Positions 1 to 64,000 of a stretch of 64,000 nt of DNA are shown here, in pieces (the stretch's first letter is position 1; every line of letters starts with the position of its first letter). Source of the stretch: Bacteroidaceae bacterium (GTDB lineage: Bacteria; Bacteroidota; Bacteroidia; Bacteroidales; Bacteroidaceae); assembly GCA_017651245.1 (NCBI GenBank), contig JAGCDQ010000022.1:1-64000 (forward strand). Direction: 5' to 3'. A model generated the notes under the pieces. The model was given only the letters and a program-made list of their open reading frames with translations, ran no database searches and was not told the origin of the DNA. The translations under genes were made by a program, and so were the position numbers.

Positions 1-1202
1 ATATTGCGCATAGTGTCTTCGGGAGTATGACCATTGATGCCGTGCTCGTGACCGATGGCGATGCCATTTTGGGCAAAGGCAACGGAACGATAGGCGGCAT
101 CCACCGCCACAATGCCTTTCATGGTGCAACCGTGATTACCTCCATCGCAAATCATGCCTGTGATGCTGGATGCCATATTCTGAATAGTCAGTGTGAATGT
201 CTTGTGTGTGCCTCCCCTCAGATACGCTAATCCGCATGCCATGCCCGTGCCAGCGGCGATGGCACATCCGCAGAAGGCAGAAAGTTTACCTGAATATTCT
301 TTGATGTACATGCACACTAAATAGCTGAGGGCAGTGGCGCGGAGTAATTGCTCCTCCGTATAGTCGTTCACCTGTTGTGCGGCATAAAGGGGAAGGGTGG
401 CGATAATGCCATGTGCTCCGCTCCCTGTGATGCTCATGGCTGGGCGCGAAAGTCCCAACACGCGTGCCTCGATGGCGGCATTGCAGAGCAGGGAGGCTGA
501 TGTCTGTTCATCATCCGAAATAATTTTTTCCCCATTCTTCTTGTATAAGTAATGTGCAAACGTCGTCCTTCGGTTCTTGAGAGCCTGTTCGAAGAGGGCG
601 AGGTTGAGGTTGTAGGCTTGACGGATGAAAAGAATCTCCTCCAGAGGGACATGCTGTGCATAATGGAGCAATTGGCGAAGCGTGTAACGATGGATGATGG
701 GGACTAGGCTCTCCTCGTCTTGCGTGTGGGCATCTGCTTGCTCGAAGATGACCTGACCATCTTTTGTGATTTGTGTGATATTAGTGTGTGCATCACGGAT
801 GGTCACACTGGCGACACCCTCATGTGTCGTCACCTCAGCAAAGATATAGATGCGGCTGCTGACTTCGCCCAACTCCACCTTCACCTTTCCCTCGTTCACC
901 AGTGTCCGAGCCTCCTGATTATGGCGAGGTTTCACCCTCTCCAGACACTCCAGTCCCTTGTTGGCATCAGCAGCTACCCAACCGAGGGCTGCTGCGTGTT
1001 CGTTCCCCACTTCATGGCTGTTGGGAATGCCACAGGTGAAAGCGTTCTTATACATGCCGCTGTTCAGCACCAGACGCACCCCTTTCAGTTTACCTTCCAC
1101 ATGTTCCTTCGCCTTTGCAACAGCAAACGCAATTGCTCCAGGCTCCGTCACACCGAGGGCGGGACGCATGTCGCCTTGTATCAGTTTCGTCAGTTCCTTC
1201 AT
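1..1202 (-). CDS. L-cysteine desulfidase / L-serine dehydratase-like protein (UPF0597 family), 3' end outside window
   Basis: The reading frame is open from the ATG at 1202 to the window edge, about 400 residues, so the C-terminus is missing. It begins MKELTKLIQGDMRPALGVTE and matches the UPF0597/CyuA-like family, iron-sulfur enzymes that release ammonia from cysteine (with sulfide) or serine. Conserved Cys and Gly patches are visible as FTCGIPNSHEVG near the N-terminus, FCGCAIAAGTGMACG, and ICDGGNHGCTMKG near the visible end; they fit an Fe-S cluster site. The start overlaps the stop of the upstream transporter by one base (TGATG), so the two genes are translationally coupled and the transporter probably feeds the enzyme. 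Family assignment is firm; the choice between cysteine and serine as substrate is not settled by sequence. Confidence 0.8.
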   Translation of the reverse strand, partial: MKELTKLIQGDMRPALGVTEPGAIAFAVAKAKEHVEGKLKGVRLVLNSGMYKNAFTCGIPNSHEVGNEHAAALGWVAADANKGLECLERVKPRHNQEARTLVNEGKVKVELGEVSSRIYIFAEVTTHEGVASVTIRDAHTNITQITKDGQVIFEQADAHTQDEESLVPIIHRYTLRQLLHYAQHVPLEEILFIRQAYNLNLALFEQALKNRRTTFAHYLYKKNGEKIISDDEQTSASLLCNAAIEARVLGLSRPAMSITGSGAHGIIATLPLYAAQQVNDYTEEQLLRATALSYLVCMYIKEYSGKLSAFCGCAIAAGTGMACGLAYLRGGTHKTFTLTIQNMASSITGMICDGGNHGCTMKGIVAVDAAYRSVAFAQNGIAIGHEHGINGHTPEDTMRN

Positions 1203-2588
1203 CAGTTGTGTTTTTTCTCTTTATCAGAATCTCTTTGATAGCCCGTGAGACACACCACCAGCATCACCGCCAGCAATGCCCACGGATAGAATGCGGTGAA
1301 GAAAACATCCGTTGCCTGAATCCCCATTCCACATCCCGAGGCCTCAATGCCCTTTTGCAACAGCAGCACACAACCGCCGTAGGGCAGAACAAACGGAAAT
1401 GTGCAGATAACCGTGGCAAGCAACGTTGTGCGGCGGTAGGGATGCAGTCCGTGCTGTTTGCCGATGCTGTTGACAAATGGTGCGATGCAGATGTTGGCAA
1501 TTGTATTTACCGCAGCAATCAGGATTCCAGCCACCGACACCAAACCGAAAATAGTCAGCTCAGCACCTCTGGGTGAACGGATGACATGCGCATTCAGACT
1601 GCCCGTGATGCCATCCATTCCTCCGCTACGTATGATGAGTCCAGACAGCGACACCACCATCATCAGGAGAATGCAGATGTTTGCCATGCCTCCGATGCCC
1701 TCCACGATGGCACCCTCCACTTTGCCGTTCTCCACGCAGATAAGACTGCTCAGCGTGAAAAGGTTGAGCGTCAGTCCAATGCCAACGGCAACAGCCAGTC
1801 CCACTGCAAGAGCAACGAAAATATTGACTCTTCGGAAGGAAAGCAGGATGACCACCAACGTGGGGATGAGCAAGGCTAATCCCTGTGGATGTTCGGAGAT
1901 GTTGTCCAAAGCAGTGATGGACGTGGCAGTATGGAATCCACTTGTAATACCGTAGGCAATCAATGCCACGACTAATGCTGTCAGCACCAAAGGCAGACGT
2001 TTCTTCACTGTTCCCCCGATGTCGGCACTTCCTCTCCCGTCAGCATATTCTTGAGTGGTGGCTGCAATCACCGCAGTGTCTGACACAGGGGCGATGCTGT
2101 CTCCTAAAGCTGCCCCAGACAGGATGGCTCCCCCCCATCAAGGCAGGGTCTGCTCCCAAGGCGATGCCAGCAGGAAAGAGCGTCAGACTCATCGCGCTGA
2201 TGGTGCCGAAACCAGAACCTGTGGAGATGGCAAACAAACTCGAAAAGAGAAAAACCACCAAGGTGAATCCCGTGGCATTGATGTCCAGTTGATGGGCAGC
2301 CCATACCAGTCCCTCCACGATTTGTCCCTCCTTCAGAATGTTGCCATACACCCCCACGATGAGCCACAGCAACGTGGCAGTCATGGCAGTCTTGCTTCCC
2401 ATGAACTCAAAGACGGTTTCCCAATAGGCACCCTTTTCTTTTGTGAGAAAAGTCCCTACAAGTATGGCTGCAATGCCGACACCCACTAAGAGATTGATGT
2501 CGATTGCTCCCTCAAAAGAGAGTCCGATGGCCGTTCCCACAAAAAGGGTGAACGGCACGAATGAAACAGCTGCTTTCCAATCCATCAA
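1202..2588 (-). pseudogene. NhaC-family Na+/H+ antiporter-like transporter, frameshifted
   Basis: Two reading frames together make one NhaC-type transporter. The N-terminal part runs from 2588 (MMDWKAAVSFVPFTLFVG) and the C-terminal part continues in another frame to 1202. The break lies in a run of seven C on the plus strand (2130-2136), read as seven G in the gene. Removing one G restores DPALMGGAILSGAALGDSIA and a continuous product of about 461 residues, a normal length with many hydrophobic segments. As written, the protein ends in an unrelated tail after residue ~150, or translation restarts downstream. The gene is coupled by a one-base overlap to the desulfidase-like gene, so amino-acid rather than plain Na+/H+ exchange is plausible. 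A sequencing error, a true pseudogene and a slippage switch cannot be told apart here. Confidence 0.8.
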
Positions 2589-2620
2589 GTTTAAGCTTTT
2601 GCCCTTTCCTAAATCAGGTG

Positions 2621-2668
2621 CAAAGGTACGGTCTTTTCAGCAGCTGTAAAATACCCTTTTCATGGTAG
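2621..2668 (-). promoter_or_regulatory. Probable promoter of the NhaC-like/desulfidase operon with a weak operator-like palindrome
   Basis: On the minus strand TACCTTTG (2621-2628) matches the Bacteroidetes -7 consensus and lies 32 bp before the ATG. At 2651-2668 there is ATACCCTTTTCATGGTAG, which resembles the CTACC...GGTAG palindrome found at four other promoters here, but its centre is 35 bp from the -7 box instead of 57. The -7 call is reasonable; the operator call is weak. Confidence 0.4.
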
Positions 2669-2683
2669 AGGGCTATCGCCCTC
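2668..2683 (-). terminator. Short hairpin after the HMA gene
   Basis: GAGGGC at 2668-2673 pairs perfectly with GCCCTC at 2678-2683 around a 4-nt loop, just past the stop of the HMA gene. No clear U-tract follows on the minus strand, so this may be a weak terminator or only a processing hairpin. Confidence 0.35.
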
Positions 2684-2687
2684 CTTC

Positions 2688-2993
2688 TCAGTTCTTTTTG
2701 GGCTTCTCACCCTCTTTCAGCTTCCGAGCCTCATAGCCTGCTTTTGAGAAGGCTTTCAACAGTTGGTTGACGGTGACTTTGTCGGCATCATACTCGATGG
2801 TGACGGTTTGCTGTTCGATGTTGGTCACGATTTTCTTCACGCCCTTTTCAAAACGCAGGTTGCCCTTGATTTTCTTCTCGCAATTTTCGCAATGCATCTG
2901 TGGGGTGGTGGTGAAGACTGCCTTCTGGATGTCTTTGGCGAGGCATACGGTGGAAACAGCCAATGCAATGAGGAATGCTTTTGTACGTGTCAT
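2688..2993 (-). CDS. Secreted heavy-metal-associated (HMA) domain protein
   Basis: A 101-residue protein with a hydrophobic signal peptide (MTRTKAFLIALAVSTVCLA) and one HMA fold. The metal loop reads MHCENC, corresponding to the usual GMxCxxC copper or zinc site. The C-terminus is lysine-rich (EGEKPKKN). It lies 46 bp downstream of a TonB-dependent receptor on the same strand, so the pair probably forms an operon for metal, most likely copper, capture in the envelope. The metal is inferred from the motif. The Cys at residue 17 is not in a good lipobox, so cleavage by signal peptidase I is more likely than lipidation. Confidence 0.8.
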   Translation of the reverse strand: MTRTKAFLIALAVSTVCLAKDIQKAVFTTTPQMHCENCEKKIKGNLRFEKGVKKIVTNIEQQTVTIEYDADKVTVNQLLKAFSKAGYEARKLKEGEKPKKN

Positions 2994-3039
2994 AGTCTTT
3001 GTTTTTTATGTGTTGTTAATGAATATGTGTCTTGTGTGA

Positions 3040-5013
3040 TTACAGGCGGTTGATATTCCAGCGGACGCCGATATATCCCATGGCGCCATGTACGGGTCCC
3101 CACACCAATGTGGGGTCGAAAGTGCTGCTCCAAGGTGTTTCAGCATCTATGATGGTCTGACGCTGACGGAAGCCTGTCAGGTTCTCGCCTCCGATGTAGA
3201 TGGAGAAATGTCGGAACCAACGGGTGACCTGTGCATTCAACTGCTGGTAGGCGTGGAAAGACGTGTGGCTGTCGGTTGTCAGCCTGCCGTCATCCATGGT
3301 CTCGAAATGGTGGGGTATTCTCCCGCCTCCGTTCAATTGCAGGGTTACATCAAACTGCCACAGTTCCAAAGGAGTCTTGTAGCTCAGTGTGACAAGCCCC
3401 TTATACCGACTGGTCAACGGTTTCTGCATCAGCCGTCCGTCATAGGTGGTCTTCACGTCGTTCAGACGATAGGCAGCCATGAGTTCCAGTCCCTCCATGA
3501 GGGGGTAGGAGGCATCCAGCTGAAACGTGTTGGAATAGGAACGCCCTTGCAGGTTGGTGATACGAAGCAAGGTGGGGTCGCTGTCATAGTCGATGATGGC
3601 TTGTTGGTGAAAATGGGTGTGGTAGTATTCGGCATTGAGTTTCAAGGTCTTGCCCCATAGAGGAATGTAGAAGGCGGAACTGATGCCGTAGTTCCATGCC
3701 TGTTCCTGCTGCAAATCGTCAATGAGGAGGGTGCGTCCGCTGGCGAGGAGGTAGGTGTTTTCTGCCAAAGCATGTACTGTACGGTAGCCTTTGCCGGCAG
3801 ACAGACGAAGTGTGAGGAAGTCAGCAGGAGTGTACTTGAGATGAAATCGTGGAGTGACGAAGGTGCCATGTATGTTGCTGTGGTCGGTACGAAGTCCTGC
3901 CATAGCGACGAGTTTGTTGTGAAAGTTGAAAGTGTACTGGGCGTAGATGCCAGGGGTACTTTCTTGTTCTTCTTTGGTCAGGTAGTCATGATTGAAGGAA
4001 AAGCCAGCAGAGAGATTATGCTCTTCGGTAAGGTTGGTCTCGAACATCAGTTGTCCGTATGCCGTCTTTTCGTCCACTTGATAGGTCTTGTTGCCATAGT
4101 GTGCATCAACCTTGTGCAGCGAAGCATTGCCCATCAGAGCGATGTTGGTACCATGTTCTGCATTGAGAATGAAGGCATGTTTCATGTAACCCTCATATCG
4201 GTCAGTTTCCACACCAATGGTGTAGCGGTGGTGGTAGCTGGGAGCGGTGTGATGGGTCTGTCCCCCATCCCGTTTCTCTTTCAGCAAAGAAAGCCCTCCA
4301 TGAAAGAGATACCGTTCCCCTTTCCACTTCCATCGGTTTTGCAGGTTCCATTGCCGTACGTTCGGTTGGTCAAGAAAACTGTCATCGTTCTCGTCGTGGT
4401 GTCCCCAATCGTCTTGGTAGTGCAGCAGCAGTTCTGTGCTCAGATGACTGTCCAAATGGATGTTCCCTTCTGCATTTGCCTCAAAACGGCTCAAGGTGTT
4501 GCCATATAGGTTGACACTCATACCCTGCTCCGCATCAGGTTTTAGATACTCTACGTCTATCTGTCCTGTAATGCTTTCATGCCCATTCTTGACGGATGAT
4601 GCACCTTTAGAAACTTGAATACTGTTCATCCATGTCCCAGGTACATAATCGAGGGCATAAGGTGCTGCTGCTCCCCGAAAGTTGGGCAGGTTCTCTGTGA
4701 GCATCTGCACATAGGTGCCGCTCAATCCCAATAGTTTGATTTGCTTGGCTCCAGTCGTGGCATCCGAATAATTCACGTCAACCGATGGGTTGGTGGTGAA
4801 ACTCTCTCCCAAATTGCAGCACGCAGCCTTGAAGAGTTCTGTCTGCCCGATTTTTATGCCATTTTCAGCACCGCTCATGCGTAAGGTGCCACCTTGACGA
4901 GCTGTCACGGTCACGTCATCCAGACTCTGCGACTGCAGCGTATCTGTCTGCGCAGAAACAAGTAGTCCCTGCATCCAAATGGCTCCAGCCAGAAGGTGTC
5001 TTGTGTTCATCAT
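3040..5013 (-). CDS. TonB-dependent outer membrane receptor
   Basis: A 657-residue receptor with a signal peptide ending near VSAQT, then a TonB-box-like stretch (SLDDVTVTARQGG), a plug domain (about residues 35-160, with ENLPNFRGAAAPYALDYVPG and VSKGASSVKNGHESITGQID) and a 22-strand-type barrel ending in an aromatic-rich strand (GYIGVRWNINRL). It lacks the N-terminal carboxypeptidase-regulatory domain of SusC proteins, so it is a siderophore/metal/vitamin-type receptor. The HMA gene downstream points to metal uptake. Two Met codons begin the frame; MN at 5010 could be the real start. The substrate cannot be read from sequence. Confidence 0.85.
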   Translation of the reverse strand: MMNTRHLLAGAIWMQGLLVSAQTDTLQSQSLDDVTVTARQGGTLRMSGAENGIKIGQTELFKAACCNLGESFTTNPSVDVNYSDATTGAKQIKLLGLSGTYVQMLTENLPNFRGAAAPYALDYVPGTWMNSIQVSKGASSVKNGHESITGQIDVEYLKPDAEQGMSVNLYGNTLSRFEANAEGNIHLDSHLSTELLLHYQDDWGHHDENDDSFLDQPNVRQWNLQNRWKWKGERYLFHGGLSLLKEKRDGGQTHHTAPSYHHRYTIGVETDRYEGYMKHAFILNAEHGTNIALMGNASLHKVDAHYGNKTYQVDEKTAYGQLMFETNLTEEHNLSAGFSFNHDYLTKEEQESTPGIYAQYTFNFHNKLVAMAGLRTDHSNIHGTFVTPRFHLKYTPADFLTLRLSAGKGYRTVHALAENTYLLASGRTLLIDDLQQEQAWNYGISSAFYIPLWGKTLKLNAEYYHTHFHQQAIIDYDSDPTLLRITNLQGRSYSNTFQLDASYPLMEGLELMAAYRLNDVKTTYDGRLMQKPLTSRYKGLVTLSYKTPLELWQFDVTLQLNGGGRIPHHFETMDDGRLTTDSHTSFHAYQQLNAQVTRWFRHFSIYIGGENLTGFRQRQTIIDAETPWSSTFDPTLVWGPVHGAMGYIGVRWNINRL

Positions 5014-5030
5014 TGTCGTGTTTTATGGCG

Positions 5031-5038
5031 CAAAGGTA
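5031..5038 (-). promoter_or_regulatory. -7 box of the TonB receptor/HMA operon
   Basis: TACCTTTG on the minus strand, 18 bp before the receptor ATG, matches TAnnTTTG. No convincing -33 element is seen at the usual 19-21 bp distance, and no CTACC/GGTAG palindrome lies upstream. Confidence 0.45.
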
Positions 5039-5101
5039 CGACTTTTCTAATAATAGTTGAGGTATATGTCTGTTAAAGAATGCTATTTGTGCCTTGAAAA
5101 C

Positions 5102-5136
5102 AAAAAACAGGAGTGCTTCGTCACGAAGAACCCCTG
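5102..5136 (-). terminator. Rho-independent terminator after the lipoprotein gene
   Basis: The stem includes CTTCG (5116-5120) with CGAAG (5124-5128) around a 3-nt loop, and an outer CAGG (5108-5111) with CCTG (5133-5136). On the minus strand it is followed by TTTTTTG, the expected U-tract. It sits in the 249-bp gap between the lipoprotein stop and the TonB receptor start. Confidence 0.65.
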
Positions 5137-5262
5137 CTCGAATTGATGAATCTAATATCGTTTGTTATTTTTTAATTATGGCATTCTATTCTAACGTGAT
5201 GATTTTTAATTCTAATATATTATGTTATGATGATTATATGCTACAACATCTATGCCAGATGT

Positions 5263-5724
5263 TCATTTCTTGCCCTTGAAGTGAAGCAGATAGTCCGTCC
5301 CTGTATGGTTCCAGATGTAATCAAATGTAATCTCATTACCCTGTACAGTTCCCCAGACTTCGCCCACTACACTGGCTCCTCCAGCATTGCTGATGTATTT
5401 TTGGTAGAATTTGTACCCATTCTCTGTTTCTTCAATCTCGACTTTATGTACAACTGCGCCTGTGGTAGGGGAGTTGGAGTTTTTGAGTGTGAAACTGGGT
5501 TGGATAAGCTCAATCGTACCATTAGCATTGGCCGTGATGATCAGGACTGCATTGTTGTCCGTTTTAGCATCGTCGCCCGTTACTGTACCCTTCCAGGTTC
5601 CTGCCAGAGCTTCTGCTGGAGTCTTGGGAGTTGGAGGTGTCTCGTCATCATCGCTGCTGCAAGCGATGAAGCTGATGCTGCTGATGGCAGCCACAGCGAT
5701 AAGTAGTAATTGCTTTGCTTTCAT
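5263..5724 (-). CDS. Lipoprotein with a calycin-like beta-barrel domain
   Basis: A 153-residue protein with a lipoprotein signal (hydrophobic core, then SFIACSSDDD, lipidated Cys at residue 22), an acidic and Pro-rich linker, and a domain beginning LAGTWKGTVTG that looks like the small calycin/lipocalin-like lipoproteins common in Bacteroidales. No enzyme motif is visible. It is monocistronic: its own promoter lies at 5817-5824 and its terminator at 5102-5136. That promoter carries a copy of the palindrome shared with the cysK and SusCD operons at the same spacing, which links the gene to the sulfur/uptake regulon. Function unknown; ligand binding is a guess from the fold. Confidence 0.7.
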   Translation of the reverse strand: MKAKQLLLIAVAAISSISFIACSSDDDETPPTPKTPAEALAGTWKGTVTGDDAKTDNNAVLIITANANGTIELIQPSFTLKNSNSPTTGAVVHKVEIEETENGYKFYQKYISNAGGASVVGEVWGTVQGNEITFDYIWNHTGTDYLLHFKGKK

Positions 5725-5816
5725 TGTTGTGTCATTTTTTAGTTTGTGTTGAACTGCTGTTAATGTTGTTATATGTAGTTATGCATGCATAGTAGCCTTA
5801 TCTTGTTTTGACGATG

Positions 5817-5886
5817 CAAAGGTACGGACATTTCGCCATGCCCGAAATACCTTTTGTGCGTGATTTATCTACCCTGTATGTTGTAT
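5817..5886 (-). promoter_or_regulatory. Promoter and regulon palindrome of the lipoprotein gene
   Basis: The minus strand carries TACCTTTG (5817-5824) as -7 box and TTTC (5844-5847) 19 bp upstream in the -33 position. The palindrome-like CTACCCTGTATGTTGTAT lies at 5869-5886, centred 57 bp from the -7 centre. The GAAATGTCCGTACCTTTGCA stretch around the -7 box is shared with the promoters at 9015 and 13178. The 5' leader is about 85 nt. Confidence 0.6.
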
Positions 5887-5936
5887 GGTGCTGCGATAGG
5901 AATCTGTGTCTCATGGAGAGGTTTTCTCGAAAAGGA

Positions 5937-5972
5937 TGTACGGGACGGCCTGTCTTGTGGCTGTCCCGTACA
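5937..5972 (-). terminator. Terminator of the SusCD/M20 operon
   Basis: A perfect 10-bp inverted repeat, TGTACGGGAC (5937-5946) with GTCCCGTACA (5963-5972), lies just downstream of the M20 stop. On the minus strand a short TTTT follows it. Confidence 0.6.
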
Positions 5973-6003
5973 TGATAAGGTATTTGTAGGAGTCTCTCGC
6001 GAG

Positions 6004-7287
6004 TCAGCGTGAGAGGCTCACAACGAACTGGGTCATGGCGCCCACGCCATACTGGAGGGCATCTTCGTCGAGGTCAAACTTGTCGTTATGGTGCTGAGCG
6101 GTGCTGCCCACCTCCGGGTTGTTCACACCAACGAGGGTGAAGACGGTGGGGGCGAGCTGGCTGTAGAGGGCGAAGGTTTCGGAACCGTACCACACGTATT
6201 GAGGGTCGGTGGTGACGTGGTCTGGATAGAGTGCCTCCAACTCTTTCTGGGCATGCTGCGTGTAGGTGGTGTCATTGCTCACAGGAGGCAGGTCCACCTT
6301 CATGCGGTCGGTGTAGCTGACGGTGCATCCATGTGCTGCGGCCACACTCTCCGACACGTTCTTGACCAACTGGAGGGCGTGTTCGCCAGCCTTGCGGTCG
6401 AAGAATCGCAGCGAACCACCGATGAACACCTCATTGGGGATGACGTTATAGACCTGTCCGCCCTGCAACTGGGTAACCCCCAACGTCACCAGTTTCTCCA
6501 GGTCGCGCTGGTTGTTCCATGCGATGGAGATGGAGGTGAGCACGTTGGCGGCAGCAAAGACGGGGTTGATGGACTTGTCGGGGCGCGATACATGACCGCC
6601 ACGGCCCACGATGTTGTAGGCCAGTGTGGCCATGCCCGCCATGATGGGGCCTTCCTTCACAAAGAGCTGCCCGCTGGGCACGTTGCTGGCCACATGATTG
6701 CCATAGATGACATCGAACTTCACTCCGTCGTTCTGTAGAGCCGCAATCATGGGACGGATGCCACTGTTGCTCTCTTCGCCTTCTTCGAAGATGAAGACCA
6801 CCTTGCCTCGCAGTTGGCTGCGCAGGTTGGAGAGGATGCGGGCGGTGCCGAGCAGGATGGCCATGTGGCCGTCGTGTCCGCAGCCCTGAGTGACTCCTTT
6901 GTTCTGGCTCACCCACTTCTTAGGCTTACCTTCTCCGTTGGTGGAACTCTCCTCGATGGGCAGTCCGTCGATGTCGGTGCGCAGACCGATGGTCTTGCCG
7001 GGTTGCTTAGTGTCGAGGATAGCATAGAACCCAGTGCTGCCAGGCACGTCGTGGATGCTGATGTCGCCCAGTTTCTTCAGTTCGGCTTTCAGATACTTGG
7101 CCGTCTCCACCTCCTGCCCACTCAGTTCGGGGTGAAGGTGGAAGTGACGGCGGATGTCGCGGACATAGCTGTCCTGTTGTTCCACCTGTTTGCGAACCTC
7201 CGAAAGATCAACATCTCCTGTCGCGCAGAGAGCCACAGGAGATGCTGTCAGAAGTCCTGCAAACAGAATCTTTTGCAGTGTGTTCAT
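6004..7287 (-). CDS. Secreted M20-family amidohydrolase (peptidase M20D-like)
   Basis: A 427-residue enzyme with a signal peptide (MNTLQKILFAGLLTASPVALC) and an M20 metallohydrolase core. Visible metal/catalytic motifs are FHLHPELSG, GCGHDGHMA, the EEGEES acid pair and a C-terminal HHNDKFD. The lid/dimer domain lies at about residues 210-330. Relatives of the M20D group hydrolyse N-acyl amino acids, hippurate-like conjugates or aminoacyl amides, here in the periplasm. It is the last gene of the SusC-SusD block (27 bp after SusD) and probably processes the imported compound. That an amidohydrolase rather than a glycosidase accompanies SusCD suggests a peptide- or acyl-amino-acid-type ligand (inference). 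Confidence 0.85.
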   Translation of the reverse strand: MNTLQKILFAGLLTASPVALCATGDVDLSEVRKQVEQQDSYVRDIRRHFHLHPELSGQEVETAKYLKAELKKLGDISIHDVPGSTGFYAILDTKQPGKTIGLRTDIDGLPIEESSTNGEGKPKKWVSQNKGVTQGCGHDGHMAILLGTARILSNLRSQLRGKVVFIFEEGEESNSGIRPMIAALQNDGVKFDVIYGNHVASNVPSGQLFVKEGPIMAGMATLAYNIVGRGGHVSRPDKSINPVFAAANVLTSISIAWNNQRDLEKLVTLGVTQLQGGQVYNVIPNEVFIGGSLRFFDRKAGEHALQLVKNVSESVAAAHGCTVSYTDRMKVDLPPVSNDTTYTQHAQKELEALYPDHVTTDPQYVWYGSETFALYSQLAPTVFTLVGVNNPEVGSTAQHHNDKFDLDEDALQYGVGAMTQFVVSLSR

Positions 7288-7314
7288 ATGTGAGTAATTA
7301 TTGAGTTGTTCTGT

Positions 7315-8928
7315 TTAGTCAGAGTAGCCAGGGTTCTGGGGCACGATGCCGAGTTCTTCGCCGTTGGAACCGTAGGGGATGGGGAAGCGGTAGAAGTGGC
7401 CGTTGATGTGCTCATACTTAGCCTTGAGGAAGCGGTGGATGCGAGCGAAGAAGGTGTTCACCTCGTTGCCGTCGCGGCCGATGCCGCCCACTGTGGCGTA
7501 TGAGTCATCGTAATGTTCGAAGTCCTTCACGGTCAGCACTGTGGCGATGAGGTTCTTCCAGCGGGTGAGGTTCTGCCAGTGACGCTGCTCATATATGAAT
7601 TCATACTCCCATTCCTTCTGAATGTCTTCGAGTGTCGGGTTGCTGATGGCGTAGTTGCCCTGGCTCTTGAAGCCGCGCTTGCGAATCTCGTTGAGAGGCT
7701 GTTCAGCATCCCTGCTCCGACCGAGCTGTACGAGTGCCTCTGCCTTGTTGAGGAGTACCTCGGCGTAGCGGATCTCGATGCGGTCAACTGCGTTGTTGAG
7801 CTGGGTTTCCCAGAGCGTTGTGGAACCGCTGCGGTCAACACCCTTGCCATAGGCGGGAAGTGTCACAGGAGGGAAGTAGGTGTGCACTGAACCGTCGCGT
7901 GGGTCTGTAATCTCGGTCACGAGGGAGAAGGCCTTGCGGGGGTCGTTGTCTGGCCAGTTCTCGAAGGTGTGGATGGGCTGGATGTGAATGACCGTAGTGG
8001 TCTCCTCGAAGGGGTTCGTCCATGCACAGTGATTCTGGTGGTTGCCCTGCTGGTCGATGCCGTCACCCTCGTGGTAGATGGTGAAGATTTGCTCTGGACC
8101 ACGGCTCTCGTTGTAGAGTCCGAAGAGGTCTTCGAAGTTGGGCTGCAAGCTGTAGCCGAGGTCTTTCACCTTGTCGGCATACTTGATCACCTCGTTCAGA
8201 TAGCTGGTGTTCCAGGCCTTTGGAGCAGGGTCAACGCGAGAAGTCTGGATGGCCTTCACCTCGTCGAAGCTTAGTGGCACACTGGCCCACTGCAGATAGA
8301 CACGGGTGAGCAGAGCATAGGCAGCACCCTTGCTGGGGTTGACAGGTGAAGTGGGGTGATCTGGCAGCACCCCGGCAGCCTCGGTCAGGTCTTTCACCAC
8401 CTGGGTATAGACCTTATCGATAGACTCGCGCTCCGTCTTGTTGGCATCGGCGGTGGAGAGGCGCAATGGCACTTCGCCCCACAGCACCGTAAGCCAAGAG
8501 TAGAAGAGGCCGCGAGAGAACTTGGCTTCTGCCACCACGAGTTCCTTCTCCGACTCGGTCAGCTTGCTGGATGCTTCTGCCTTCTCGATGGCATCGTTCA
8601 CTGCACCGATACTGTTATAGAGAGCGTTGAAGGTCTTGACTGAGTAGGAGCCTTCCTTGTCATACTCCAGCGTCACCATCTTGGTCACGTTGTCTTCCTC
8701 ATTGCCCAGATAGGAGGTGCCCAATTCTGTGGGGGTGTCCACCATGGACGTGAATGTGGAACTGAGGGTTTGATAGGGGCGGTAAGCACCACGGATGAGT
8801 GCTTCTGCTTCTTGCAGGGTCTGAAGCTCCTGCACCAGGTTGCCGCCTTCGTCGTTGTCGCTGCATGATGTGAGGCCTGATGCCAGAGCTGCGGCGAAAA
8901 GGACTGAATAAAGATGAGTCTTTTTCAT
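7315..8928 (-). CDS. SusD/RagB-family outer membrane lipoprotein
   Basis: A 537-residue lipoprotein (signal ending SGLTSCSDNDEGG) with the helical TPR-like SusD fold: LQEAEALIRGAYRPY near the N-terminus, AKFSRGLFYSWLTVLWGEVPL in the middle, and RIEIRYAEVLLNKAEALVQLG near residue 390. It forms the lid of the SusC barrel encoded upstream. The 189-bp gap to SusC holds its own promoter with the regulon palindrome, so SusD and the following M20 enzyme can be expressed separately from SusC. The ligand is unknown. Confidence 0.92.
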   Translation of the reverse strand: MKKTHLYSVLFAAALASGLTSCSDNDEGGNLVQELQTLQEAEALIRGAYRPYQTLSSTFTSMVDTPTELGTSYLGNEEDNVTKMVTLEYDKEGSYSVKTFNALYNSIGAVNDAIEKAEASSKLTESEKELVVAEAKFSRGLFYSWLTVLWGEVPLRLSTADANKTERESIDKVYTQVVKDLTEAAGVLPDHPTSPVNPSKGAAYALLTRVYLQWASVPLSFDEVKAIQTSRVDPAPKAWNTSYLNEVIKYADKVKDLGYSLQPNFEDLFGLYNESRGPEQIFTIYHEGDGIDQQGNHQNHCAWTNPFEETTTVIHIQPIHTFENWPDNDPRKAFSLVTEITDPRDGSVHTYFPPVTLPAYGKGVDRSGSTTLWETQLNNAVDRIEIRYAEVLLNKAEALVQLGRSRDAEQPLNEIRKRGFKSQGNYAISNPTLEDIQKEWEYEFIYEQRHWQNLTRWKNLIATVLTVKDFEHYDDSYATVGGIGRDGNEVNTFFARIHRFLKAKYEHINGHFYRFPIPYGSNGEELGIVPQNPGYSD

Positions 8929-9014
8929 GTTGTGTTTCCTTTCTTTTGTTTTGTTTTACTTTGTATTATTATTAATTGTGTTGGTAATGAAAGTCTCCTT
9001 TCTAAAATCCGGTG

Positions 9015-9085
9015 CAAAGTTACGGACATTTCGCGATTGTCGTCATACCCATGATGTTGTATATTTACTACCCTGAATATGGTAT
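9015..9085 (-). promoter_or_regulatory. Internal promoter and regulon palindrome between susC and susD
   Basis: The minus strand has a perfect -7 box TAACTTTG (9015-9022) inside the same GAAATGTCCGTA-CTTTGCA context as at 5817 and 13178. A degenerate palindrome CTACCCTGAATATGGTAT lies at 9068-9085, centred 58 bp from the -7 centre. A promoter between susC and susD is unusual, because these genes are normally strictly co-transcribed. Confidence 0.55.
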
Positions 9086-9117
9086 CCACAGTGTAACTTA
9101 CTGATACTGTATGAGTT

Positions 9118-12100
9118 TTAGAAGTGTATTTCTGCTCCAAAGGAGAAGGTGCGGCTCTTGGGATAGGCTCCTTGGTCCACACCTGTGGTCAGTTCGGGGT
9201 CATATCCCTTGTAGCGGGTGAAGGTGAGGAGGTTCTGCCCGCTGGCAAAGACGCGGATGCTCTGGATGGCATGGCGGAACTTGAAGGTGTAGCCTGCCGT
9301 CAGGTTCTGCAGCTTCAGATAGCTGGCATCCTCCACGTAGCGGCTGTCCAGATAAGACGTGGCCATGTAGCCTGTAAGGGCTGGCACATCGGTGTGGGTG
9401 TTGGTGGGTGTCCAGCTGTTCTTCACTGTGGCCAGTGCGTTGTAGCTGCCCGAGGGGTTCTCCAGATAGCGGCGCAGCAAGTTGGCTGCCTCTGCTCCGT
9501 GCGATCCCTTGAAGGAAATGCTGGCATCGAAGTTCTTCCACTTCAGATTGGCCGAGATACCATAGTAGAAGTCGGGTTGCTGGCTGCCCAGAATGGTCAG
9601 GTCGTAGGTGCTGATGGTGCCGTCGGGCACACCGTTGGGGCCGCTGATGTCGCGCAGGATGGCCTTGCCCGTCTGAGGGTCAACACCGTCGAAGATGAGT
9701 CCGTAGAGCGATCCCACTTCCTTGCCCTCCTGTAGCACGTTCTCCCACAGCTGTCCGCTGGTCAGCTTCTTGGTCTGTCCCATGTAGGTCAGCTCGTTCT
9801 TGTTGTGGGTGAAGTTGGCGGCAGCCGAGAGTTTCAGTTTGCGGCGGTTGATGATTTGGGCATCTACGCCCAGTTCGATGCCCTGGTTCACCACGTTGCC
9901 CACGTTCTGCAGCTGCTGGGTCACACCTGTGGAGGAGTTGACAGGTTGGTAGAGCAGCAAGTCGGAGGTCTTCTTCCAATAGTAGTCGATGACGAAGTTG
10001 AGCCTTCCGTTCCAGACGCCCACGTCGGTGCCCACGTTGAAGCTGGTGGTGGTCTCCCACTTCAGGTTCTCGTTGCCCAGGTTGCCCATCGTGTAGGCTG
10101 TCTGACCTCCGTAGCTGCTGGCGGTGTAGGAGGTGGCATACTCGTAGTCGCCAATCTCCTGATTGCCCACGGTGCCGAAGCTGGTGCGCAGCTTCAGGTG
10201 AGAGAGCCAGTGGGCAGAGGCGAGGAACGATTCCTTGTCCACGTTCCACGAGAGGCCGATGGATGGGAAGTACCCCCATCGGTGATTCTTCGAGAATCGG
10301 CTGGAGCGGTCGGCGCGGAAGGTGGCGGTCAGGTTGTAGCGGTCGAGCAGAGTATAGTTCACACGTGCGATGATGGAGTTGAGGGTGGACTTGCTCTGTC
10401 CCGATGTGGGTGTATAGACATGGGAACCGGCACTGAGATTGTTGTAACCGAGATCCTCGTTGGTGTAGTGCGAGGTGGTGCTGGTGTTGAAGTTGGTGCG
10501 GGTGCTCTGGGTGGTGTAGCCGATGAGGGCGTTGATGAAGTGGGCATCGGTGAGCTGCTTCTCATAGTCGAGCGTCCACTCCGTCTGCACAGTCTGGTTC
10601 TGCCGATGGCCAATGCTGCCCACACCGCCTTCGTTCAGACCCAGTGCCGTGTAGGATGGCGCAAAGTAGTTCTGCGTGATGTTGTTGACATTGGCACCCA
10701 CGGCGGCTTTGGCTATTAGTCCCTCGATAATAGTATATTTGAGCGATGCGTTGACCAGTGCATAGTTGTTGATGCTCTCGGCAGTGGTGTTCTTCAGGTC
10801 TGACACAGGGTTGGCAGCCTTGCCGTTGAGTTTGAAGTAGGCGTTCTCGTAGGGGTTGTTGTAGTTGTAGGAACCGTCGGCGTTATAGACGGGCACTACA
10901 GGAGGCATGAAGAGGGCGTAGGTGAGCGAGTTGGTGATGCCAGCAGCGAAGGGTGATGACTGATAGTTGACGGGCTGTGTGGTGCTTAGGGCGTTCTGAG
11001 TAGTCTTGCCGATGGTCGATGAGAGAGTGACCTGGAATTTCTGCGAGATTTTGTGGTCAATGTTGGCGCGCAGGTTGTAGCGTTCGAAGTCGGAGTTGAG
11101 CACAATGCCCTGCTGGTTGGTGAAGTTGGCTGACAGCAGGAAGCGGGTCTTGTCGGTGCCTCCGTTCACGCTCACTTCGTGAATCTGGCTGACTGCCGTG
11201 CGGAGCACTTCGTCCTGCCAGTCGGTGCCCTTGCCCAGCAAGGCGATGTCGGCATCCGTGTAGCCGCCTCTGTTGCCGAAGTAGTCCTTCTCCATCTGAG
11301 CCCAGTCGTGTGCATTGAGCAGTTTCAGTTTCTTCGAAGGAGTGTTGACCGACAGGGTGCCTTTGTAGCGGATGTCGGTCTTGTTGTACTGCCCTTTCTT
11401 GGTCGAGACGATGATAACGCCGTTGGCACCGCGCGAACCATAGATGGCCGTAGCGGAGATGTCCTTCAGCACCTCAATTCGCTCGATGTCGCTGGGATTG
11501 ATGAACGAGAGCGGGTCGAGCGAACTCTCGATGTCGCCGATGCCTGTCGATTGTGCCGAAGCGTCGTTGTAGTAGATAAACCCATCGATGACGTAGAGGG
11601 GATTGTTGCTGGCATTCACCGAGTTGCCGCCTCGGATGCGGATGTTGCTGCCCGCTCCAGGCTGTCCGCCAGCCGTCACCTCCACGCCTGTCACCGCTCC
11701 GCCCAAGGCGGCATCGATGGTGGGAGCAGGGAAGTCTTCCAGCAGGTCGGCACCGATGGTGGCCACCGAACCGGTCAGTTGCGTGCGGCTTTGTGTGCCG
11801 TAGCCCACCACCACCACATCGTTGAGGTAACTGCGTTTTTCTGTGAGTTTTACGTTGATCTCCTCCTCATCGTCATAAACCGTGACAGTTTGAGGTTTGT
11901 AGCCTGTGAAACTGATGTTCAACTTGACGGGCAGTGACTTCACATCAATAGTGAAATGTCCGTCGATATCTGTCATCACACCTTTTCCGTCACCATATTT
12001 CACGGTGGCTCCGATGATGCTCTCTCCTGATGTGGCATCCGTGATGGTGCCCTGCACTGTTTGCGCCAAAATCGCAAAAGTGGAAGCGACGGTCAGAACC

Positions 12101-12129
12101 GCCGCTAAAAACAATCTTTTCTGTAACAT
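9118..12129 (-). CDS. SusC/RagA-family TonB-linked outer membrane transporter
   Basis: A 1003-residue protein with a signal peptide, an N-terminal carboxypeptidase-regulatory-like domain (VQGTITDATSGESIIGATVK, about residues 24-100), the DVVVVGYGTQ box, a plug with the RIRGGNS and PLYVIDG signatures, and a long beta-barrel ending in FSFGAEIHF. It imports ligands captured by the SusD partner. The gene is 90 bp downstream of the binding-protein-like gene; no terminator with a U-tract separates them on this strand, so both are probably read from the promoter at 13178. The barrel is of ordinary SusC length. Substrate unknown. Confidence 0.93.
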   Translation of the reverse strand: MLQKRLFLAAVLTVASTFAILAQTVQGTITDATSGESIIGATVKYGDGKGVMTDIDGHFTIDVKSLPVKLNISFTGYKPQTVTVYDDEEEINVKLTEKRSYLNDVVVVGYGTQSRTQLTGSVATIGADLLEDFPAPTIDAALGGAVTGVEVTAGGQPGAGSNIRIRGGNSVNASNNPLYVIDGFIYYNDASAQSTGIGDIESSLDPLSFINPSDIERIEVLKDISATAIYGSRGANGVIIVSTKKGQYNKTDIRYKGTLSVNTPSKKLKLLNAHDWAQMEKDYFGNRGGYTDADIALLGKGTDWQDEVLRTAVSQIHEVSVNGGTDKTRFLLSANFTNQQGIVLNSDFERYNLRANIDHKISQKFQVTLSSTIGKTTQNALSTTQPVNYQSSPFAAGITNSLTYALFMPPVVPVYNADGSYNYNNPYENAYFKLNGKAANPVSDLKNTTAESINNYALVNASLKYTIIEGLIAKAAVGANVNNITQNYFAPSYTALGLNEGGVGSIGHRQNQTVQTEWTLDYEKQLTDAHFINALIGYTTQSTRTNFNTSTTSHYTNEDLGYNNLSAGSHVYTPTSGQSKSTLNSIIARVNYTLLDRYNLTATFRADRSSRFSKNHRWGYFPSIGLSWNVDKESFLASAHWLSHLKLRTSFGTVGNQEIGDYEYATSYTASSYGGQTAYTMGNLGNENLKWETTTSFNVGTDVGVWNGRLNFVIDYYWKKTSDLLLYQPVNSSTGVTQQLQNVGNVVNQGIELGVDAQIINRRKLKLSAAANFTHNKNELTYMGQTKKLTSGQLWENVLQEGKEVGSLYGLIFDGVDPQTGKAILRDISGPNGVPDGTISTYDLTILGSQQPDFYYGISANLKWKNFDASISFKGSHGAEAANLLRRYLENPSGSYNALATVKNSWTPTNTHTDVPALTGYMATSYLDSRYVEDASYLKLQNLTAGYTFKFRHAIQSIRVFASGQNLLTFTRYKGYDPELTTGVDQGAYPKSRTFSFGAEIHF

Positions 12130-12219
12130 GTTGGATGAAGTTTTTTGTGCCAGCCCAAGTGCTGGGCGATTTTTTAATTCTCAATTGTCAACAATCATCT
12201 TTTTTATTTTCTCCTTCTT

Positions 12220-13125
12220 TTAATTGTTTTGTGCCAAAAGCTTGAGTTGGCTCTCCACCTCCTTGTTGGTCAGATGAAGGAAACCTGCTGCATGGTTGTA
12301 CTGCTGTCCGTCGCGAACAATCCACTGAAGGAACTGTTCGATGTCGGCATCGAAACTGTCGTAAGTGAAGCCGATGTCTTCTACAGGGATGAGGTCGATG
12401 TCCTCGTTCTCAATCAATTCAAGTGTTTCGTCGAGGTTGCCCGAACGGAGTGCCTCGCGTTGGCTTGCCTTCACACCGAGTGGCAACAGGACGAGGTCGC
12501 TGCGAAGGGTGCGGGAAGAGAGGTCGTAGAGATTGCTCAAGGCATTGAAGGTGACGGAAGCTTTATCTTCGTTGATGGCTGAGAGCAAATAGAAGTCGTC
12601 GCCAGCGATGCGGTTGCCACGCAAATCATCGGAGGTGCGTCCGAAATGAGAAGCAAAGATACCAGAGAGGGAAGCCTTGCTGCTACCTGAATACACGGTC
12701 AGCTTGTCCTTCAGCTTGTTGTGCTTTCCTTCCACTTCTTCCTCATATTCCTCGTCGAGGTCTTCAGCCGTGAAGAACAGGCTCTTGATGTCCTTGCTCT
12801 TCCACTCCTTCTTCTGAATGTCATTCAGCAAAGGGTTTTCTGCCGTAGTGACGGGCAGCAGGGCATAACGAGCCACGTAGGTGACTTGTGCTCCCTCCTG
12901 ATGACTGCTCACCAATGTGAGGTCGGCGTCAGCGTTCTTGCCACTCACCACCGCAATCTCCACATTGGGCTGGACGGCCTTGTATGCCTCAATCCACTTT
13001 TCCACCAGGGCTTTGCTTGCCTTGTTCACTTTCACTGTAATCACACCGTCGTTCTGAGACGTTGCTGCACTCACTGTGAGTGTCACCGTTGCAAATGCTG
13101 CTATCAAAAATGCTTTAACGTTCAT
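12220..13125 (-). CDS. Secreted PstS-like periplasmic binding-protein-fold protein
   Basis: From the ATG at 13125 the product is 301 residues with a clear signal peptide (MNVKAFLIAAFATVTLTVSA). The frame extends 24 codons further upstream, but those residues are not signal-like and would overlap the promoter region. The start of the mature protein (ITVKVNKASKALVEKWIEAY, then ADADLTLVSS, YALLPVTTAENPLL and the DIKSLFF segment) resembles substrate-binding proteins of the PstS/ModA type. No ABC permease or ATPase lies nearby; the next gene is SusC. It may buffer or present a ligand in the periplasm for the SusCD/M20 system. Fold assignment is moderate and the ligand is unknown. Confidence 0.65.
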   Translation of the reverse strand: MNVKAFLIAAFATVTLTVSAATSQNDGVITVKVNKASKALVEKWIEAYKAVQPNVEIAVVSGKNADADLTLVSSHQEGAQVTYVARYALLPVTTAENPLLNDIQKKEWKSKDIKSLFFTAEDLDEEYEEEVEGKHNKLKDKLTVYSGSSKASLSGIFASHFGRTSDDLRGNRIAGDDFYLLSAINEDKASVTFNALSNLYDLSSRTLRSDLVLLPLGVKASQREALRSGNLDETLELIENEDIDLIPVEDIGFTYDSFDADIEQFLQWIVRDGQQYNHAAGFLHLTNKEVESQLKLLAQNN

Positions 13126-13177
13126 GTCTTTTATATATTTATAATGTGTAACAATTCTTTTGTTTTGAAATCTGCTG

Positions 13178-13247
13178 CAAAGGTACGGACATTTCACCTA
13201 CCCCGAAATCCCTTTGATGAGGGATGCATCTACCATAAATGTGGTAG
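13178..13247 (-). promoter_or_regulatory. Promoter and perfect regulon palindrome of the binding-protein/SusCD operon
   Basis: The minus strand has TACCTTTG (13178-13185) as -7 box and TTTC (13205-13208) 19 bp upstream. The perfect palindrome CTACCATAAATGTGGTAG lies at 13230-13247, with its centre exactly 57 bp from the -7 centre. The 18-mer is identical to that before cysK (15278-15295). The leader before the ATG at 13125 is about 45 nt. Confidence 0.7.
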
Positions 13248-13345
13248 AAAGGCTTTTTGACGTGATATGGCTTTTTATTGGCGTAGAATGTTTATATTGT
13301 TTCAGTCGGATTTTTAGAATGATTTTCCAAAGAAATAGTGTTTTC

Positions 13346-13376
13346 TTGGTGGATTTTTCCAAGCGTCGTAACTTTG
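13346..13376 (+). promoter_or_regulatory. Promoter of the LuxR-type regulator/metY genes
   Basis: TTG at 13346-13348, a 20-bp spacer and TAACTTTG at 13369-13376 match the Bacteroidetes sigma-ABfr consensus. The ATG follows 29 bp later. The divergent palindrome at 13230-13247 is about 130 bp upstream, too far for the spacing seen at the other sites. Confidence 0.6.
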
Positions 13377-13405
13377 CAGCCGATAAGACAAAAGACTTCA
13401 TAAAT

Positions 13406-14068
13406 ATGGCTGAAAGACAGATTATATTAGCAGACAATCAGGATATTACACGTCTTGGACTCAAAACGCTCATACGTGGAGCGTTGAAAGATGTGGACGG
13501 ACTGGCTGTGAAAGAATTGAGCCGACGTGCGGAACTGATTGCAGAACTGAAAGAGAATCCATCGTCGGTGGTGGTGATTGACTACACAAAGTTTGACCTC
13601 GCCAGCAGTGACGAGTTGCTGAACCTGAGCGAGCGTTTCCCCTTCGCGATGTGGGTGCTCTTCTCCGACGACCTGACGGAGCAACTGATCCGTCGGTTGA
13701 GTGTGGAACAGCAGTTCAGCATGATCCTGAAAGATGACTCAGCACAGGAAATCATCACGGCGCTGAAGTGCGCCATCACTGGTGTGCGTTTCCTCTGCCA
13801 TCAGGTGACGAACCTCCTGCTCACCCCATCGGCTCAACAATCATTGGCAGAACGTGACCAGCTGACAGCGACGGAGAAGGAGGTGCTGCGCCAAATTGCC
13901 TTGGGCAAGTCTGTGAAGGAAGTGGCGGTGGAGCGCAATTCAAGCATCCACACCATCACGACCCACAAAAAGAATATCTTCCGCAAGATCAATGTGAACA
14001 CAGTGTATGAGGCAACGAAATACGCCTTGAGAGCTGGGTTGGTGGAAATGGTGGAATACTATATTTAA
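13406..14068 (+). CDS. LuxR/NarL-type response regulator (receiver + HTH)
   Basis: The start at 13406 (MAERQIILADNQDITRLG) gives 220 residues; a longer frame from 13214 would run through the promoter. Residues 1-125 look like a receiver domain with D10, the phospho-acceptor candidate D59 (VVVID) and the conserved Lys (K109 in MILKDD). The C-terminal 65 residues form a LuxR HTH (LTATEKEVLRQIALGKSVKE ... HTITTHKKNIFRKI). There is no sensor kinase gene beside it. It lies between the SusCD block and the sulfur genes, 36 bp before metY, and two perfect copies of the same palindrome lie within 1.3 kb on either side, so it is the best candidate to bind them (inference). Confidence 0.85.
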   Translation: MAERQIILADNQDITRLGLKTLIRGALKDVDGLAVKELSRRAELIAELKENPSSVVVIDYTKFDLASSDELLNLSERFPFAMWVLFSDDLTEQLIRRLSVEQQFSMILKDDSAQEIITALKCAITGVRFLCHQVTNLLLTPSAQQSLAERDQLTATEKEVLRQIALGKSVKEVAVERNSSIHTITTHKKNIFRKINVNTVYEATKYALRAGLVEMVEYYI

Positions 14069-14096
14069 TTGAGAATTGAAAGTTGAAAATTGAGAG
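14069..14096 (+). repeat. Heptamer tandem repeat (TTGARAR x4)
   Basis: Immediately after the regulator's stop codon are four 7-bp units: TTGAGAA, TTGAAAG, TTGAAAA, TTGAGAG. The same family recurs at 52607-52641 directly after another stop codon. Confidence 0.7.
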
Positions 14097-14104
14097 TTGG
14101 AAGA

Positions 14105-15286
14105 ATGGAAAAAGCAACGATAGCGATTGATACGAAATTGCCGAGGCAAGATGCATACGGGGCGATTGCCGTGCCGGTGTATCACACGGCGGCATACGAG
14201 TTTGAGACGGCAAAGGATATGGCAGATGCCTTCTGTGGAAGAGTGCTGGCACCCGATTATTCGAGAGTGATGAACCCGACGGTGATGCACTTGGAGGAAA
14301 CGGTGAAGGCATTGACTGGAGCAACGAACGTGTTTGCCTTCTGCTCGGGTATGGCTGCCATCTCCAATGCGCTCCTTGCAGTGGTGGAACAGGGAAAGAA
14401 CATCGTCACATCGAGCCATCTCTTTGGCAATACTGTGGCACTGACGACCAAGACATTGGCGCGATTAGGCGTGGAAACCAAGCAAATCAATCTGCTGGAT
14501 CTCGATGCTGTACGCAATGCCATCGATGAGAACACAGCTTGCCTCTATCTGGAGATTGTCACCAATCCGCAGTTGGAAGTGGCAGACCTCTCAGCATTGG
14601 CAGAGATAGCTCACGAACGGAACATTCCCCTCATTGCCGACACGACAGTCATTCCCTTCACACAGTTCAGTGCCAAGGCATTAGGCGTGGACATCGAAGT
14701 GGTGAGCAGCACGAAATATATCTCTGGCGGAGCCACTTCCTTAGGTGGATTGGTCATCGACTATGGCACCTTCCCTGTGGTGAACCAGCGCATCCGTTTC
14801 GAACTGCTCTTCAACGTGGGCAGTTACATGTCGCCTCATGCCGCCTATATGCAGTCGCTGGGATTGGAAACACTCGATGCCCGCTATCGGGTACAATCGG
14901 CCAATGCGTTGGCGTTGGCAAGGAAACTGCAAAGTGTGCCTGAAATCAAGCGGGTGAACTACATTGGTCTGGAGGACAACCCCTTCTATGCTTTGGCACG
15001 CAAGCAGTTTGGCGAGACGAGTGGTGCGATGCTCACCATCGATTTGGCGGACAAGCAGGCCTGCTTCCACTTCATCGACCACTTGCAGCTCATCCGCAGG
15101 GCAACAAACCTCTTCGACAACAAGACCCTCGCCATCCATCCTTACAGCACCATCTTCGGTCCTTTCAGTCGTAGTCAAAAGCAGGCAATGGACGTGTTTG
15201 ACACTACCATCCGTCTTTCCGTAGGACTGGAAGACGTGGACGACATCTTCGCTGACATCGTGCAGGCAGTCGAGGGACTACCATAA
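14105..15286 (+). CDS. metY: MetY-like O-acetylhomoserine sulfhydrylase (Cys/Met PLP enzyme)
   Basis: Starting at the ATG at 14105 the protein has 393 residues and the full Cys/Met-metabolism PLP fold: DYSRVMNPT near residue 51, the SGMAA PLP phosphate loop at 81-85, and the Schiff-base Lys K204 in SSTKYISGG. Enzymes of this group add sulfide, or a protein thiocarboxylate, to O-acetylhomoserine to make homocysteine; methionine gamma-lyase and cystathionine enzymes are close relatives. Beside a sulfur-carrier/E1/JAMM set, the thiocarboxylate-dependent MetY role known from Wolinella succinogenes is attractive. The stop codon lies inside the palindrome that controls cysK, so the two transcription units touch. 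Confidence 0.8.
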   Translation: MEKATIAIDTKLPRQDAYGAIAVPVYHTAAYEFETAKDMADAFCGRVLAPDYSRVMNPTVMHLEETVKALTGATNVFAFCSGMAAISNALLAVVEQGKNIVTSSHLFGNTVALTTKTLARLGVETKQINLLDLDAVRNAIDENTACLYLEIVTNPQLEVADLSALAEIAHERNIPLIADTTVIPFTQFSAKALGVDIEVVSSTKYISGGATSLGGLVIDYGTFPVVNQRIRFELLFNVGSYMSPHAAYMQSLGLETLDARYRVQSANALALARKLQSVPEIKRVNYIGLEDNPFYALARKQFGETSGAMLTIDLADKQACFHFIDHLQLIRRATNLFDNKTLAIHPYSTIFGPFSRSQKQAMDVFDTTIRLSVGLEDVDDIFADIVQAVEGLP

Positions 15287-15347
15287 ATGTGGTAGATGAA
15301 TACCGCACGGGTGGGATTTCGTGAATGGCTGAAAACCACGAACTTTG
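15278..15347 (+). promoter_or_regulatory. Promoter and perfect regulon palindrome of the cysK-carrier-encapsulin operon
   Basis: CTACCATAAATGTGGTAG lies at 15278-15295 and includes the metY stop codon. TTTC (15317-15320), a 19-bp gap and GAACTTTG (15340-15347) form the promoter. The palindrome-to--7 centre distance is 57 bp, as at 13178 and 5817. GGGATTTCG at the -33 position is also shared with the promoter at 13178. The leader before the cysK ATG is about 30 nt. Confidence 0.7.
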
Positions 15348-15385
15348 CAGCAGAATTTCATTGTGACAAAAAACTTTATACGACC

Positions 15386-16321
15386 ATGGCAACAAAAATC
15401 GCAAACAGCTTGGTGGAACTGATAGGCAAGACTCCACTACTGGAACTTTCAAAAACAAAGAAAAAGCAGAAACTCCAAGCACGGGTGTTGGCAAAGCTGG
15501 AGTATCTGAACCCCGGCAGAAGCGTAAAGGATCGCGTGGGTTATGCTTTGATTGAGGAGGCAGAACGACAGGGCTTGCTCAATCGCAACACTGTCATCAT
15601 CGAACCCACCAGCGGTAACACAGGTGTGGGACTGGCGTTGGTGGCGGCTCAGCGTGGCTACAAACTCATCTTGACAATGCCTGACAGTATGAGTGTCGAA
15701 CGCAGGACTCTCCTGAGAAGTCTGGGCGCGAAACTGGTGCTCACTCCTGCTTACGAGGGAATGCCTGGAGCCATTCGCAAGGCTCAGGAATTGGCTGCAG
15801 AAACCAATGCCTTCATTCCTCAGCAGTTTGTCAACGAAGCAAATCCACAGATTCATCGCAAGACGACCGCCAAAGAAATTTGGGAAGATACAGCAGGAAG
15901 AGTGGATATCTTTGTAGCTGGCGTAGGCACAGGCGGCACCATCACGGGTGTGGGCGAAGTATTGAAGAGCCTGAATCCTAAAGTAAAGGTGGTGGCTGTT
16001 GAACCTTACGACTCTCCAGTATTGTCGGGAGGCAAACCTGGACCTCACAAATTGCAGGGTATCGGAGCGGGCTTCACGCCACAAGTGCTGAACACGGAGG
16101 TCTATGACGAAATCTTCAAAGTGAAGAACGAGGACGCTTTTGCAGTAGCCCGACAGTTGGCAAAGACGGAAGGTGTGTTGGTGGGAATCTCCAGCGGTGC
16201 TGCCGCTCATGCTGCCATCGAAATTGCCAAACGACCTGAAAATGCAGGCAAGACCATCGTGGTGCTGTTGCCCGATACAGGTGAGCGTTACCTCAGCACA
16301 GCACTTTTCTCAGAAGAATAA
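15386..16321 (+). CDS. cysK: Cysteine synthase (O-acetylserine sulfhydrylase)
   Basis: From the ATG at 15386 (30 codons inside the longest frame, past the promoter) the enzyme has 311 residues. It carries NPGRSVKDR with PLP-Lys K48, the TSGNTG substrate loop at 75-80, the GTGGTITG phosphate loop and GIGAGFTP, all typical of CysK/CysM. It makes cysteine from O-acetylserine and sulfide. In mycobacteria a CysM relative uses a carrier thiocarboxylate (CysO) instead of free sulfide. Here the next gene encodes such a carrier, so this enzyme may do the same. It heads the operon that runs to the terminator at 21634. Confidence 0.9.
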
Positions 16322-16350
16322 AATTATCACATACAAAAAACTTCATCATT

Positions 16351-16566
16351 ATGGCTAAATTAATTGTAAACGGAGAAGACCAAGAGGTTCAGCTCCCTGC
16401 TACTGTAGCAGACTTAATCAAACAGAACAATGTGGCACAACCCGAAATGGTAAGTGTGCAGGTGAACGAGGAATTTGTGGACAGAGAGGAGTTCGCCACC
16501 CTTCAACTCAATGAAGGTGACGAAGTGGACTTCTTGTATTTCATGGGAGGTGGTGCGTATGTTTGA
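16351..16566 (+). CDS. ThiS/MoaD-like sulfur carrier protein with C-terminal extension
   Basis: A 71-residue ubiquitin-like carrier: MAKLIVNGEDQEV starts the beta-grasp fold, and the C-terminus reads DFLYFMGGGAYV. The Gly-Gly that must be terminal for adenylation is followed by three residues (AYV or, counting the third Gly, GAYV), so the gene makes a pro-carrier. Carriers with residues after the Gly-Gly, such as QbsE and Wolinella HcyS, are trimmed by a JAMM protease, and a JAMM gene lies 1.6 kb downstream in this operon. The E1 gene starts inside its last codons (8-bp overlap), which supports tight coupling. Thiamine synthesis is unlikely because no other thi gene is present. Confidence 0.88.
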   Translation: MAKLIVNGEDQEVQLPATVADLIKQNNVAQPEMVSVQVNEEFVDREEFATLQLNEGDEVDFLYFMGGGAYV

Positions 16567-17368
16567 TTTCACAGAAGAAGAACTGAACCGATACTCGCGT
16601 CACATCCTCTTGCAGGATGTAGGCGTGGAAGGTCAGGAAAAAATACGCGAGGGCAAGGTGCTCGTGATTGGTGCTGGCGGTTTGGGTGCTCCAGTGGCGA
16701 TGTATCTTGCGGCGGCAGGTGTAGGTACCATTGGCATCGTGGATGGCGATGTGGTCGATTTGAGTAACCTGCAACGTCAGATCATTCACACTACAGCTGA
16801 TGTGGACAAGTGGAAGGTGGAATCTGCTAAAGAAACCATCAACGCCATCAATCCCCATGTGAAGGTGAATGCGCATCGTGAATTCCTGATGGCAGACAAT
16901 GCGCTCGACCTTATCAAGGAGTACGATTTTGTGGTGGATGGAACAGACAATTTCCCTGTGAAGTTCCTCATCAATGATGCTTGTGTAATGGCTGGTAAGC
17001 CCTTCAGTCATGGTGGCATCCTGAGATTTGAGGGACAGACGTTCACGCATCTTCCAGGTACAGCATGTTACCGCTGTATGTTCAAGACACCGCCACCAGC
17101 AGGAGCTGTACCAACGTGCAGTCAGGCAGGTGTGTTGGGAGCCATCGCTGGTATGCTCGGAACCATTCAGGCAGCAGAGACATTGAAGTATCTGACAGGC
17201 GTGGGTGAACTGCTCACCAACAAGCTGCTCACATTCAACGCCAAGACGATGGATTTCCGCAAGATTAATGTGAAGAAAACGGACAAGTGCCCTATCTGTG
17301 GCACCAACCCGACAGTAACAGAATTGATTGATTACGAACAGGCTGCTTGCGACCTCAAAAATCATTGA
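16559..17368 (+). CDS. ThiF/MoeB-type E1-like adenylyltransferase for the sulfur carrier
   Basis: The start at 16559 overlaps the carrier gene and gives 269 residues, standard for MoeB/ThiF. It has RYSRHILLQDVG, the ATP-binding GAGGLGAPVA (38-47), the catalytic Arg-containing LSNLQRQI, DGTDN, a candidate Cys C187 (VPTCSQAG), and a zinc site of CYRC (170-173) with CPIC (244-247). It adenylates the Gly-Gly terminus of the carrier, ready for sulfur transfer. It lacks the rhodanese domain some relatives have, so sulfur must come from another protein. The DsrE- and TusA-like proteins next door and the desulfurase at the operon end are the likely donors. Confidence 0.9.
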   Translation: MFDFTEEELNRYSRHILLQDVGVEGQEKIREGKVLVIGAGGLGAPVAMYLAAAGVGTIGIVDGDVVDLSNLQRQIIHTTADVDKWKVESAKETINAINPHVKVNAHREFLMADNALDLIKEYDFVVDGTDNFPVKFLINDACVMAGKPFSHGGILRFEGQTFTHLPGTACYRCMFKTPPPAGAVPTCSQAGVLGAIAGMLGTIQAAETLKYLTGVGELLTNKLLTFNAKTMDFRKINVKKTDKCPICGTNPTVTELIDYEQAACDLKNH

Positions 17369-17372
17369 TGAT

Positions 17373-17852
17373 ATGGCAGAACAGAACAAACTTTCATTGA
17401 TTGCCTTCTCTGGCGATTTCGACAAACTGACAGCAGTTTTCACGTTAGCGACAGGAGCAGCAGCTGTGGGCTATGAGGTCAACATCTTCTTCACCTTCTG
17501 GGGCTTGGACGCCATCAAACAAAAAAGAGGACGTTCTTTCATCGGTAGCAACTGGCTGACAAAGATCTTCGGCTTTATGATGGGTGGTCTCAGTGTTGCT
17601 CCCAACAGCCGCTTTAACTTTGGTGGCATCGGTCCACAGATTTTCCGTTCCCTGATGCGGAAAAAGAATGTGGCGACGCTGGAAGAACTCGTTGATGCTG
17701 CTAATGCCTTGGGCGTAAACCTCTACGCCTGCGAAATGGCGATGCACGTGCTCGGACTGGAGAAAAAGGATTTTATCCAAGAAGTGAAGGACGTGCTGGG
17801 CGTGGCAACCTTCCTCAAAATCAGCGAAGGCGGACAAACATTATTTATATAA
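17373..17852 (+). CDS. DsrE/DsrF-like sulfur-transfer protein
   Basis: The start at 17373, 4 bp after the E1 stop, gives 159 residues (MAEQNKLSLIAFSGDFDKL). The fold signature is of the DsrE2-like group: the TGAAAVGYEVNIFFTFWGL segment, an insertion with FGFMMGG, and a Cys in NLYACEMAMHVLGL that matches the reactive Cys of this family. Related proteins bind sulfur as persulfide and pass it to TusA-like partners. A TusA-like gene follows at once, as in several sulfur oxidation and relay loci. The insertion is hydrophobic, so membrane or shell contact is possible (inference). Confidence 0.85.
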   Translation: MAEQNKLSLIAFSGDFDKLTAVFTLATGAAAVGYEVNIFFTFWGLDAIKQKRGRSFIGSNWLTKIFGFMMGGLSVAPNSRFNFGGIGPQIFRSLMRKKNVATLEELVDAANALGVNLYACEMAMHVLGLEKKDFIQEVKDVLGVATFLKISEGGQTLFI

Positions 17853-17883
17853 ATGGTAAATCTTCAAATTGTAAATTAAAATT

Positions 17884-18108
17884 ATGGCAACATATACATT
17901 AGATATCACCAAAGAGCATTGTCCGATGACATTCGTGAAGACAAAGCTCAAGCTGGCACAAATCGCAGCTGGCGACACTTTGGAAGTCCTTCTCACAGAA
18001 GGCGAACCACTGGAGAATGTTCCTCGTTCTGCAAGGGAACAGGGTTATAACGTTCTCAGTGTGGAACACGTAGAAGGTAACGTACACAAGGTAACGATAT
18101 TAAAGTAA
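17884..18108 (+). CDS. TusA-like sulfur relay protein
   Basis: A 74-residue protein of the TusA/SirA fold (YTLDITKEHCPMTFVKTKLK ... GDTLEVLLTEGEPLENVPRS). The persulfide Cys is C13 in CPMTFVK; the family motif is CPxP, so the usual Pro is replaced by Thr here. It lies 31 bp after the DsrE-like gene. In known systems TusA takes persulfide sulfur from a cysteine desulfurase and hands it to downstream partners. Here it could link the encapsulated desulfurase to the activated carrier. Confidence 0.88.
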   Translation: MATYTLDITKEHCPMTFVKTKLKLAQIAAGDTLEVLLTEGEPLENVPRSAREQGYNVLSVEHVEGNVHKVTILK

Positions 18109-18120
18109 TTGATCATTCGT

Positions 18121-18519
18121 ATGAACGTGATTATCACAGAATCGACCTATCAGTCCATCTTGGCACAAGCACAGAAGGATGCCCCCGTGGAATCATGCGG
18201 TTACCTGCTCGGCACGGACAAGGAAACGGCAACGGAGAACTATCCGATGACGAATGTTGACCACTCCGAAGAGCATTTCAGCTTCGACCCCAAGGAGCAG
18301 TTTGCAGCCATCAAATATGCCCGCAAGAAAGGACTGACCATCGTGGGCAATTGGCACAGCCATCCAGCCTCTCCTTCACGTCCATCTGAGGAAGACAAAC
18401 GGTTGGCATACGACCCCAACATTCTCTACTTCATCCTCTCTTTGGCAGAGGAAAAACCTGTATTAAACGCCTTCCGCATTGAGGAGGGCGAAGTAAAAGA
18501 AAAGTATCCACTTAGATAA
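18121..18519 (+). CDS. JAMM/Mov34-type metalloprotease (carrier-processing)
   Basis: From the ATG at 18121 the protein has 132 residues. All JAMM zinc residues are present: E24 (PVESCG), H79 and H81 (NWHSHP), S89 and D92 (SEED). Stand-alone bacterial JAMM proteins next to ThiS-like carriers remove extra residues after Gly-Gly (QbsD) or release the finished amino acid from the carrier (mycobacterial Mec, Wolinella HcyD). Both roles fit here, since the carrier ends GGGAYV and amino-acid-forming PLP enzymes lie in the same locus. Confidence 0.9.
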   Translation: MNVIITESTYQSILAQAQKDAPVESCGYLLGTDKETATENYPMTNVDHSEEHFSFDPKEQFAAIKYARKKGLTIVGNWHSHPASPSRPSEEDKRLAYDPNILYFILSLAEEKPVLNAFRIEEGEVKEKYPLR

Positions 18520-18551
18520 ATTAATTATTCACATTTCATCATTAGAAGAAC

Positions 18552-19991
18552 ATGGCAGACAACAACATTCAGCGCAGCATCACGACTGCAACGGCTCGCA
18601 AATTGGCGAACACCACCAAGACGCCCCCTCAGATGGGCAGTATTACACCGAGACTCCTCCTCAAGCTCCTTCCTTGGACTCAGGTGGAAAGTGGCACCTA
18701 TCGTGTGAACCGCACGAAAGTGGAACTGAAAAAGGCTGAACGCATCGAGATTCAGTACTTCGATGGCGTGCCAAGTTTCACGGCAAAGAATCTTCGTGCC
18801 ATCCCACTCTTCCAGAACATCAAGCAGGAGATTGTGGCGCGTTTGGCTCGCAACTTCGTGCCAGTGGAAGTGTCACGTGGCAAGAACCTTGTCACTCAGG
18901 GTAAGGACAAGCAGCGTTTCTTCATCGTGGCTAATGGTCAGGCTGAGGTGATCAGCACGGGTACTCATGGTGAAGAACTCCGCATTGCTCTGTTGGGCAA
19001 TGGTGAGTATTTCGGAGAGGCAGACTTGCTGAGTGCTGCAGATTCTACTGTCAGTGTCCGTTCTGTGACTGACTCCGTGTTCCTGGTACTTGACACACCC
19101 GTGTTGGAATCGCTCATCGAGGAAATTCCAGATTTCCGTGAGCAGTTCAACAATGCTGTGGACAAGCAACTTCGTCTGAAGGCGACAGTGAATGAACATG
19201 GCGAGAAACACATAGACCTTGTGAGTGGTCATGAGGAGGACAACGTCATCCCAGAGACATACATTGATTACGAAGAGAATCCTACGGAGTACTCACTCAA
19301 CACTTTGCAGACAGTGGTGCGTGTTCACACCCGTGTAAGTGACCTCTACAATGCGCCATACAACCAGTTGGAACAGCAGCTGCGTCTCTCCATTGAGAGC
19401 ATCAAGGAACGTCAGGAGTGGGAGCTCATCAACAACAAGAAATTTGGTTTGTTGGCTCAGACAGCTCCTGGCTATAAGATTAGTGCTCGCTATGGTGCAC
19501 CAACCCCAGATGATCTGGATGAACTGCTTTCACTCGTTTGGAAGGAACCAGCATTCTTCATTGCCAATCCTCGTGCCATCGCAGCTTTCGAACGTGAGTG
19601 CACTTGGCGTGGTGTGCCTCCTGTGGCCATCGACCTCTTTGGCACAAAAGTGATTACTTGGCGTGGTGTGCCAATCATCCCATCCGACAAGGTGGAGGTG
19701 AAGGGACAGTACTTGACCAATCGTGGTGTAGGAACGACAGACATCATCCTCGTGCGTGTGGGTGAGAAAGAGCAGGGCGTGGTCGGTCTTCATCAAGCAG
19801 GCATCCCAGGCGAAATTGCTCCAAGCCTCTCAGCGCGTCTGATGGGTCTCGATCAGTATGGCGTGGCAAGCTACTTGCTCACCAAGTACTTCAGCCTTGC
19901 TTCACTCACAGACGATGCCATTGCCGTTCTGGAGAACGTGGAGGTAGGCTACTACCATGATTATCAGCACAGAAACAAGATTGAGAAGTGA
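18552..19991 (+). CDS. Family 2B encapsulin shell protein with cyclic-nucleotide-binding-like domain (SrpI-like)
   Basis: A 479-residue HK97-fold shell protein of encapsulin family 2. The N-arm (ARKLANTTKTPPQMGSITPR, LLLKLLPWTQVESGTYRVNR) closely follows cyanobacterial SrpI. A cNMP-binding-like domain is inserted at about residues 85-205 (VARLARNFVPVEVSRGKNLV, LGNGEYFGEADLL), which defines family 2B. The HK97 core resumes at about 230 with FGLLAQTAPGYKI and GVPPVAIDLFGTKVITWRGV. In the cNMP domain the conserved Glu is present (E156), but the phosphate-contacting Arg appears replaced (S165 in AADSTVSVRS), so nucleotide binding is doubtful. It is followed directly by a cysteine desulfurase with a long N-terminal leader, the known cargo type. 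Family 2A shells carrying this cargo store sulfur. Confidence 0.93.
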   Translation: MADNNIQRSITTATARKLANTTKTPPQMGSITPRLLLKLLPWTQVESGTYRVNRTKVELKKAERIEIQYFDGVPSFTAKNLRAIPLFQNIKQEIVARLARNFVPVEVSRGKNLVTQGKDKQRFFIVANGQAEVISTGTHGEELRIALLGNGEYFGEADLLSAADSTVSVRSVTDSVFLVLDTPVLESLIEEIPDFREQFNNAVDKQLRLKATVNEHGEKHIDLVSGHEEDNVIPETYIDYEENPTEYSLNTLQTVVRVHTRVSDLYNAPYNQLEQQLRLSIESIKERQEWELINNKKFGLLAQTAPGYKISARYGAPTPDDLDELLSLVWKEPAFFIANPRAIAAFERECTWRGVPPVAIDLFGTKVITWRGVPIIPSDKVEVKGQYLTNRGVGTTDIILVRVGEKEQGVVGLHQAGIPGEIAPSLSARLMGLDQYGVASYLLTKYFSLASLTDDAIAVLENVEVGYYHDYQHRNKIEK

Positions 19992-19993
19992 TT

Positions 19994-21583
19994 ATGTATT
20001 TGAACGAGTTAGATAACTTTCACTTTGACTTGCCAGATTTGGGAACAGCACCACAGGTGGCAGTGCCGAATGCGGCACCTGACGAGTTGGACTTGTCAGC
20101 CCTGCCCATCCCTGCTGCATCAATCCCTGTGGGGACTGTGGATGCTCCTCAAATAGGAAGTCTGAGTGCCGCTGACGAGGAACTCTTCAGGGGAGTCATC
20201 GCCAAATATTTTTCAGATGAAGTGCCATCGGCATCCTCCTCTGGAAAGGCAGACGATGTACAACCGGAAAAGAAGAATTGTCTGCTCAAGGATAACGGCT
20301 TCGGCATCGGGATACCCGAAACGGACATCGTGCGAAACCTCCACTACGACGAGGCAGACACAGTGAACACCGAAGAAATCCGCAAGCAGTTCCCTATTCT
20401 CCATCAGAAGGTGAACGGTCACGACCTCGTGTGGTTCGACAATGGTGCGACCACCCAGAAGCCGCTGCGGGTTATCGACGGATTGAGCGAGTTCTACAAG
20501 ACGGACTACTCGAACATCCATCGTGGTGCCCACACGTTGGCAGCACGAAGCACCGACCAGTATGAAGGTGCCCGTGAGAAAGTGGCTCGCTTCATCAATG
20601 CCCCTGCTAAGGAGAACATCCTCTTTGTGCGTGGCACGACGGAGGGCATCAATCTGGTGGCACAGACGTTCGGCAGGAAGTTCTTGGAGAAAGGTGACAA
20701 CGTGATTGTCTCCACCCTCGACCACCATGCTAATATCGTGCCTTGGCAGCAGATGTGCAAATTGCAGGGTGCGGAACTCCGTGCCATCCCCATCGACAAG
20801 AATGGCGACCTCATCCTCTCGGAATTGGAACAACTCATCACGCCCCACACCAAGTTCATTAGCGTGGGACATGTGAACAATACTTTCGGTACTATCAACG
20901 ATGTGGAGAGCATCATCCGTACTGCTCATTCCCACAACATCCCCGTGCTTATTGACGGCGCACAGTCCATCGCCCACACGAAGGTGGATGTGCAGCAACT
21001 CGACTGCGACTTCTTCGTGTTCTCTGGTCATAAGATTTATGGACCTTCAGGCATCGGAGTAGTGTATGGCAAGAAGGAGTGGCTCGAACAGCTGCCACCA
21101 TGGCAAGGCGGAGGCAACATGATCAAAGATGTGACTATCGAACACACCGAGTTCAATGCGCCACCAGCACGATTCGAAGCAGGTACACCCAATATTGCCG
21201 ATGCCATCGGCTTGGGCTATGCACTTGACTTCGTGCAGAGTGTGGGTATCCACAATATCGAACGTCACGAACACGAACTCACAGAATATGCCCGTCAACA
21301 GATTAGTCGCATTCCAGGCATCACCATCATGGGCAATCCCAAGAAGCGTGTGAGTGTCATCTCCCTCGACATCCCTGGCATACCCGCCCCACAAGTAGGA
21401 CAACTGCTTGATAAAGAAGGCATCGCTGTCCGTGCAGGTCATCACTGTGCACAGCCAGCCTTGCGAGCACTGGGTTACGAGATGTCTGTACGTCCTACGT
21501 TTGCAGTCTATAACACCAAGGAGGAAGTGGATCGATTGGTCATCGCACTCCAGAAAATTGTAGCAGACGTGCAGAAAAGATAA
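19994..21583 (+). CDS. SufS-type cysteine desulfurase with N-terminal encapsulation leader (cargo)
   Basis: The ATG at 19994 (a GTG at 19988 overlapping the shell-gene stop is the alternative) gives 529 residues. Residues ~1-125 are an Ala/Pro/Asp-rich, low-complexity leader absent from ordinary SufS proteins; it includes a short predicted helix (ADEELFRGVIAKYFSDEV) and a Gly-Ile patch (KDNGFGIGIPETDIVRN). The enzyme proper begins at EEIRKQFPILH and has DNGATTQKP, the PLP Lys in FSGHKIYGPSG, and the persulfide Cys in RAGHHCAQP, so it should be active. It turns cysteine into alanine plus protein-bound sulfur. No other suf or isc genes are present, which argues against a housekeeping Fe-S role. 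It ends the operon. Confidence 0.93.
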   Translation: MYLNELDNFHFDLPDLGTAPQVAVPNAAPDELDLSALPIPAASIPVGTVDAPQIGSLSAADEELFRGVIAKYFSDEVPSASSSGKADDVQPEKKNCLLKDNGFGIGIPETDIVRNLHYDEADTVNTEEIRKQFPILHQKVNGHDLVWFDNGATTQKPLRVIDGLSEFYKTDYSNIHRGAHTLAARSTDQYEGAREKVARFINAPAKENILFVRGTTEGINLVAQTFGRKFLEKGDNVIVSTLDHHANIVPWQQMCKLQGAELRAIPIDKNGDLILSELEQLITPHTKFISVGHVNNTFGTINDVESIIRTAHSHNIPVLIDGAQSIAHTKVDVQQLDCDFFVFSGHKIYGPSGIGVVYGKKEWLEQLPPWQGGGNMIKDVTIEHTEFNAPPARFEAGTPNIADAIGLGYALDFVQSVGIHNIERHEHELTEYARQQISRIPGITIMGNPKKRVSVISLDIPGIPAPQVGQLLDKEGIAVRAGHHCAQPALRALGYEMSVRPTFAVYNTKEEVDRLVIALQKIVADVQKR

Positions 21584-21633
21584 CATGGGACTTCTATGAT
21601 ATGGCTTTATGCTAAAAGATGAAGTTTTTTGTC

Positions 21634-21677
21634 AGCCCCGTGCAATCTGTGAAGACTGCATGGGGCTTTTTTCTTTA
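21634..21677 (+). terminator. Rho-independent terminator of the sulfur/encapsulin operon
   Basis: AGCCCCGTGCA (21634-21644) pairs with TGCATGGGGCT (21657-21667) with one G-T position, and a T-rich tract (TTTTTTCTTT) follows. It lies 50 bp after the desulfurase stop and closes the operon that begins at cysK. Confidence 0.88.
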
Positions 21678-21685
21678 GGATTTTG

Positions 21686-21693
21686 TAACTTTG
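21686..21693 (+). promoter_or_regulatory. -7 box of the MalY/PatB-like gene
   Basis: TAACTTTG lies 20 bp before the ATG at 21713 and directly after the terminator. There is no clear TTG at the -33 distance and no regulon palindrome upstream, so this gene is probably controlled separately from the sulfur operon. Confidence 0.5.
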
Positions 21694-21712
21694 CAGACAA
21701 ATAGACAGAACG

Positions 21713-22867
21713 ATGATATATGATTTTGATAAACCCATTGACCGAAGAGGGTCGGGCGATTTGAAGCACGAGGTGCTGGAAGAAAGATATGGACGGAGTG
21801 ACTTGTTACCGCTTTGGGTGGCTGATATGGATTGGGAAACCCCGGACTTCATCACAGATGCCCTGAAGCAACGCTTGGAACACTCCTTGTTCGGCTACAC
21901 GGTCGAACCTAAGGACTATTGGCCAACGGTGCAGCAATGGATTGAGACCCACCACCAATGGAAAGTGGAACGTGAATGGATGACCTACATCCCTGGCATC
22001 GTGAAGGGCATCGGCATGGTCATCAACTTCTTCCTGAAGTCCGATGAGAAGGTGATTGTGCAACCGCCTGTTTATCACCCGTTCTATCTGACGCCAAGGG
22101 GTAACAAGCGAGAGGTGGTGTGGAATCCGCTGAAAAATTACGAGATGGACTTCGACCAACTCGAACAAGTGTGTGATGACAAGTGCCGCCTGCTGATTCT
22201 TTCCAATCCCCACAACCCAGCTGGCATCGTGTGGGACAGGGAAACGTTGCAACGCTTGGCTCATTTTGCCAAAGAGCATCACCTCATTGTCATCAGCGAC
22301 GAGATTCATTGTGATATGGCGTTGTGGGACAACAAGCACATCCCTTTTGCCTCCGTGAGTGACGAGGCGTCAGAGGTGAGCATCACGTTTGGTGCACCGA
22401 CCAAGACGTTCAATATGGCGGGGATTGTGAGTTCATGGGGCATCATTCCCAACGAAGAACTGCGCAAGCCTTTTTACAGATGGTTGACTGCCAACGAGCT
22501 GAACGAACCTCATCTCTTTGCCCCCATCGCTACCATTGCTGCCTTGCAACAGGGGGAGGAATGGCGGCAACAGATGCTCCGATATGTGGAAGGCAACATT
22601 GACTTCCTCATCGACTATTGCCAGAAGTATATTCCGAAAATCAAGCCTCTGCGTCCTCAGGCCTCTTTCCTCGTCTGGCTCGACTGCCGTGAGTTGGGCC
22701 TGAACCACAAGGAACTCAACGATCTCTTTATCAACCAAGTCCATCTTGCTCTCAACGATGGCGAGATGTTTGGTGCTGGCGGCGAGGGTTTTATGCGCAT
22801 GAATGTGGGTACCCAAAGAAGTGTGTTGAAAGCGGCGTTGGAACGGTTGAAAGCGGCGCTTATATAA
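21713..22867 (+). CDS. MalY/PatB-family PLP enzyme (cystathionine beta-lyase-like)
   Basis: A 384-residue fold-type I aminotransferase-like enzyme. It starts MIYDFDKPIDRRGSGDLKHE, carries LPLWVADMDW (the PatB/MalY signature), SNPHNPAG, the SDEIHCD loop and the PLP Lys in GAPTKTFNMAG. Members cleave the C-S bond of cystathionine or cysteine S-conjugates, giving homocysteine, pyruvate and ammonia. Placed right after the sulfur operon it extends the transsulfuration capacity of the region. True aminotransferase activity cannot be excluded. Confidence 0.88.
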   Translation: MIYDFDKPIDRRGSGDLKHEVLEERYGRSDLLPLWVADMDWETPDFITDALKQRLEHSLFGYTVEPKDYWPTVQQWIETHHQWKVEREWMTYIPGIVKGIGMVINFFLKSDEKVIVQPPVYHPFYLTPRGNKREVVWNPLKNYEMDFDQLEQVCDDKCRLLILSNPHNPAGIVWDRETLQRLAHFAKEHHLIVISDEIHCDMALWDNKHIPFASVSDEASEVSITFGAPTKTFNMAGIVSSWGIIPNEELRKPFYRWLTANELNEPHLFAPIATIAALQQGEEWRQQMLRYVEGNIDFLIDYCQKYIPKIKPLRPQASFLVWLDCRELGLNHKELNDLFINQVHLALNDGEMFGAGGEGFMRMNVGTQRSVLKAALERLKAALI

Positions 22868-22905
22868 AAACAGGAGGAATCACAAAACGTGGTTCCTCCT
22901 GTTTT
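22867..22905. terminator. Bidirectional terminator between convergent genes
   Basis: AAAACAGGAGGAA (22867-22879) and TTCCTCCTGTTTT (22893-22905) form a perfect 13-bp stem with A/T runs on both sides, between the PatB-like gene and the convergent oxidoreductase gamma gene. Confidence 0.85.
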
Positions 22906-22919
22906 AAAAGTTAACGAAG

Positions 22920-23465
22920 TTAATTCATCTTCTGAATCAGCTCCATGCCTCTTCGGATGGCAGCCTCATTCATGGGGATAAGTTTGTGGTGGCGTTCTGG
23001 CAATGCCTTGTGGAGTCCTTTCACCACGTCTTCCACAGTAGCGATAGGACGCACCTTGAGGAATCCGCCAAGGACAAGCATGTTGAACACCTTGGAGTTG
23101 CCTGTGCGGGCAGCCTCTTCCATCGCGTCGATGCGATAGACATTGATGTCGTCACGCTTGGGTGGCTGGATGATGGAGTGTCCATCGTAGATGATAGTGC
23201 CGCCTGGCTTCACGAGTGGCTCGAACTTCTCCAACGAAGGTTGGTTGAGCACGATAGCTGTGTCGTAGGCACTGACGATAGGGGAGGACACCATTTCGTC
23301 GCTGACGATGACGGTCACATTGGCGGTGCCGCCTCGTTGTTCGGGACCATAAGCAGGCATCCAGCTCACTTGCTTGTCTTCCATGATGCCAGCGTAGGCA
23401 AGAATCTTGCCCATGGAGAGGACGCCCTGTCCTCCGAATCCTGATATGATGATTTCTTCAGTCAT
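22920..23465 (-). CDS. 2-oxoacid:ferredoxin oxidoreductase, gamma subunit
   Basis: A 181-residue protein (MTEEIIISGFGGQGVLSMGK) with the gamma-domain signature of 2-oxoacid:acceptor oxidoreductases, including WMPAYGPEQRGGTANV. It is the last gene of the operon and assembles with the alpha (24283), beta (23470) and ferredoxin (25422) subunits. The complex interconverts a 2-oxoacid and its acyl-CoA with reduced ferredoxin. Whether the substrate is 2-oxoglutarate (Kor) or branched-chain oxoacids (Vor) is not decided by this subunit. Confidence 0.9.
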   Translation of the reverse strand: MTEEIIISGFGGQGVLSMGKILAYAGIMEDKQVSWMPAYGPEQRGGTANVTVIVSDEMVSSPIVSAYDTAIVLNQPSLEKFEPLVKPGGTIIYDGHSIIQPPKRDDINVYRIDAMEEAARTGNSKVFNMLVLGGFLKVRPIATVEDVVKGLHKALPERHHKLIPMNEAAIRRGMELIQKMN

Positions 23466-23469
23466 AATT

Positions 23470-24240
23470 CTATTCCTTTACTGTGTTCTTTAAGTCTCCC
23501 AATGGATAATAAGGGAACATATTGTCCACCATCCACTGATTTGCCTGTTCGGGTGTCATCTTCCAGCCTGAAGCACAAGTGGATACGATTTCCACGAGGG
23601 AAGTGCCCTTCTTGTTCAATGAGTTCTCGAATGCCTGACGAATGGCTTTCTTTGCCTTGCGGATGTTGGCTACTGTGTTGACAGCCTGACGGGTCACGTA
23701 GCAAGTGCCTTCGAGCTGTACAGCCAAGTCGGTGATGTGGAGTGGGTATCCGTGCAGGTCTGCCTGACGACCGTAAGGACAAGTGGCTGTCTTCATGCCC
23801 ATGAGTGTGGTAGGTGCCATTTGTCCACCCGTCATACCATAGATGGCGTTGTTGATGAAGATCATGGCGATGTTCTCACCACGATTCAGTGCGTGGATGG
23901 TCTCACCGGTACCGATACAAGCCATATCGCCGTCACCCTGATAAGTGAAGACGAGCTTGTTAGGCCAAAGGCGCTTGATAGCGGAAGCACAAGCTGGCGC
24001 ACGTCCGTGACTGGCTTCAATCCAATCGACATCCACATAGCGGTAGGCGAACACGGCACAACCGACAGGGCAGATGGCAATGGTGTCTTCCTCCATACCC
24101 ATCTCTTCGATGATTTCGGCAACGAGCTTGTGAACCACACCATGACTGCAACCAGGGCAGTAGTGCATGGGTGTCTCGTTCATCAGCGTTGGTTTGCCGT
24201 AGATTCTATTCTCAGGTATAATTAATTCTTCGCGTGTCAT
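23470..24240 (-). CDS. 2-oxoacid:ferredoxin oxidoreductase, beta (thiamine diphosphate) subunit
   Basis: A 256-residue subunit that binds thiamine diphosphate and an Fe-S cluster. It has YCPGCSHGVVHK near residue 28, ICPVGCAVF, the diphosphate-binding GDGDMACIG followed by NNAIYGMTGGQ, and a C-terminal ASGW segment. It ends 4 bp before the gamma gene, so the two are translationally coupled. The lack of a fused ferredoxin domain matches the four-subunit architecture, with a separate ferredoxin gene at 25422. Confidence 0.92.
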   Translation of the reverse strand: MTREELIIPENRIYGKPTLMNETPMHYCPGCSHGVVHKLVAEIIEEMGMEEDTIAICPVGCAVFAYRYVDVDWIEASHGRAPACASAIKRLWPNKLVFTYQGDGDMACIGTGETIHALNRGENIAMIFINNAIYGMTGGQMAPTTLMGMKTATCPYGRQADLHGYPLHITDLAVQLEGTCYVTRQAVNTVANIRKAKKAIRQAFENSLNKKGTSLVEIVSTCASGWKMTPEQANQWMVDNMFPYYPLGDLKNTVKE

Positions 24241-24282
24241 AGTTTACTTCAATTCTTCAATTTTTCAACGCTTCAATTCTTC

Positions 24283-25419
24283 TTACTTCATCCAATAGCC
24301 CTTTGGCCAGTTAGTACTCATTTTCTCACGCGCCATGCTCTTGAAGTCCTCGACGATTTCCATTGGAGAGGAAACCATACCGCCAGAGCGTCCAGAATGG
24401 AACACGGTGGCTTGACCTTCAGTGGCGAGGCGAACGTCGTTAATCATCTGACCCTCACTCTGTTCCACACAGAGGATGCTCTTGATGCGCTCAGAGAGTT
24501 GGCTGATGATCTTGTTGGGGAAAGGCCACAGCGTCTTGGGACGGAGCATGCCAATCTTCACGCCAGTTTCTTGCAGCAGGTCGATTGCCTTCATGCTGAT
24601 GCGTGAAGAGATTCCGTATGCCACAATGAGGTATTCTGTGTCGTCATCCACGCGATACAGCTCGTAATCCACCTCTTCTGCCTCCACCTGACGGTACTTG
24701 GCAGCCATCTTCTGGTTGCGCTCCTCCATCACGGCTGGATCAAGCTCCAGGGTGGACATGAAGTTGTACTTTCTGTTTTTCAGACCGATACCATTGGTTG
24801 CCCAAGGACATTGCTTGCCAATTTCCTCATCGGTGCGACGTGGACGATAAGCTGGAAGTTCCACTTTCTCCATCATCTGACCCAGCACACCATCAGAAAG
24901 GATGATGACAGGCATGCGCCACTTGAACGTCAACTCAGCAGCCTTGCCCATGCAGTCACTCATTTCCTGCACGCTGTTAGGAGCCAGCACGATGGTGTGG
25001 TAGTCACCATTTCCACCGCCATACACAGCCTGATAGTAATCTGCTTGACCTGGCTGGATGGTTCCCAAACCAGGACCGCCACGACCTACGCTGACAATCA
25101 CGCCAGGCAGTTCGTTACCAGCCATGTAGCTCAGTCCTTCCTGCATCAATGCGATACCAGGAGAAGAACTGGAGGTGAACACCAGTTTGCCTGTACAGCC
25201 TGCGCCATACAGCATATTGATGGAAGCCAACTCGCTCTCTGCCTGCAGCACCACCATACCAGTGGTTTCCCAAGGCTTGTCAGCAGCGAGTGTCTCCAAC
25301 ACTTCACTTTGTGGGGTGATAGGATAGCCAAAGAAGCCGTCATATCCATAGCGGATAGCAGCCTTTGCAATCACCTCGTTACCCTTCAACAATACAATAT
25401 CTTTTTGTCCGTTTTCCAT
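24283..25419 (-). CDS. vorB: 2-oxoacid:ferredoxin oxidoreductase, alpha subunit (VorB-like)
   Basis: A 378-residue alpha subunit: KGNEVIAKAAIRYGYDGFFG and YPITPQSEVLE at the N-terminus, the GAGCTGKLVFTSSSSPG loop, GRGGPGLGTIQPGQADY, and a C-terminal transketolase-like domain with YLIVAYGISSR and LRPKTLWPFP. The sequence type is the one usually called VorB (3-methyl-2-oxobutanoate) in Bacteroidales, though KorA relatives are similar. The acyl-CoA synthetase at the operon head supports work on short or branched acyl-CoAs, perhaps carboxylating them to 2-oxoacids for amino-acid synthesis, as described for rumen Prevotella. Confidence 0.85.
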   Translation of the reverse strand: MENGQKDIVLLKGNEVIAKAAIRYGYDGFFGYPITPQSEVLETLAADKPWETTGMVVLQAESELASINMLYGAGCTGKLVFTSSSSPGIALMQEGLSYMAGNELPGVIVSVGRGGPGLGTIQPGQADYYQAVYGGGNGDYHTIVLAPNSVQEMSDCMGKAAELTFKWRMPVIILSDGVLGQMMEKVELPAYRPRRTDEEIGKQCPWATNGIGLKNRKYNFMSTLELDPAVMEERNQKMAAKYRQVEAEEVDYELYRVDDDTEYLIVAYGISSRISMKAIDLLQETGVKIGMLRPKTLWPFPNKIISQLSERIKSILCVEQSEGQMINDVRLATEGQATVFHSGRSGGMVSSPMEIVEDFKSMAREKMSTNWPKGYWMK

Positions 25420-25421
25420 CT

Positions 25422-25649
25422 CTATTCCTCCTTTTTACGATAAACTGTGATACAACCGTCGGGGCAGACAATCGCACAGCTGGTACAGCCGTTGCATTTT
25501 TCCCAGTCAGTCTGTTCTGCATAGTTGTAACCCTTGTGGTTGACAGTTGCACTCAGTGTGACAAGATGTAATGGACAAGCTATCGTGCAGAGGTTGCATC
25601 CTTTGCAACGCTCGATGTCCACAACGATAGCGCCTCTCATTTTTGCCAT
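25422..25649 (-). CDS. 2 x [4Fe-4S] ferredoxin subunit of the 2-oxoacid oxidoreductase
   Basis: A 75-residue ferredoxin with two clusters: CKGCNLCTIACP and CNGCTSCAIVCP. It lies 2 bp before the alpha gene and is the delta subunit or electron carrier of the complex. The spacing between the two motifs is of the usual Vor/Kor delta type. Confidence 0.93.
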   Translation of the reverse strand: MAKMRGAIVVDIERCKGCNLCTIACPLHLVTLSATVNHKGYNYAEQTDWEKCNGCTSCAIVCPDGCITVYRKKEE

Positions 25650-25740
25650 AATTATATTTACTTTTACTTTTAATATCTAAATCTCAAACCTCTTATCGTA
25701 TCTTTAGCACGCTTGGCTTGCCAAGAAACCTCAAACCCTC

Positions 25741-25920
25741 TCACGGATTATACTGATCTTTATTATAGAACTCCACGATGTTCATCGTCATCTTATGCAA
25801 TTCCACCGCTTCAGAATTCGGATTCAGCTTGATGGCCTCAGCATAGGAATCCAGGCACACTTTCCAGTCCATTCTGGCGTATGCCTCCTTACCTTTAGCA
25901 ATCCACTCCTGTTCCGTCAT
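25741..25920 (-). CDS. Small TPR-like protein
   Basis: A 59-residue frame from the ATG at 25920 to the TGA at 25741. The sequence EWIAKGKEAYARMDWKVCLD and SYAEAIKLNPNSEAVE forms a single tetratricopeptide repeat with the A-Y...A-I-L-P pattern. It sits 22 bp after the acyl-CoA synthetase stop and 91 bp before the ferredoxin, in the same operon. It is probably an assembly or docking factor for the oxidoreductase; nothing more specific can be said. Confidence 0.75.
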   Translation of the reverse strand: MTEQEWIAKGKEAYARMDWKVCLDSYAEAIKLNPNSEAVELHKMTMNIVEFYNKDQYNP

Positions 25921-25942
25921 CCCTATCTTTAACCCTTAACCT

Positions 25943-27619
25943 TTAACCTTTAAATTTCTCTGCATCATTCTGTCGAATCTCCACTCGACGAATCTTACCA
26001 GAGTGTGTCTTAGGCAGCTCGTCCACGAACTCGATGATACGTGGGTATTTATAAGGTGCGGTTGTCCTCTTCACGTGGTCTTGCAGCTCCTTCACCAATT
26101 CCTCGTTCGCTTTGTCCTTCCATTCCTTGCCCAACACAATCGTCGCCTTCACCACCATACCTCTGATGTCGTCAGGCACACCTGTGATAGCGCATTCCAC
26201 CACCGATGGGTGAGTCATCAGCGCACTTTCCACCTCGAAAGGACCGATACGGTAACCTGACGACTTGATCACGTCGTCAGCACGACCCACAAACCAGAAG
26301 TAGCCGTCCTCATCCTTGTATGCCAAGTCGCCTGTGAAGTAGAAACCGTCGTGCCAACCCTTCTTCGTCTCGCCCGCATTGTGGTAGTACTCGCAGCACA
26401 AGCCAATCGGCTTCTTTCTGTCCGTGCGGATGGCAATCTGCCCTTCTTCGCCCACTTTGGCTTCCTTCCCTTCGTGTGTCAACAGATGAATGTCGTATTG
26501 TGGCATCGGTTTGCCCATTGAACCTGGTTTTGTCTTCATCCAAGGCGTTGTGGCAATCAGACAGGTCGTCTCGCTTTGTCCGAATCCCTCCTTGATTTCC
26601 AAACCTGTAATCTCCAGGAACTTGTCATACACAGCCGAGTTCAGGGCCTCGCCAGCAGTTGTTACGTGTTCCAGAGAACTGAGGTCGAAACGGCTCAAGT
26701 CCTCACGAATCATGAAACGGTAAATCGTTGGAGGGGCACAGAAACTGGTGATTTTGTATTGTCCCACCTTCTCCAGAATGTCCGAAGCGTGGAACTTCTC
26801 GTGGTCGTACACAAACAGGGTGGCACCAGCAATCCATTGTCCATACATCTTTCCCCACGTTGCCTTTGCCCATCCTGTGTCAGCCACCGTAAGGTGCAAG
26901 CTGCCCATATGGAGGTTGTGCCAGAAAGCCGCTGTGCCAATATGTCCAAGCGGGTAGGTGTGGTCGTGAATCGCCATCTTGGGCTGACCGTTCGTGCCCG
27001 ATGTGAAATACATGAGCAGGAAGTCCGAAGACTTGGTCACGCGTTCTCTCTTATATTCTGGTGACACCTTCACGCCCGCCTTGAAATCATCCCAACCCTC
27101 AGGCACCACAGGACCGATACTGATACGATGCTTCAGGGCGGGCCATTCTGCATGCGCCTCGTTCACGTGACGCAGGATTTCTGGATCGCCTGTGGCAATC
27201 AGCGCCTTCACGTCAGCACACTTGACACGATAGATGATGTCCTTCTTCGTCAACAAGAAAGAAGCTGGGATAGCCACAGCGCCTATCTTGTGCAGCGCCA
27301 GCATCGTGAGCCAGAACTGGTAGCGGCGCTTCATGATCAGCATCACAAAATCACCCTTCCCAATGCCCAGCGAGAGCAAGTAACTTGCCACCTTGTTCGA
27401 TTCGCGTCGGATGTCGGCAAAGGTGAATCGGCGTTCAATTCCCTTGTCGTTGCACCACAGCAGCGCCAGACGGTCGGGCGTCTCTTCAGCCCACACATCC
27501 ATCACGTCATATGCAAAGTTGAAGTTTTCGGGAATCACAAACTCAAAGTTCTTCTCGAAATCTTCTTGAGAGGTGAAGGTTGACTTTTTCAGGAACCTAT
27601 CAAGCATCGTATTGGTCAT
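25943..27619 (-). CDS. AMP-forming acyl-CoA synthetase
   Basis: From the ATG at 27619 (preceded by GAAAGAGAT; the frame could begin 13 codons earlier) the enzyme has 558 residues. It belongs to the ANL superfamily: the P-loop YFTSGTNGQPK, GFGQSETT, TGDLAYKDEDGYFWFVGRAD, the hinge and the C-terminal catalytic Lys in PKTHSGKIRR. It activates a carboxylate, probably a short or branched-chain fatty acid, to the acyl-CoA in the cytoplasm. It heads the TPR-ferredoxin-VorB-beta-gamma operon and has a consensus promoter at 27687. Acetate or aromatic acids are possible alternative substrates. Confidence 0.88.
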   Translation of the reverse strand: MTNTMLDRFLKKSTFTSQEDFEKNFEFVIPENFNFAYDVMDVWAEETPDRLALLWCNDKGIERRFTFADIRRESNKVASYLLSLGIGKGDFVMLIMKRRYQFWLTMLALHKIGAVAIPASFLLTKKDIIYRVKCADVKALIATGDPEILRHVNEAHAEWPALKHRISIGPVVPEGWDDFKAGVKVSPEYKRERVTKSSDFLLMYFTSGTNGQPKMAIHDHTYPLGHIGTAAFWHNLHMGSLHLTVADTGWAKATWGKMYGQWIAGATLFVYDHEKFHASDILEKVGQYKITSFCAPPTIYRFMIREDLSRFDLSSLEHVTTAGEALNSAVYDKFLEITGLEIKEGFGQSETTCLIATTPWMKTKPGSMGKPMPQYDIHLLTHEGKEAKVGEEGQIAIRTDRKKPIGLCCEYYHNAGETKKGWHDGFYFTGDLAYKDEDGYFWFVGRADDVIKSSGYRIGPFEVESALMTHPSVVECAITGVPDDIRGMVVKATIVLGKEWKDKANEELVKELQDHVKRTTAPYKYPRIIEFVDELPKTHSGKIRRVEIRQNDAEKFKG

Positions 27620-27686
27620 ATCTCTTTCTATCTTCTTTACTCCATGAAAAATGCACACTCTTCAATGGTGTGCCGCTTTTCGGGTT

Positions 27687-27718
27687 CAAAATTACAAAGA
27701 AATTATGGTTTGGACAAA
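27687..27718 (-). promoter_or_regulatory. Promoter of the acyl-CoA synthetase/Vor operon
   Basis: On the minus strand TTTG (27715-27718), a 20-bp spacer and TAATTTTG (27687-27694) match both Bacteroidetes boxes. The -7 box lies 67 bp upstream of the ATG at 27619. Confidence 0.65.
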
Positions 27719-27833
27719 TAAAAAACGTGTAATTATGAGCATTTTACACACACATTCCCTTTCTGTGTAAAAAACGCCGAAAAAACTGCACACCTCAAAA
27801 AAAGATGTGCAAAACTTCACTAACTTCTAAAAA

Positions 27834-27864
27834 ATTGTCAATTGTCAATTGTCAATTGTCAATT
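27834..27864 (+). repeat. Heptamer tandem repeat (ATTGTCA x4)
   Basis: Four exact copies of ATTGTCA plus ATT lie just before the potassium channel gene and overlap its likely -33 region. The repeat contains overlapping CAATTG palindromes. It belongs to the same 7-bp repeat class as 14069, 52607 and 54382. Confidence 0.8.
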
Positions 27865-27870
27865 AATTCG

Positions 27871-27878
27871 TAACTTTG
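27871..27878 (+). promoter_or_regulatory. -7 box of the potassium channel gene, nearly leaderless
   Basis: TAACTTTG ends only 4 bp before the ATG at 27883, and a TTG 19 bp upstream (27849-27851) is supplied by the heptamer repeat. If used, the mRNA would be essentially leaderless, and repeat copy number would move or remove the -33 element. Confidence 0.5.
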
Positions 27879-27882
27879 TGGC

Positions 27883-28710
27883 ATGAAAAAGTTTATTGCT
27901 CTACTCAAAGATAAGCCACGACTCTACAATATCGTGTTCAATTCCGACACGAAGGCAGGCAAGGTGTTCGATATCGTCGTGATGGTGGCAATTGTCCTCA
28001 GCCTCATTGTTGCCTTCATCGAGACGAAACCCGCTGTCATGGGACGTTTCAAGGATGTGCTCACCATCATGGAGTATATCCTCACCTTCTTCTTCACCAT
28101 CGAGTATATCCTCCGACTCTACTGCTCCCCACGACCCAAAGATTACGCCCTCAGTTTCTTTGGCATCATCGACCTCGTGGCGACATTGCCCCTCTATCTC
28201 TCCTTCATCCCTTATCTCTCTTCAGCACGCTATTTCTTCATCCTGCGTGTCTTCCGACTCATCCGCATTTTCCGCGTGCTCAAGCTCTTCGCTTTCATCA
28301 ATGAAGGTCATCTTCTCCTTCAGAGCATCAAGCTCAGTTTCAGGAAGATACTCGTCTATTTCCTCTTCGTCCTCATCCTCGTCACCATTCTTGGCACGTT
28401 GATGTTCATCGTTGAGGGAGGACAGCCTAACACCCAGTTCACAGATATCGGCACCAGCATCTATTGGGCCATCGTCACCCTCACCACCGTCGGTTATGGC
28501 GACATCACTCCCGTCACCCTCGTCGGTCGCCTCCTTTCCTCTCTCGTCATGATACTAGGTTACACCATTATCGCTGTGCCTACAGGTATCGTCTCCGCCA
28601 CCATGATTGACGAGACCAAGCGCAAGGGAAAGAACGGTCGTTGCCCCCGTTGCAACGAGAAAACCGACCTCAAAGCCAACTACTGCAAGCATTGTGGAGA
28701 AAAACTTTGA
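27883..28710 (+). CDS. Voltage-gated-type potassium channel with C-terminal zinc ribbon
   Basis: A 275-residue membrane protein with an S1-S6 layout: hydrophobic segments at about 30-50, 60-80, 92-110, 120-140 and 160-180, an S4-like arginine series (LRVFRLIRIFRVLKL), the pore signature TLTTVGYGDITPV and a final S6 helix. The C-terminus is a short zinc ribbon with CPRC and CKHC. The selectivity filter GYGD indicates K+. The arginine series suggests voltage sensing, and the ribbon may serve as a small cytoplasmic regulatory or assembly domain. A 28-bp gap separates it from the phosphopantetheinyl transferase. Confidence 0.9.
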   Translation: MKKFIALLKDKPRLYNIVFNSDTKAGKVFDIVVMVAIVLSLIVAFIETKPAVMGRFKDVLTIMEYILTFFFTIEYILRLYCSPRPKDYALSFFGIIDLVATLPLYLSFIPYLSSARYFFILRVFRLIRIFRVLKLFAFINEGHLLLQSIKLSFRKILVYFLFVLILVTILGTLMFIVEGGQPNTQFTDIGTSIYWAIVTLTTVGYGDITPVTLVGRLLSSLVMILGYTIIAVPTGIVSATMIDETKRKGKNGRCPRCNEKTDLKANYCKHCGEKL

Positions 28711-28738
28711 TGGTTTAGAGTTTAGTGTTTAGAGCTAG

Positions 28739-29374
28739 ATGAATTATCGATTGTTTGTAAAGGAAAACCTCGAGGCGATCAGTTCTGAGGAATTGGAGCG
28801 AGCTCTCGCCTCCCTCCCAGAATGGCGACGCGAGAAAGCCCTGCGATTCAAGCATCGACAGGGTCGCATCGAATGCGCATTCTCCTACCTCCTTCTCTGT
28901 CAAGCCCTTCGTGAGGTCTATGGCATCACAGAACACCCCTCCTTCCTTATCGGCGAGCACGGAAAACCCGAACTGAAATTTAACGATAACGTTAACGACA
29001 ACCTAAACCTCAAACCTCAAACCTCAAATCTCAAACCTATCTGCTTTAATATCTCTCATTGCAAATCCGCCCTTGCTGTAGCCCTTTCCACTTCTCCCGT
29101 TGGAATTGATGTGGAGTGCATTGGTCGTTACAGTGAATCTCTTGCCCGTCATGTTCTCAATGACAACGAGTTTGCAGAGGTATCCCAATCCCCAAATCCC
29201 CAGATTCCCTTCACTCGCCTTTGGACACAGAAAGAAGCCGTTGTCAAGCTCACAGGTCGAGGCATCGACGATGACCTTCCCAACCTCCTTTTAAAATATA
29301 ATAATGTGTCCCTCCACACGGAAGAACACCTCGCCCAAGGATACATTCTTTCCGTAGCTACCTTCCTTGACTGA
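28739..29374 (+). CDS. 4'-phosphopantetheinyl transferase (Sfp-type)
   Basis: A 211-residue transferase with the three family motifs: HGKPEL, GIDVECIGRY and WTQKEAVVKLTGRG. It moves phosphopantetheine from CoA to a carrier protein Ser. Between the first and second motifs lies a repeat-encoded insert (NDNVNDNLNLKPQTSNLKPI, 28985-29040) with no counterpart in the family. It is made of tandem heptamers like those in intergenic regions. A second repeat-like patch (SQSPNPQIP) lies at about 29186-29212. The catalytic Asp, Glu and Lys positions are intact, so the enzyme should be functional. No acyl-carrier gene is nearby. Confidence 0.85.
   Translation: MNYRLFVKENLEAISSEELERALASLPEWRREKALRFKHRQGRIECAFSYLLLCQALREVYGITEHPSFLIGEHGKPELKFNDNVNDNLNLKPQTSNLKPICFNISHCKSALAVALSTSPVGIDVECIGRYSESLARHVLNDNEFAEVSQSPNPQIPFTRLWTQKEAVVKLTGRGIDDDLPNLLLKYNNVSLHTEEHLAQGYILSVATFLD
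29001..29038 (+). repeat. Heptamer repeat inside the phosphopantetheinyl transferase gene
   Basis: ACCTAAA, three copies of CCTCAAA and TCTCAAA, then CCT, lie in frame within the coding sequence. A change of one 7-bp unit would shift the reading frame. Confidence 0.75.
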
Positions 29375-29980
29375 TCCTTTCATCTGTTTCATTTGTGTTC
29401 GATAATATTTTCCGTGGAGTGAATAAAAAATCTTGCCAGACTTAAGTGAAATTTACATTCCAAAGTTTGGAACGTATATTCCAAGCTTTGGAATGTATGT
29501 TTCAAGGTTTGGAACGTACGTTTCAAGCTTTGGAACATAAAATACACCTAAGGGAAATATAATTTATTGCAAAGGGAAAAGAAAATCCCCGCATAGTATT
29601 CGTGTAATTGGCTATGTCGAACTGAAGGTTTGTGTCATTCGTGTTCAAATATTATATCTGTGTTTTCTGTGTTATCTGTGTGCCACTTCCACCGCTTTTG
29701 TTGCCAAAAGCACCCGAAAATGTAAAAAAATGAAAAAAACTATCAATTTTTTTGAAAAAAGTTGCAAAAAAATGAGGTAGTAATCATAGAAAACCGTAAC
29801 TTTACCGCCGAATTGGCTTATGCCCTTTCATAAACACCCTTCGCAAAGGGGGGATATAACAATCACTAATCACTTTTCATATACATTATTAATATATACA
29901 GAGAATATAAACAATCAAACTATAACAAACCAAAACGTTTTTTATCAATTTTTTTTTATTAACTTAAACATTTTTAGCTT
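29375..29980. other. 606-bp intergenic region with tandem repeats, a dispersed repeat and the leader of the large secreted protein
   Basis: No gene of credible length is seen. The region holds four 21-bp tandem repeats (29457-29540), a dispersed repeat of CGTGTTC and CTGTGTTATCTGTG type (29638-29686, related to 34572-34630), poly-A/T stretches, and a possible -7-like TAACTTTA at about 29799-29806. A long AT-rich leader precedes the ATG at 29981. Confidence 0.7.
29457..29540 (+). repeat. Four 21-bp tandem palindromic repeats
   Basis: Units at 29457-29477, 29478-29498, 29499-29519 and 29520-29540 each contain a TTYCAARSTTTGGAA core and a GTAY-type spacer. The 21-bp period equals two helical turns, so every core faces the same side of the DNA, as expected for arrays of protein-binding sites. 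Confidence 0.8.
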
Positions 29981-32900
29981 ATGAAGAAGATTACAAAATC
30001 TTTGTTGATGCTGCTCTTTACGTTGGTAGGAGTAGTGTCTGTGCAAGCTCAGGATGTACCTGCAAAGGACAAATGGTTCACTGACAACGTGTTCTGTTAC
30101 AAGGACGCAGCGAACAATGTGAGCCGAGAGATGAATCTCCCTTGGGCAGTTGATCCTGATAATGAAGCAAACGGCTGTATTAAGCTGTCCTCTGCTGCTA
30201 ATGCTGCTAATGAACATGATCTCCAGTTCATGATTAGAGGTGCCAAGTATGATGGTGAAGACTTGACGAAGGGTGCCTTCGAAGAAGGTAAGGGATTCAA
30301 AGTTACCTTCAAAGTGAAGGCAGACGGCGAATATTCAAATTGTGCGTTTGGTACTTTCTATTCAATGACTGCTAGTGGTAAGGAGGGTTGGAAGTTCAAC
30401 AATTATCCTGGCGAAAAACTGAATGTTACAACTGAATGGCAGACAGTATCATTTACTTATATCGCTACAGCAGACGACGCTGGTAAGTTCACAGCTGTCG
30501 GTTTCAATCTGGCTGGTGCTGAGGCTAGAACATTCTACTTCGACGACGTCAAGATTGTACGTCTTCCTCTCGCAGAGAAGGATGCTTGGTTCGATGCATC
30601 TAAGTTCACAGCTAAGGACTATGAGGATTTCACGGAAGTGGTTTCTGACAAACAGTGGAGTCCAGGTAGCTGGCAACCAGCTCCTCAGTACTACAATGAC
30701 AAGACTACTGTCAAGATGGAGAAGACTCAGCCAGATGTTGCTACTGTTCGTTTCGTAGAACAGGAGGATGGCTCTTACATCGAGGTGAAGTCTAATGACA
30801 TGCCAGTTAGTGACTATGATTGTCAGTTCTTTATGGAGATTCCTGAAGACTTGCGTGCTAACGGCACCAAGGTGGAGGTTTCAATGAAGGCATGGGTAGA
30901 TGCTGAAAATGGTGGCGATATCACAGTTCAGCCTCAGATTCATGCAGCTCCTTCTGCATGGAAAGACAACTCTAATCCTAAGGCTACATTTGTGGCTGGT
31001 AAGTGGACTGATATCAAGTACTGCTTCACTATCAACCAGGATGGTGTTCAGAACTATTGTTTCAACCTTTCTGACGCGGGAACAGAAAAAGCTCGTACTT
31101 ACAGATTCAAAGATATAACTTTCTTACCAGCTAAGGCTGATTGGTATTATGCTAATGAGTTCCACGCTAAGGATTACAAGAAGGAGAATCCAGAAGATCC
31201 TGATCCAGTTTATGCTGACGGTGAAAATCCTCACCCATTGGCTCGTTACGTCTATGATGCAGAAGGTGGCTATGTGGAAGTTGTTACTAACGCAAAGGCT
31301 AACCAGACTTATAACAGCCAGCTTTGGATTGCTATTCCAGAGCAGTATGTTGGTACATCCAGCAAACTGACCATGGAGGTTCAGGCTTCTAAGGCTATCA
31401 CGACTCCTGAAAGTTTCCAAGCAACAGCTACTGGTAATGGTTGGGGTTGTAATCCTGGACCTGGCTCAGGTGTTGCGTTCAAGGTTGGTGAATGGACCAC
31501 TGTTGAACGTATTCTCAAGACTAAGGACGTTAAATCTACAGGTACTTGGAAAGACAGACAGGCTGACCAGTATTGCTTGGATCTTTCAGAGGTTGTTTCT
31601 GAGGGTGAGGGTAATGATAAAGTTTACATAGGTGATGCTATCACTTACCAGTTCAGAAACGTGAAGTTCGAAGCAGCAGCAGAAGCTTGGTACATGGACA
31701 ACTCTATCACAGTTGACGGAGATGATGCACCATACATCTATGGCACTGGTAAAGAAGGTGGTTATGTAGAAGTTGCCGGTGGCAAGCAGATTGTCTTCGG
31801 TATTCCTGAGAACCTCCAAGGCGGTGACGTGAAGATTTCTATGAATGTGAAGGCAGCAGCAGCAGATGCTACTACCGACATTAGCTACACGACCGAATGG
31901 GCAGCCGCAGAAGTAATCGTTGAGGCTGCTGAGGCTACATATGCTCTCGCTCTGCCAGCAGAAGGCACATTCGACTTTGATGAAGTTGCATTCGAGAAGT
32001 ACTATAAGCCTGTTGACTATGGTGACTTCGTAGAGGTTCCTGTTGAGGGTACACTTGTCGGGTCTAAAGATTTCACGGCAGTACCTAAACCATCATTCAT
32101 TCCATACTTTGATCAGAGTGGCGACCAGAAAGATTATAGCTGGAAACTTATCGAAGGTGAAGGTCTTGAGGTTGTCAATACAACGAAAATTGGACGTTGG
32201 TCAGCTCAATTCGCTATCATGGACGGTTTCAATCTCGAGGCAGGAAAGGACTATGCAGTTCGTTACACTTTCAAATATGATGGTGAAGGTGGTACAGGCG
32301 AAGATGGATTGCAAACAAGCTTTGGCTTGAAGAGCTGGACAAATAGAAAGGACCTTGTCGTAGATTTCCCAGCAGGTCCAATCTACACCCAGTTGGTAGC
32401 TGAATTCCCTGGCTACGAGAATTCAGGTGAGGTAGGCGTATTCTTCCAGAGTGGTGCTATTCTTGGTCGTATGATCATTGAGAAGGTTGAACTCTTCGAC
32501 ATCACTCCAAAATATGACGAGATGGTTTGGTCTGACGACAATCTCGTTGTAAACGGTAACCTCGAAGGTGAAGACGAAGACATGAGCTCATTCGCAACGA
32601 AGGTGACTACTGAAGACGAAACTGATCCTGAGACTCTGCCAGCTGTGGCTGCTGATCTTGGTAAGTTTGCTGCTTCAAGTGCAGCTCTGTGGCCAGAAGA
32701 AGCAGAGGTTCCAGAAGGTGCTAAGGGTCTTAATATCAATACCGTAGCTATCGGTGATGAAGGTAAGGCAAGTGATACTCAGCTTATTGTTCGCCTCAAC
32801 AAAGTGATTCCTGCTGGCACCCTGTATAAGGTTGAGTTTGACCTCATGAGCACAAGCCTCGCTGAGATCTCTACTGAGATTGATGCTGATCCAGGTGTGA

Positions 32901-34411
32901 AACTGTCTGCTGATGGTATTGCTAAGGGTGCTTCTGGTTCTGCACCTGTTAAGGTTGAAACGGCTGGTAAGTATGTTCATTACTTGAACTACTGCAAGGC
33001 TCCAGAAGGTGGCATGCGTTCTATCGTATTCAATCTCGCTGGTGAAAAGAATTTAAAGTTCTGGTTCGACAACTTCTCAGTGAAGGTGCTTAATGACGAA
33101 GAACTGGCTGCAGATATCGCTACTGCAACTGAAACTGCAGACGCTACTTCTATGTGGGCTGAGACTCTCGCTCTCAACGTAGCAGTGAACAATGGTAAGA
33201 ACACTGACACTGAAGGTTACACTGACGAAAGCGTACTTACTCTCGAAACAGCTGTTGCAGATGGTAAGGCTGAGCTCAAGAATGCTGAAGCTACTAAGGA
33301 GTCTCTCGCTGCTGCTGCTAAGGCTATCAATGACGCTATCGCAGGTCTTGAAGAGCCAGAAGTATTCGTTTCAATGCCAGAACTTACTGAGGACTTCGTG
33401 AAGATCGAAGAACTTCCAATCGAGGGCTTCACTAACTGTGAGAAGACTACTGGTGAGTACGAAGGTGCTGCTTACAACGCTTACACAACGAAGGGAGATG
33501 TTGAATTCGCATTCAAGACCACTGATATTGACGTAACAGGTTGCGACAAGATTTACATCTTCTTCGCACAGCCAATTCAAGCGGGTTGGGATGTTGCATT
33601 CTGGGGTATTGCAGGTCCTGATGGCGTAGAGCATCTTGATGCAGAGACAACTGTTTATGAGTTCGACCTCACTAAGAAGCTTGGTGATACTGAACCTACT
33701 TACAAGGATGGTGACAAGACATTCTTGAAGGAAGCTACTTTGTGCAACCTTTGGGGTGGCAACTATCCACGCACAATCAAGGTTTACGGTGTTTACAAGC
33801 ACTTGATCCCAGCTGAACTTTCTTACACTGACCTGACGAAGGAAATGTTCTTCCAGTGGTCTGCTGCTGACGGCACAGGTGATCCTATTGCTGAGTCTAA
33901 CTGTGACTTGAACGTTGGCGATGCTGCTGAGATGGTTTATGGTTTGAGCACTGTGGATCATGATAGATTTGCTGATCTCTCTGAATACGCTACTATCGAA
34001 GTTACTACAGCAGCTACAGCTGAGAATGAACCTCGCCTCCTCTTCAACCGTATCGAAAATCAAGGTACTGTATATCAGGAGGTTCCACGCGATGCTGCTA
34101 AGTTCGAGAAGGTTGTAGAAAACGAGGATGGTACTAAGACTTACATCGTTGACATCGCTGCTATCGTTGCAGAGCAGGGTTATGCTCACCTCCACGCTAT
34201 CAAGCGTAATGGCTGGTCTGGTACTACTACAGTTACTTCTATCAAGCTCGGTTATGTAGGTGAAGCACCAGAGATCCCAGTTCCAGTTGCTATCGAAGGT
34301 GTAGAAGTTGAAGGCGAGACTCTCGCTGACGGCAAGTACATCGAGAACGGCCAGATCGTTATCGTGAAGGGCGGCAAGAAGTACACTGTTGCTGGTGTTG
34401 AGATCAAGTAA
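29981..34411 (+). CDS. Very large secreted protein with repeated carbohydrate-binding-like beta-sandwich modules
   Basis: A 1476-residue protein with a signal peptide (MKKITKSLLMLLFTLVGVVSVQAQ). Residues ~25-560 contain at least three related modules of about 150-190 residues, each with a variant of Trp-Tyr/Phe-x-N/D near its start and FNL..AG/DAGTEKARTYRF plus F.D..F/V near its end, typical of CBM4/9-like jelly rolls. Further jelly-roll-like regions follow to ~1060, then an Ala-rich helical stretch (~1090-1130) and two more beta modules. It ends ENGQIVIVKGGKKYTVAGVE, a Prevotella-type tail. No catalytic motif is seen. Codons are strongly biased to T-ending forms (GCT, GGT), unlike the neighbours, which suggests very high expression, as for an abundant surface protein. 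Confidence 0.75.
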   Translation: MKKITKSLLMLLFTLVGVVSVQAQDVPAKDKWFTDNVFCYKDAANNVSREMNLPWAVDPDNEANGCIKLSSAANAANEHDLQFMIRGAKYDGEDLTKGAFEEGKGFKVTFKVKADGEYSNCAFGTFYSMTASGKEGWKFNNYPGEKLNVTTEWQTVSFTYIATADDAGKFTAVGFNLAGAEARTFYFDDVKIVRLPLAEKDAWFDASKFTAKDYEDFTEVVSDKQWSPGSWQPAPQYYNDKTTVKMEKTQPDVATVRFVEQEDGSYIEVKSNDMPVSDYDCQFFMEIPEDLRANGTKVEVSMKAWVDAENGGDITVQPQIHAAPSAWKDNSNPKATFVAGKWTDIKYCFTINQDGVQNYCFNLSDAGTEKARTYRFKDITFLPAKADWYYANEFHAKDYKKENPEDPDPVYADGENPHPLARYVYDAEGGYVEVVTNAKANQTYNSQLWIAIPEQYVGTSSKLTMEVQASKAITTPESFQATATGNGWGCNPGPGSGVAFKVGEWTTVERILKTKDVKSTGTWKDRQADQYCLDLSEVVSEGEGNDKVYIGDAITYQFRNVKFEAAAEAWYMDNSITVDGDDAPYIYGTGKEGGYVEVAGGKQIVFGIPENLQGGDVKISMNVKAAAADATTDISYTTEWAAAEVIVEAAEATYALALPAEGTFDFDEVAFEKYYKPVDYGDFVEVPVEGTLVGSKDFTAVPKPSFIPYFDQSGDQKDYSWKLIEGEGLEVVNTTKIGRWSAQFAIMDGFNLEAGKDYAVRYTFKYDGEGGTGEDGLQTSFGLKSWTNRKDLVVDFPAGPIYTQLVAEFPGYENSGEVGVFFQSGAILGRMIIEKVELFDITPKYDEMVWSDDNLVVNGNLEGEDEDMSSFATKVTTEDETDPETLPAVAADLGKFAASSAALWPEEAEVPEGAKGLNINTVAIGDEGKASDTQLIVRLNKVIPAGTLYKVEFDLMSTSLAEISTEIDADPGVKLSADGIAKGASGSAPVKVETAGKYVHYLNYCKAPEGGMRSIVFNLAGEKNLKFWFDNFSVKVLNDEELAADIATATETADATSMWAETLALNVAVNNGKNTDTEGYTDESVLTLETAVADGKAELKNAEATKESLAAAAKAINDAIAGLEEPEVFVSMPELTEDFVKIEELPIEGFTNCEKTTGEYEGAAYNAYTTKGDVEFAFKTTDIDVTGCDKIYIFFAQPIQAGWDVAFWGIAGPDGVEHLDAETTVYEFDLTKKLGDTEPTYKDGDKTFLKEATLCNLWGGNYPRTIKVYGVYKHLIPAELSYTDLTKEMFFQWSAADGTGDPIAESNCDLNVGDAAEMVYGLSTVDHDRFADLSEYATIEVTTAATAENEPRLLFNRIENQGTVYQEVPRDAAKFEKVVENEDGTKTYIVDIAAIVAEQGYAHLHAIKRNGWSGTTTVTSIKLGYVGEAPEIPVPVAIEGVEVEGETLADGKYIENGQIVIVKGGKKYTVAGVEIK

Positions 34412-34437
34412 TCAGATCTAACGTAACAAACTATATG

Positions 34438-34471
34438 AAAAGGTGTGGAGCCAACGCTCCACACCTTTTTT
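34438..34471 (+). terminator. Rho-independent terminator of the large secreted protein
   Basis: AAAAGGTGTGGAGC (34438-34451) and the complementary GC...CCTTTT arm (34456-34469), with a 4-nt loop, form a strong stem ending in T-rich sequence, 27 bp after the stop. Confidence 0.88.
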
Positions 34472-34555
34472 ATGTGCTTGTCACACAGATACAATTAAAC
34501 GGTCACAGAAAACATATAAAAATACGAACACGAATCGCACGAATCTAACGAATAG

Positions 34556-34632
34556 CTGTTGTCTCTAATTCGTGTGATTCGTGTGATTCGTGTTCAAGTA
34601 AAATTTCTGTGTTATCTGTGCTATCTGTGTGA
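34556..34632. repeat. Dispersed intergenic repeat, copy 2
   Basis: The phrases ATTCGTGTGATTCGTGTTCA and TCTGTGTTATCTGTG are very similar to those at 29638-29686, in the same orientation, so copies flank the large secreted gene on both sides. It abuts the 3' end of fhs. Confidence 0.55.
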
Positions 34633-34634
34633 GC

Positions 34635-36302
34635 TTAAGATAGTCCCTCAATCAGTCCGTCCACAATCGTGATGCGTTCAGCCTGAGGCGACTTTGCGAG
34701 TCCTGGCATACGCATGATGTCGCCAGCAATCGCTACAATCATCTCGGCTCCAGTGTTGATGACGAAGTCACGAATCTTGATGTTGAAGCCTGTAGGACTT
34801 CCATAGAGCTTCTTGTCGGCAGAGAACGAGAATTGCGTCTTGGCAATACAAACAGGGTAGTGCTCAAGCCCCAACTTCTGGATGCGCAATAACGATGCCT
34901 CTGCTGCCTTGCCGAAGGTGACGCTGGCAGCTCCATAGATCTTGCGGCAAACTTTCTCCACTTTGGTCTTGATGGGATCGTTGTTGTCGTAGGTGAAGGT
35001 GAGGGGATGGGAGGGTTGTTGCTCAATGGTGTCAACAACCAGCTGTGCCAACTCTTTCGCACCTTCTCCTCCTTCGTGGAAGGCATTGTTGATGGCAAAT
35101 CCCACGCCGATGCTTTCGCAGTGGCGACGTACAAGTTCTATTTCTTCTTCGACATCAGTGTCGAATCGGTTAAAGGCCACAACAACGCTCTGACCGAAAC
35201 CTTTCAAGTTGCGGATGTGGCGGTCAAGATTGTCAAATCCCTTGGTGAGTCCTTCAATGTTGGGCTCCTTGATATTCTCGACGGGCACCCCACCATGCAT
35301 CTTGAGCCCTTGGGTGGTAGCCACGATGACGGTGAGTTTGGGCTGAAGTCCACTCTTTCGGCACTTGATGTCGAAGAATTTCTCTGCTCCCAGGTCTGCG
35401 CCGAATCCAGCTTCTGTCACCACATATTCAGCGAATGTCATTGCCATCCTGGTGGCAAGGAGCGTGTTGCATCCATGTGCGATATTGGCGAAAGGACCTC
35501 CATGCACAAAGCTGGGTGTCTGCTCCGTGGTCTGCACAAGGTTGGGCTTGATGGCATCCATCAGCAGGACGGTGATAGCATCACCCACGCCCATGTCGCT
35601 GAGATAGAAAGGAGTGTCGTCCATCTTGATGCCGAGGAGAATGTTATTAATGCGTCGGCGTAAGTCGTCAAGGTCTTTGGACAGGCAGAGAATGGCCATA
35701 ATTTCAGATGCAGGTGTGATGTCGAACCCGGTCTCAGCAGGAATACCGTCAGCTTTGGCGCCGAGTCCCGTCACGATGGTGCGCAAGTTGCGGTCATTCA
35801 CATCAAGCACACGTTTCCACAACACCTCTTTGAGCGTAAAGCCATCATCGCGATGCTGATAGAGGTAGTTGTCCAGCAGGGCTGCAATCATGTTGGTGGC
35901 AGTGGTGACGGCATGAAAGTCGCCCGTAAAGTGAAGATTGATTTTCTCCATGGGCAACACTTGTGCGTAACCACCTCCTGCTGCACCTCCTTTCACGCCA
36001 AAGCAAGGACCTAATGAGGGTTCACGCAGGGCGCACACCGCCTTCTTCCCTAACTTGTTCAGTCCAAGGGAAAGTCCAATGCTGACGGTCGTCTTGCCAA
36101 TGCCCGCCTTCGTGGGGGTAATGGCTGTGACGAGGATGAGGTTGCTCTTCGCCACCTTCTTCTCGTTGATGAGGTGAATGGGTACTTTGGCAATGTACTT
36201 GCCGTAGTGTTCAAGCTCGTCGGTAGGAATCTGAATGTATTGTGCGATGTCCTCGATTGGTTTGAGCTCACATTCACGTGCGATTTCAATGTCTGTCTTC
36301 AT
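34635..36302 (-). CDS. fhs: Formate-tetrahydrofolate ligase
   Basis: A 555-residue cytoplasmic ligase with the ATP loop [20 protein letters not shown] (the usual Glu after AG is Ile here), [21 protein letters not shown], the GDFHAVTTA folate region and the C-terminal [18 protein letters not shown]. It makes 10-formyl-tetrahydrofolate from formate and ATP. The gene lies only 16 bp after the PL11 lyase stop on the same strand, which is odd for a one-carbon enzyme. Either it has a promoter inside the lyase gene or it is partly read through from it. Length and motifs are normal. Confidence 0.95.
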
Positions 36303-36318
36303 CTTTGTATAAGAGTTA

Positions 36319-39300
36319 TTATTGTTTCATCAGTTTGAGCGTGCCCTTCTTGCCTGTCTCGCTTTTGAGGCGTAACAAATAGAGGCCTTTGGGCAGTTCC
36401 ATCTTGGCAAAGGTGTCGGACACGTTGTCCATAGGACAGGTGAATGCCTTGATGGTGATACTGTTAGAATTGATAACTTTCACCTTGACGTCTTCTGTCG
36501 CATCAATGTTGCCGATGCCCGTGACGTATTCTTGGTATTTAGCAGCATCGCATCGCACATAGAGGATGCCTTCGCTGATGCGGCTGGTGTCCCAATAGTT
36601 ATATACGGGCAGCTGGGGCAGGTCGAAGTTCAGTTCGCCTGCTATGTTGACCTTCTGAACATCTGTCCAAACATAGAAGGAGTCAACCACAGCCTCGTCG
36701 GTGGTGAGCTTTCCTATGTTGTTGCTGCTGATTATCGCGCTGATGGTCGCCCCTGCCGCTAGATTGAGGGTGCCAATGTTCATGAGATAGGAATTGTTGA
36801 TGGAATAAGCATTGGCACCCCTGCGTATGCCAATAGTCACATAGGCGGTGTTACCAATCGTGACATTCTTGCCACCAAAATTTATGAAGCCAGATGTGGA
36901 AGTGGCAGATTCACCAGGCTGGATTGTACCATTGATAGTGATACTGTTGTTGGTCAAGGGCACATGAGCGTCGCTGACACCTGTCAGGGCTGCATTATTG
37001 TCTACAGTCAATGCGCCTGTGCCGAGTTTACTGCCTGATCCTAGACGGATGCTGCCTTCAGAGATACTGACAGCTCCCGTACAGTTCCACGCTCCTGTGA
37101 CCGTCATTTCGCCTGTGCCGAGTTTGGTGAAACTGTCACTGCTGGTGAAGATGCCTTCGAACTTGCAGTTCTTTTCATTGCCCACCAACCAGATGTTGGT
37201 CTGGGTGTTGACACCATTGCGGAAGGCGCAGAAACCACCGAGGCTTCCAGTGCCTGTCAGCTTGCCAATGCGGAAGGTCTTGCCAGAATTTTGTACATAG
37301 ACTTTTTCTGGTATATTGAAAGTGCAATCGGCAGAGCCGCTGCTGGTGTCGAGCGTGAAACGTCCGTCGGTTGCAATGGTGGCGTGTGGCACGATCGTGC
37401 CTTGAAAGTTGGAGAGGTCGAGTTTGAGTGGTGTACGTGTTGCCACCCATCCATTTCCTTGTTCTCCAGCACAATAGATGTCGAGCGTACCTTCACCAGT
37501 TATCTTGTTGGTGTAATCTGCGCGATTGGCAGTTTCCCATGTTCCTTTCTTGCCACGGGGTACGTATAGTTCGTTGCTGGTGCCCACTCCATCTTTGAGT
37601 GTTCCGCCTTGAAATTCAACGACTGCTGCAGCATTGCCAGCGTGGTTGTCGATGGCACCACCCATAATGATGGCTCTGTTGAGTCCTGCTCCGCTGGCAT
37701 AGGTCTTGATCCATCCAGAACCTTTCTTGGTGAGGAGGGTGCCAGAGAATTCTTTGTTCTGGATGAAGTCTTTGTTGGCGTCAGCACTGATGACACCTCC
37801 TTGCTCACCCACAAACTTGATGGGCGATCCGTTGGTGACGGTGGCATTGGTCTGAAGCACAGCCCCGTTCTCCATCGTGAATCGGTCGGAAGAAGTGGTC
37901 ACACCACCTAGGTTGCCCGTTGCCTTGTTCTCGTTGGCGAGGGAAGAAACCACCACGGTTCCCCCCTTCAGGTAATTGCCACCCGTATAGGCGTTCTCGG
38001 TGGAGAGGGTGAGGGTGCCAGTCCCTTCCTTCACGAAGGAGCCGGTGGTGATAGAGCCAGTTCCTGAAAGGGTGTATTTCTTCGAAGCATTCACCTTGAA
38101 GGTCTTAGGCTCCAGGTCTTCTGAGATGACGATGGAGGTCTGGGCGCCTTCGTCGGTGAAGTTGACGATGTCGCCCTTCACGAATGCGTCAGGAGTCTTG
38201 GACTCGTCTCCTGCCACATAGAAGTTGTCGGTCTTGGCGTGATCCCATGTGGATGATTCACCACCTGTCCAGATCACCTCAGCTGCCTCGCGCACATTGC
38301 TGATGGAAAGGACGAGTTGCTTCTCGCTGTTGACAGAGAGGGCAACACGCTGGTCGTTCACGCCCTCAATCTTGATGTCGTTGAGGGAACCGTTCACTTC
38401 ATCCACCCGACCGATGACGTATTTGCCTGGTTCGAGGTTCTTCGCTCCGTCCAGACGGTGTTCCACAATCTCGATGACGGGTTGCAGGTTCTTGGGACCG
38501 TATTGGCTCCAGACCTCATCGGTGAGTTTGCTTTCGATGTTCAGCTGGTTGACCATCACTTGGTCAGCCTTCAGCCCTTCGGAGTAGAGGTCGAGCACGA
38601 GACGTGAGCCAAAGCCCATCGTGTAGGTTCCGGTGGTGATGGTGCCTATTGCGTTTTCGCCGCCAGGACGAATTACAGAGGCATAGTCGGCCTTGATGCT
38701 CTTAAATTCACCACCGTTGGAGTTCAGCTCTGCAAAGCGGTTGAGCCAGAGGTCTGACTGCTTCATGCTACCGTCGAACTGGACGGTTCCTGCCCAGATA
38801 TCGGTGTTGCCTGTGTGTGTCATCGCCACCTTGGGCAAGCAGAGGATGCCGTCGCCTTGCTTGACGAGGCGGGTGGCACCCGTAAGTGCTCCACCTGTCA
38901 CCTCGCAGGTGTAGTACTGGTAGGTGGGGGCAGGTTTGGAGGAGGTGTTGCTGCCTGCATTGCCCTGTACGTGCGAGGGCACGTTGAAGGTCACAATGTA
39001 TGGGGAAGCACCGTCTTGGATGCTTACCTTGGTGTCGTTGGTCTCGCACACGATAAGATGGTCATCTGTGGTGGTGATGGTTCCACCATTAGGCACTTCC
39101 ACGCGTCCCGTCATCGTGTTGGTGGGGGGAGCCTGTGTGATACCCTCCAACTCACCCAAGAAATAACTCTTGTGAGGAGGTTGGTTGTAGCCCATCGTTT
39201 GCAACACCATCGCATTGCGGTATTGGTGGTCAGACCAGAGGGTGGGGATGCGGTAGTTGGTGGCGTAAGGGGTGGTGAAGATGCGGATCTTCTTGTTGTC

Positions 39301-41001
39301 GTCTGTACGCATCACCACTTCTTCGCGCCAGTCTCCAAAGATGTCGGCAATGGCGCTTGCGTTGTTCTTGGTTCCATTTACGGTCAGACAGCCATCAGAA
39401 CTGAACAGGCGTCCGGAAGGATACTTGTAGATGACAGCAGATCGTCCTTCATTGGAGCTTCCAGGAGAGTCGTACACGTCGTCGCACAGGTCACCATCCC
39501 AGTAAATGCGCTGGTTGAGGTGTGACCATAGGAGGGCGTCGTCCCTTCCAGCTGGAGCATCCGCAACAACGGCATCCTTGACGGTGGACACAAGGCCGGT
39601 CTGGGAGGTTCTTCCGATGCTGCCCACAAAATCGTTGGAGAAGTTGCCGCAAAGGGAACGCCCGTCGTCGTTCGACGATTTGAAACGATAATAGATTTCG
39701 CCTGTAGTGGCGTTATAGTAGGTGCAGGCAGGCTGAGATTCGTTGCAGGTGAATTGTTCAGCATACTTGCGATAGGGGTCGAAGTCGGCACAATGCTGGG
39801 CATCTCCGTGTCCGAGACCTGTGGTACAAAGTCCCTTACCATTGTCATCGATGATCATGGAACCGAAGATGATTTCATCACGTCCGTCCCAGTCCACATC
39901 GCCAATGGCGAAGTTGTGGAAGCCGTTGCCAAACCAAGCTCCTCCTGTGGTGTTTTCCCAAGACCAGTTCTCGGTCAACTGATGGGTGTCAGGATCCACT
40001 TTGAGCGTCACAAACTTGTGCTGGGTGTAGCATCCACGTCCAATGAATATGAAAGGTCTGCGACCATCGAGGTAAGGAGCACCCCAATAGTGCTTGGTGG
40101 AGCGGTGTCCATAGCCGTCTCCCCAGTCGCTGGCATTGCCGCGTGGGGCAGGGTAGGCCATATAATGCGGATGCTCGGATGGACCGATGTCGTAGGGTTT
40201 GCCTGTGGCTCCTTCCAGATAGAGCAAGTATTCGTTGCCCGTGTTCGTGTAGGCGGCGTTGGGATCTCCCGTGTTCACCGTGTTTCGTGTGTCCAACGTG
40301 CTGCTTCCGATGAGTTCTGTCGTGCCGTCAGCATAATGGATGTAGGCATTGTCTTGTATGCGGAGCAACACTTCTGCCTTACCGTCCATATCCCAGTCGT
40401 ATGCCACGCAGTCCCATTGCTCGTCTGGACCTGAAATCATGTTGGGACCGAGGTCAATCCACCAGAGTCGTTTGCCATTGATGTCATAGCAATCGATTAC
40501 GTGAAAGCAGTTTTTTTGCGAGGTGTTCAGCACGGCATCGCATGGACGTTTCACAATGAATTCCACGATGCCATCGCCTGTCAAATCACCTAATGAGACA
40601 TCGTTAAGTGTATAGTGAGAAGTCACATCTGTACCGTCACGTCCTGTGATTTTCTGTACAGGAATGTCGAAGTAACCATTATTCCAGCGAGATACTTCCT
40701 TGCTCTTGAGTTCGGACTTTTCTTTACCTCTTACGACAGGAATGACGTAATACTTGGTGTCGGATGTACCAGCTGTGTGGAGGTAGTTGGACACATCGAG
40801 GTTCTCTGCAAGGAGGGAACCATTGCCGTAAAGATTGTAGGTCACGTCGTAGTACTCCTCGCCCAGCACGCGCCAACTGACGAGGTTGCCGCTACCACTG
40901 GGCACAGCCACCAGACCGCGGTCGAGTTTGTCGGTAAAACGCTGAGCGAAACCTATCGCGGTCAGCATGATGAAGATGAATGTGAGAATGAACTTTTTCA
41001 T
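36319..41001 (-). CDS. Secreted PL11-type rhamnogalacturonan lyase fused to a beta-helix of autotransporter-like repeats
   Basis: A 1560-residue protein with a signal peptide ([19 protein letters not shown]). Residues ~20-640 form an eight-bladed PL11 rhamnogalacturonan lyase ([82 protein letters not shown]). It cuts pectin RG-I. Residues ~640-1480 carry GTGxLTL.....YTGG.....G.V-type repeats of the autotransporter-associated family ([40 protein letters not shown]), predicting a long beta-helix stalk. The C-terminus ([20 protein letters not shown]) is a sorting-like tail. PL11 enzymes are normally about 600 residues, so the stalk is the unusual part. Confidence 0.85.
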
Positions 41002-41073
41002 AAATGGATAGTTAGTTATAGTTAATTAGTCGTTGTTGGATTTACTATTTCAGTATTTCTATTAATTACGTGC

Positions 41074-41104
41074 CAAAGTTACATATAATTCTTTTATTGA
41101 GCAA
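41074..41104 (-). promoter_or_regulatory. Promoter of the PL11 lyase gene
   Basis: On the minus strand TTG (41102-41104, inside the end of the helicase gene), a 20-bp spacer and TAACTTTG (41074-41081) match the consensus, with a ~70-nt leader before the ATG at 41001. Confidence 0.55.
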
Positions 41105-44100
41105 CCATTTCAAGCAAATCTTTGCCGGTAAGCTTGTAACTGGTGTCGGTTCCTGCTAAAATGTTCTCTGCGAGGTCTCGCTTGGTCTGATGGAGACGGA
41201 TGATTTTCTCCTCAATCGTGTGTTGACTGACAAGGTGATAGACGGTGACGGCACGATTCTGACCAATACGGTAAGTACGGTCAGTGGCCTGCTGCTCAAT
41301 GGCTGGGTTCCACCAGGGGTCGAGATGGAAAACATAATTGGCTTGCGTGAGGTTGAGTCCCAATCCACCAGCCTTGAGACTGATGAGGAAGAGGGGTTTC
41401 TCACCGCGTTGGAAGGCTTCGACCATTTCTGTGCGTTGTTTCATTGGCACCCCACCATCAATGTAGAAGTAGGACATGCCAAGACGATCGAGCTCTTTCC
41501 TGACAAGGTCAAAGAAGCTGACGAACTGGCTGAAAACCAAGGCTGTGTTGCCACCCTCGATGACACCTTGCAGAAGTTCTGTGAGTGCAGTGATTTTGGA
41601 ACATTCGCCAGCCCACTTGGGTTCGATGAGCTGTGCGCTGCATGCTGCTTGGCGCAGTCGGGTGATTTCTGCCAACACATGCATGTCGATATCTGCTCCA
41701 GAGGCTTGGAGCATCTTTTCGGCTCGGATGCGGATGCTCTCGTAGATGGCAAGTTCATCACGGTTCAGTTCCACTGCATGGTAAATCTCCGTCTTTTCAG
41801 GAAGTTCCTTCAACACCGCCTGTTTGGTGCGCCTCAGCATGAAGGGGTGTACGATGCGCTCAAGTTGTTCCTGCTTCTCCTTGTCTTGATGTCCTTCGAT
41901 GGGGATGATGAACTTTTGCGAGAAATGTTCGTAGTTGCCCAGAAGTCCAGGATTGACAAACTGGAAGAGGCTCCACAGTTCACCCAGATGATTCTGCACG
42001 GGTGTACCTGTCAGCATCACACGGTTGTCTGCCTGTATCTTCATGGCAGCGGCACTGGTCTTGGCTCCTCGGTTCTTGATAATGTGTGCTTCGTCCAGAC
42101 ATGCCACGTTCCAATGCTTCTTGGTGATGTATTCTTGTATGCTGAGAAGGATACCGTAGGTGGTTACAATCACGTCGCCAGCCTTGGCATCTTGGATGGT
42201 TTGCAGACGGTCTGCAGCAAAGTTAAGAATCTGCACATTGAGTACCGGCGCGAACTTCTCTATTTCTGTCTTCCAGTTGGGGGCGACAGAAGCTGGCGCC
42301 ACCACAAGTGAAGGTCCTTCATCCTTCTTCAATAGGAGGAATGCGATGGTTTGTATGGTCTTTCCAAGTCCCATGTCGTCGGCAAGCAAAGCACCTGCTC
42401 CCCAACTATTGAGGCGGGCTATCCAGAGGTAACCATCTTTTTGGTAGGGACGCAGGGTGGCATTGAGTTGTGCAGGAATGGCAGGACTGTAGGTGGAACC
42501 ATCAAGGATGCGCTTTCGGATGGCCAAAAGTTTCTCGTCCATGTGGAGTTTCATCTCGCCAAACAGAAGGTCATCGCCCATTAAGGCTGCACTGAAAGGC
42601 GAAATCTTGATTTTTCCACGTTCACGGTTGGCAATGGCATCCAGTGCCTTCAACTGGTTTCTCAGCTTCTCGCTCAGTGCCAAGAACTCACCTTCCGCAA
42701 TCTTCACGAACTTTCCTTTGCTTTTTCCCACCAGCTCCAGCAGTTCACTGATACTGATGCGTGTCTGTTCGTCAATGTTCACCTCTCCTTCAATGTCAAA
42801 CCATTGTCCACGTTGCTTCAGCACACCGCTCCACGAGCCTGTACCTTTGGTAAGGGAGCGAATCTTGAAACCTTGTCCCTCAGGCCATTCTGCATAGAAC
42901 GTATCAGGGTGTTCTTGTATCAGTTGCACAAGGTCAAGCATGAATTCGGGGGGATAGACCGCATCCTCTTCGTCATACCCCTTGCTTTGCCAGAAGGAAC
43001 GCACCAGTTCGAGATTCTGCCGTTCCATTTCCATATTGCGCTTCACTCTCATGCGACCTTCCTCGTTTTCATCAATGATGGTGTTGTCGCCTTGTGCTAA
43101 GGAGAATGTCTTTCTACCCCCAGGCAAGGGGCGTACGAATGTCTCCACTTCCCAGTTGCTGCCTTGCTTGGGACTGATTTTGAACCCTACGTTCCACTGT
43201 CCATTGACGAGTGGCAGGGTGCTTCCTCCCTCTATCAATGAAGAATGCAGTTCCACCTTACCGCCAATTTTTGTCAGAAGACTCTTGAGCGTTTTCTCTG
43301 CTTCTAACGGCAGACTGCCCAATTGCAGCAGCTTGACGTAATAACCGCGTATTTCGTTGGGGATATTGATGAGGCTGTAATGCGTGGGTGAGTCTTCCAC
43401 AATCACGAGATCGTCTTTGGCGTTTCCTAACGGGACGTTTGACTTGACCACAAATCTGTCATCCTCCTTCTCCACAATCAGGTAAGGCTTGTCCCGGTCC
43501 ACTTTGACTAGTTCGTAGGGAAGATTCGGACCTATGTAAAGACGGCTTTCATCCACCATTTCCTCTATCACGTCCTCCAGTTGCAACTCCCAATGTTCAC
43601 TGTGGTTGTGTCGTGCCAAAATGCGACGGTCGGCATTGTTCATGTATTCCAAGTCGCCCTTTCTGTATCGAGCCTCGCTCAATCGCTTGCCGTTGCCCCA
43701 TGCTCCGTTTTTCAGACGGGTTTGTTCCCTCACCTGAATGATATGAGAGTCGGGAGATTCACGAATGTACATCAACCGCGTGTCTGGTACCTCTGTCACG
43801 GGTTTGTTGCCGTCTGCCTCGTCCATCAGACCTTCCAACACAGATTCCCATTCTGCCTTATGATAGATGTTCACAAGGGTGGGGTGGTCGCCAAACCGAT
43901 GGCGTAGCGATTCTCGTTCGTAGTCGTAGAAAGGAAGATATTTCGACATCTCATGTTGCAGCAAAGCAAGCTTAGGGATGCAGAGGTTGACATCCATCTC
44001 ATTGGTTGGGTAACCTAAGTAGTTTGCCAGCAGGAATGCCAGCGAACGGTAGATGGGAGGGAGTTCTCCCTTAACTCCCTGATGATATAAAGATTGTACT

Positions 44101-45122
44101 TGCTCTTTGTGTAGGGTGGTGCTGATGTTACAGAAGTCTTCAGCCAAGATTCTCGCAGGTAACATCTCGTGATTGATCCTCACCTCCATATTCGCCACCA
44201 ATTCCCTCAATCGGGTATGGCAAGCGGCTGCCATCTTCCCATGCTCATTTTTGCCTTCAGTGGCAACAGCCATATAACTCAATACCAGATAGAAAGTGAT
44301 GAGTCCCTTCTTGAAATAGCCTCTTACCCCTCCTTCCTTCAGTTGTGTCTTCAGAGCCATATCAAACCATTGTGCCGCTTCGATACTTTTGTTGGCACAA
44401 AGATTTCGCAAAGCACCCATGATAAACCCCGCGGAAATGTTGGAATAGATGCCCTCGGAAGGAGTCTGTCCGGTGGCGATGTATTCATAAAGTTCCATCT
44501 CTGCCAACAGACGGCATCGAACAGATTCGGTGATAGCATTGTAGCGGTTGATGATGGTGAGTGTCAAAGTGAGATCTACCACCTTGTCATGGCTGATGAG
44601 GTAATCGCTCAGATGTCCATAAAACTGTATGAAGGACTCTGTCTGCAGGTTCCCAAATAACGGCTGGAAACGAGGTTCTGCAGAAACACTATAGAAAAGA
44701 TGCACTTGATCTTTTCCAATCACGTTGGCACTGCTGCATAATTGGTAATTGCTTTCAACCAACTGCCTGACGGCATAGCGCACAAACATATAGGTCTGAC
44801 CGCTGATCTGTTGCAATTTCTTGAATGTTAGCAACAAGTCCTTGCGACACTCATACAGATACCACAACACGGGGATGAAATCTTCTTCATTCACTCCATA
44901 ACGCGGCATATTGGAATACCAGTCCTTCCCCTCATCTGTGAAGATTCCCTTTTGGGTCAGTTCTTCCAACGCTGCCTTGCCGTCGAACGCCTTGAAACAA
45001 TACTGTCCCAGAATATAGATATGCTCATCCATTCGCTTGTTAGAGTCCAGTCCCATATCGGCATAGAAACATAACAACCGTTGTGCATCCTCGCTCAGTT
45101 TCTCGTATTTATCGAATACCAT
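41094..45122 (-). CDS. SNF2-family helicase/ATPase
   Basis: A 1342-residue protein with a long N-terminal region of unknown fold (~1-880, partly helical) and a complete C-terminal SNF2 motor: Walker A LADDMGLGKTIQTIAF, the DEAH box in ACLDEAHIIKN, VMLTGTPVQN, SLKAGGLGLNLTQANYV and RTYRIGQNRAVTVYHLV. These enzymes translocate on double-stranded DNA and remodel protein-DNA complexes; bacterial versions of this length often aid transcription recycling or DNA repair. No nuclease or methylase motif and no phage-defence neighbours are present, so a defence role is not supported. A -7-like box with one mismatch lies at 45150. Confidence 0.88.
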   Translation of the reverse strand: MVFDKYEKLSEDAQRLLCFYADMGLDSNKRMDEHIYILGQYCFKAFDGKAALEELTQKGIFTDEGKDWYSNMPRYGVNEEDFIPVLWYLYECRKDLLLTFKKLQQISGQTYMFVRYAVRQLVESNYQLCSSANVIGKDQVHLFYSVSAEPRFQPLFGNLQTESFIQFYGHLSDYLISHDKVVDLTLTLTIINRYNAITESVRCRLLAEMELYEYIATGQTPSEGIYSNISAGFIMGALRNLCANKSIEAAQWFDMALKTQLKEGGVRGYFKKGLITFYLVLSYMAVATEGKNEHGKMAAACHTRLRELVANMEVRINHEMLPARILAEDFCNISTTLHKEQVQSLYHQGVKGELPPIYRSLAFLLANYLGYPTNEMDVNLCIPKLALLQHEMSKYLPFYDYERESLRHRFGDHPTLVNIYHKAEWESVLEGLMDEADGNKPVTEVPDTRLMYIRESPDSHIIQVREQTRLKNGAWGNGKRLSEARYRKGDLEYMNNADRRILARHNHSEHWELQLEDVIEEMVDESRLYIGPNLPYELVKVDRDKPYLIVEKEDDRFVVKSNVPLGNAKDDLVIVEDSPTHYSLINIPNEIRGYYVKLLQLGSLPLEAEKTLKSLLTKIGGKVELHSSLIEGGSTLPLVNGQWNVGFKISPKQGSNWEVETFVRPLPGGRKTFSLAQGDNTIIDENEEGRMRVKRNMEMERQNLELVRSFWQSKGYDEEDAVYPPEFMLDLVQLIQEHPDTFYAEWPEGQGFKIRSLTKGTGSWSGVLKQRGQWFDIEGEVNIDEQTRISISELLELVGKSKGKFVKIAEGEFLALSEKLRNQLKALDAIANRERGKIKISPFSAALMGDDLLFGEMKLHMDEKLLAIRKRILDGSTYSPAIPAQLNATLRPYQKDGYLWIARLNSWGAGALLADDMGLGKTIQTIAFLLLKKDEGPSLVVAPASVAPNWKTEIEKFAPVLNVQILNFAADRLQTIQDAKAGDVIVTTYGILLSIQEYITKKHWNVACLDEAHIIKNRGAKTSAAAMKIQADNRVMLTGTPVQNHLGELWSLFQFVNPGLLGNYEHFSQKFIIPIEGHQDKEKQEQLERIVHPFMLRRTKQAVLKELPEKTEIYHAVELNRDELAIYESIRIRAEKMLQASGADIDMHVLAEITRLRQAACSAQLIEPKWAGECSKITALTELLQGVIEGGNTALVFSQFVSFFDLVRKELDRLGMSYFYIDGGVPMKQRTEMVEAFQRGEKPLFLISLKAGGLGLNLTQANYVFHLDPWWNPAIEQQATDRTYRIGQNRAVTVYHLVSQHTIEEKIIRLHQTKRDLAENILAGTDTSYKLTGKDLLEMVAQ

Positions 45123-45149
45123 GAATTGTTTGTGTTGGTAAAAAGCGTG

Positions 45150-45157
45150 CGAAGGTA
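45150..45157 (-). promoter_or_regulatory. Possible -7 box of the SNF2 gene
   Basis: TACCTTCG on the minus strand, 28 bp before the ATG, has one mismatch to TAnnTTTG. The rest of the 199-bp gap to atpG shows only A/T-rich sequence and no clear terminator for the ATP synthase operon. Confidence 0.3.
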
Positions 45158-45321
45158 CGGAAAAGTGCGCAGAGTACCAAGAGAAAAAGCCTATTTTTCT
45201 CTTCTTTGGCAGAACGGGAACAGTTTTTCCTACGACGGCTTCAAAAACTTTTTACGTCGTGTTCAAAAAAATATTTAGAATGGGGCGAAGAAAAAGGTGA
45301 AAAATAATGAAAGGGGAATTG

Positions 45322-46227
45322 TCAATTTTGACCGGCTTTTCCACCCATAATATCTATCAACTCATTTGTAATGGCTTGCTGACGGGTCTTATTGTATAAT
45401 AAAGTGAGTTCTTTCAGCAAGTCATTGGCATTGTCATCTGCTGTTTGCATGGCGAGCATACGGGCTGCGTGTTCGCTGGTGAGGGAATCGAGCAGGATGC
45501 CATAGACTTGTGCATTGAGCAAACGAGGAGAGAGAGAGGTTCGGAGTTCCTGGGGAGATGGCTCTGTGAGATAAGTTGAGATTGGATTTTCTTCTTGCCG
45601 CATGGAACGGTCATCGGGCAACTGTAAACTGTCAATAGTGATCACTTGATGACCCATAGACTTGAAATGATGATACAGGAACTCTATGCGCTCGATTTCT
45701 TGGGCTTGATGCCATTCGCAAGCCATCTCTACCAATGCAGATACAGCAGTAAGGGTATTGCTTTTTTCAATCTTCTCAAGCAGCGGAACAAAATCAGCAT
45801 TGAAATCCTTGTTGGCTTTCTTCAGTTCGTGAGCTATTTTCTTGCCAATAGGTAACAGACGCACGTTCTTGCCCTGTGATTCCAACTCATGAATACGTTG
45901 CAGGGTGGCTTTGGCGATGTTGCTATTAAAAGCACCGCAAAGTCCGCTGTTGGAAGAAACGGGAATGAGAAGAATGGACTTGATATCCTCTTTGTCCTGA
46001 CGGACATCTCCCCCGTAAAGGGGAGAACCATCCGGATGGTCTCCCTCCCCATTATGGGAGAGGGTCTTCACAATCTTCTCCAACTCATCTTTATATCGCA
46101 GGAAAGCCTCCGTCATACCCTGTGTATGATGGAGCTTCGCGCTTGCCACCATGCGCATGGCACTGGTGATTTTCTGCGTGTTGCGGACAGACGCGATGCG
46201 ACCTTTTATTTCTTTGAGAGAAGACAA
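45322..46227 (-). CDS. atpG: ATP synthase F1 subunit gamma
   Basis: A 301-residue gamma subunit. It begins MSSLKEIKGRIASVRNTQKI, followed by TSAMRMVASAKLH, and ends with LTLLYNKTRQQAITNELIDI, the two coiled-coil helices of the rotor. The middle has SSNSGLCGAFNSNI. An insertion around residues 65-85 (NGEGDHPDGSPLYGGDVRQD) is longer than in the E. coli protein. Last gene of the operon. Confidence 0.97.
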   Translation of the reverse strand: MSSLKEIKGRIASVRNTQKITSAMRMVASAKLHHTQGMTEAFLRYKDELEKIVKTLSHNGEGDHPDGSPLYGGDVRQDKEDIKSILLIPVSSNSGLCGAFNSNIAKATLQRIHELESQGKNVRLLPIGKKIAHELKKANKDFNADFVPLLEKIEKSNTLTAVSALVEMACEWHQAQEIERIEFLYHHFKSMGHQVITIDSLQLPDDRSMRQEENPISTYLTEPSPQELRTSLSPRLLNAQVYGILLDSLTSEHAARMLAMQTADDNANDLLKELTLLYNKTRQQAITNELIDIMGGKAGQN

Positions 46228-46255
46228 GATGATTTACAATTTGATGATTTACGAT

Positions 46256-47842
46256 TTACAATTTGACAGATGCAGCGGTTTCTTCGATAATAGCGGTGAT
46301 GTTGTCATCAATCTTTCCTTCCTTGAGCGGCATGAGCACATCGTCTTGATGGGTGGTGCGCAGGAGGTCAAGGAAAGCTGCCTCAAAATCACGTGCTTTC
46401 TCTACAGGAATGTCACGCAATAGTCCGTGTGTACCACAATAGAGAATGGCAATTTGTTCTTCCACTGGCATGGGTTGGTATTGCTTCTGAATGAGCAGTT
46501 GAGCGTTCTTTCGTCCTTTGTCAATCGTGAAAGCCGTCACAGGATCCATGTCACTGCCGAACTTTGAGAAGGATTCCAATTCACGATATTGTGCTTGGTC
46601 TATCTTCAGTGTTCCTGCTACCTTCTTCATGGCTTTCAACTGGGCGTTTCCACCTACACGAGATACAGAGATACCTACGTTGATGGCAGGACGCACGCCT
46701 TGGTTGAAGAGGTCTGTTTCCAGGAAGATCTGTCCATCAGTAATGGAAATGACGTTGGTGGGGATATAAGCTGATACGTCACCCGCTTGTGTTTCGATAA
46801 TGGGGAGTGCGGTGAGTGAACCTCCACCACGCACCTTGCCTTGCAGACAATCGGGTAGGTCGTTCATTTGCTCTGCCACTTCTTGCTGGGCAATAATTTT
46901 GGCAGCACGTTCCAAAAGGCGTGAATGCAGGTAGAAGATATCACCAGGATATGCCTCACGACCTGAAGGACGCTTCAGAATCAACGACACTTCACGATAA
47001 GCCACTGCTTGTTTGGAGAGGTCATCATACACGACAAGTGCATGACGCCCCGTGTCACGAAAGTACTCGCCAATCGCAGCACCTGCGAAAGGTGCGTAGT
47101 ACTGCATGGCTGCAGGGTCGCTGGCTGTGGCAGACACAACGATCGTGTAGTCCATTGCACCCTTTTGTTGCAGAATATTTACGATAGTGGCAACGGTGGA
47201 ACCTTTTTGACCGATGGCGACATAGATACAATAGACAGGTTTGCCTGCCTCGTAGTTGGCGCGTTGGTTGATGATGGTGTCAATAGCGATGGCGGTCTTG
47301 CCCGTTTGACGGTCACCGATGATGAGCTCTCGTTGTCCACGACCAATAGGAATCATTGCATCAACGGCTTTGAGTCCTGTCTGCAATGGCTCGTTGACAG
47401 GCTGTCGAAAGATGACGCCAGGCGCTTTACGTTCCAATGGCATATCGAAGCCTTCGCCTGTGATGGGACCTCTGCCATCGATGGGATGCCCGAGGGTATC
47501 GACCACACGTCCTATCATGCTATCGCTCACGGTGATGGAAGCGATACGTCCCGTACGTTTCACGACATCCCCTTCTTCGATGCTGTCGGTGGGTCCCAGC
47601 AACACGGCGCCTACATTATCTTCCTCGAGGTTCATCACGATGGCTTCCATGCCATTGTCGAATTGAAGGAGTTCACCAGCCTCAGCATTGCGCAGACCAT
47701 AGGCACGTACCACACCATCGCTGACTGTCAGTACGGTGCCTACCTCTGTTTCGTTGCCGAGCGTGTTCTCTTCATGATCAATGTCGGCGAGTTGCTGACG
47801 CAACATCGCAGTCACTTCGCTTACTTTTATTGGGTTGGACAT
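46256..47842 (-). CDS. atpA: ATP synthase F1 subunit alpha
   Basis: A 528-residue non-catalytic alpha subunit with the P-loop [15 protein letters not shown], the [14 protein letters not shown] signature and the Arg finger in that segment. The start overlaps the end of atpH by 16 bp. Standard length. Confidence 0.98.
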
Positions 47843-48375
47843 AATTCTTTTCTAATGAGTTCCAATTGATGTTGATAACTGTAATCGTAGCGGCGGTCGC
47901 CGATGCGGAGACGGAAACCACCGATGAGTCGTGGATTCACCTTACATTTATATTCCACTTTGCGATGTCGGTGTGCTTTGATTCGTTCGGTCAGATGCTC
48001 GATAGTGGCATCATCGACAGGTACTGCGGTCTCGAACACCACATAGTCAATGTCATGCAGTTCTCTGTACATTTCCCGATAGATGAAGATGATCATGCGT
48101 AGTTGATCCTCACGATGGTTCTCAAGAAGCAACCACAAAAACCGCGTGAAAAGATTGGTGGATTCCAGATCAAGCCCAGAAGCAAGTAATAAGAGTTGGT
48201 ACTTCTTTTCTGCTGTCACGTGGGGATTGATGAGTGCCATCTGAAGTTCTGGCTCCGCTTTCATCGTGGAATGGAGCACACCAAGACGTTCATAAATCTG
48301 TTGATCCATGAATTGTGCCTTTGCCTCTTCAAACAAGGCTGTGGCATATCGCTTTGCAATGCTTCCGTTCGTCAT
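47827..48375 (-). CDS. atpH: ATP synthase F1 subunit delta
   Basis: A 182-residue delta/OSCP subunit ([16 protein letters not shown] at the N-terminus, [20 protein letters not shown] near the end) that joins F1 to the b stalk. Position between atpF and atpA and the 16-bp overlap with atpA confirm it. Confidence 0.95.
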
Positions 48376-48387
48376 GAGAGTTGACTG

Positions 48388-48873
48388 TTAGAGTTTGTCA
48401 ATGAGCTGCTCAATGGTCTTCCGTTGGGTGGCTTCGTCCTTCATTCGTTCGCCAATTACTTTTTCTGCAATGTCGAGGGCAAGGCTTGCCACCTCCTGAC
48501 GCACTTCCTGCAAGGCTCTTTCCTTCTCTGCCTGAATGCTCTGCCGTGCCTCCTCTATCATTTGTTGAGCAGAGTTCTCAGCCTCTTCCTGCGCTGCCTG
48601 AACGATCTTCTGTTTCTCCTGCATGGCATTAGCAATGATGTCCTTTTGTTGTGCTTTGGCATCAGCCAACAACCTCTCACTCTCTGCTTGGATGCCTGCC
48701 AACTTTTCGTTGGCTTGCTTGGCAGAGAGGAGCGACATCTCGATGAACTCTTTTCGTTCGTTGATGGCCTTCACGATGACTGGGAAACCGAATTTCGCCA
48801 GCAGGAAGAACACCACCCCGAACGAGAGTACCATCCAGAAGAGTAGTCCTGGATCTGGTATGAGTGGATTCAT
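48388..48873 (-). CDS. atpF: ATP synthase F0 subunit b
   Basis: A 161-residue b subunit: one N-terminal membrane helix (GLLFWMVLSFGVVFFLLAKF) followed by a long charged coiled coil with many Glu, Lys and Gln residues. It dimerises to form the peripheral stalk. It lies 7 bp after atpE and 12 bp before atpH. Confidence 0.95.
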   Translation of the reverse strand: MNPLIPDPGLLFWMVLSFGVVFFLLAKFGFPVIVKAINERKEFIEMSLLSAKQANEKLAGIQAESERLLADAKAQQKDIIANAMQEKQKIVQAAQEEAENSAQQMIEEARQSIQAEKERALQEVRQEVASLALDIAEKVIGERMKDEATQRKTIEQLIDKL

Positions 48874-48880
48874 TTTTTAC

Positions 48881-49156
<276 letters not shown>

Positions 49157-49162
49157 TTACTA

Positions 49163-50164
49163 TTATTCATCATGCGCCAATCCAATAAAGTTGGCGGTTA
49201 ATATCGTGAACACGTATGCTTGGATGAACGCCACGAGTAGTTCGAGACAGTTCATGAAGATGCAGAAAAGAACACTCACTGCTGTCATGGAGGCGCACAT
49301 GCCTGCCCCCATCTTTGCCGTCACAAACACCACACTGGTCAGTGCCAGGATAATAATATGTCCTGCCATGATGTTAGCGAAAAGACGGACCGTCAGTGAG
49401 AAAGGCTTGGTGAAGACCCCGATGAATTCAATCGTTGGCATGATAGGTAATGGCGCTTTCAAGAAAATCGGAACATCTGGCCAGAATATGCTCTTATAAT
49501 ATTCCTTGGGCGCAAAGCAGTTGATGGCGATGAAAGCAGTGACCGCACAGGTAAGCGTCACAGCGATGTTGCCAGTCAAGTTCGCTCCCCCTGGGAAGAC
49601 AGGAATCAGTCCTAAAAGGTTGCTTGTCAGGATGAAAAGGAATATGGTCATCAGATAGGGTGAGAACCGTTCGTATCCGTGTCCGATACTCTCTTTCGCC
49701 ACATCTTGGTCGATAAAGTTGATGACAGCCTCCATCATTCCCACAAATCCGCCAGGTGCCTTTTGGCTTCCGTTCTTCTTATACCATCGTGCCAGACCCA
49801 ACACTACGGAACACAACAGGATGCATACGATAAACAGTTCCAGCACATTTTTTGTGATGCTGATGTCGAAAGGCCGTTCCCCTGCTGCATTCACAATCTT
49901 CCCTTCATGATCTCCCTCTTCTGCAATGTGGTAGCCCCGATATGTCGCTCTATGTTCCAGCTTGTCCGACATGAACACATCTACACCCTCTTCTCCAATG
50001 AGGATGCAGGGTAGGGGAATGACTGCCCCCTCCACAATGTGCCACTCGTAGCTGTCACCCAAGTGCTCGAAGATGAGTTTGGAAACATCCAGGCTCTCCT
50101 CAGCCTTGATGGGTGCGGCAAAGCCTAATGCACAGATGATATATATCAGTAGCCTTTTGACCAT
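49163..50164 (-). CDS. atpB: ATP synthase F0 subunit a with N-terminal periplasmic extension
   Basis: A 333-residue a subunit. The C-terminal ~220 residues hold the membrane helices and the essential Arg region (KPFSLTVRLFANIMAGHIII). It starts with a signal-peptide-like helix (MVKRLLIYIICALGFAAPIKA) and about 90 polar residues before the first usual membrane helix, so a small domain probably faces the periplasm. The gene sits 10 bp after atpC, with no extra small gene between, unlike some Bacteroides operons. Confidence 0.95.
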   Translation of the reverse strand: MVKRLLIYIICALGFAAPIKAEESLDVSKLIFEHLGDSYEWHIVEGAVIPLPCILIGEEGVDVFMSDKLEHRATYRGYHIAEEGDHEGKIVNAAGERPFDISITKNVLELFIVCILLCSVVLGLARWYKKNGSQKAPGGFVGMMEAVINFIDQDVAKESIGHGYERFSPYLMTIFLFILTSNLLGLIPVFPGGANLTGNIAVTLTCAVTAFIAINCFAPKEYYKSIFWPDVPIFLKAPLPIMPTIEFIGVFTKPFSLTVRLFANIMAGHIIILALTSVVFVTAKMGAGMCASMTAVSVLFCIFMNCLELLVAFIQAYVFTILTANFIGLAHDE

Positions 50165-50174
50165 ACAATCCTCC

Positions 50175-50420
50175 TTATGATTCGCTCAGCGCATGGGCTG
50201 GTTCGCATACCACAGTGATTTCGTCGTTCTCAATTCTCACCACACCCTCACCACAGGCTATCTCTTCACTTTCCGTATGGATGCTTCCTCCTTTCAGTTC
50301 CGCAATCATCGGTGCATGCCCAGGCAAGAACTCCATGAGTCCTGTTGCCGAGGGGAACTGAAACCGTGTCACTTCTCCTGCATACTGTGTTCCTGAAGGT
50401 GTGATGATTTGTAGATGCAT
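50175..50420 (-). CDS. atpC: ATP synthase F1 subunit epsilon
   Basis: An 81-residue epsilon subunit comprising only the N-terminal beta-sandwich (MHLQIITPSGTQYAGEVTRF, FLPGHAPMIAEL). The C-terminal helical hairpin that inhibits ATP hydrolysis in E. coli (a protein of about 139 residues) is missing, as in other Bacteroidetes. It lies 5 bp after atpD. Confidence 0.93.
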   Translation of the reverse strand: MHLQIITPSGTQYAGEVTRFQFPSATGLMEFLPGHAPMIAELKGGSIHTESEEIACGEGVVRIENDEITVVCEPAHALSES

Positions 50421-50425
50421 GTTCT

Positions 50426-51943
<1,518 letters not shown>

Positions 51944-52091
51944 TTATGATGCAAAATTGCAAAAAAATATTGAAACAACACTATCTAACCCTAAAAAAAT
52001 TAATGAAAGACGAAAACTTTCGTAAATTCTCCCTATCTTTACATCCGATAAATGGAATTTCAACGTAAATTGTCAAATAGTAAAACAAGTT

Positions 52092-52610
52092 ATGGCTTTG
52101 ATCAAGACGGTGTGTGGCTTGACTCCGAAATGGGGAGAGGGCTGCTATTTCAGTGAGAACGCCACGATTGTGGGCGATGTGCAGATGGGTGACCAATGTA
52201 CGGTGTGGTTCAATGCAGTGGTACGTGGTGATGTCAATTATATCAAGATTGGGAATCGTGTGAACATCCAAGATGGTTCGTGCTTGCATACATTATATAA
52301 AAAGGCAGCGATAGAGATTGGGGATGATGTGACCATTGGTCACAATGTGACGCTGCATGGTTGCACAGTGAAGAGTGGGGCACTCATTGGTATGGGTGCG
52401 ACGGTGCTGGACGATGCGGTGATTGGTGAGGGTGCCATCATTGCAGCAGGTGCATTGGTGCTGAAGGGCACCCAAGTAGGTGATGGTGAGATGTGGGGCG
52501 GTGTGCCTGCAAAGTTCATCAAGAAGGTGGATCCTGCTACAACCAAGGAATTGAATATAGGCATCGCGAAGCACTACATTATGTATGCCGAATGGTACAA
52601 AGAAAATTGA
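52092..52610 (+). CDS. Gamma-class carbonic anhydrase-like hexapeptide protein
   Basis: A 172-residue left-handed beta-helix protein (NATIVGDVQMGDQCTVWFNA, VVRGDVNYIKIGNRVNIQDG, IGHNVTLHGCTVKSGALIGM, AVIGEGAIIAAGALVLKGTQ). Zinc ligands appear as the His of CLHTL and the His residues of GHNVTLHG. Bacterial homologues (YrdA/CaiE type) are often annotated as carbonic anhydrases, but many are inactive or metal-dependent in other ways. It diverges from atpD and is followed immediately by a heptamer repeat that includes its stop codon. Confidence 0.88.
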   Translation: MALIKTVCGLTPKWGEGCYFSENATIVGDVQMGDQCTVWFNAVVRGDVNYIKIGNRVNIQDGSCLHTLYKKAAIEIGDDVTIGHNVTLHGCTVKSGALIGMGATVLDDAVIGEGAIIAAGALVLKGTQVGDGEMWGGVPAKFIKKVDPATTKELNIGIAKHYIMYAEWYKEN

Positions 52611-52641
52611 GAATTGAAAATTGAGAATTGAGAATTGAAAG
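52607..52641 (+). repeat. Heptamer tandem repeat (TTGARAR x5)
   Basis: TTGAGAA, TTGAAAA, TTGAGAA, TTGAGAA, TTGAAAG. The stop TGA of the upstream gene is part of the first unit, and the stop of the convergent M6 protease gene begins just after the last. Confidence 0.8.
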
Positions 52642-54351
52642 TTAGGGCTGGAAGATTTTGCGAGTCTGGTTGCCCTGCTTGATGATGTAAAAGCCTGATT
52701 GCGTGGGCTTCTCCACTTGAATACCATCTAATGTAAAATAGGTGGCGAGGGATTGAGAGCCGTCAACAGTCTCTTGAATATCCATCGCTTCTCCTCCACC
52801 CATGAATTTGAAGGAAATAAGTCCATCGGTTTCTTGAATATCAGTAATGGACTTATTCATGTATTTAGAACCATCTGTGTTTCTGTTGAAGAGGGTTCCT
52901 CCGTAAGATTCGTGGGAGTCGTTAGTGAGTTCTGTGACATTCTTGCTGCCAGGGAAAAGCTGGGAACGGTATTGGTCGGCAGAGGAAACGGTGTAACTCT
53001 TTCCTGCTGGTATGTAGCTCATTCGTTGATGTTTTTTTGTGTTGTTCACCGTGTTGAGCACCCATGCGTCTCTGTAGTAATCCACATGCGTGACCAGTAG
53101 ACCATGAATGTCTGTATAGGATTTGACGTATTTATACCAACCCTTGGATTGTCGGTTCTCTAAAATGAAGTATTCGTTGCGGTTGCCATCATTATAGATG
53201 ATATATGCAACAGGCTCGTCGTGGAGGCATGGCATGTTGGTGATGGTGGTCGGTTCATCCAATTCGGTCAATTCAAGCCATCCTACAAACCAACGTTCGT
53301 AGGCTGTGAAGCCTGCAGGACATCCGCCATTGGTGGATATTCCGTTTTTGTCGCCTGATGCCATAAGATCCCAGAATTGCATGCCAACACCACCATTGTA
53401 TTTGGTGTCGTAGAAGTCAGGAAGTCCCATACAATGGCTAAACTCATGACAAGGTGTACCGATGCTACTCATGGTGCTGCTGTTGGCATTCTTCAGTTCA
53501 GAACTCGTGGCATAGGTGTCGATGGTGCACCCTCCTAATTTGATGGCGCCTTCCCCATCTCGATTCGGTTTTAATAGCGTGAGGGATGATTCGTGAGCCC
53601 AAATGGTGTTTTTGTCTCCTCCATTGTGCTCTCCGGCTCCAGCATAGATGATATAGACTTGATCCACCTCCTTGTCATCGTTCCAATCATAATCTGCCCA
53701 GTTAATGTCGTATGTCGCATCTGCCAGTTTGCATACCTCTGTAGCGAACTCGCCCACATGTTTGTCATTGCCGCGAGAATCGTTCTCCCCATAATAGGTA
53801 GAACTCTTACTAACGCGGATAGGACCAAACACGTCGAAAGTCACGTCGAATTGTTTATATGACTGGGCGTAGAAGTAATCATGGACAGAACCGACATTGT
53901 TATTTTCCTTGTATCCAACTTGATTGAACATCTTGTCGAACTTATCACGCGTGTTTGTGCTTTTCATGTCTTGGTCTGAGAAATTCACCAATAGGACGAT
54001 ACCCTTTTTGGAACCAATGTAGGAGGATGGATAACCCATTGCTTTCTTGATTAGGTTTGAGGTGCCACGTTGCTGGCGACGCAGGTTGAGACGTGTACTC
54101 TTTTCGCTCCAGACCTTTTGAATGGAGTCCGTCAGTTCTGGAGCCAATCGCCAATCGCCATTCTCTTCTTCCACCACGAGCGTTCCGTCGAGTGTGGTGT
54201 AGAAATGGCAACACTCGTCACCACACAGCATGATGGTCAGCACCGTGCCGTCGCTGTTGGTCACGGTGAAAGGCTTGCTGTCGGCAGGGATGCTCCATGC
54301 TGTCCTCACAGCGAAAAGCAATATGAATATAAGTAATAGACGTTGTATCAT
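52642..54351 (-). CDS. Secreted M6-family metalloprotease
   Basis: A 569-residue protein with a signal peptide (LLLIFILLFAVRTAWS), an N-terminal prodomain (~20-110) and a zinc metalloprotease domain of the M6 (immune inhibitor A-like) type: KGIVLLVNFSDQDM, DQVYIIYAGAGEHNGG and the zinc motif HEFSHCMGLPDFYD (HExxHxxGxxD). The C-terminus reads YFTLDGIQVEKPTQSGFYII and ends in Lys/Arg-rich residues, the same kind of tail as the esterases and the Spy-like protein nearby. It probably acts outside the cell or at its surface. A -7 box TACCTTTG lies 13 bp before the ATG (54365-54372). Confidence 0.88.
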   Translation of the reverse strand: MIQRLLLIFILLFAVRTAWSIPADSKPFTVTNSDGTVLTIMLCGDECCHFYTTLDGTLVVEEENGDWRLAPELTDSIQKVWSEKSTRLNLRRQQRGTSNLIKKAMGYPSSYIGSKKGIVLLVNFSDQDMKSTNTRDKFDKMFNQVGYKENNNVGSVHDYFYAQSYKQFDVTFDVFGPIRVSKSSTYYGENDSRGNDKHVGEFATEVCKLADATYDINWADYDWNDDKEVDQVYIIYAGAGEHNGGDKNTIWAHESSLTLLKPNRDGEGAIKLGGCTIDTYATSSELKNANSSTMSSIGTPCHEFSHCMGLPDFYDTKYNGGVGMQFWDLMASGDKNGISTNGGCPAGFTAYERWFVGWLELTELDEPTTITNMPCLHDEPVAYIIYNDGNRNEYFILENRQSKGWYKYVKSYTDIHGLLVTHVDYYRDAWVLNTVNNTKKHQRMSYIPAGKSYTVSSADQYRSQLFPGSKNVTELTNDSHESYGGTLFNRNTDGSKYMNKSITDIQETDGLISFKFMGGGEAMDIQETVDGSQSLATYFTLDGIQVEKPTQSGFYIIKQGNQTRKIFQP

Positions 54352-54364
54352 AAGAAAAACGGGA

Positions 54365-54409
54365 CAAAGGTACGGATTTTTAAGTGAAAAGTGAAAAGTG
54401 AAAAGTGCA
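54365..54409 (-). promoter_or_regulatory. M6 protease promoter with adjacent heptamer repeat (AAGTGAA x4)
   Basis: TACCTTTG on the minus strand (54365-54372) lies 13 bp before the protease ATG. Four AAGTGAA units (plus-strand notation, 54382-54409; the last ends in CAA) occupy the spacer and -33 region, so the unit count could alter promoter strength. Confidence 0.5.
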
Positions 54410-54457
54410 AATACAAAAAAACTGCTAACTCATGACTCCAAACTCCCAAGTTTTTCC

Positions 54458-54465
54458 TATCTTTG
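54458..54465 (+). promoter_or_regulatory. -7 box of the YARHG-domain gene
   Basis: TATCTTTG lies 23 bp before the ATG at 54489 and matches TAnnTTTG. No -33 box is obvious. Confidence 0.5.
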
Positions 54466-54488
54466 CATCATCAATTCCTATAAAAACT

Positions 54489-55670
54489 ATGAGAATGAAA
54501 TTTCTGACTACAACATTGCTGTGGCTTTTCGCTATGTTGGCAAGTGCCAATGATGGTGTGTATTATGTAAATGGCAACCAGATTGTTCCATTGCAGGAAA
54601 CGGATATTGCCGTGACGAAGGAAGTGCTGACCATCACGATGGGCAATGATGAATTCGCCCGCGTGGATGTGCAATATGAGTTTACCAATCGTGGCAAGGC
54701 AAAGACGATTGATGTGGGTTTCGAAGCTCAGGGACCTTACGAACCAGGAGGCGATAGCGAATTCAGCAAGGCGGGCAAACACCCTGATATCTTCGACTTC
54801 ACGGTAGAGATGAATGGCGCGACATTGCCTATCCGTAACTATGTCATGCGAGGCTCTTCTCAAGAAGATGCTCCTGATTTCACGCCACTCGACTTGAATC
54901 AGTGGAAATTGGAGGATGAGGACGGTGAAGGCTTGAGGAACAAGACGACGGATGAGTACATCAATTACTCTTATGCTTATTGCTTCAAGGCGAACTTCAA
55001 GGAGGGAAAGAATGTGGTGCATCACACCTACCGCTACCGTATGTCATCTGGAGTGTATCAGACCTTCAACATCCCTTATTGGTTGTTGCCAGCCATGCGT
55101 TGGGCAAATCATCAGATTGACGACTTCACCCTGCGCCTCAAGGTGGATAAGACTGCCAAGCAATTCTGCATGACGGTGGATGACACGTGGATGGCAAATC
55201 GTTGGAAATTGACAGCTGGCACGGGAAAGGTGCGTACTGTTAATTCTCCATGGGGTGGTGACAACAATTATGTGGAATTTGCATTGAGAGATGGCACGTA
55301 TGAATTTCATGCCACCAACTTCCGTCCGAAAGAGAACATTAATATCCTTTCTACGGAATGTCTCACGCTCACTGATAGCGAGACGTTCAGACTCGGTTCG
55401 TTCTATGATAGAGGAATAGCCCTCATCGCTCCTTACGAACTGCAGTTTGATGATGAAGAGGGGAAATTTATCAATGGAAGCACTGAAGGCATCGCCAACA
55501 AGCGCATCATCCGCAATCTTCCTTATGCACATCGTGGCTATGTGTTCCAGGATGCTAAGTTGAAGGCTTATTTCAGCAAGATTTGGTGGTATATGCCCGA
55601 TCCTAGCTGGAAACAGGACACTTCTGACTTTACAGATGAAGAATGGGAACTCATTAATAATAACAAATAA
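54489..55670 (+). CDS. Secreted YARHG-domain protein (DUF4424-like N-terminus)
   Basis: From the ATG at 54489 the product has 393 residues with a signal peptide (MRMKFLTTTLLWLFAMLASA). The first ~300 residues form a beta-rich region (VQYEFTNRGKAKTIDVGFEA, VVHHTYRYRM) resembling DUF4424. The end (NLPYAHRGYVFQDAKLKAYF ... DEEWELINNNK) is a YARHG domain, an extracellular peptidoglycan- or surface-associated module of unknown activity. It lies 21 bp before the first CE1-like esterase and may share its transcript. No catalytic residues are recognised. Confidence 0.65.
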   Translation: MRMKFLTTTLLWLFAMLASANDGVYYVNGNQIVPLQETDIAVTKEVLTITMGNDEFARVDVQYEFTNRGKAKTIDVGFEAQGPYEPGGDSEFSKAGKHPDIFDFTVEMNGATLPIRNYVMRGSSQEDAPDFTPLDLNQWKLEDEDGEGLRNKTTDEYINYSYAYCFKANFKEGKNVVHHTYRYRMSSGVYQTFNIPYWLLPAMRWANHQIDDFTLRLKVDKTAKQFCMTVDDTWMANRWKLTAGTGKVRTVNSPWGGDNNYVEFALRDGTYEFHATNFRPKENINILSTECLTLTDSETFRLGSFYDRGIALIAPYELQFDDEEGKFINGSTEGIANKRIIRNLPYAHRGYVFQDAKLKAYFSKIWWYMPDPSWKQDTSDFTDEEWELINNNK

Positions 55671-55691
55671 TACATTTAATTATCTTACACT

Positions 55692-57083
55692 ATGAAAAAG
55701 TTAGTTATTACATCACTCCTGATGCTACTTTGCACGATGCAGGGATTTGCAGCGAAAGTGGACAAAATTGTTGAAATATCCGTTAAGGATGACAAAGGTC
55801 AATCAGAGATACGCACATATAGACTCTATGTGCCTAATAATGTACAGGAAAACGCACCATTGGTGGTGTCGCTTCATGGTGCCAATGGTAATCAGTGGGT
55901 CAATCGCCCGATGACAACAGATGTGGCAGATGAAGAGGGTTTCATTGTGGTTTATCCCCAGGGAAAGACAGTCAACTTTTATCTTGCTAATATGAACACC
56001 ACGGGTTGGGTGTCTTCTGGCGAGGTGAATGCCGATGTTGAATACATCAAGGCGGTCATAGAAGATGTGAAAAAGAAATATTCTGTGGACAGTAAACGTA
56101 TTTACTGCTGCGGCTTCTCCAATGGCGGTATGATGACTTACGCGCTCTCCAACACATGTGCCGACATCTTTGCAGCATTCGCTTCTATCAGCGGATTTCA
56201 GATGAATGAATTCCATTTCCGTCATACAGGTTCACGTCCAGTACCATTCCTGCACATTCATGGAAAGGCAGATGATTTTGTGAAGTATTCTCTGATGCCT
56301 ACCATTGTGGATGAGATGGTGGCGAGAATTGGCGCAAATCCTGTGCCTGTGAAGACCACTGTGTCAGGCAAATACACCAAGAGTGTGTATGAGGCAACAG
56401 AGGGGAGCTTCCCGTATGTTTACTACGAAATGGATGGAATGGGACACAGTGACTTCACGAGCAACACACCCGAAGGTAATTCTGCCAAGACCATGTGGAA
56501 CTTCTTCAAACAGTACACGTTGGATGATCCTTGTGATGTTACACTGAAGTGGATGCCTTGTGTGGAGACAGCTAAATATATCCCTTTATTGCATGGCTGG
56601 AAGAAGAATAGGGATGAGTATATTCTCCGTTATCAAGGAGGCAAGCATGATGCTAACAATAGCAATAATAATGTGTATCGTTCGCTCCAGCTTGACAATG
56701 GCAATTACAAACTTTGTTTCAAGTCTTCAGGTGATACGGGCAAGAAATTCTTAGCGCGTATCCAAAAAGTAGATGGAGATTATGTGCTTGATGCCACTGC
56801 CAAAGTGGGTGAAGATGCTACGTTTGTCTTCAAAGTGGAAGACGGATGGGGAAACTATAGCTTTGAATTGATCCGTAATTCAAATTCTGATCAAATCAGT
56901 GTGACAGATATTGTGCTGACAACTGCCACTGACGAGGAAATGGCTAGTGTTCAGGCACTGAATGCCGCACAAGTCCAACCGACAGTTTATTATACGCTTG
57001 GAGGTGTTCCTGTGCCTCAGCCTCAAAAAGGCATCAATATTATCCGCACGGGTTCGGATGCCAAGACGGTCTATGTGAAGTGA
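55692..57083 (+). CDS. Secreted CE1-like esterase (feruloyl/acetyl-xylan esterase or depolymerase type)
   Basis: A 463-residue alpha/beta-hydrolase with a signal peptide (MKKLVITSLLMLLCTMQGFA). The oxyanion region is LVVSLHGANGNQ, the nucleophile Ser is in CCGFSNGGMMTYA, the acid is in LHIHGKADDFV and the His in GMGHSDF. The group includes feruloyl esterases, acetyl-xylan esterases and PHB depolymerases. The final ~170 residues form a separate beta domain, ending with TLGGVPVPQPQKGINIIR and VYVK, a tail shared with other secreted proteins here. GH115 genes nearby favour xylan side-chain removal. Confidence 0.82.
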   Translation: MKKLVITSLLMLLCTMQGFAAKVDKIVEISVKDDKGQSEIRTYRLYVPNNVQENAPLVVSLHGANGNQWVNRPMTTDVADEEGFIVVYPQGKTVNFYLANMNTTGWVSSGEVNADVEYIKAVIEDVKKKYSVDSKRIYCCGFSNGGMMTYALSNTCADIFAAFASISGFQMNEFHFRHTGSRPVPFLHIHGKADDFVKYSLMPTIVDEMVARIGANPVPVKTTVSGKYTKSVYEATEGSFPYVYYEMDGMGHSDFTSNTPEGNSAKTMWNFFKQYTLDDPCDVTLKWMPCVETAKYIPLLHGWKKNRDEYILRYQGGKHDANNSNNNVYRSLQLDNGNYKLCFKSSGDTGKKFLARIQKVDGDYVLDATAKVGEDATFVFKVEDGWGNYSFELIRNSNSDQISVTDIVLTTATDEEMASVQALNAAQVQPTVYYTLGGVPVPQPQKGINIIRTGSDAKTVYVK

Positions 57084-57103
57084 TAAAATACGCTCTTGAG
57101 AAT

Positions 57104-57146
57104 AATGCAGGAAAACTTTTTTTCATGAATTTAGTTTTCCTGCATT
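57104..57146 (+). terminator. Terminator between the esterase and the ECF sigma operon
   Basis: AATGCAGGAAAACT (57104-57117) and AGTTTTCCTGCATT (57133-57146) form a perfect 14-bp stem, followed by an AACTTTTCCCTTTTT tract. Confidence 0.85.
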
Positions 57147-57203
57147 AACTTTTCCCTTTTTGATGTTTCTTTACGATATACACACAACGAAAGTACTTTT
57201 GAT

Positions 57204-57728
57204 ATGAGATTGTTACGGTTGGGGCGGCAAGAAGATGATATGCCGACGTTTGAAGCCGTGCTGAAGCAGTACGAACGCCCGATATATTGGCACATCCGCC
57301 GTATGGTGGTGAACCATGAGGATGCGCAGGACGTGATGCAGGAGACCTTCATCCGTGTGTATCAAGGATTGGGGAATCTGAGGAAGAAGGAGATGCTGAA
57401 AGTGTGGTTGTATCGAATTGCCACGAACGAATGCATCCGCCACCTCAATAAGATGAAGGAACGGACGATGTCGGAGTTGAGTGAGGAAGATGTGCTGCTG
57501 AACCGACTCACAGCCTCGGAACATGTGGATTGGGAAGATGTGGAGGGAGTTCGTCTGCAAAAGGCGATTCTCCGATTGAGTCAACAAGAACGCACCGTGT
57601 TCAACATGCGGTACTACGACGAACTGAGTTATGAAGAAATCAGCGAAGTGACAGGCGGGAAGGTGGCAACACTCAAGGTCGCCTTTCATCATGCGAAGGA
57701 AAAAATAAAAGCAGAACTCCTAAAATAA
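57204..57728 (+). CDS. ECF-type RNA polymerase sigma factor
   Basis: A 174-residue sigma-70 ECF factor. Region 2 spans about residues 15-85 (FEAVLKQYERPIYWHIRRMV, DAQDVMQETFIRVYQGL, VWLYRIATNECIRHLNK); region 4 is 115-170 (LQKAILRLSQQERTVFNMRY, DELSYEEISEVTGGKVATLK). It heads a small operon with a short membrane protein 9 bp downstream and a periplasmic Spy-like protein, an arrangement that suggests an envelope-stress or cell-surface signalling unit. A second start at 57237 (MPTFEAV) is possible. Confidence 0.92.
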   Translation: MRLLRLGRQEDDMPTFEAVLKQYERPIYWHIRRMVVNHEDAQDVMQETFIRVYQGLGNLRKKEMLKVWLYRIATNECIRHLNKMKERTMSELSEEDVLLNRLTASEHVDWEDVEGVRLQKAILRLSQQERTVFNMRYYDELSYEEISEVTGGKVATLKVAFHHAKEKIKAELLK

Positions 57729-57737
57729 AAAACAGAT

Positions 57738-58064
57738 ATGGAAGAGAATTTGAACAACATCGGCAAACGCATGCCTTACAAGGTGCCAGAAGGCTTCTTC
57801 GAGGAGATGCACGGACGGTTGATGGACAAGACGGTAAACGCTCAGTCCTCCACCATCAGCCTTCACTCCTCTCATCGACGCTTTTGGATGTCGGCGGCAG
57901 CGGTGGTGCTTCTCATTGCAGGCGTGTCGTTCTATGCTCTGCATCGTATGGAGCAGGCAGATGCAGCCCTGTTGGCAGACGAGTCGGTGGAAACTTATAT
58001 GTCAGACGATGCACTCGATGAGTGGATTGCTATCTACGAGAACATTGACAATACAGTTTTATAA
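57738..58064 (+). CDS. Single-pass membrane protein, probable anti-sigma factor
   Basis: A 108-residue protein without a recognised domain: a short N-terminal cytoplasmic part (MEENLNNIGKRMPYKVPEGF), one membrane helix (RRFWMSAAAVVLLIAGVSFYAL, about 48-68) and an acidic C-terminus outside (DESVETYMSDDALDEWIAIY). N-terminus in, one helix and immediate co-transcription with an ECF sigma gene are typical of anti-sigma factors, although the anti-sigma zinc (HxxxCxxC) motif is absent. The function is inferred from context. Confidence 0.6.
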   Translation: MEENLNNIGKRMPYKVPEGFFEEMHGRLMDKTVNAQSSTISLHSSHRRFWMSAAAVVLLIAGVSFYALHRMEQADAALLADESVETYMSDDALDEWIAIYENIDNTVL

Positions 58065-58079
58065 CTTCTCAAAAACGAT

Positions 58080-58823
58080 ATGAATATGAAAAAGATTCTT
58101 GCAATTGCAGTGGCATTCCTCCTGGTGGGAGGCACACTGATGGCTCAGCCCAAGCAGGGCAACAAGCAGCCTCAGAAATTGACAGAGGAGCAGCTTTCCC
58201 AGATGTTGGCAAAACGCATGGCTTGCAACCTTCAGTTGGATGAAGACAAGACGGCTAAGTTTGTGCCTATCTATGTGGATTATCGCACTGACCTGAAGCA
58301 GGTTTGGGAGAAATATTCCGATCACCCTAAGGCAAAGCCAGAAAAGCCTCAGCCAGGGGCGGAGAAGCAGAAGCCTCGTCAGTTGTCCGATGAGGAACTG
58401 GAGAAGATGAACGCGAACCGTTTTGCACGCAGTCGTGCAACGATTGATGTGGAAGAGACTTATTACAATCGTTTCCTCACTGTGCTTAGCCAGCGTCAGT
58501 ACGAGAAGATGAAGCAGTTGGAGAAGATGCACCTGCAGCGCATGAAGAACGAACGGATGCGTCGTATGCCTAATGGCAAGTTCAACGGCAAACCCAATGG
58601 CCAATTCAAGGGAAAGCCCAATTTCCCACAGCGTCCCAACGGTGGTGAGGCAAAGCAGCGCAAGGCTCCTGTAGCTGAAAATACCACTGGTGTCGAATCA
58701 GTGGAGCAGCAGAGCAGAAAGTCTGACCGTTGGATTTCCATGAATGGTGTTCCTGTGGATGGTGTTCCAACCACCTCAGGCATCTATATGAACAGTAAAG
58801 GTGAAAGAGTGTATTTCAAATAG
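58080..58823 (+). CDS. Periplasmic Spy/LTXXQ-like protein with Asn/Lys/Gly-rich repeats
   Basis: A 247-residue secreted protein (MNMKKILAIAVAFLLVGGTLMA). Residues ~35-165 are helical and charged (EEQLSQMLAKRMACNLQLDE; QRQYEKMKQLEKMHLQRMKN), similar to periplasmic Spy/CpxP-like LTXXQ proteins, which act as chaperones or stress sensors. A GKFNGKPNGQFKGKPN repeat and a Pro-rich part follow, then a C-terminal tail ending SGIYMNSKGERVYFK. Third gene of the ECF operon and probably its output or sensor. The start may be 58086. Confidence 0.65.
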   Translation: MNMKKILAIAVAFLLVGGTLMAQPKQGNKQPQKLTEEQLSQMLAKRMACNLQLDEDKTAKFVPIYVDYRTDLKQVWEKYSDHPKAKPEKPQPGAEKQKPRQLSDEELEKMNANRFARSRATIDVEETYYNRFLTVLSQRQYEKMKQLEKMHLQRMKNERMRRMPNGKFNGKPNGQFKGKPNFPQRPNGGEAKQRKAPVAENTTGVESVEQQSRKSDRWISMNGVPVDGVPTTSGIYMNSKGERVYFK

Positions 58824-58930
58824 AGTGTATTTTACTTAAATAAAGATTTTTACTCATAGGCATTTCACGATACAGAAGAAACACGACAAGAAATATTGAT
58901 TTCTTTTACATGATAGAAAAGAGTGATTGG

Positions 58931-58965
58931 AAAGGAGATTCGCAGGGATGCGAGCCTCCTTTTTG
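58931..58965 (+). terminator. Terminator after the ECF operon
   Basis: AAAGGAG (58931-58937) pairs with CTCCTTT (58956-58962), with an inner CGCA/TGCG stem, followed by TTTG. Confidence 0.75.
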
Positions 58966-59029
58966 TATAGATGTAACCTGGCGAAAGAGAAATGAAACAT
59001 GTGGGAAAATCTTGAATGTATATTTTGTG

Positions 59030-59037
59030 TAACTTTG
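59030..59037 (+). promoter_or_regulatory. -7 box of the second CE1-like esterase
   Basis: TAACTTTG lies 37 bp before the ATG at 59075. No clear -33 TTTG at the usual distance. Confidence 0.45.
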
Positions 59038-59074
59038 CAACGCAAAAGAAAACCTAATTCCTAATTCCACTTGT

Positions 59075-60853
59075 ATGATACGAAAGAATACGATTAACAT
59101 GAGACATTTCTGTCTTTCATTCATCCTGCTGATGGCTGGACTGATGCCTGTCAAAGCAGACAACCTTACTGTGGGCGGTATCAACCGCTCGTATAACGTG
59201 TATGCGCCAAAGAACCTTGGTGAGAACCGTCCGTTGCTCATTTTCTGTCATGGTTACAACCAAGATGCCGGCTATATGCAAAACACGGAGTTCAAGAATA
59301 ACAATGTGAGCATGGAGGCTGTATGCGACACCGCCAAGTTCGTCGTTGTTTTCCCTAATGGCATCGACAGGGCATGGGATACTGGTGGTGATCGTGACAT
59401 CAACTTCATCAAGGCCATTATCGAAAAGATGGTGACGCAGTACAAGATTGACCGTAACCGTATCTATTTGGGTGGTTTTTCTATGGGCGGCATGCTCACT
59501 TATAATGCCATCAACAAGATGCATGACCAGATTGCCGCCTTTGTTTCCTGTAGCGGTCCTCAGGTCGTGACGCCCAATGCCAAAACCCCTCCCGTTCCTA
59601 TCCTTCATATTCAAGGAACTGCTGACAACTTCGGTAATGTGCAACCGGCGCTCAATCCATGGATCAATCACAACGGCTGTCCCACAACGGCTAAGACCGT
59701 CGTAAATTACAATGGTTTCAGTGGTGCCAAGATGCATACTTGGGGACCTGGTGATAATGGTGTTGAAGTCAAACTCTTGGAGTTGAAAGACAAGGGACAC
59801 TGGATTTGTAAGGAACCCCAAGTATATACGGGCAAAGAAATTTGGAACTTCTGTAAGAAGTATTCGCTCAATAAGACCAAGCCCAACGTCAAGATTACTT
59901 CTCCATCAACAGACCTCAGGTATATCAGTTTTGCTCCCACTGGTGAATCGGAGTTCCCCGATGTCACCATCACGGCTACAGCTGACGATCCGAATGGAAC
60001 GGTGGAGAAGGTGGAGTTCTACGATGGCACTACGCTGTTGAACACCTGCACAGCCAAGCCCTATAAGGCAACATTGACGGCTTCCAAGACGGGTAAACAT
60101 ACGCTGAAGGCTGTGGCTACTGACAACGATGGTGAGACGAGCATGGCTACCATTGAAGTATTCTTCCAGACCCCTGTTTCACTTACGTTTTCCTCTGCAT
60201 TCACTGAAGGTGGTGCACTTCCCGCAGGTTGGACAACATACGACGGCAGTGAGAAGCGTGTGGGGTATAACAGCGGATACATACAAGGAGCACGCGTCTT
60301 GCAGTTCACGGGTTCGCCACGTGGTCTGAACTATGGTCTTTATTTCCGCAATATTGATGGAAATGCTCGTCAGGGTTGGGCGAAGTATGGACTTTCTGGT
60401 ACTAACACAACGTTGAGCTTGGCGCCAGGTCATTATACGTTGAAGTACAAAATCTGCAATTGGAATAAGCCTGAATTCACTCCTGTGGAACTTAATATTG
60501 AGAAGCGTATAGGTGGCGTGAGCATTGCCAAGCAGACTTATACACCGACTGTCAACATCGGTAATGAGGTGTCCAATAGTTTTGGCTCGCTGGAACAGCA
60601 GGCTTTTGAATTTGACATCACTGAGCAGGGTAATTATGCCATTGCTATTTATACCGCTGATGTGGGATGGGCTGACTGTATTCTCGGGCAACTCATTCTA
60701 ACGGCTAACAGTTATGTTTCCACGTCTATTGATGCTGTGCAGGCTTCATCCTCTTCTGAGGACGATGAAATTTATGATTTGCAGGGACGAAAAGTGATGA
60801 ATCCTCAAAAGGGGATTTATATCAAGGCAGGTAAAAAGATTTTATTTCAATAA
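59075..60853 (+). CDS. Secreted CE1-like esterase with Ig-like and C-terminal beta modules
   Basis: A 592-residue protein; the signal peptide is MRHFCLSFILLMAGLMPVKA, so the start at 59099 is an alternative. Residues ~30-290 are a CE1/feruloyl-esterase-like hydrolase (LLIFCHGYNQDAGYMQ; nucleophile Ser in LGGFSMGGMLTYNA; Asp in LHIQGTADNFG; His in KDKGHWICKE). Residues ~290-370 are an Ig-like module (VTITATADDPNGTVEKVEFY, KTGKHTLKAVATDNDGETSM), then a jelly-roll module (~375-560). The end reads YDLQGRKVMNPQKGIYIKAG. It precedes GH115 by 25 bp and is probably co-transcribed with it, which supports action on acylated or feruloylated glucuronoxylan. Confidence 0.85.
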   Translation: MIRKNTINMRHFCLSFILLMAGLMPVKADNLTVGGINRSYNVYAPKNLGENRPLLIFCHGYNQDAGYMQNTEFKNNNVSMEAVCDTAKFVVVFPNGIDRAWDTGGDRDINFIKAIIEKMVTQYKIDRNRIYLGGFSMGGMLTYNAINKMHDQIAAFVSCSGPQVVTPNAKTPPVPILHIQGTADNFGNVQPALNPWINHNGCPTTAKTVVNYNGFSGAKMHTWGPGDNGVEVKLLELKDKGHWICKEPQVYTGKEIWNFCKKYSLNKTKPNVKITSPSTDLRYISFAPTGESEFPDVTITATADDPNGTVEKVEFYDGTTLLNTCTAKPYKATLTASKTGKHTLKAVATDNDGETSMATIEVFFQTPVSLTFSSAFTEGGALPAGWTTYDGSEKRVGYNSGYIQGARVLQFTGSPRGLNYGLYFRNIDGNARQGWAKYGLSGTNTTLSLAPGHYTLKYKICNWNKPEFTPVELNIEKRIGGVSIAKQTYTPTVNIGNEVSNSFGSLEQQAFEFDITEQGNYAIAIYTADVGWADCILGQLILTANSYVSTSIDAVQASSSSEDDEIYDLQGRKVMNPQKGIYIKAGKKILFQ

Positions 60854-60878
60854 GGGATAAGTGCAAGTTCCTAAGTAA

Positions 60879-63299
60879 ATGAGAAAGTTTCTGTTGTTAT
60901 TGTTCGCATGTGTGTGCTTTACTGCTCATGCCGTTGATTTGAAGCATTGCCGCATAGTCGTTTCCGACCAGGATGCTGCATTGGCGAAGAAAATCGCCAA
61001 TGTGTTGGGCGATGATATTGAACGGGTCACGGGAGTGAGACCGGAGGTGAATTTTAACCTTAACGATGACCTTAACCTTAACGAAAAGGCGCAGTATTCG
61101 ACGATTATTTTGGCGACGGTGGAGCAGCTGCCTGCCTCGTTGGGGGTGGATGTGAGTGACATCAAAGGTGCTTGGGAACGCTATAAGATTGTGACGAAAG
61201 GGCAGAGGTTGTATGTCATCGGCAGTGACCCTCGTGGTGTGGCTTATGGTGCCTTTCATATCAGCGAACGCATCGGCGTGAATCCCTGGTATTGGTTTGC
61301 CGATGTGCCAGTGCAGCAGAAGACCACCCTCGATTACAAGGAAAACTATACCTCAAAATCGCCTACCATCAAGTATCGTGGCATTTTCATCAACGATGAG
61401 GATTGGGGCTTACAGACTTGGGCTGCCCGCAATTTCGAGAAGGAGTTGGGAGATATTGGTCCTAAGACCTACGACAAAGTGTGCGAACTCCTGCTTCGTC
61501 TCAAAGCCAATATGCTGGCTCCTGCCATGCACTCCTGCACGGGCGCTTTCTATAGCCATCCAGAGAGTCAGGTGAAGGCGGCAGAGTGGGGGATTATGAT
61601 CACCACGAGCCATTGCGAACCTTTGCTTTTCAACAATGCGGCTGAGTCCGAATGGAACAAGGAGGTGGATGGTGAATGGAACTACCTGACCAACAAGGAA
61701 ACCATCTGGAAAAAGTTTGATGACCGCCTTCGTGAAACGGCACAATACGACAATATCTACACGACGGGTATGCGTGGCTTGCACGATGAGGCGATGAAAG
61801 GCTCCACAGACAATACCGTGAGGGCACGCACATTGGAGCAGGTTTTTGCTGACCAGCGTCAGATTCTGGAAACCCACAAACGGAAACCAGCCACCGACAT
61901 TCCTCAAATCTTCGTGCCATACAAGGAAACCCTCGATATCTACGACGCAGGGCTTCGAGTGCCTGACGACATCACCCTCGTGTGGCCCGACGACAACTAT
62001 GGTTACATGAAGCGCGTGTCGAATGCACAGGAGCGGCAGCGCAAGGGAGGCAGCGGTGTGTATTACCACCTCAGTTATCTGGGCACGCCCCACGACAACC
62101 TTTGGATAGCCACCACCTCGCCAGTGCTGATGTACGAAGAGCTGAAGAAAGCCTACGATGCTGGAGCCGACCGTTACTGGTTGCTCAATGTGGGCGACAT
62201 CAAGCCTATGGAGATGGAGATGCAGCACTTCTTCGATATGGCTTGGAATCTTGCTGCTTTCGACTATGAGAAGGCAAACCGCTACCAAGCCGAGTGGCTC
62301 GCGAAAGTATTCCCTCTCAACTCTAAACTCTCAACCCTCAACTCGATATTGAACACTTACTACCGCCTTGCTTGGCAGCGAAAACCCGAATTTATGGGCT
62401 ATGAGTTTGAGTGGGACAACAACGAGAACAACCGACTGCACGACTCCGATTTCTCCTTCGAGACAGGCACTGCCCAACAGCGATTGGCTGATTATCAAGC
62501 CATCAGCGACCAAGTGGATGCCATCATGAAGCAGTTGCCACAGGCATACCGTCCTGCTTTCTTCGAGATGCTTGGCTATGCCGTCAAGGGTGCCTACCAG
62601 ATGAACCGCAAGTTCCTCATGGCACAGAAGAACCACGAGACAGGCAGCGAGGAAGCGGCACGAGAGGCACAAGCCGCTTTCGACAGCATCAATGCCCTGA
62701 CCCACGAATACAACACCATGCTCTCAGGCAAGTGGAACCAGATGATCTCCGAGATTCCTCCTGGCTACACCGCCAAGTATCATCAGATGCCCGAACTCGT
62801 CAAGGCACCCACCACAGCCTTCCGACTGCCGAAAAATCAGGAGCGCACGGAGTTTGCCCACAAGCTTCCCCTGAACAAAGTCAAAGCCAGCACTCCTTTC
62901 CGACTCATCGAAGGTATCGGCACTGACTGGCTCTCCCTCCAACTGGGTGAGCCTCTCGATCCTGTGCAGAACGCAGCCAGCCTCTCCTCTTCCCACATCG
63001 ACCTGACTTTCGATGCTGCCACCAATGTCGATTCCGTCACCCTCTGCATCTCAGCCGTTCCCTTCTGGCCTATCGCCACCGACCGCAGCAACCGCTTTGG
63101 TGTGAGTGTCGATGGTTGCGCCCCGATTGTCTGCGAAAACAAATTCGAAGAGTGGGGTTGGAGCTGGAAACTTCAGGTGATTGAGAATCGCAAGGACTTC
63201 ATCCTCACCCTCCCGATTGACCGCCAGAAGAAGCGCCACACCCTCTCCCTCATCATTGGCGACCCAGGACAGATGATTCAGAAAATCACGATGCAGTGA
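60879..63299 (+). CDS. GH115 xylan alpha-1,2-glucuronidase-like protein
   Basis: An 806-residue secreted protein (signal MRKFLLLLFACVCFTAHA) with the GH115 architecture: the IVVSDQDAALAKKIANVLGD N-domain, ERIGVNPWYWFADVPVQQK, KYRGIFINDEDWGLQTWA, ARNFEKELGDIG and the VWPDDNYGYMKRVS loop. The family removes (methyl)glucuronic acid from xylan. Repeat-encoded patches occur in frame: NFNLNDDLNLNEKA near residue 60 and PLNSKLSTLNSILN near residue 480 (heptamers at 62314-62344). A C-terminal beta module ends at 806, within the family range. Catalytic residues are not assigned here. Confidence 0.88.
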   Translation: MRKFLLLLFACVCFTAHAVDLKHCRIVVSDQDAALAKKIANVLGDDIERVTGVRPEVNFNLNDDLNLNEKAQYSTIILATVEQLPASLGVDVSDIKGAWERYKIVTKGQRLYVIGSDPRGVAYGAFHISERIGVNPWYWFADVPVQQKTTLDYKENYTSKSPTIKYRGIFINDEDWGLQTWAARNFEKELGDIGPKTYDKVCELLLRLKANMLAPAMHSCTGAFYSHPESQVKAAEWGIMITTSHCEPLLFNNAAESEWNKEVDGEWNYLTNKETIWKKFDDRLRETAQYDNIYTTGMRGLHDEAMKGSTDNTVRARTLEQVFADQRQILETHKRKPATDIPQIFVPYKETLDIYDAGLRVPDDITLVWPDDNYGYMKRVSNAQERQRKGGSGVYYHLSYLGTPHDNLWIATTSPVLMYEELKKAYDAGADRYWLLNVGDIKPMEMEMQHFFDMAWNLAAFDYEKANRYQAEWLAKVFPLNSKLSTLNSILNTYYRLAWQRKPEFMGYEFEWDNNENNRLHDSDFSFETGTAQQRLADYQAISDQVDAIMKQLPQAYRPAFFEMLGYAVKGAYQMNRKFLMAQKNHETGSEEAAREAQAAFDSINALTHEYNTMLSGKWNQMISEIPPGYTAKYHQMPELVKAPTTAFRLPKNQERTEFAHKLPLNKVKASTPFRLIEGIGTDWLSLQLGEPLDPVQNAASLSSSHIDLTFDAATNVDSVTLCISAVPFWPIATDRSNRFGVSVDGCAPIVCENKFEEWGWSWKLQVIENRKDFILTLPIDRQKKRHTLSLIIGDPGQMIQKITMQ

Positions 63300-63316
63300 T
63301 TCAACCGCCCCCATTT

Positions 63317-63404
63317 TTGCTTTGCCGTCGGCTCTTTTGCCTTTTGCCGTCGGCAAAACCATGCTTTGCCGCCGCCTCTTTTGGGTTTCCCCGTCGGCTC
63401 TTTT
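63317..63404 (+). repeat. Four 22-bp tandem repeats after the GH115 gene
   Basis: The units start TTGCTTTGCC, GCCTTTTGCC, ATGCTTTGCC and GGGTTTCCCC and share GTCGGC (or GCCGCC) in the middle; three end in CTCTTTT. The second contains a near-perfect palindrome, TTTTGCCGTCGGCAAAA (63342-63358). Its hairpin plus the T-rich units could also end transcription. Confidence 0.75.
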
Positions 63405-63575
63405 CGTGTTTGTTTATCGCTCTAACGAGGGAATTTTTGCGGCCCCTAAGGGTAACAAATTTTTCCTAGTGAGGCAGCAAAAACGATGACACCGATGACG
63501 ATGACACCGATGACACTGAGGGCATTTATTTAGAAATAAATGTAACAAGTAACATACGCACAAATATATGAAACA

Positions 63576-63618
63576 CGTTGCAAAGTGGGTTTCCACGGAA
63601 ATCTCTAACTTTGCAACG
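63576..63618 (+). promoter_or_regulatory. Promoter with overlapping inverted repeat before the second GH115 gene
   Basis: CGTTGCAAAG (63576-63585) and CTTTGCAACG (63609-63618) are perfect inverted repeats. The right arm contains the TTTG of the -7 box TAACTTTG (63606-63613), 62 bp before the ATG at 63675. A protein bound to both arms would cover the promoter. Confidence 0.5.
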
Positions 63619-63674
63619 CGTTTGTGTGGGGATGCGCCTTCACACTTTCTATTTACTAACAAGATAAAACCGAT

Positions 63675-64000
63675 ATGAGAATAATACTGTCATTGTTGTT
63701 GTGCGTATGGTCTGCATCGTGTATGTGGGCAACCGAATCTTTTGTCACGTTTTCCAGAGAGAATGCGACTCAGTTGTGTCTCACAGGGAGTGCTGACACC
63801 ATCCTTTATGATCCTGCTGATTGGGAGGGAGTGAGGATTGCGGTCGGCAATCTCCGTAAGGATTTGGTGGCGGTGACGGGCAGTGAATGTGCTCCTATCG
63901 TGGTGGGTACGGTTGGAAAGAGCCAGTGCGTGAAGAAATACAAGCAGTTGGCAAAGCAGTTGCAAGGCAAGTGGGAGCAGTATATCATCACCACAGATGG
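63675..64000 (+). CDS. GH115-family-like protein, N-terminal part (continues beyond window)
   Basis: The frame from the ATG at 63675 is open to the window end (108 codons). It has a signal peptide (MRIILSLLLCVWSASCMWA) and an N-domain typical of GH115 proteins: FVTFSRENATQLCLTGSADT, ILYDPADWEGVRIAVGNLRK and DLVAVTGSECAPIVVGTVG. It is a second, distinct GH115 gene in tandem with the first (low identity in the visible part). Only the first ~12% of the gene is seen, so completeness is unknown. Confidence 0.75.
   Translation, partial: MRIILSLLLCVWSASCMWATESFVTFSRENATQLCLTGSADTILYDPADWEGVRIAVGNLRKDLVAVTGSECAPIVVGTVGKSQCVKKYKQLAKQLQGKWEQYIITTD

Follow-up and report, generated by a model that had tools for sequence, protein, structure and literature searches.

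An encapsulin shell gene and a leader-bearing cysteine desulfurase gene share an operon with a sulfur-carrier, E1, and JAMM module in Bacteroidaceae

A single operon in a Bacteroidaceae bacterium encodes, in this order, CysK, a ThiS-like sulfur carrier, an E1 without a rhodanese domain, DsrE2, TusA, a JAMM metalloprotease, a family 2B encapsulin, and a SufS-type desulfurase with an N-terminal leader. The shell gene and the carrier module (carrier, E1, and JAMM) are strongly coupled genetically. We think it rather probable that the operon is a carrier/E1/JAMM hub for sulfur assimilation in which sulfur comes from the encapsulated cysteine desulfurase, in place of sulfite reductase or in addition to it. 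The features below lie in the window, the whole stretch of 64,000 nucleotides that was analyzed.

14105..15286, + strand: MetY-like Cys/Met metabolism PLP enzyme (PF01053, 319 bits)
15278..15295, no strand: perfect palindrome CTACCATAAATGTGGTAG, spanning the metY stop codon, 90 bp upstream of cysK
15386..16321, + strand: CysK, cysteine synthase A (TIGR01139, 460 bits; cut-off 351)
16351..16566, + strand: ThiS-like sulfur carrier, 71 aa (TIGR01683, 65.5 bits; cut-off 37.5; alignment reaching G68)
16559..17368, + strand: E1-like (MoeB/ThiF) adenylyltransferase, 269 aa (PF00899, 282 bits; cut-off 28)
17373..17852, + strand: DsrE2-type sulfur-transfer protein, 159 aa (PF13686, 135 bits; cut-off 25)
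17884..18108, + strand: TusA sulfurtransferase with the motif HCPMTFVKTK (PF01206, 76 bits; cut-off 29)
18121..18519, + strand: JAMM metalloprotease, Prok-JAB (PF14464, 91 bits; cut-off 25)
18552..19991, + strand: family 2B encapsulin shell protein, 479 aa, HK97 fold with an inserted cNMP-like domain (NF041163, 557 bits; cut-off 400)
19994..21583, + strand: SufS-type cysteine desulfurase with an N-terminal leader of about 125 aa (TIGR01979 sufS, 557 bits; cut-off 475)
21634..21667, + strand: intrinsic terminator, a hairpin of -24.4 kcal/mol (z -5.85, about -5.9) followed by TTTTTCTTT, closing the operon

The first-pass annotation had described an uninterrupted run of eight genes at 15386-21583. 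Their positions and strand are confirmed and all products match the families it named, with the DsrE-like protein corrected to the DsrE2 type. Neighboring genes are 2-32 nt apart, and the carrier stop codon (16566) is overlapped by the start of the E1 gene (16559). A terminator had also been placed at 21634, and its folding energy bears this out, as none of 200 shuffles folds as well as the hairpin at 21634-21667; the output of a simple terminator scan does not contain it. The eight-gene set was found again in many independent assemblies, ruling out a contig chimera. Gene absences in the window genome are soft because the assembly is 86% complete.

Judged by its sequence, the shell protein is of family 2B, with an SrpI-like HK97 part (PF19307, 372 bits), an internal cNMP-like domain (PF00027 at residues 105-190), and a score above the cut-off of the curated model. 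The solved chains 9bje, 9bix, and 9bhu align to residues 6-467, 9bje being the best solved relative. Across the order, a search with NF041163 at a permissive E-value matches 255 of 295 genomes, mostly cNMP domains alone as judged from the matched ranges, and only the seven above cut-off were used. At the presumed phosphate-binding place of the cNMP-like domain, which we assigned from CRP, no Arg is found in the 74 of 81 shell rows readable by pattern (seven were unread). An excerpt of PMC12407261 reports that the cNMP-like domain of a 2B shell does not bind cNMP, and membership of family 2B does not depend on such binding. A cAMP-sensing shell is thus unsupported.

The desulfurase is probably the cargo of this shell. 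Its active-site Lys and Cys (K349 and C487) are kept, and it scores 690 bits with NF041166, the curated model named for 2A desulfurase cargo, under the cut-off of 800. The start is more likely ATG 19994 than GTG 19988 because close relatives open with MYLNELDNF. A leader motif of the published LARLANEFFS pattern occurs in 66 of 75 leaders, including that of the window, against a mean of 1.2 and a maximum of 6 in 500 shuffles, though the pattern was shaped after the leaders had been seen. A housekeeping role for this SufS is rejected, as the window genome encodes a second, leaderless copy (G000:C42) whose SufS-like part begins MYDINKVREDF.

To follow the linkage, we surveyed the 80 loci closest to the window among at least 503 relatives; 45 of them, the full loci, have 5 kb on both sides of the shell gene. 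All three module genes sit no more than 7 kb from the shell gene in 65 of the 80 loci, and in 40 of the 45 full loci. DsrE2, TusA, and the desulfurase are near the shell in all 45, and in the survey the genes for TusA and DsrE2 remain a short way upstream of it. Conservation therefore extends past shell plus desulfurase, the limit that the first-pass annotation had named as a refutation, and the genetic coupling of shell and carrier module stands. The module falls into five placement classes, with at least 11 changes of placement on the shell tree and proximity retained. All five full loci without a nearby module come from genomes with JAMM elsewhere. Serine acetyltransferase is near the shell in 17 of the 80 loci.

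Co-inheritance was also seen at the genome level. Of 301 genomes from the same family as the window, 37 have the shell, 39 the module JAMM, 35 both, and 260 neither (Fisher p 8e-39, in a test that ignores shared ancestry). In the window's genus, shell and JAMM are found in the same 14 of 21 genomes. They lie on different contigs in G315, G340, G357, and G462. A shell without the module was found in G500 and G521 (78% and 86% complete), and the module without a shell in four family genomes, two of which (G330 and G508) are also without sulfite reductase.

The proteins encoded between the carrier and the shell keep their catalytic residues. C120, the single Cys of DsrE2 (counted from ATG 17373; C121 if numbered one codon earlier), is kept in 78 of 78 homologs; the NCBIfam model SulfCarrDsrE2 gives this protein 71 bits, under its cut-off of 210. 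TusA C13 is kept in 79 of 79. E1 C187 and C170, C173, C244, and C247 are kept in 67 of 67 homologs, and a profile search of the 269-aa protein found no rhodanese domain. The carrier ends in FLYFMGGG-AYV, with AYV as a pro-carrier tail, and all 66 surveyed carriers have residues after FMGGG (1 to 40, median 2). Its closest solved relative, 2k5p, also has FLYFMGGGK. In JAMM, which we propose to be a protease for the pro-carrier, adducts, or both, E24, H79, H81, S89, and D92 are each kept in at least 97% of 65 homologs. The carrier of one shell-less hub (L163) has no tail, and JAMM is nevertheless present there.

The module is also found without the shell, near another source of sulfur. In five of ten shell-less Bacteroidales loci examined, it is found close to a gene for a sulfite reductase that carries TusA as a fused domain, and all eight of the 301 family genomes with a sulfite reductase-TusA have the module. 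Over 49 aligned aa, the window TusA shares 53% identity with the TusA domain in a sulfite reductase of such a hub. One shell-less genome (G144) has the module and a free TusA with no reductase within 16 kb. Neither a sulfite reductase-TusA nor a NIR_SIR match turned up in the window genome (86% complete), and sulfite reductase was undetectable in 20 of 23 genomes of the genus. Since the same module occurs near sulfite reductase with fused TusA in half of these shell-less loci, TusA is probably the socket of the carrier hub, taking sulfur in from sulfite reductase or the encapsulated desulfurase and passing it out to MetY or CysK.

At the receiving end, the MetY-like protein is probably an O-acetylhomoserine sulfhydrylase and likely the acceptor enzyme. 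TIGR01326 is its best NCBIfam match (317 bits, under the cut-off of 495), and its gene ends 99 bp before cysK starts. Of the 45 full loci, 39 have a MetY homolog no farther than 7 kb from the shell, and 31 have CysK. Every one of the 40 full loci with the module has at least one of the two (MetY in 36, CysK in 27). Genes for uptake further upstream are rejected as parts of the system, with SusC in 14, SusD in 6, and a binding protein in 13 of the 80 loci. In the window, some 11 kb separate an M20 peptidase gene from the shell, more than the 10-kb reach of the surveyed loci, so the peptidase count of 0 in 80 is uninformative.

We infer the chemistry and the direction of sulfur flow as follows. 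Cysteine would enter the 2B shell, where the leader-loaded desulfurase would free its sulfur as persulfide or S0, by analogy with family 2A. In the 2A shell SrpI, the pore at the five-fold axis measures 3.7 Å across (PMC8049743, in excerpt); through such a pore TusA would be unable to reach a lumenal desulfurase, so a small sulfur species or a packaged TusA would be needed. Sulfur may exit as a small species or be handed over at the shell surface, to be bound by TusA C13 and DsrE2. The variable carrier tail after GGG would be trimmed by JAMM, as the pairing of a tail with a protease suggests. E1 would adenylate GGG and TusA would give sulfur to the acyl adenylate, forming the carrier thiocarboxylate. 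The introduction of PMC11302665 states that E. coli TusA hands sulfur to adenylated MoaD, a precedent for TusA loading an adenylated carrier. MetY, plus CysK where present, would then transfer the sulfur to O-acetylhomoserine or O-acetylserine to give homocysteine or cysteine, and JAMM may also free the product from the carrier. On balance, sulfur from surplus cysteine would be banked or redirected, mainly to methionine, without free sulfide. A loop from cysteine sulfur back to cysteine would gain the cell nothing unless it served storage or led to homocysteine. The fuller reading is an even bet: the shell would be a sulfur bank with a ubiquitin-like protein as its currency, TusA and DsrE2 withdrawing desulfurase sulfur onto the tail-processed carrier to be spent on methionine and cysteine, and, in evolution, this bank and sulfite reductase would have taken each other's place at one common TusA-carrier socket.

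Sulfur could also run in the opposite direction, with the carrier/CysK route building cysteine from outside sulfur, sulfide, polysulfide, or thiosulfate rather than the shell supplying the sulfur that TusA and DsrE2 load onto it, and the encapsulated desulfurase storing or detoxifying the surplus. We regard this as unlikely, at perhaps one chance in a handful. Consistent with it, carrier-less lineages also have CysK and CysE alongside their desulfurase shells: in 17 regions from one Chlorobiaceae-like family with a 2B shell and desulfurase, CysK is found in 16 and CysE in 15, and in three 2A regions CysK is found in all and CysE in one. The 17 regions gave no TusA, DsrE2, or JAMM match, so in other lineages the shell does without the hub, and the carrier module was unmatched in the three 2A regions. 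Encapsulated desulfurases are also listed as involved in sulfur storage in an excerpt of PMC12407261. However, the fusion of TusA to a sulfite reductase that produces sulfur places TusA on the source side in shell-less hubs, sulfite reductase was undetected in the window genome, and 13 of the 40 module loci have MetY with CysK not nearby.

More doubtful still is shared regulation alone, in which shell/desulfurase and carrier module are parallel responses to sulfur limitation within one regulon and no sulfur passes between them. The palindrome at metY recurs as an identical 18-mer at 13230-13247, preceding a LuxR-type regulator gene (two exact copies). At up to two mismatches there are four matches, a number reached in none of 100 shuffles. 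Two close relatives (L038 and L041) have a similar palindrome 65 bp upstream of cysK, and 34 of the 80 loci have a LuxR homolog at most 7 kb from the shell. A wider regulon through the palindrome is weak: the 80 loci gave four matches, spread over three of them, where base composition would predict 1.3. Against regulation as the sole link, module and shell show almost complete co-inheritance even when they are not adjacent, TusA and DsrE2 keep their place by the shell, and the window TusA is similar to the one in the sulfite-reductase hub.

A very improbable alternative is SAMP-like tagging, in which carrier and E1 would attach the carrier to proteins and JAMM would take it off again, controlling the shell or desulfurase. 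The variable carrier tails do require processing, and the models for desampylase (the best NCBIfam match of JAMM, 78 bits) and the SAMP-activating E1, UbaA (328 bits), do score. Both scores are under the curated cut-offs of 130 and 450, all 40 full loci with the module also have acceptor sulfhydrylases, and shell-less homologs are in or near sulfur-assimilation loci. Hardly credible at all is the reading that the carrier is a MoaD or the ThiS of thiamine synthesis and adjoins the shell only by chance. The carrier does exceed the thiS cut-off and, in Chlorobiaceae-like genomes, ThiS with thiamine genes adjoins the shell, but a thiamine or molybdopterin role is rejected as ThiG was undetected in the 86% complete window genome and in 15 of 23 genus genomes overall (present in 8 of 23; controls 8 of 14) and MoaE in all 23, the window's included (controls positive in 11 of 14).

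A co-regulated rhodanese has been suggested as the natural sulfur acceptor of encapsulated desulfurases (excerpt of PMC8346489). The favored reading, a hub fed by the encapsulated desulfurase, names a concrete and testable chain of TusA, DsrE2, carrier, E1, JAMM, and MetY/CysK for its sulfur. It also predicts a way in which rumen bacteria could use stored sulfur without free sulfide. That shell and carrier genes travel together in gut Bacteroidales suggests a route from the shell enzyme to cysteine and methionine.

Wolinella has the HcyS/HcyD/HcyF/MetY homocysteine pathway. The mycobacterial CysO/CysM/Mec+ system has a carrier, a cysteine synthase, and a JAMM like the window, but is not known to have a shell, and its E1 is MoeZ with a rhodanese domain, whereas the window E1 is without one. 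We know of no JAMM in the E. coli IscS-TusA-MoaD/MoeB system. In an excerpt of PMC11302665, that system shares with the window the passage from desulfurase to TusA to an adenylated ThiS/MoaD carrier, but IscS is free, without a shell, and the product is molybdopterin, whereas the window desulfurase is a probable shell cargo. As excerpted, Table 1 of Iyer et al. 2006 (PMC1779556) gives the mycobacterial-type carrier/JAMM/cysteine synthase set in row 4d. Row 4e, Wolinella included, predicted a hub with sulfate/sulfite as the source that shares with the window a ThiS-like carrier, a JAB protease, an E1 without rhodanese, a SirA/TusA protein, and an O-acetylhomoserine sulfhydrylase. The row 4e operons carry genes for sulfate/sulfite transport and reduction, whereas the window has a shell and a desulfurase and its genome gave no sulfite reductase. 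Family 2B encapsulins with desulfurase cargo (Andreas and Giessen 2021, PMC8346489, in excerpt) share the cNMP-like insert, the adjacent leader-bearing SufS-type desulfurase, and sometimes serine acetyltransferase. Their enriched accessories are serine acetyltransferase and rhodanese, whereas those in the window are TusA, DsrE2, carrier, E1, and JAMM. In the 2A SrpI/CyD system (PMC8049743, in excerpt) the desulfurase is likewise loaded through an N-terminal domain with the same leader motif pattern, but the shell is without the cNMP-like insert, and the three 2A regions gave no carrier module. The first-pass annotation knew of no description joining a nanocompartment to a protein-thiocarboxylate relay in one operon, and none was found in the main texts of the open-licence papers searched. 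The 2B encapsulated desulfurase and the carrier/E1/JAMM hub are each already known, and the joining of the two is the new element.

The first-pass annotation had read window positions 15386..21583 as one operon for an encapsulated desulfurase and a carrier pathway. Its description of the genes is correct. All are in place, and each of the eight from cysK to the desulfurase has at least one fitting family scoring above the curated cut-off. The desulfurase against the 2A cargo model and DsrE2 against the NCBIfam DsrE2 equivalog model scored below it.

14105-15286, + strand: metY, upstream of cysK with a 99 bp gap
15386-16321, + strand: cysK
16351-16566, + strand: carrier
16559-17368, + strand: E1
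17373-17852, + strand: dsrE2
17884-18108, + strand: tusA
18121-18519, + strand: JAMM
18552-19991, + strand: 2B shell
19994-21583, + strand: desulfurase, after which a terminator closes the operon

To survey shell neighborhoods, as the annotation had proposed, we aligned seven Bacteroidales shells and scanned the collection with the alignment. We analyzed the best 80 of at least 503 relatives, all close (shell identity 80-98%). A ruminant or ruminant stomach is named in 34 of the 80 record titles, or 61 counting the codes RUG and RUI. Neighbors were called by phmmer with the window proteins, counting hits above 60 bits no more than 7 kb from the shell; 45 of the 80 loci were full, with at least 5 kb on either side. 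All 45 full loci encode DsrE2, TusA, and the desulfurase, and 40 encode the carrier, E1, and JAMM together (hereafter the module). MetY is found in 39, CysK in 31, and CysE in 10. Overall 65 of the 80 loci have the three module genes, many of the 80 ending at contig ends. Five placements of the module occur among these 65: downstream on the same strand (23), between cysK and dsrE2 (18), divergent upstream (14), upstream of cysK (eight), and other (two). On a quick maximum-likelihood shell tree (81 rows) its placement changed at least 11 times, with weak support at 34 of 76 inner branches and rows lacking a placed module left uncounted. As the module moves often yet remains within a few kilobases, its linkage to the shell is probably under selection.

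Directly past the operon terminator the window encodes a PatB-family C-S lyase (21713-22867), but just six of the best 80 of at least 503 relatives have a homologue no farther than 7 kb from the shell. Divergent from the sulfur operon, on the minus strand (6004-13125), are genes for an M20 peptidase, SusD, SusC, and a solute-binding-like protein without a Pfam match. In the same 80 loci SusC recurs near the shell in 14 and the binding protein in 13, perhaps for uptake of a sulfur compound. A perfect palindrome, CTACCATAAATGTGGTAG, has identical copies at 13230-13247, before a LuxR-type regulator gene, and at 15278-15295, before cysK. A palindrome-like site is also found 65 bp before cysK in loci L038 and L041.

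Across the aligned copies, TusA C13 (79/79), DsrE2 C121 (78/78, numbering from one codon before the ATG), desulfurase C487 (75/75), and E1 C187 with six other cysteines (67/67) are always kept. Desulfurase K349 is kept in at least 97% of 75 copies, as is each of JAMM E24, H79, H81, S89, and D92 in 65. A pattern based on LARLANEFFS, the motif published for 2A cargo (PMC8049743), occurs in 66 of 75 desulfurase leaders against a shuffled mean of 1.2, the pattern being shaped post hoc and relatedness ignored. In a second SufS, on another contig of the window genome, homology starts at MYDINKVREDF and there is no leader.

We also examined shell and module by genome. Among 301 genomes drawn evenly from the window's family (shell E ≤1e-60, JAMM E ≤1e-12), 37 encode the shell, 39 JAMM, 35 both, and 260 neither (Fisher's p 8e-39, ancestry ignored). 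G500 and G521 have only the shell; G320, G330, G508, and G527 have only JAMM. Genomes with both span nine genera. In the window's genus, 14 of 21 genomes encode the shell, and it is these 14 that encode JAMM. In four genomes (G315, G340, G357, and G462) the two are on separate contigs, and the link is therefore not adjacency alone. JAMM was found elsewhere in 11 of 18 genomes (12 of 19 handles) with no module near the shell or with the two apparently parted, including all five full loci without a nearby module. In 295 Bacteroidales genomes, seven have the shell above cut-off, 12 JAMM, and six both. Genetic and evolutionary coupling of shell and desulfurase to the module is very likely.

In a phylum-wide draw of 296 genomes, 48 have a shell match. 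One is the window's own genome, 42 belong to family f136, which from its genes looks like Chlorobiaceae, and five match only over the 2A-like part. Of the 20 regions examined, 17 were from f136 and three from 2A. Along with shell and desulfurase, the f136 regions encode CysK (16/17), CysE (15/17), and a ThiS match (9/17), with no match to TusA, DsrE2, or JAMM in the 17. ThiG- and ThiH-like proteins were seen by eye in four of five f136 regions viewed closely (L207, L212, L216, and L219), three of which have a ThiS ending in GGG without a tail. ThiS and an E1/ThiF gene lie near the 2B shell and desulfurase in L208, L209, L210, L212, L216, L217, L219, and L225. This arrangement is a different neighborhood from the Bacteroidales one; Iyer et al. 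(PMC1779556) had earlier pointed out that ThiS neighbors cysteine-synthesis genes in Chlorobium and Pelodictyon. The three 2A regions encode CysK, shell, and desulfurase. As the f136 and 2A regions lack it, the TusA/DsrE2/carrier link is, as far as sampled, a Bacteroidales trait.

Ten genomes from the family and order draws encode JAMM but no shell (regions L160-L165 and L171-L174, some cut by contig ends). In five (G030, G212, G219, G320, and G527) a sulfite reductase of 773-794 aa with a C-terminal TusA domain adjoins the module or lies within 4 kb. G123 has apparent pieces of one at contig ends, by eye, and G144 a free TusA with no reductase within 16 kb. The G243 and G508 regions are cut by contig ends, and the G330 region has no such reductase. 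G330 encodes the module, CysK, and CysE (L172 1664-5299), but between E1 and JAMM its reading frames for DsrE2 and TusA are shortened, perhaps because the locus decayed once the shell was lost or because of misassembly. G064 has the shell plus a second, reductase-bearing hub 20 kb off (L166); nitrogenase-like genes, by eye from translations, adjoin its 2B shell locus (L032 770-6242). Rrf2-like regulator genes, also read by eye, are near two hubs (L163 3574-4014 and L166 11607-12044). In the family draw all eight genomes with the reductase have the module, six with and two without the shell. The 39 module genomes thus divide into 29 with shell alone, six with both, two with reductase alone, and two with neither.

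Six hub reductases were aligned, and four gave Pfam matches to NIR_SIR, NIR_SIR_ferr, and TusA. The window TusA is 53% identical over 49 residues, including CPM[TN]FVKTK, to the TusA domain of the L174 reductase, and the two carriers are 69% identical. In TusA of the window operon and of the hub reductases (alignment A5) this site reads CPM[TN], except that two have CPIN or CPFN. It reads CPVP and CPYP in the nearest two TusA relatives with solved structures, so CPM[TN] might mark a subfamily of TusA that loads carriers.

What might the carrier supply? No match to NIR_SIR, ThiG, or MoaE was found in the window genome, which is 86% complete; in the draw from its genus they occur in 3, 8, and 0 of 23 genomes. 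All 40 full module loci have MetY and/or CysK (both in 23, MetY only in 13, CysK only in four), suggesting homocysteine as the more constant likely product, with cysteine additional. Every one of the 66 carriers in the survey extends past FMGGG, by 1 to 40 residues (median 2) with no common sequence, and G68 is the last conserved residue among 11 aligned. A variable tail after an invariant GGG beside a JAMM protease looks like a processed precursor. A tail may not be strictly needed, however, as the carrier of shell-less hub L163 stops at GGG with JAMM still present.

In E. coli, according to the introduction of PMC11302665, MoaD-AMP on MoeB receives sulfur directly from TusA, so passage from the desulfurase through TusA to the adenylated carrier would be known chemistry. 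We moderately favor a relay running in that direction. By analogy with 2A, whose pore is 3.7 Å wide (PMC8049743), its weak step would be at the shell, because TusA is too large for such a pore. A small persulfide or sulfide species could exit, or TusA/DsrE2 could be packaged in the shell or act at its surface. S0 storage has reportedly been published for 2A shells.

In the open-licence literature searched, supplements excluded, no paper has encapsulin together with thiocarboxylate or TusA; the two that mention both encapsulin and Prevotella concern other subjects, judging by their titles and the opening of their abstracts. The window system joins two known kinds, the 2B desulfurase shell and the carrier hub. 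The hub is that of row 4e in Iyer et al. 2006 (PMC1779556), where SirA (TusA) was predicted to stand in for the missing rhodanese. What is new relative to that hub is a second kind of sulfur source plugged into it.
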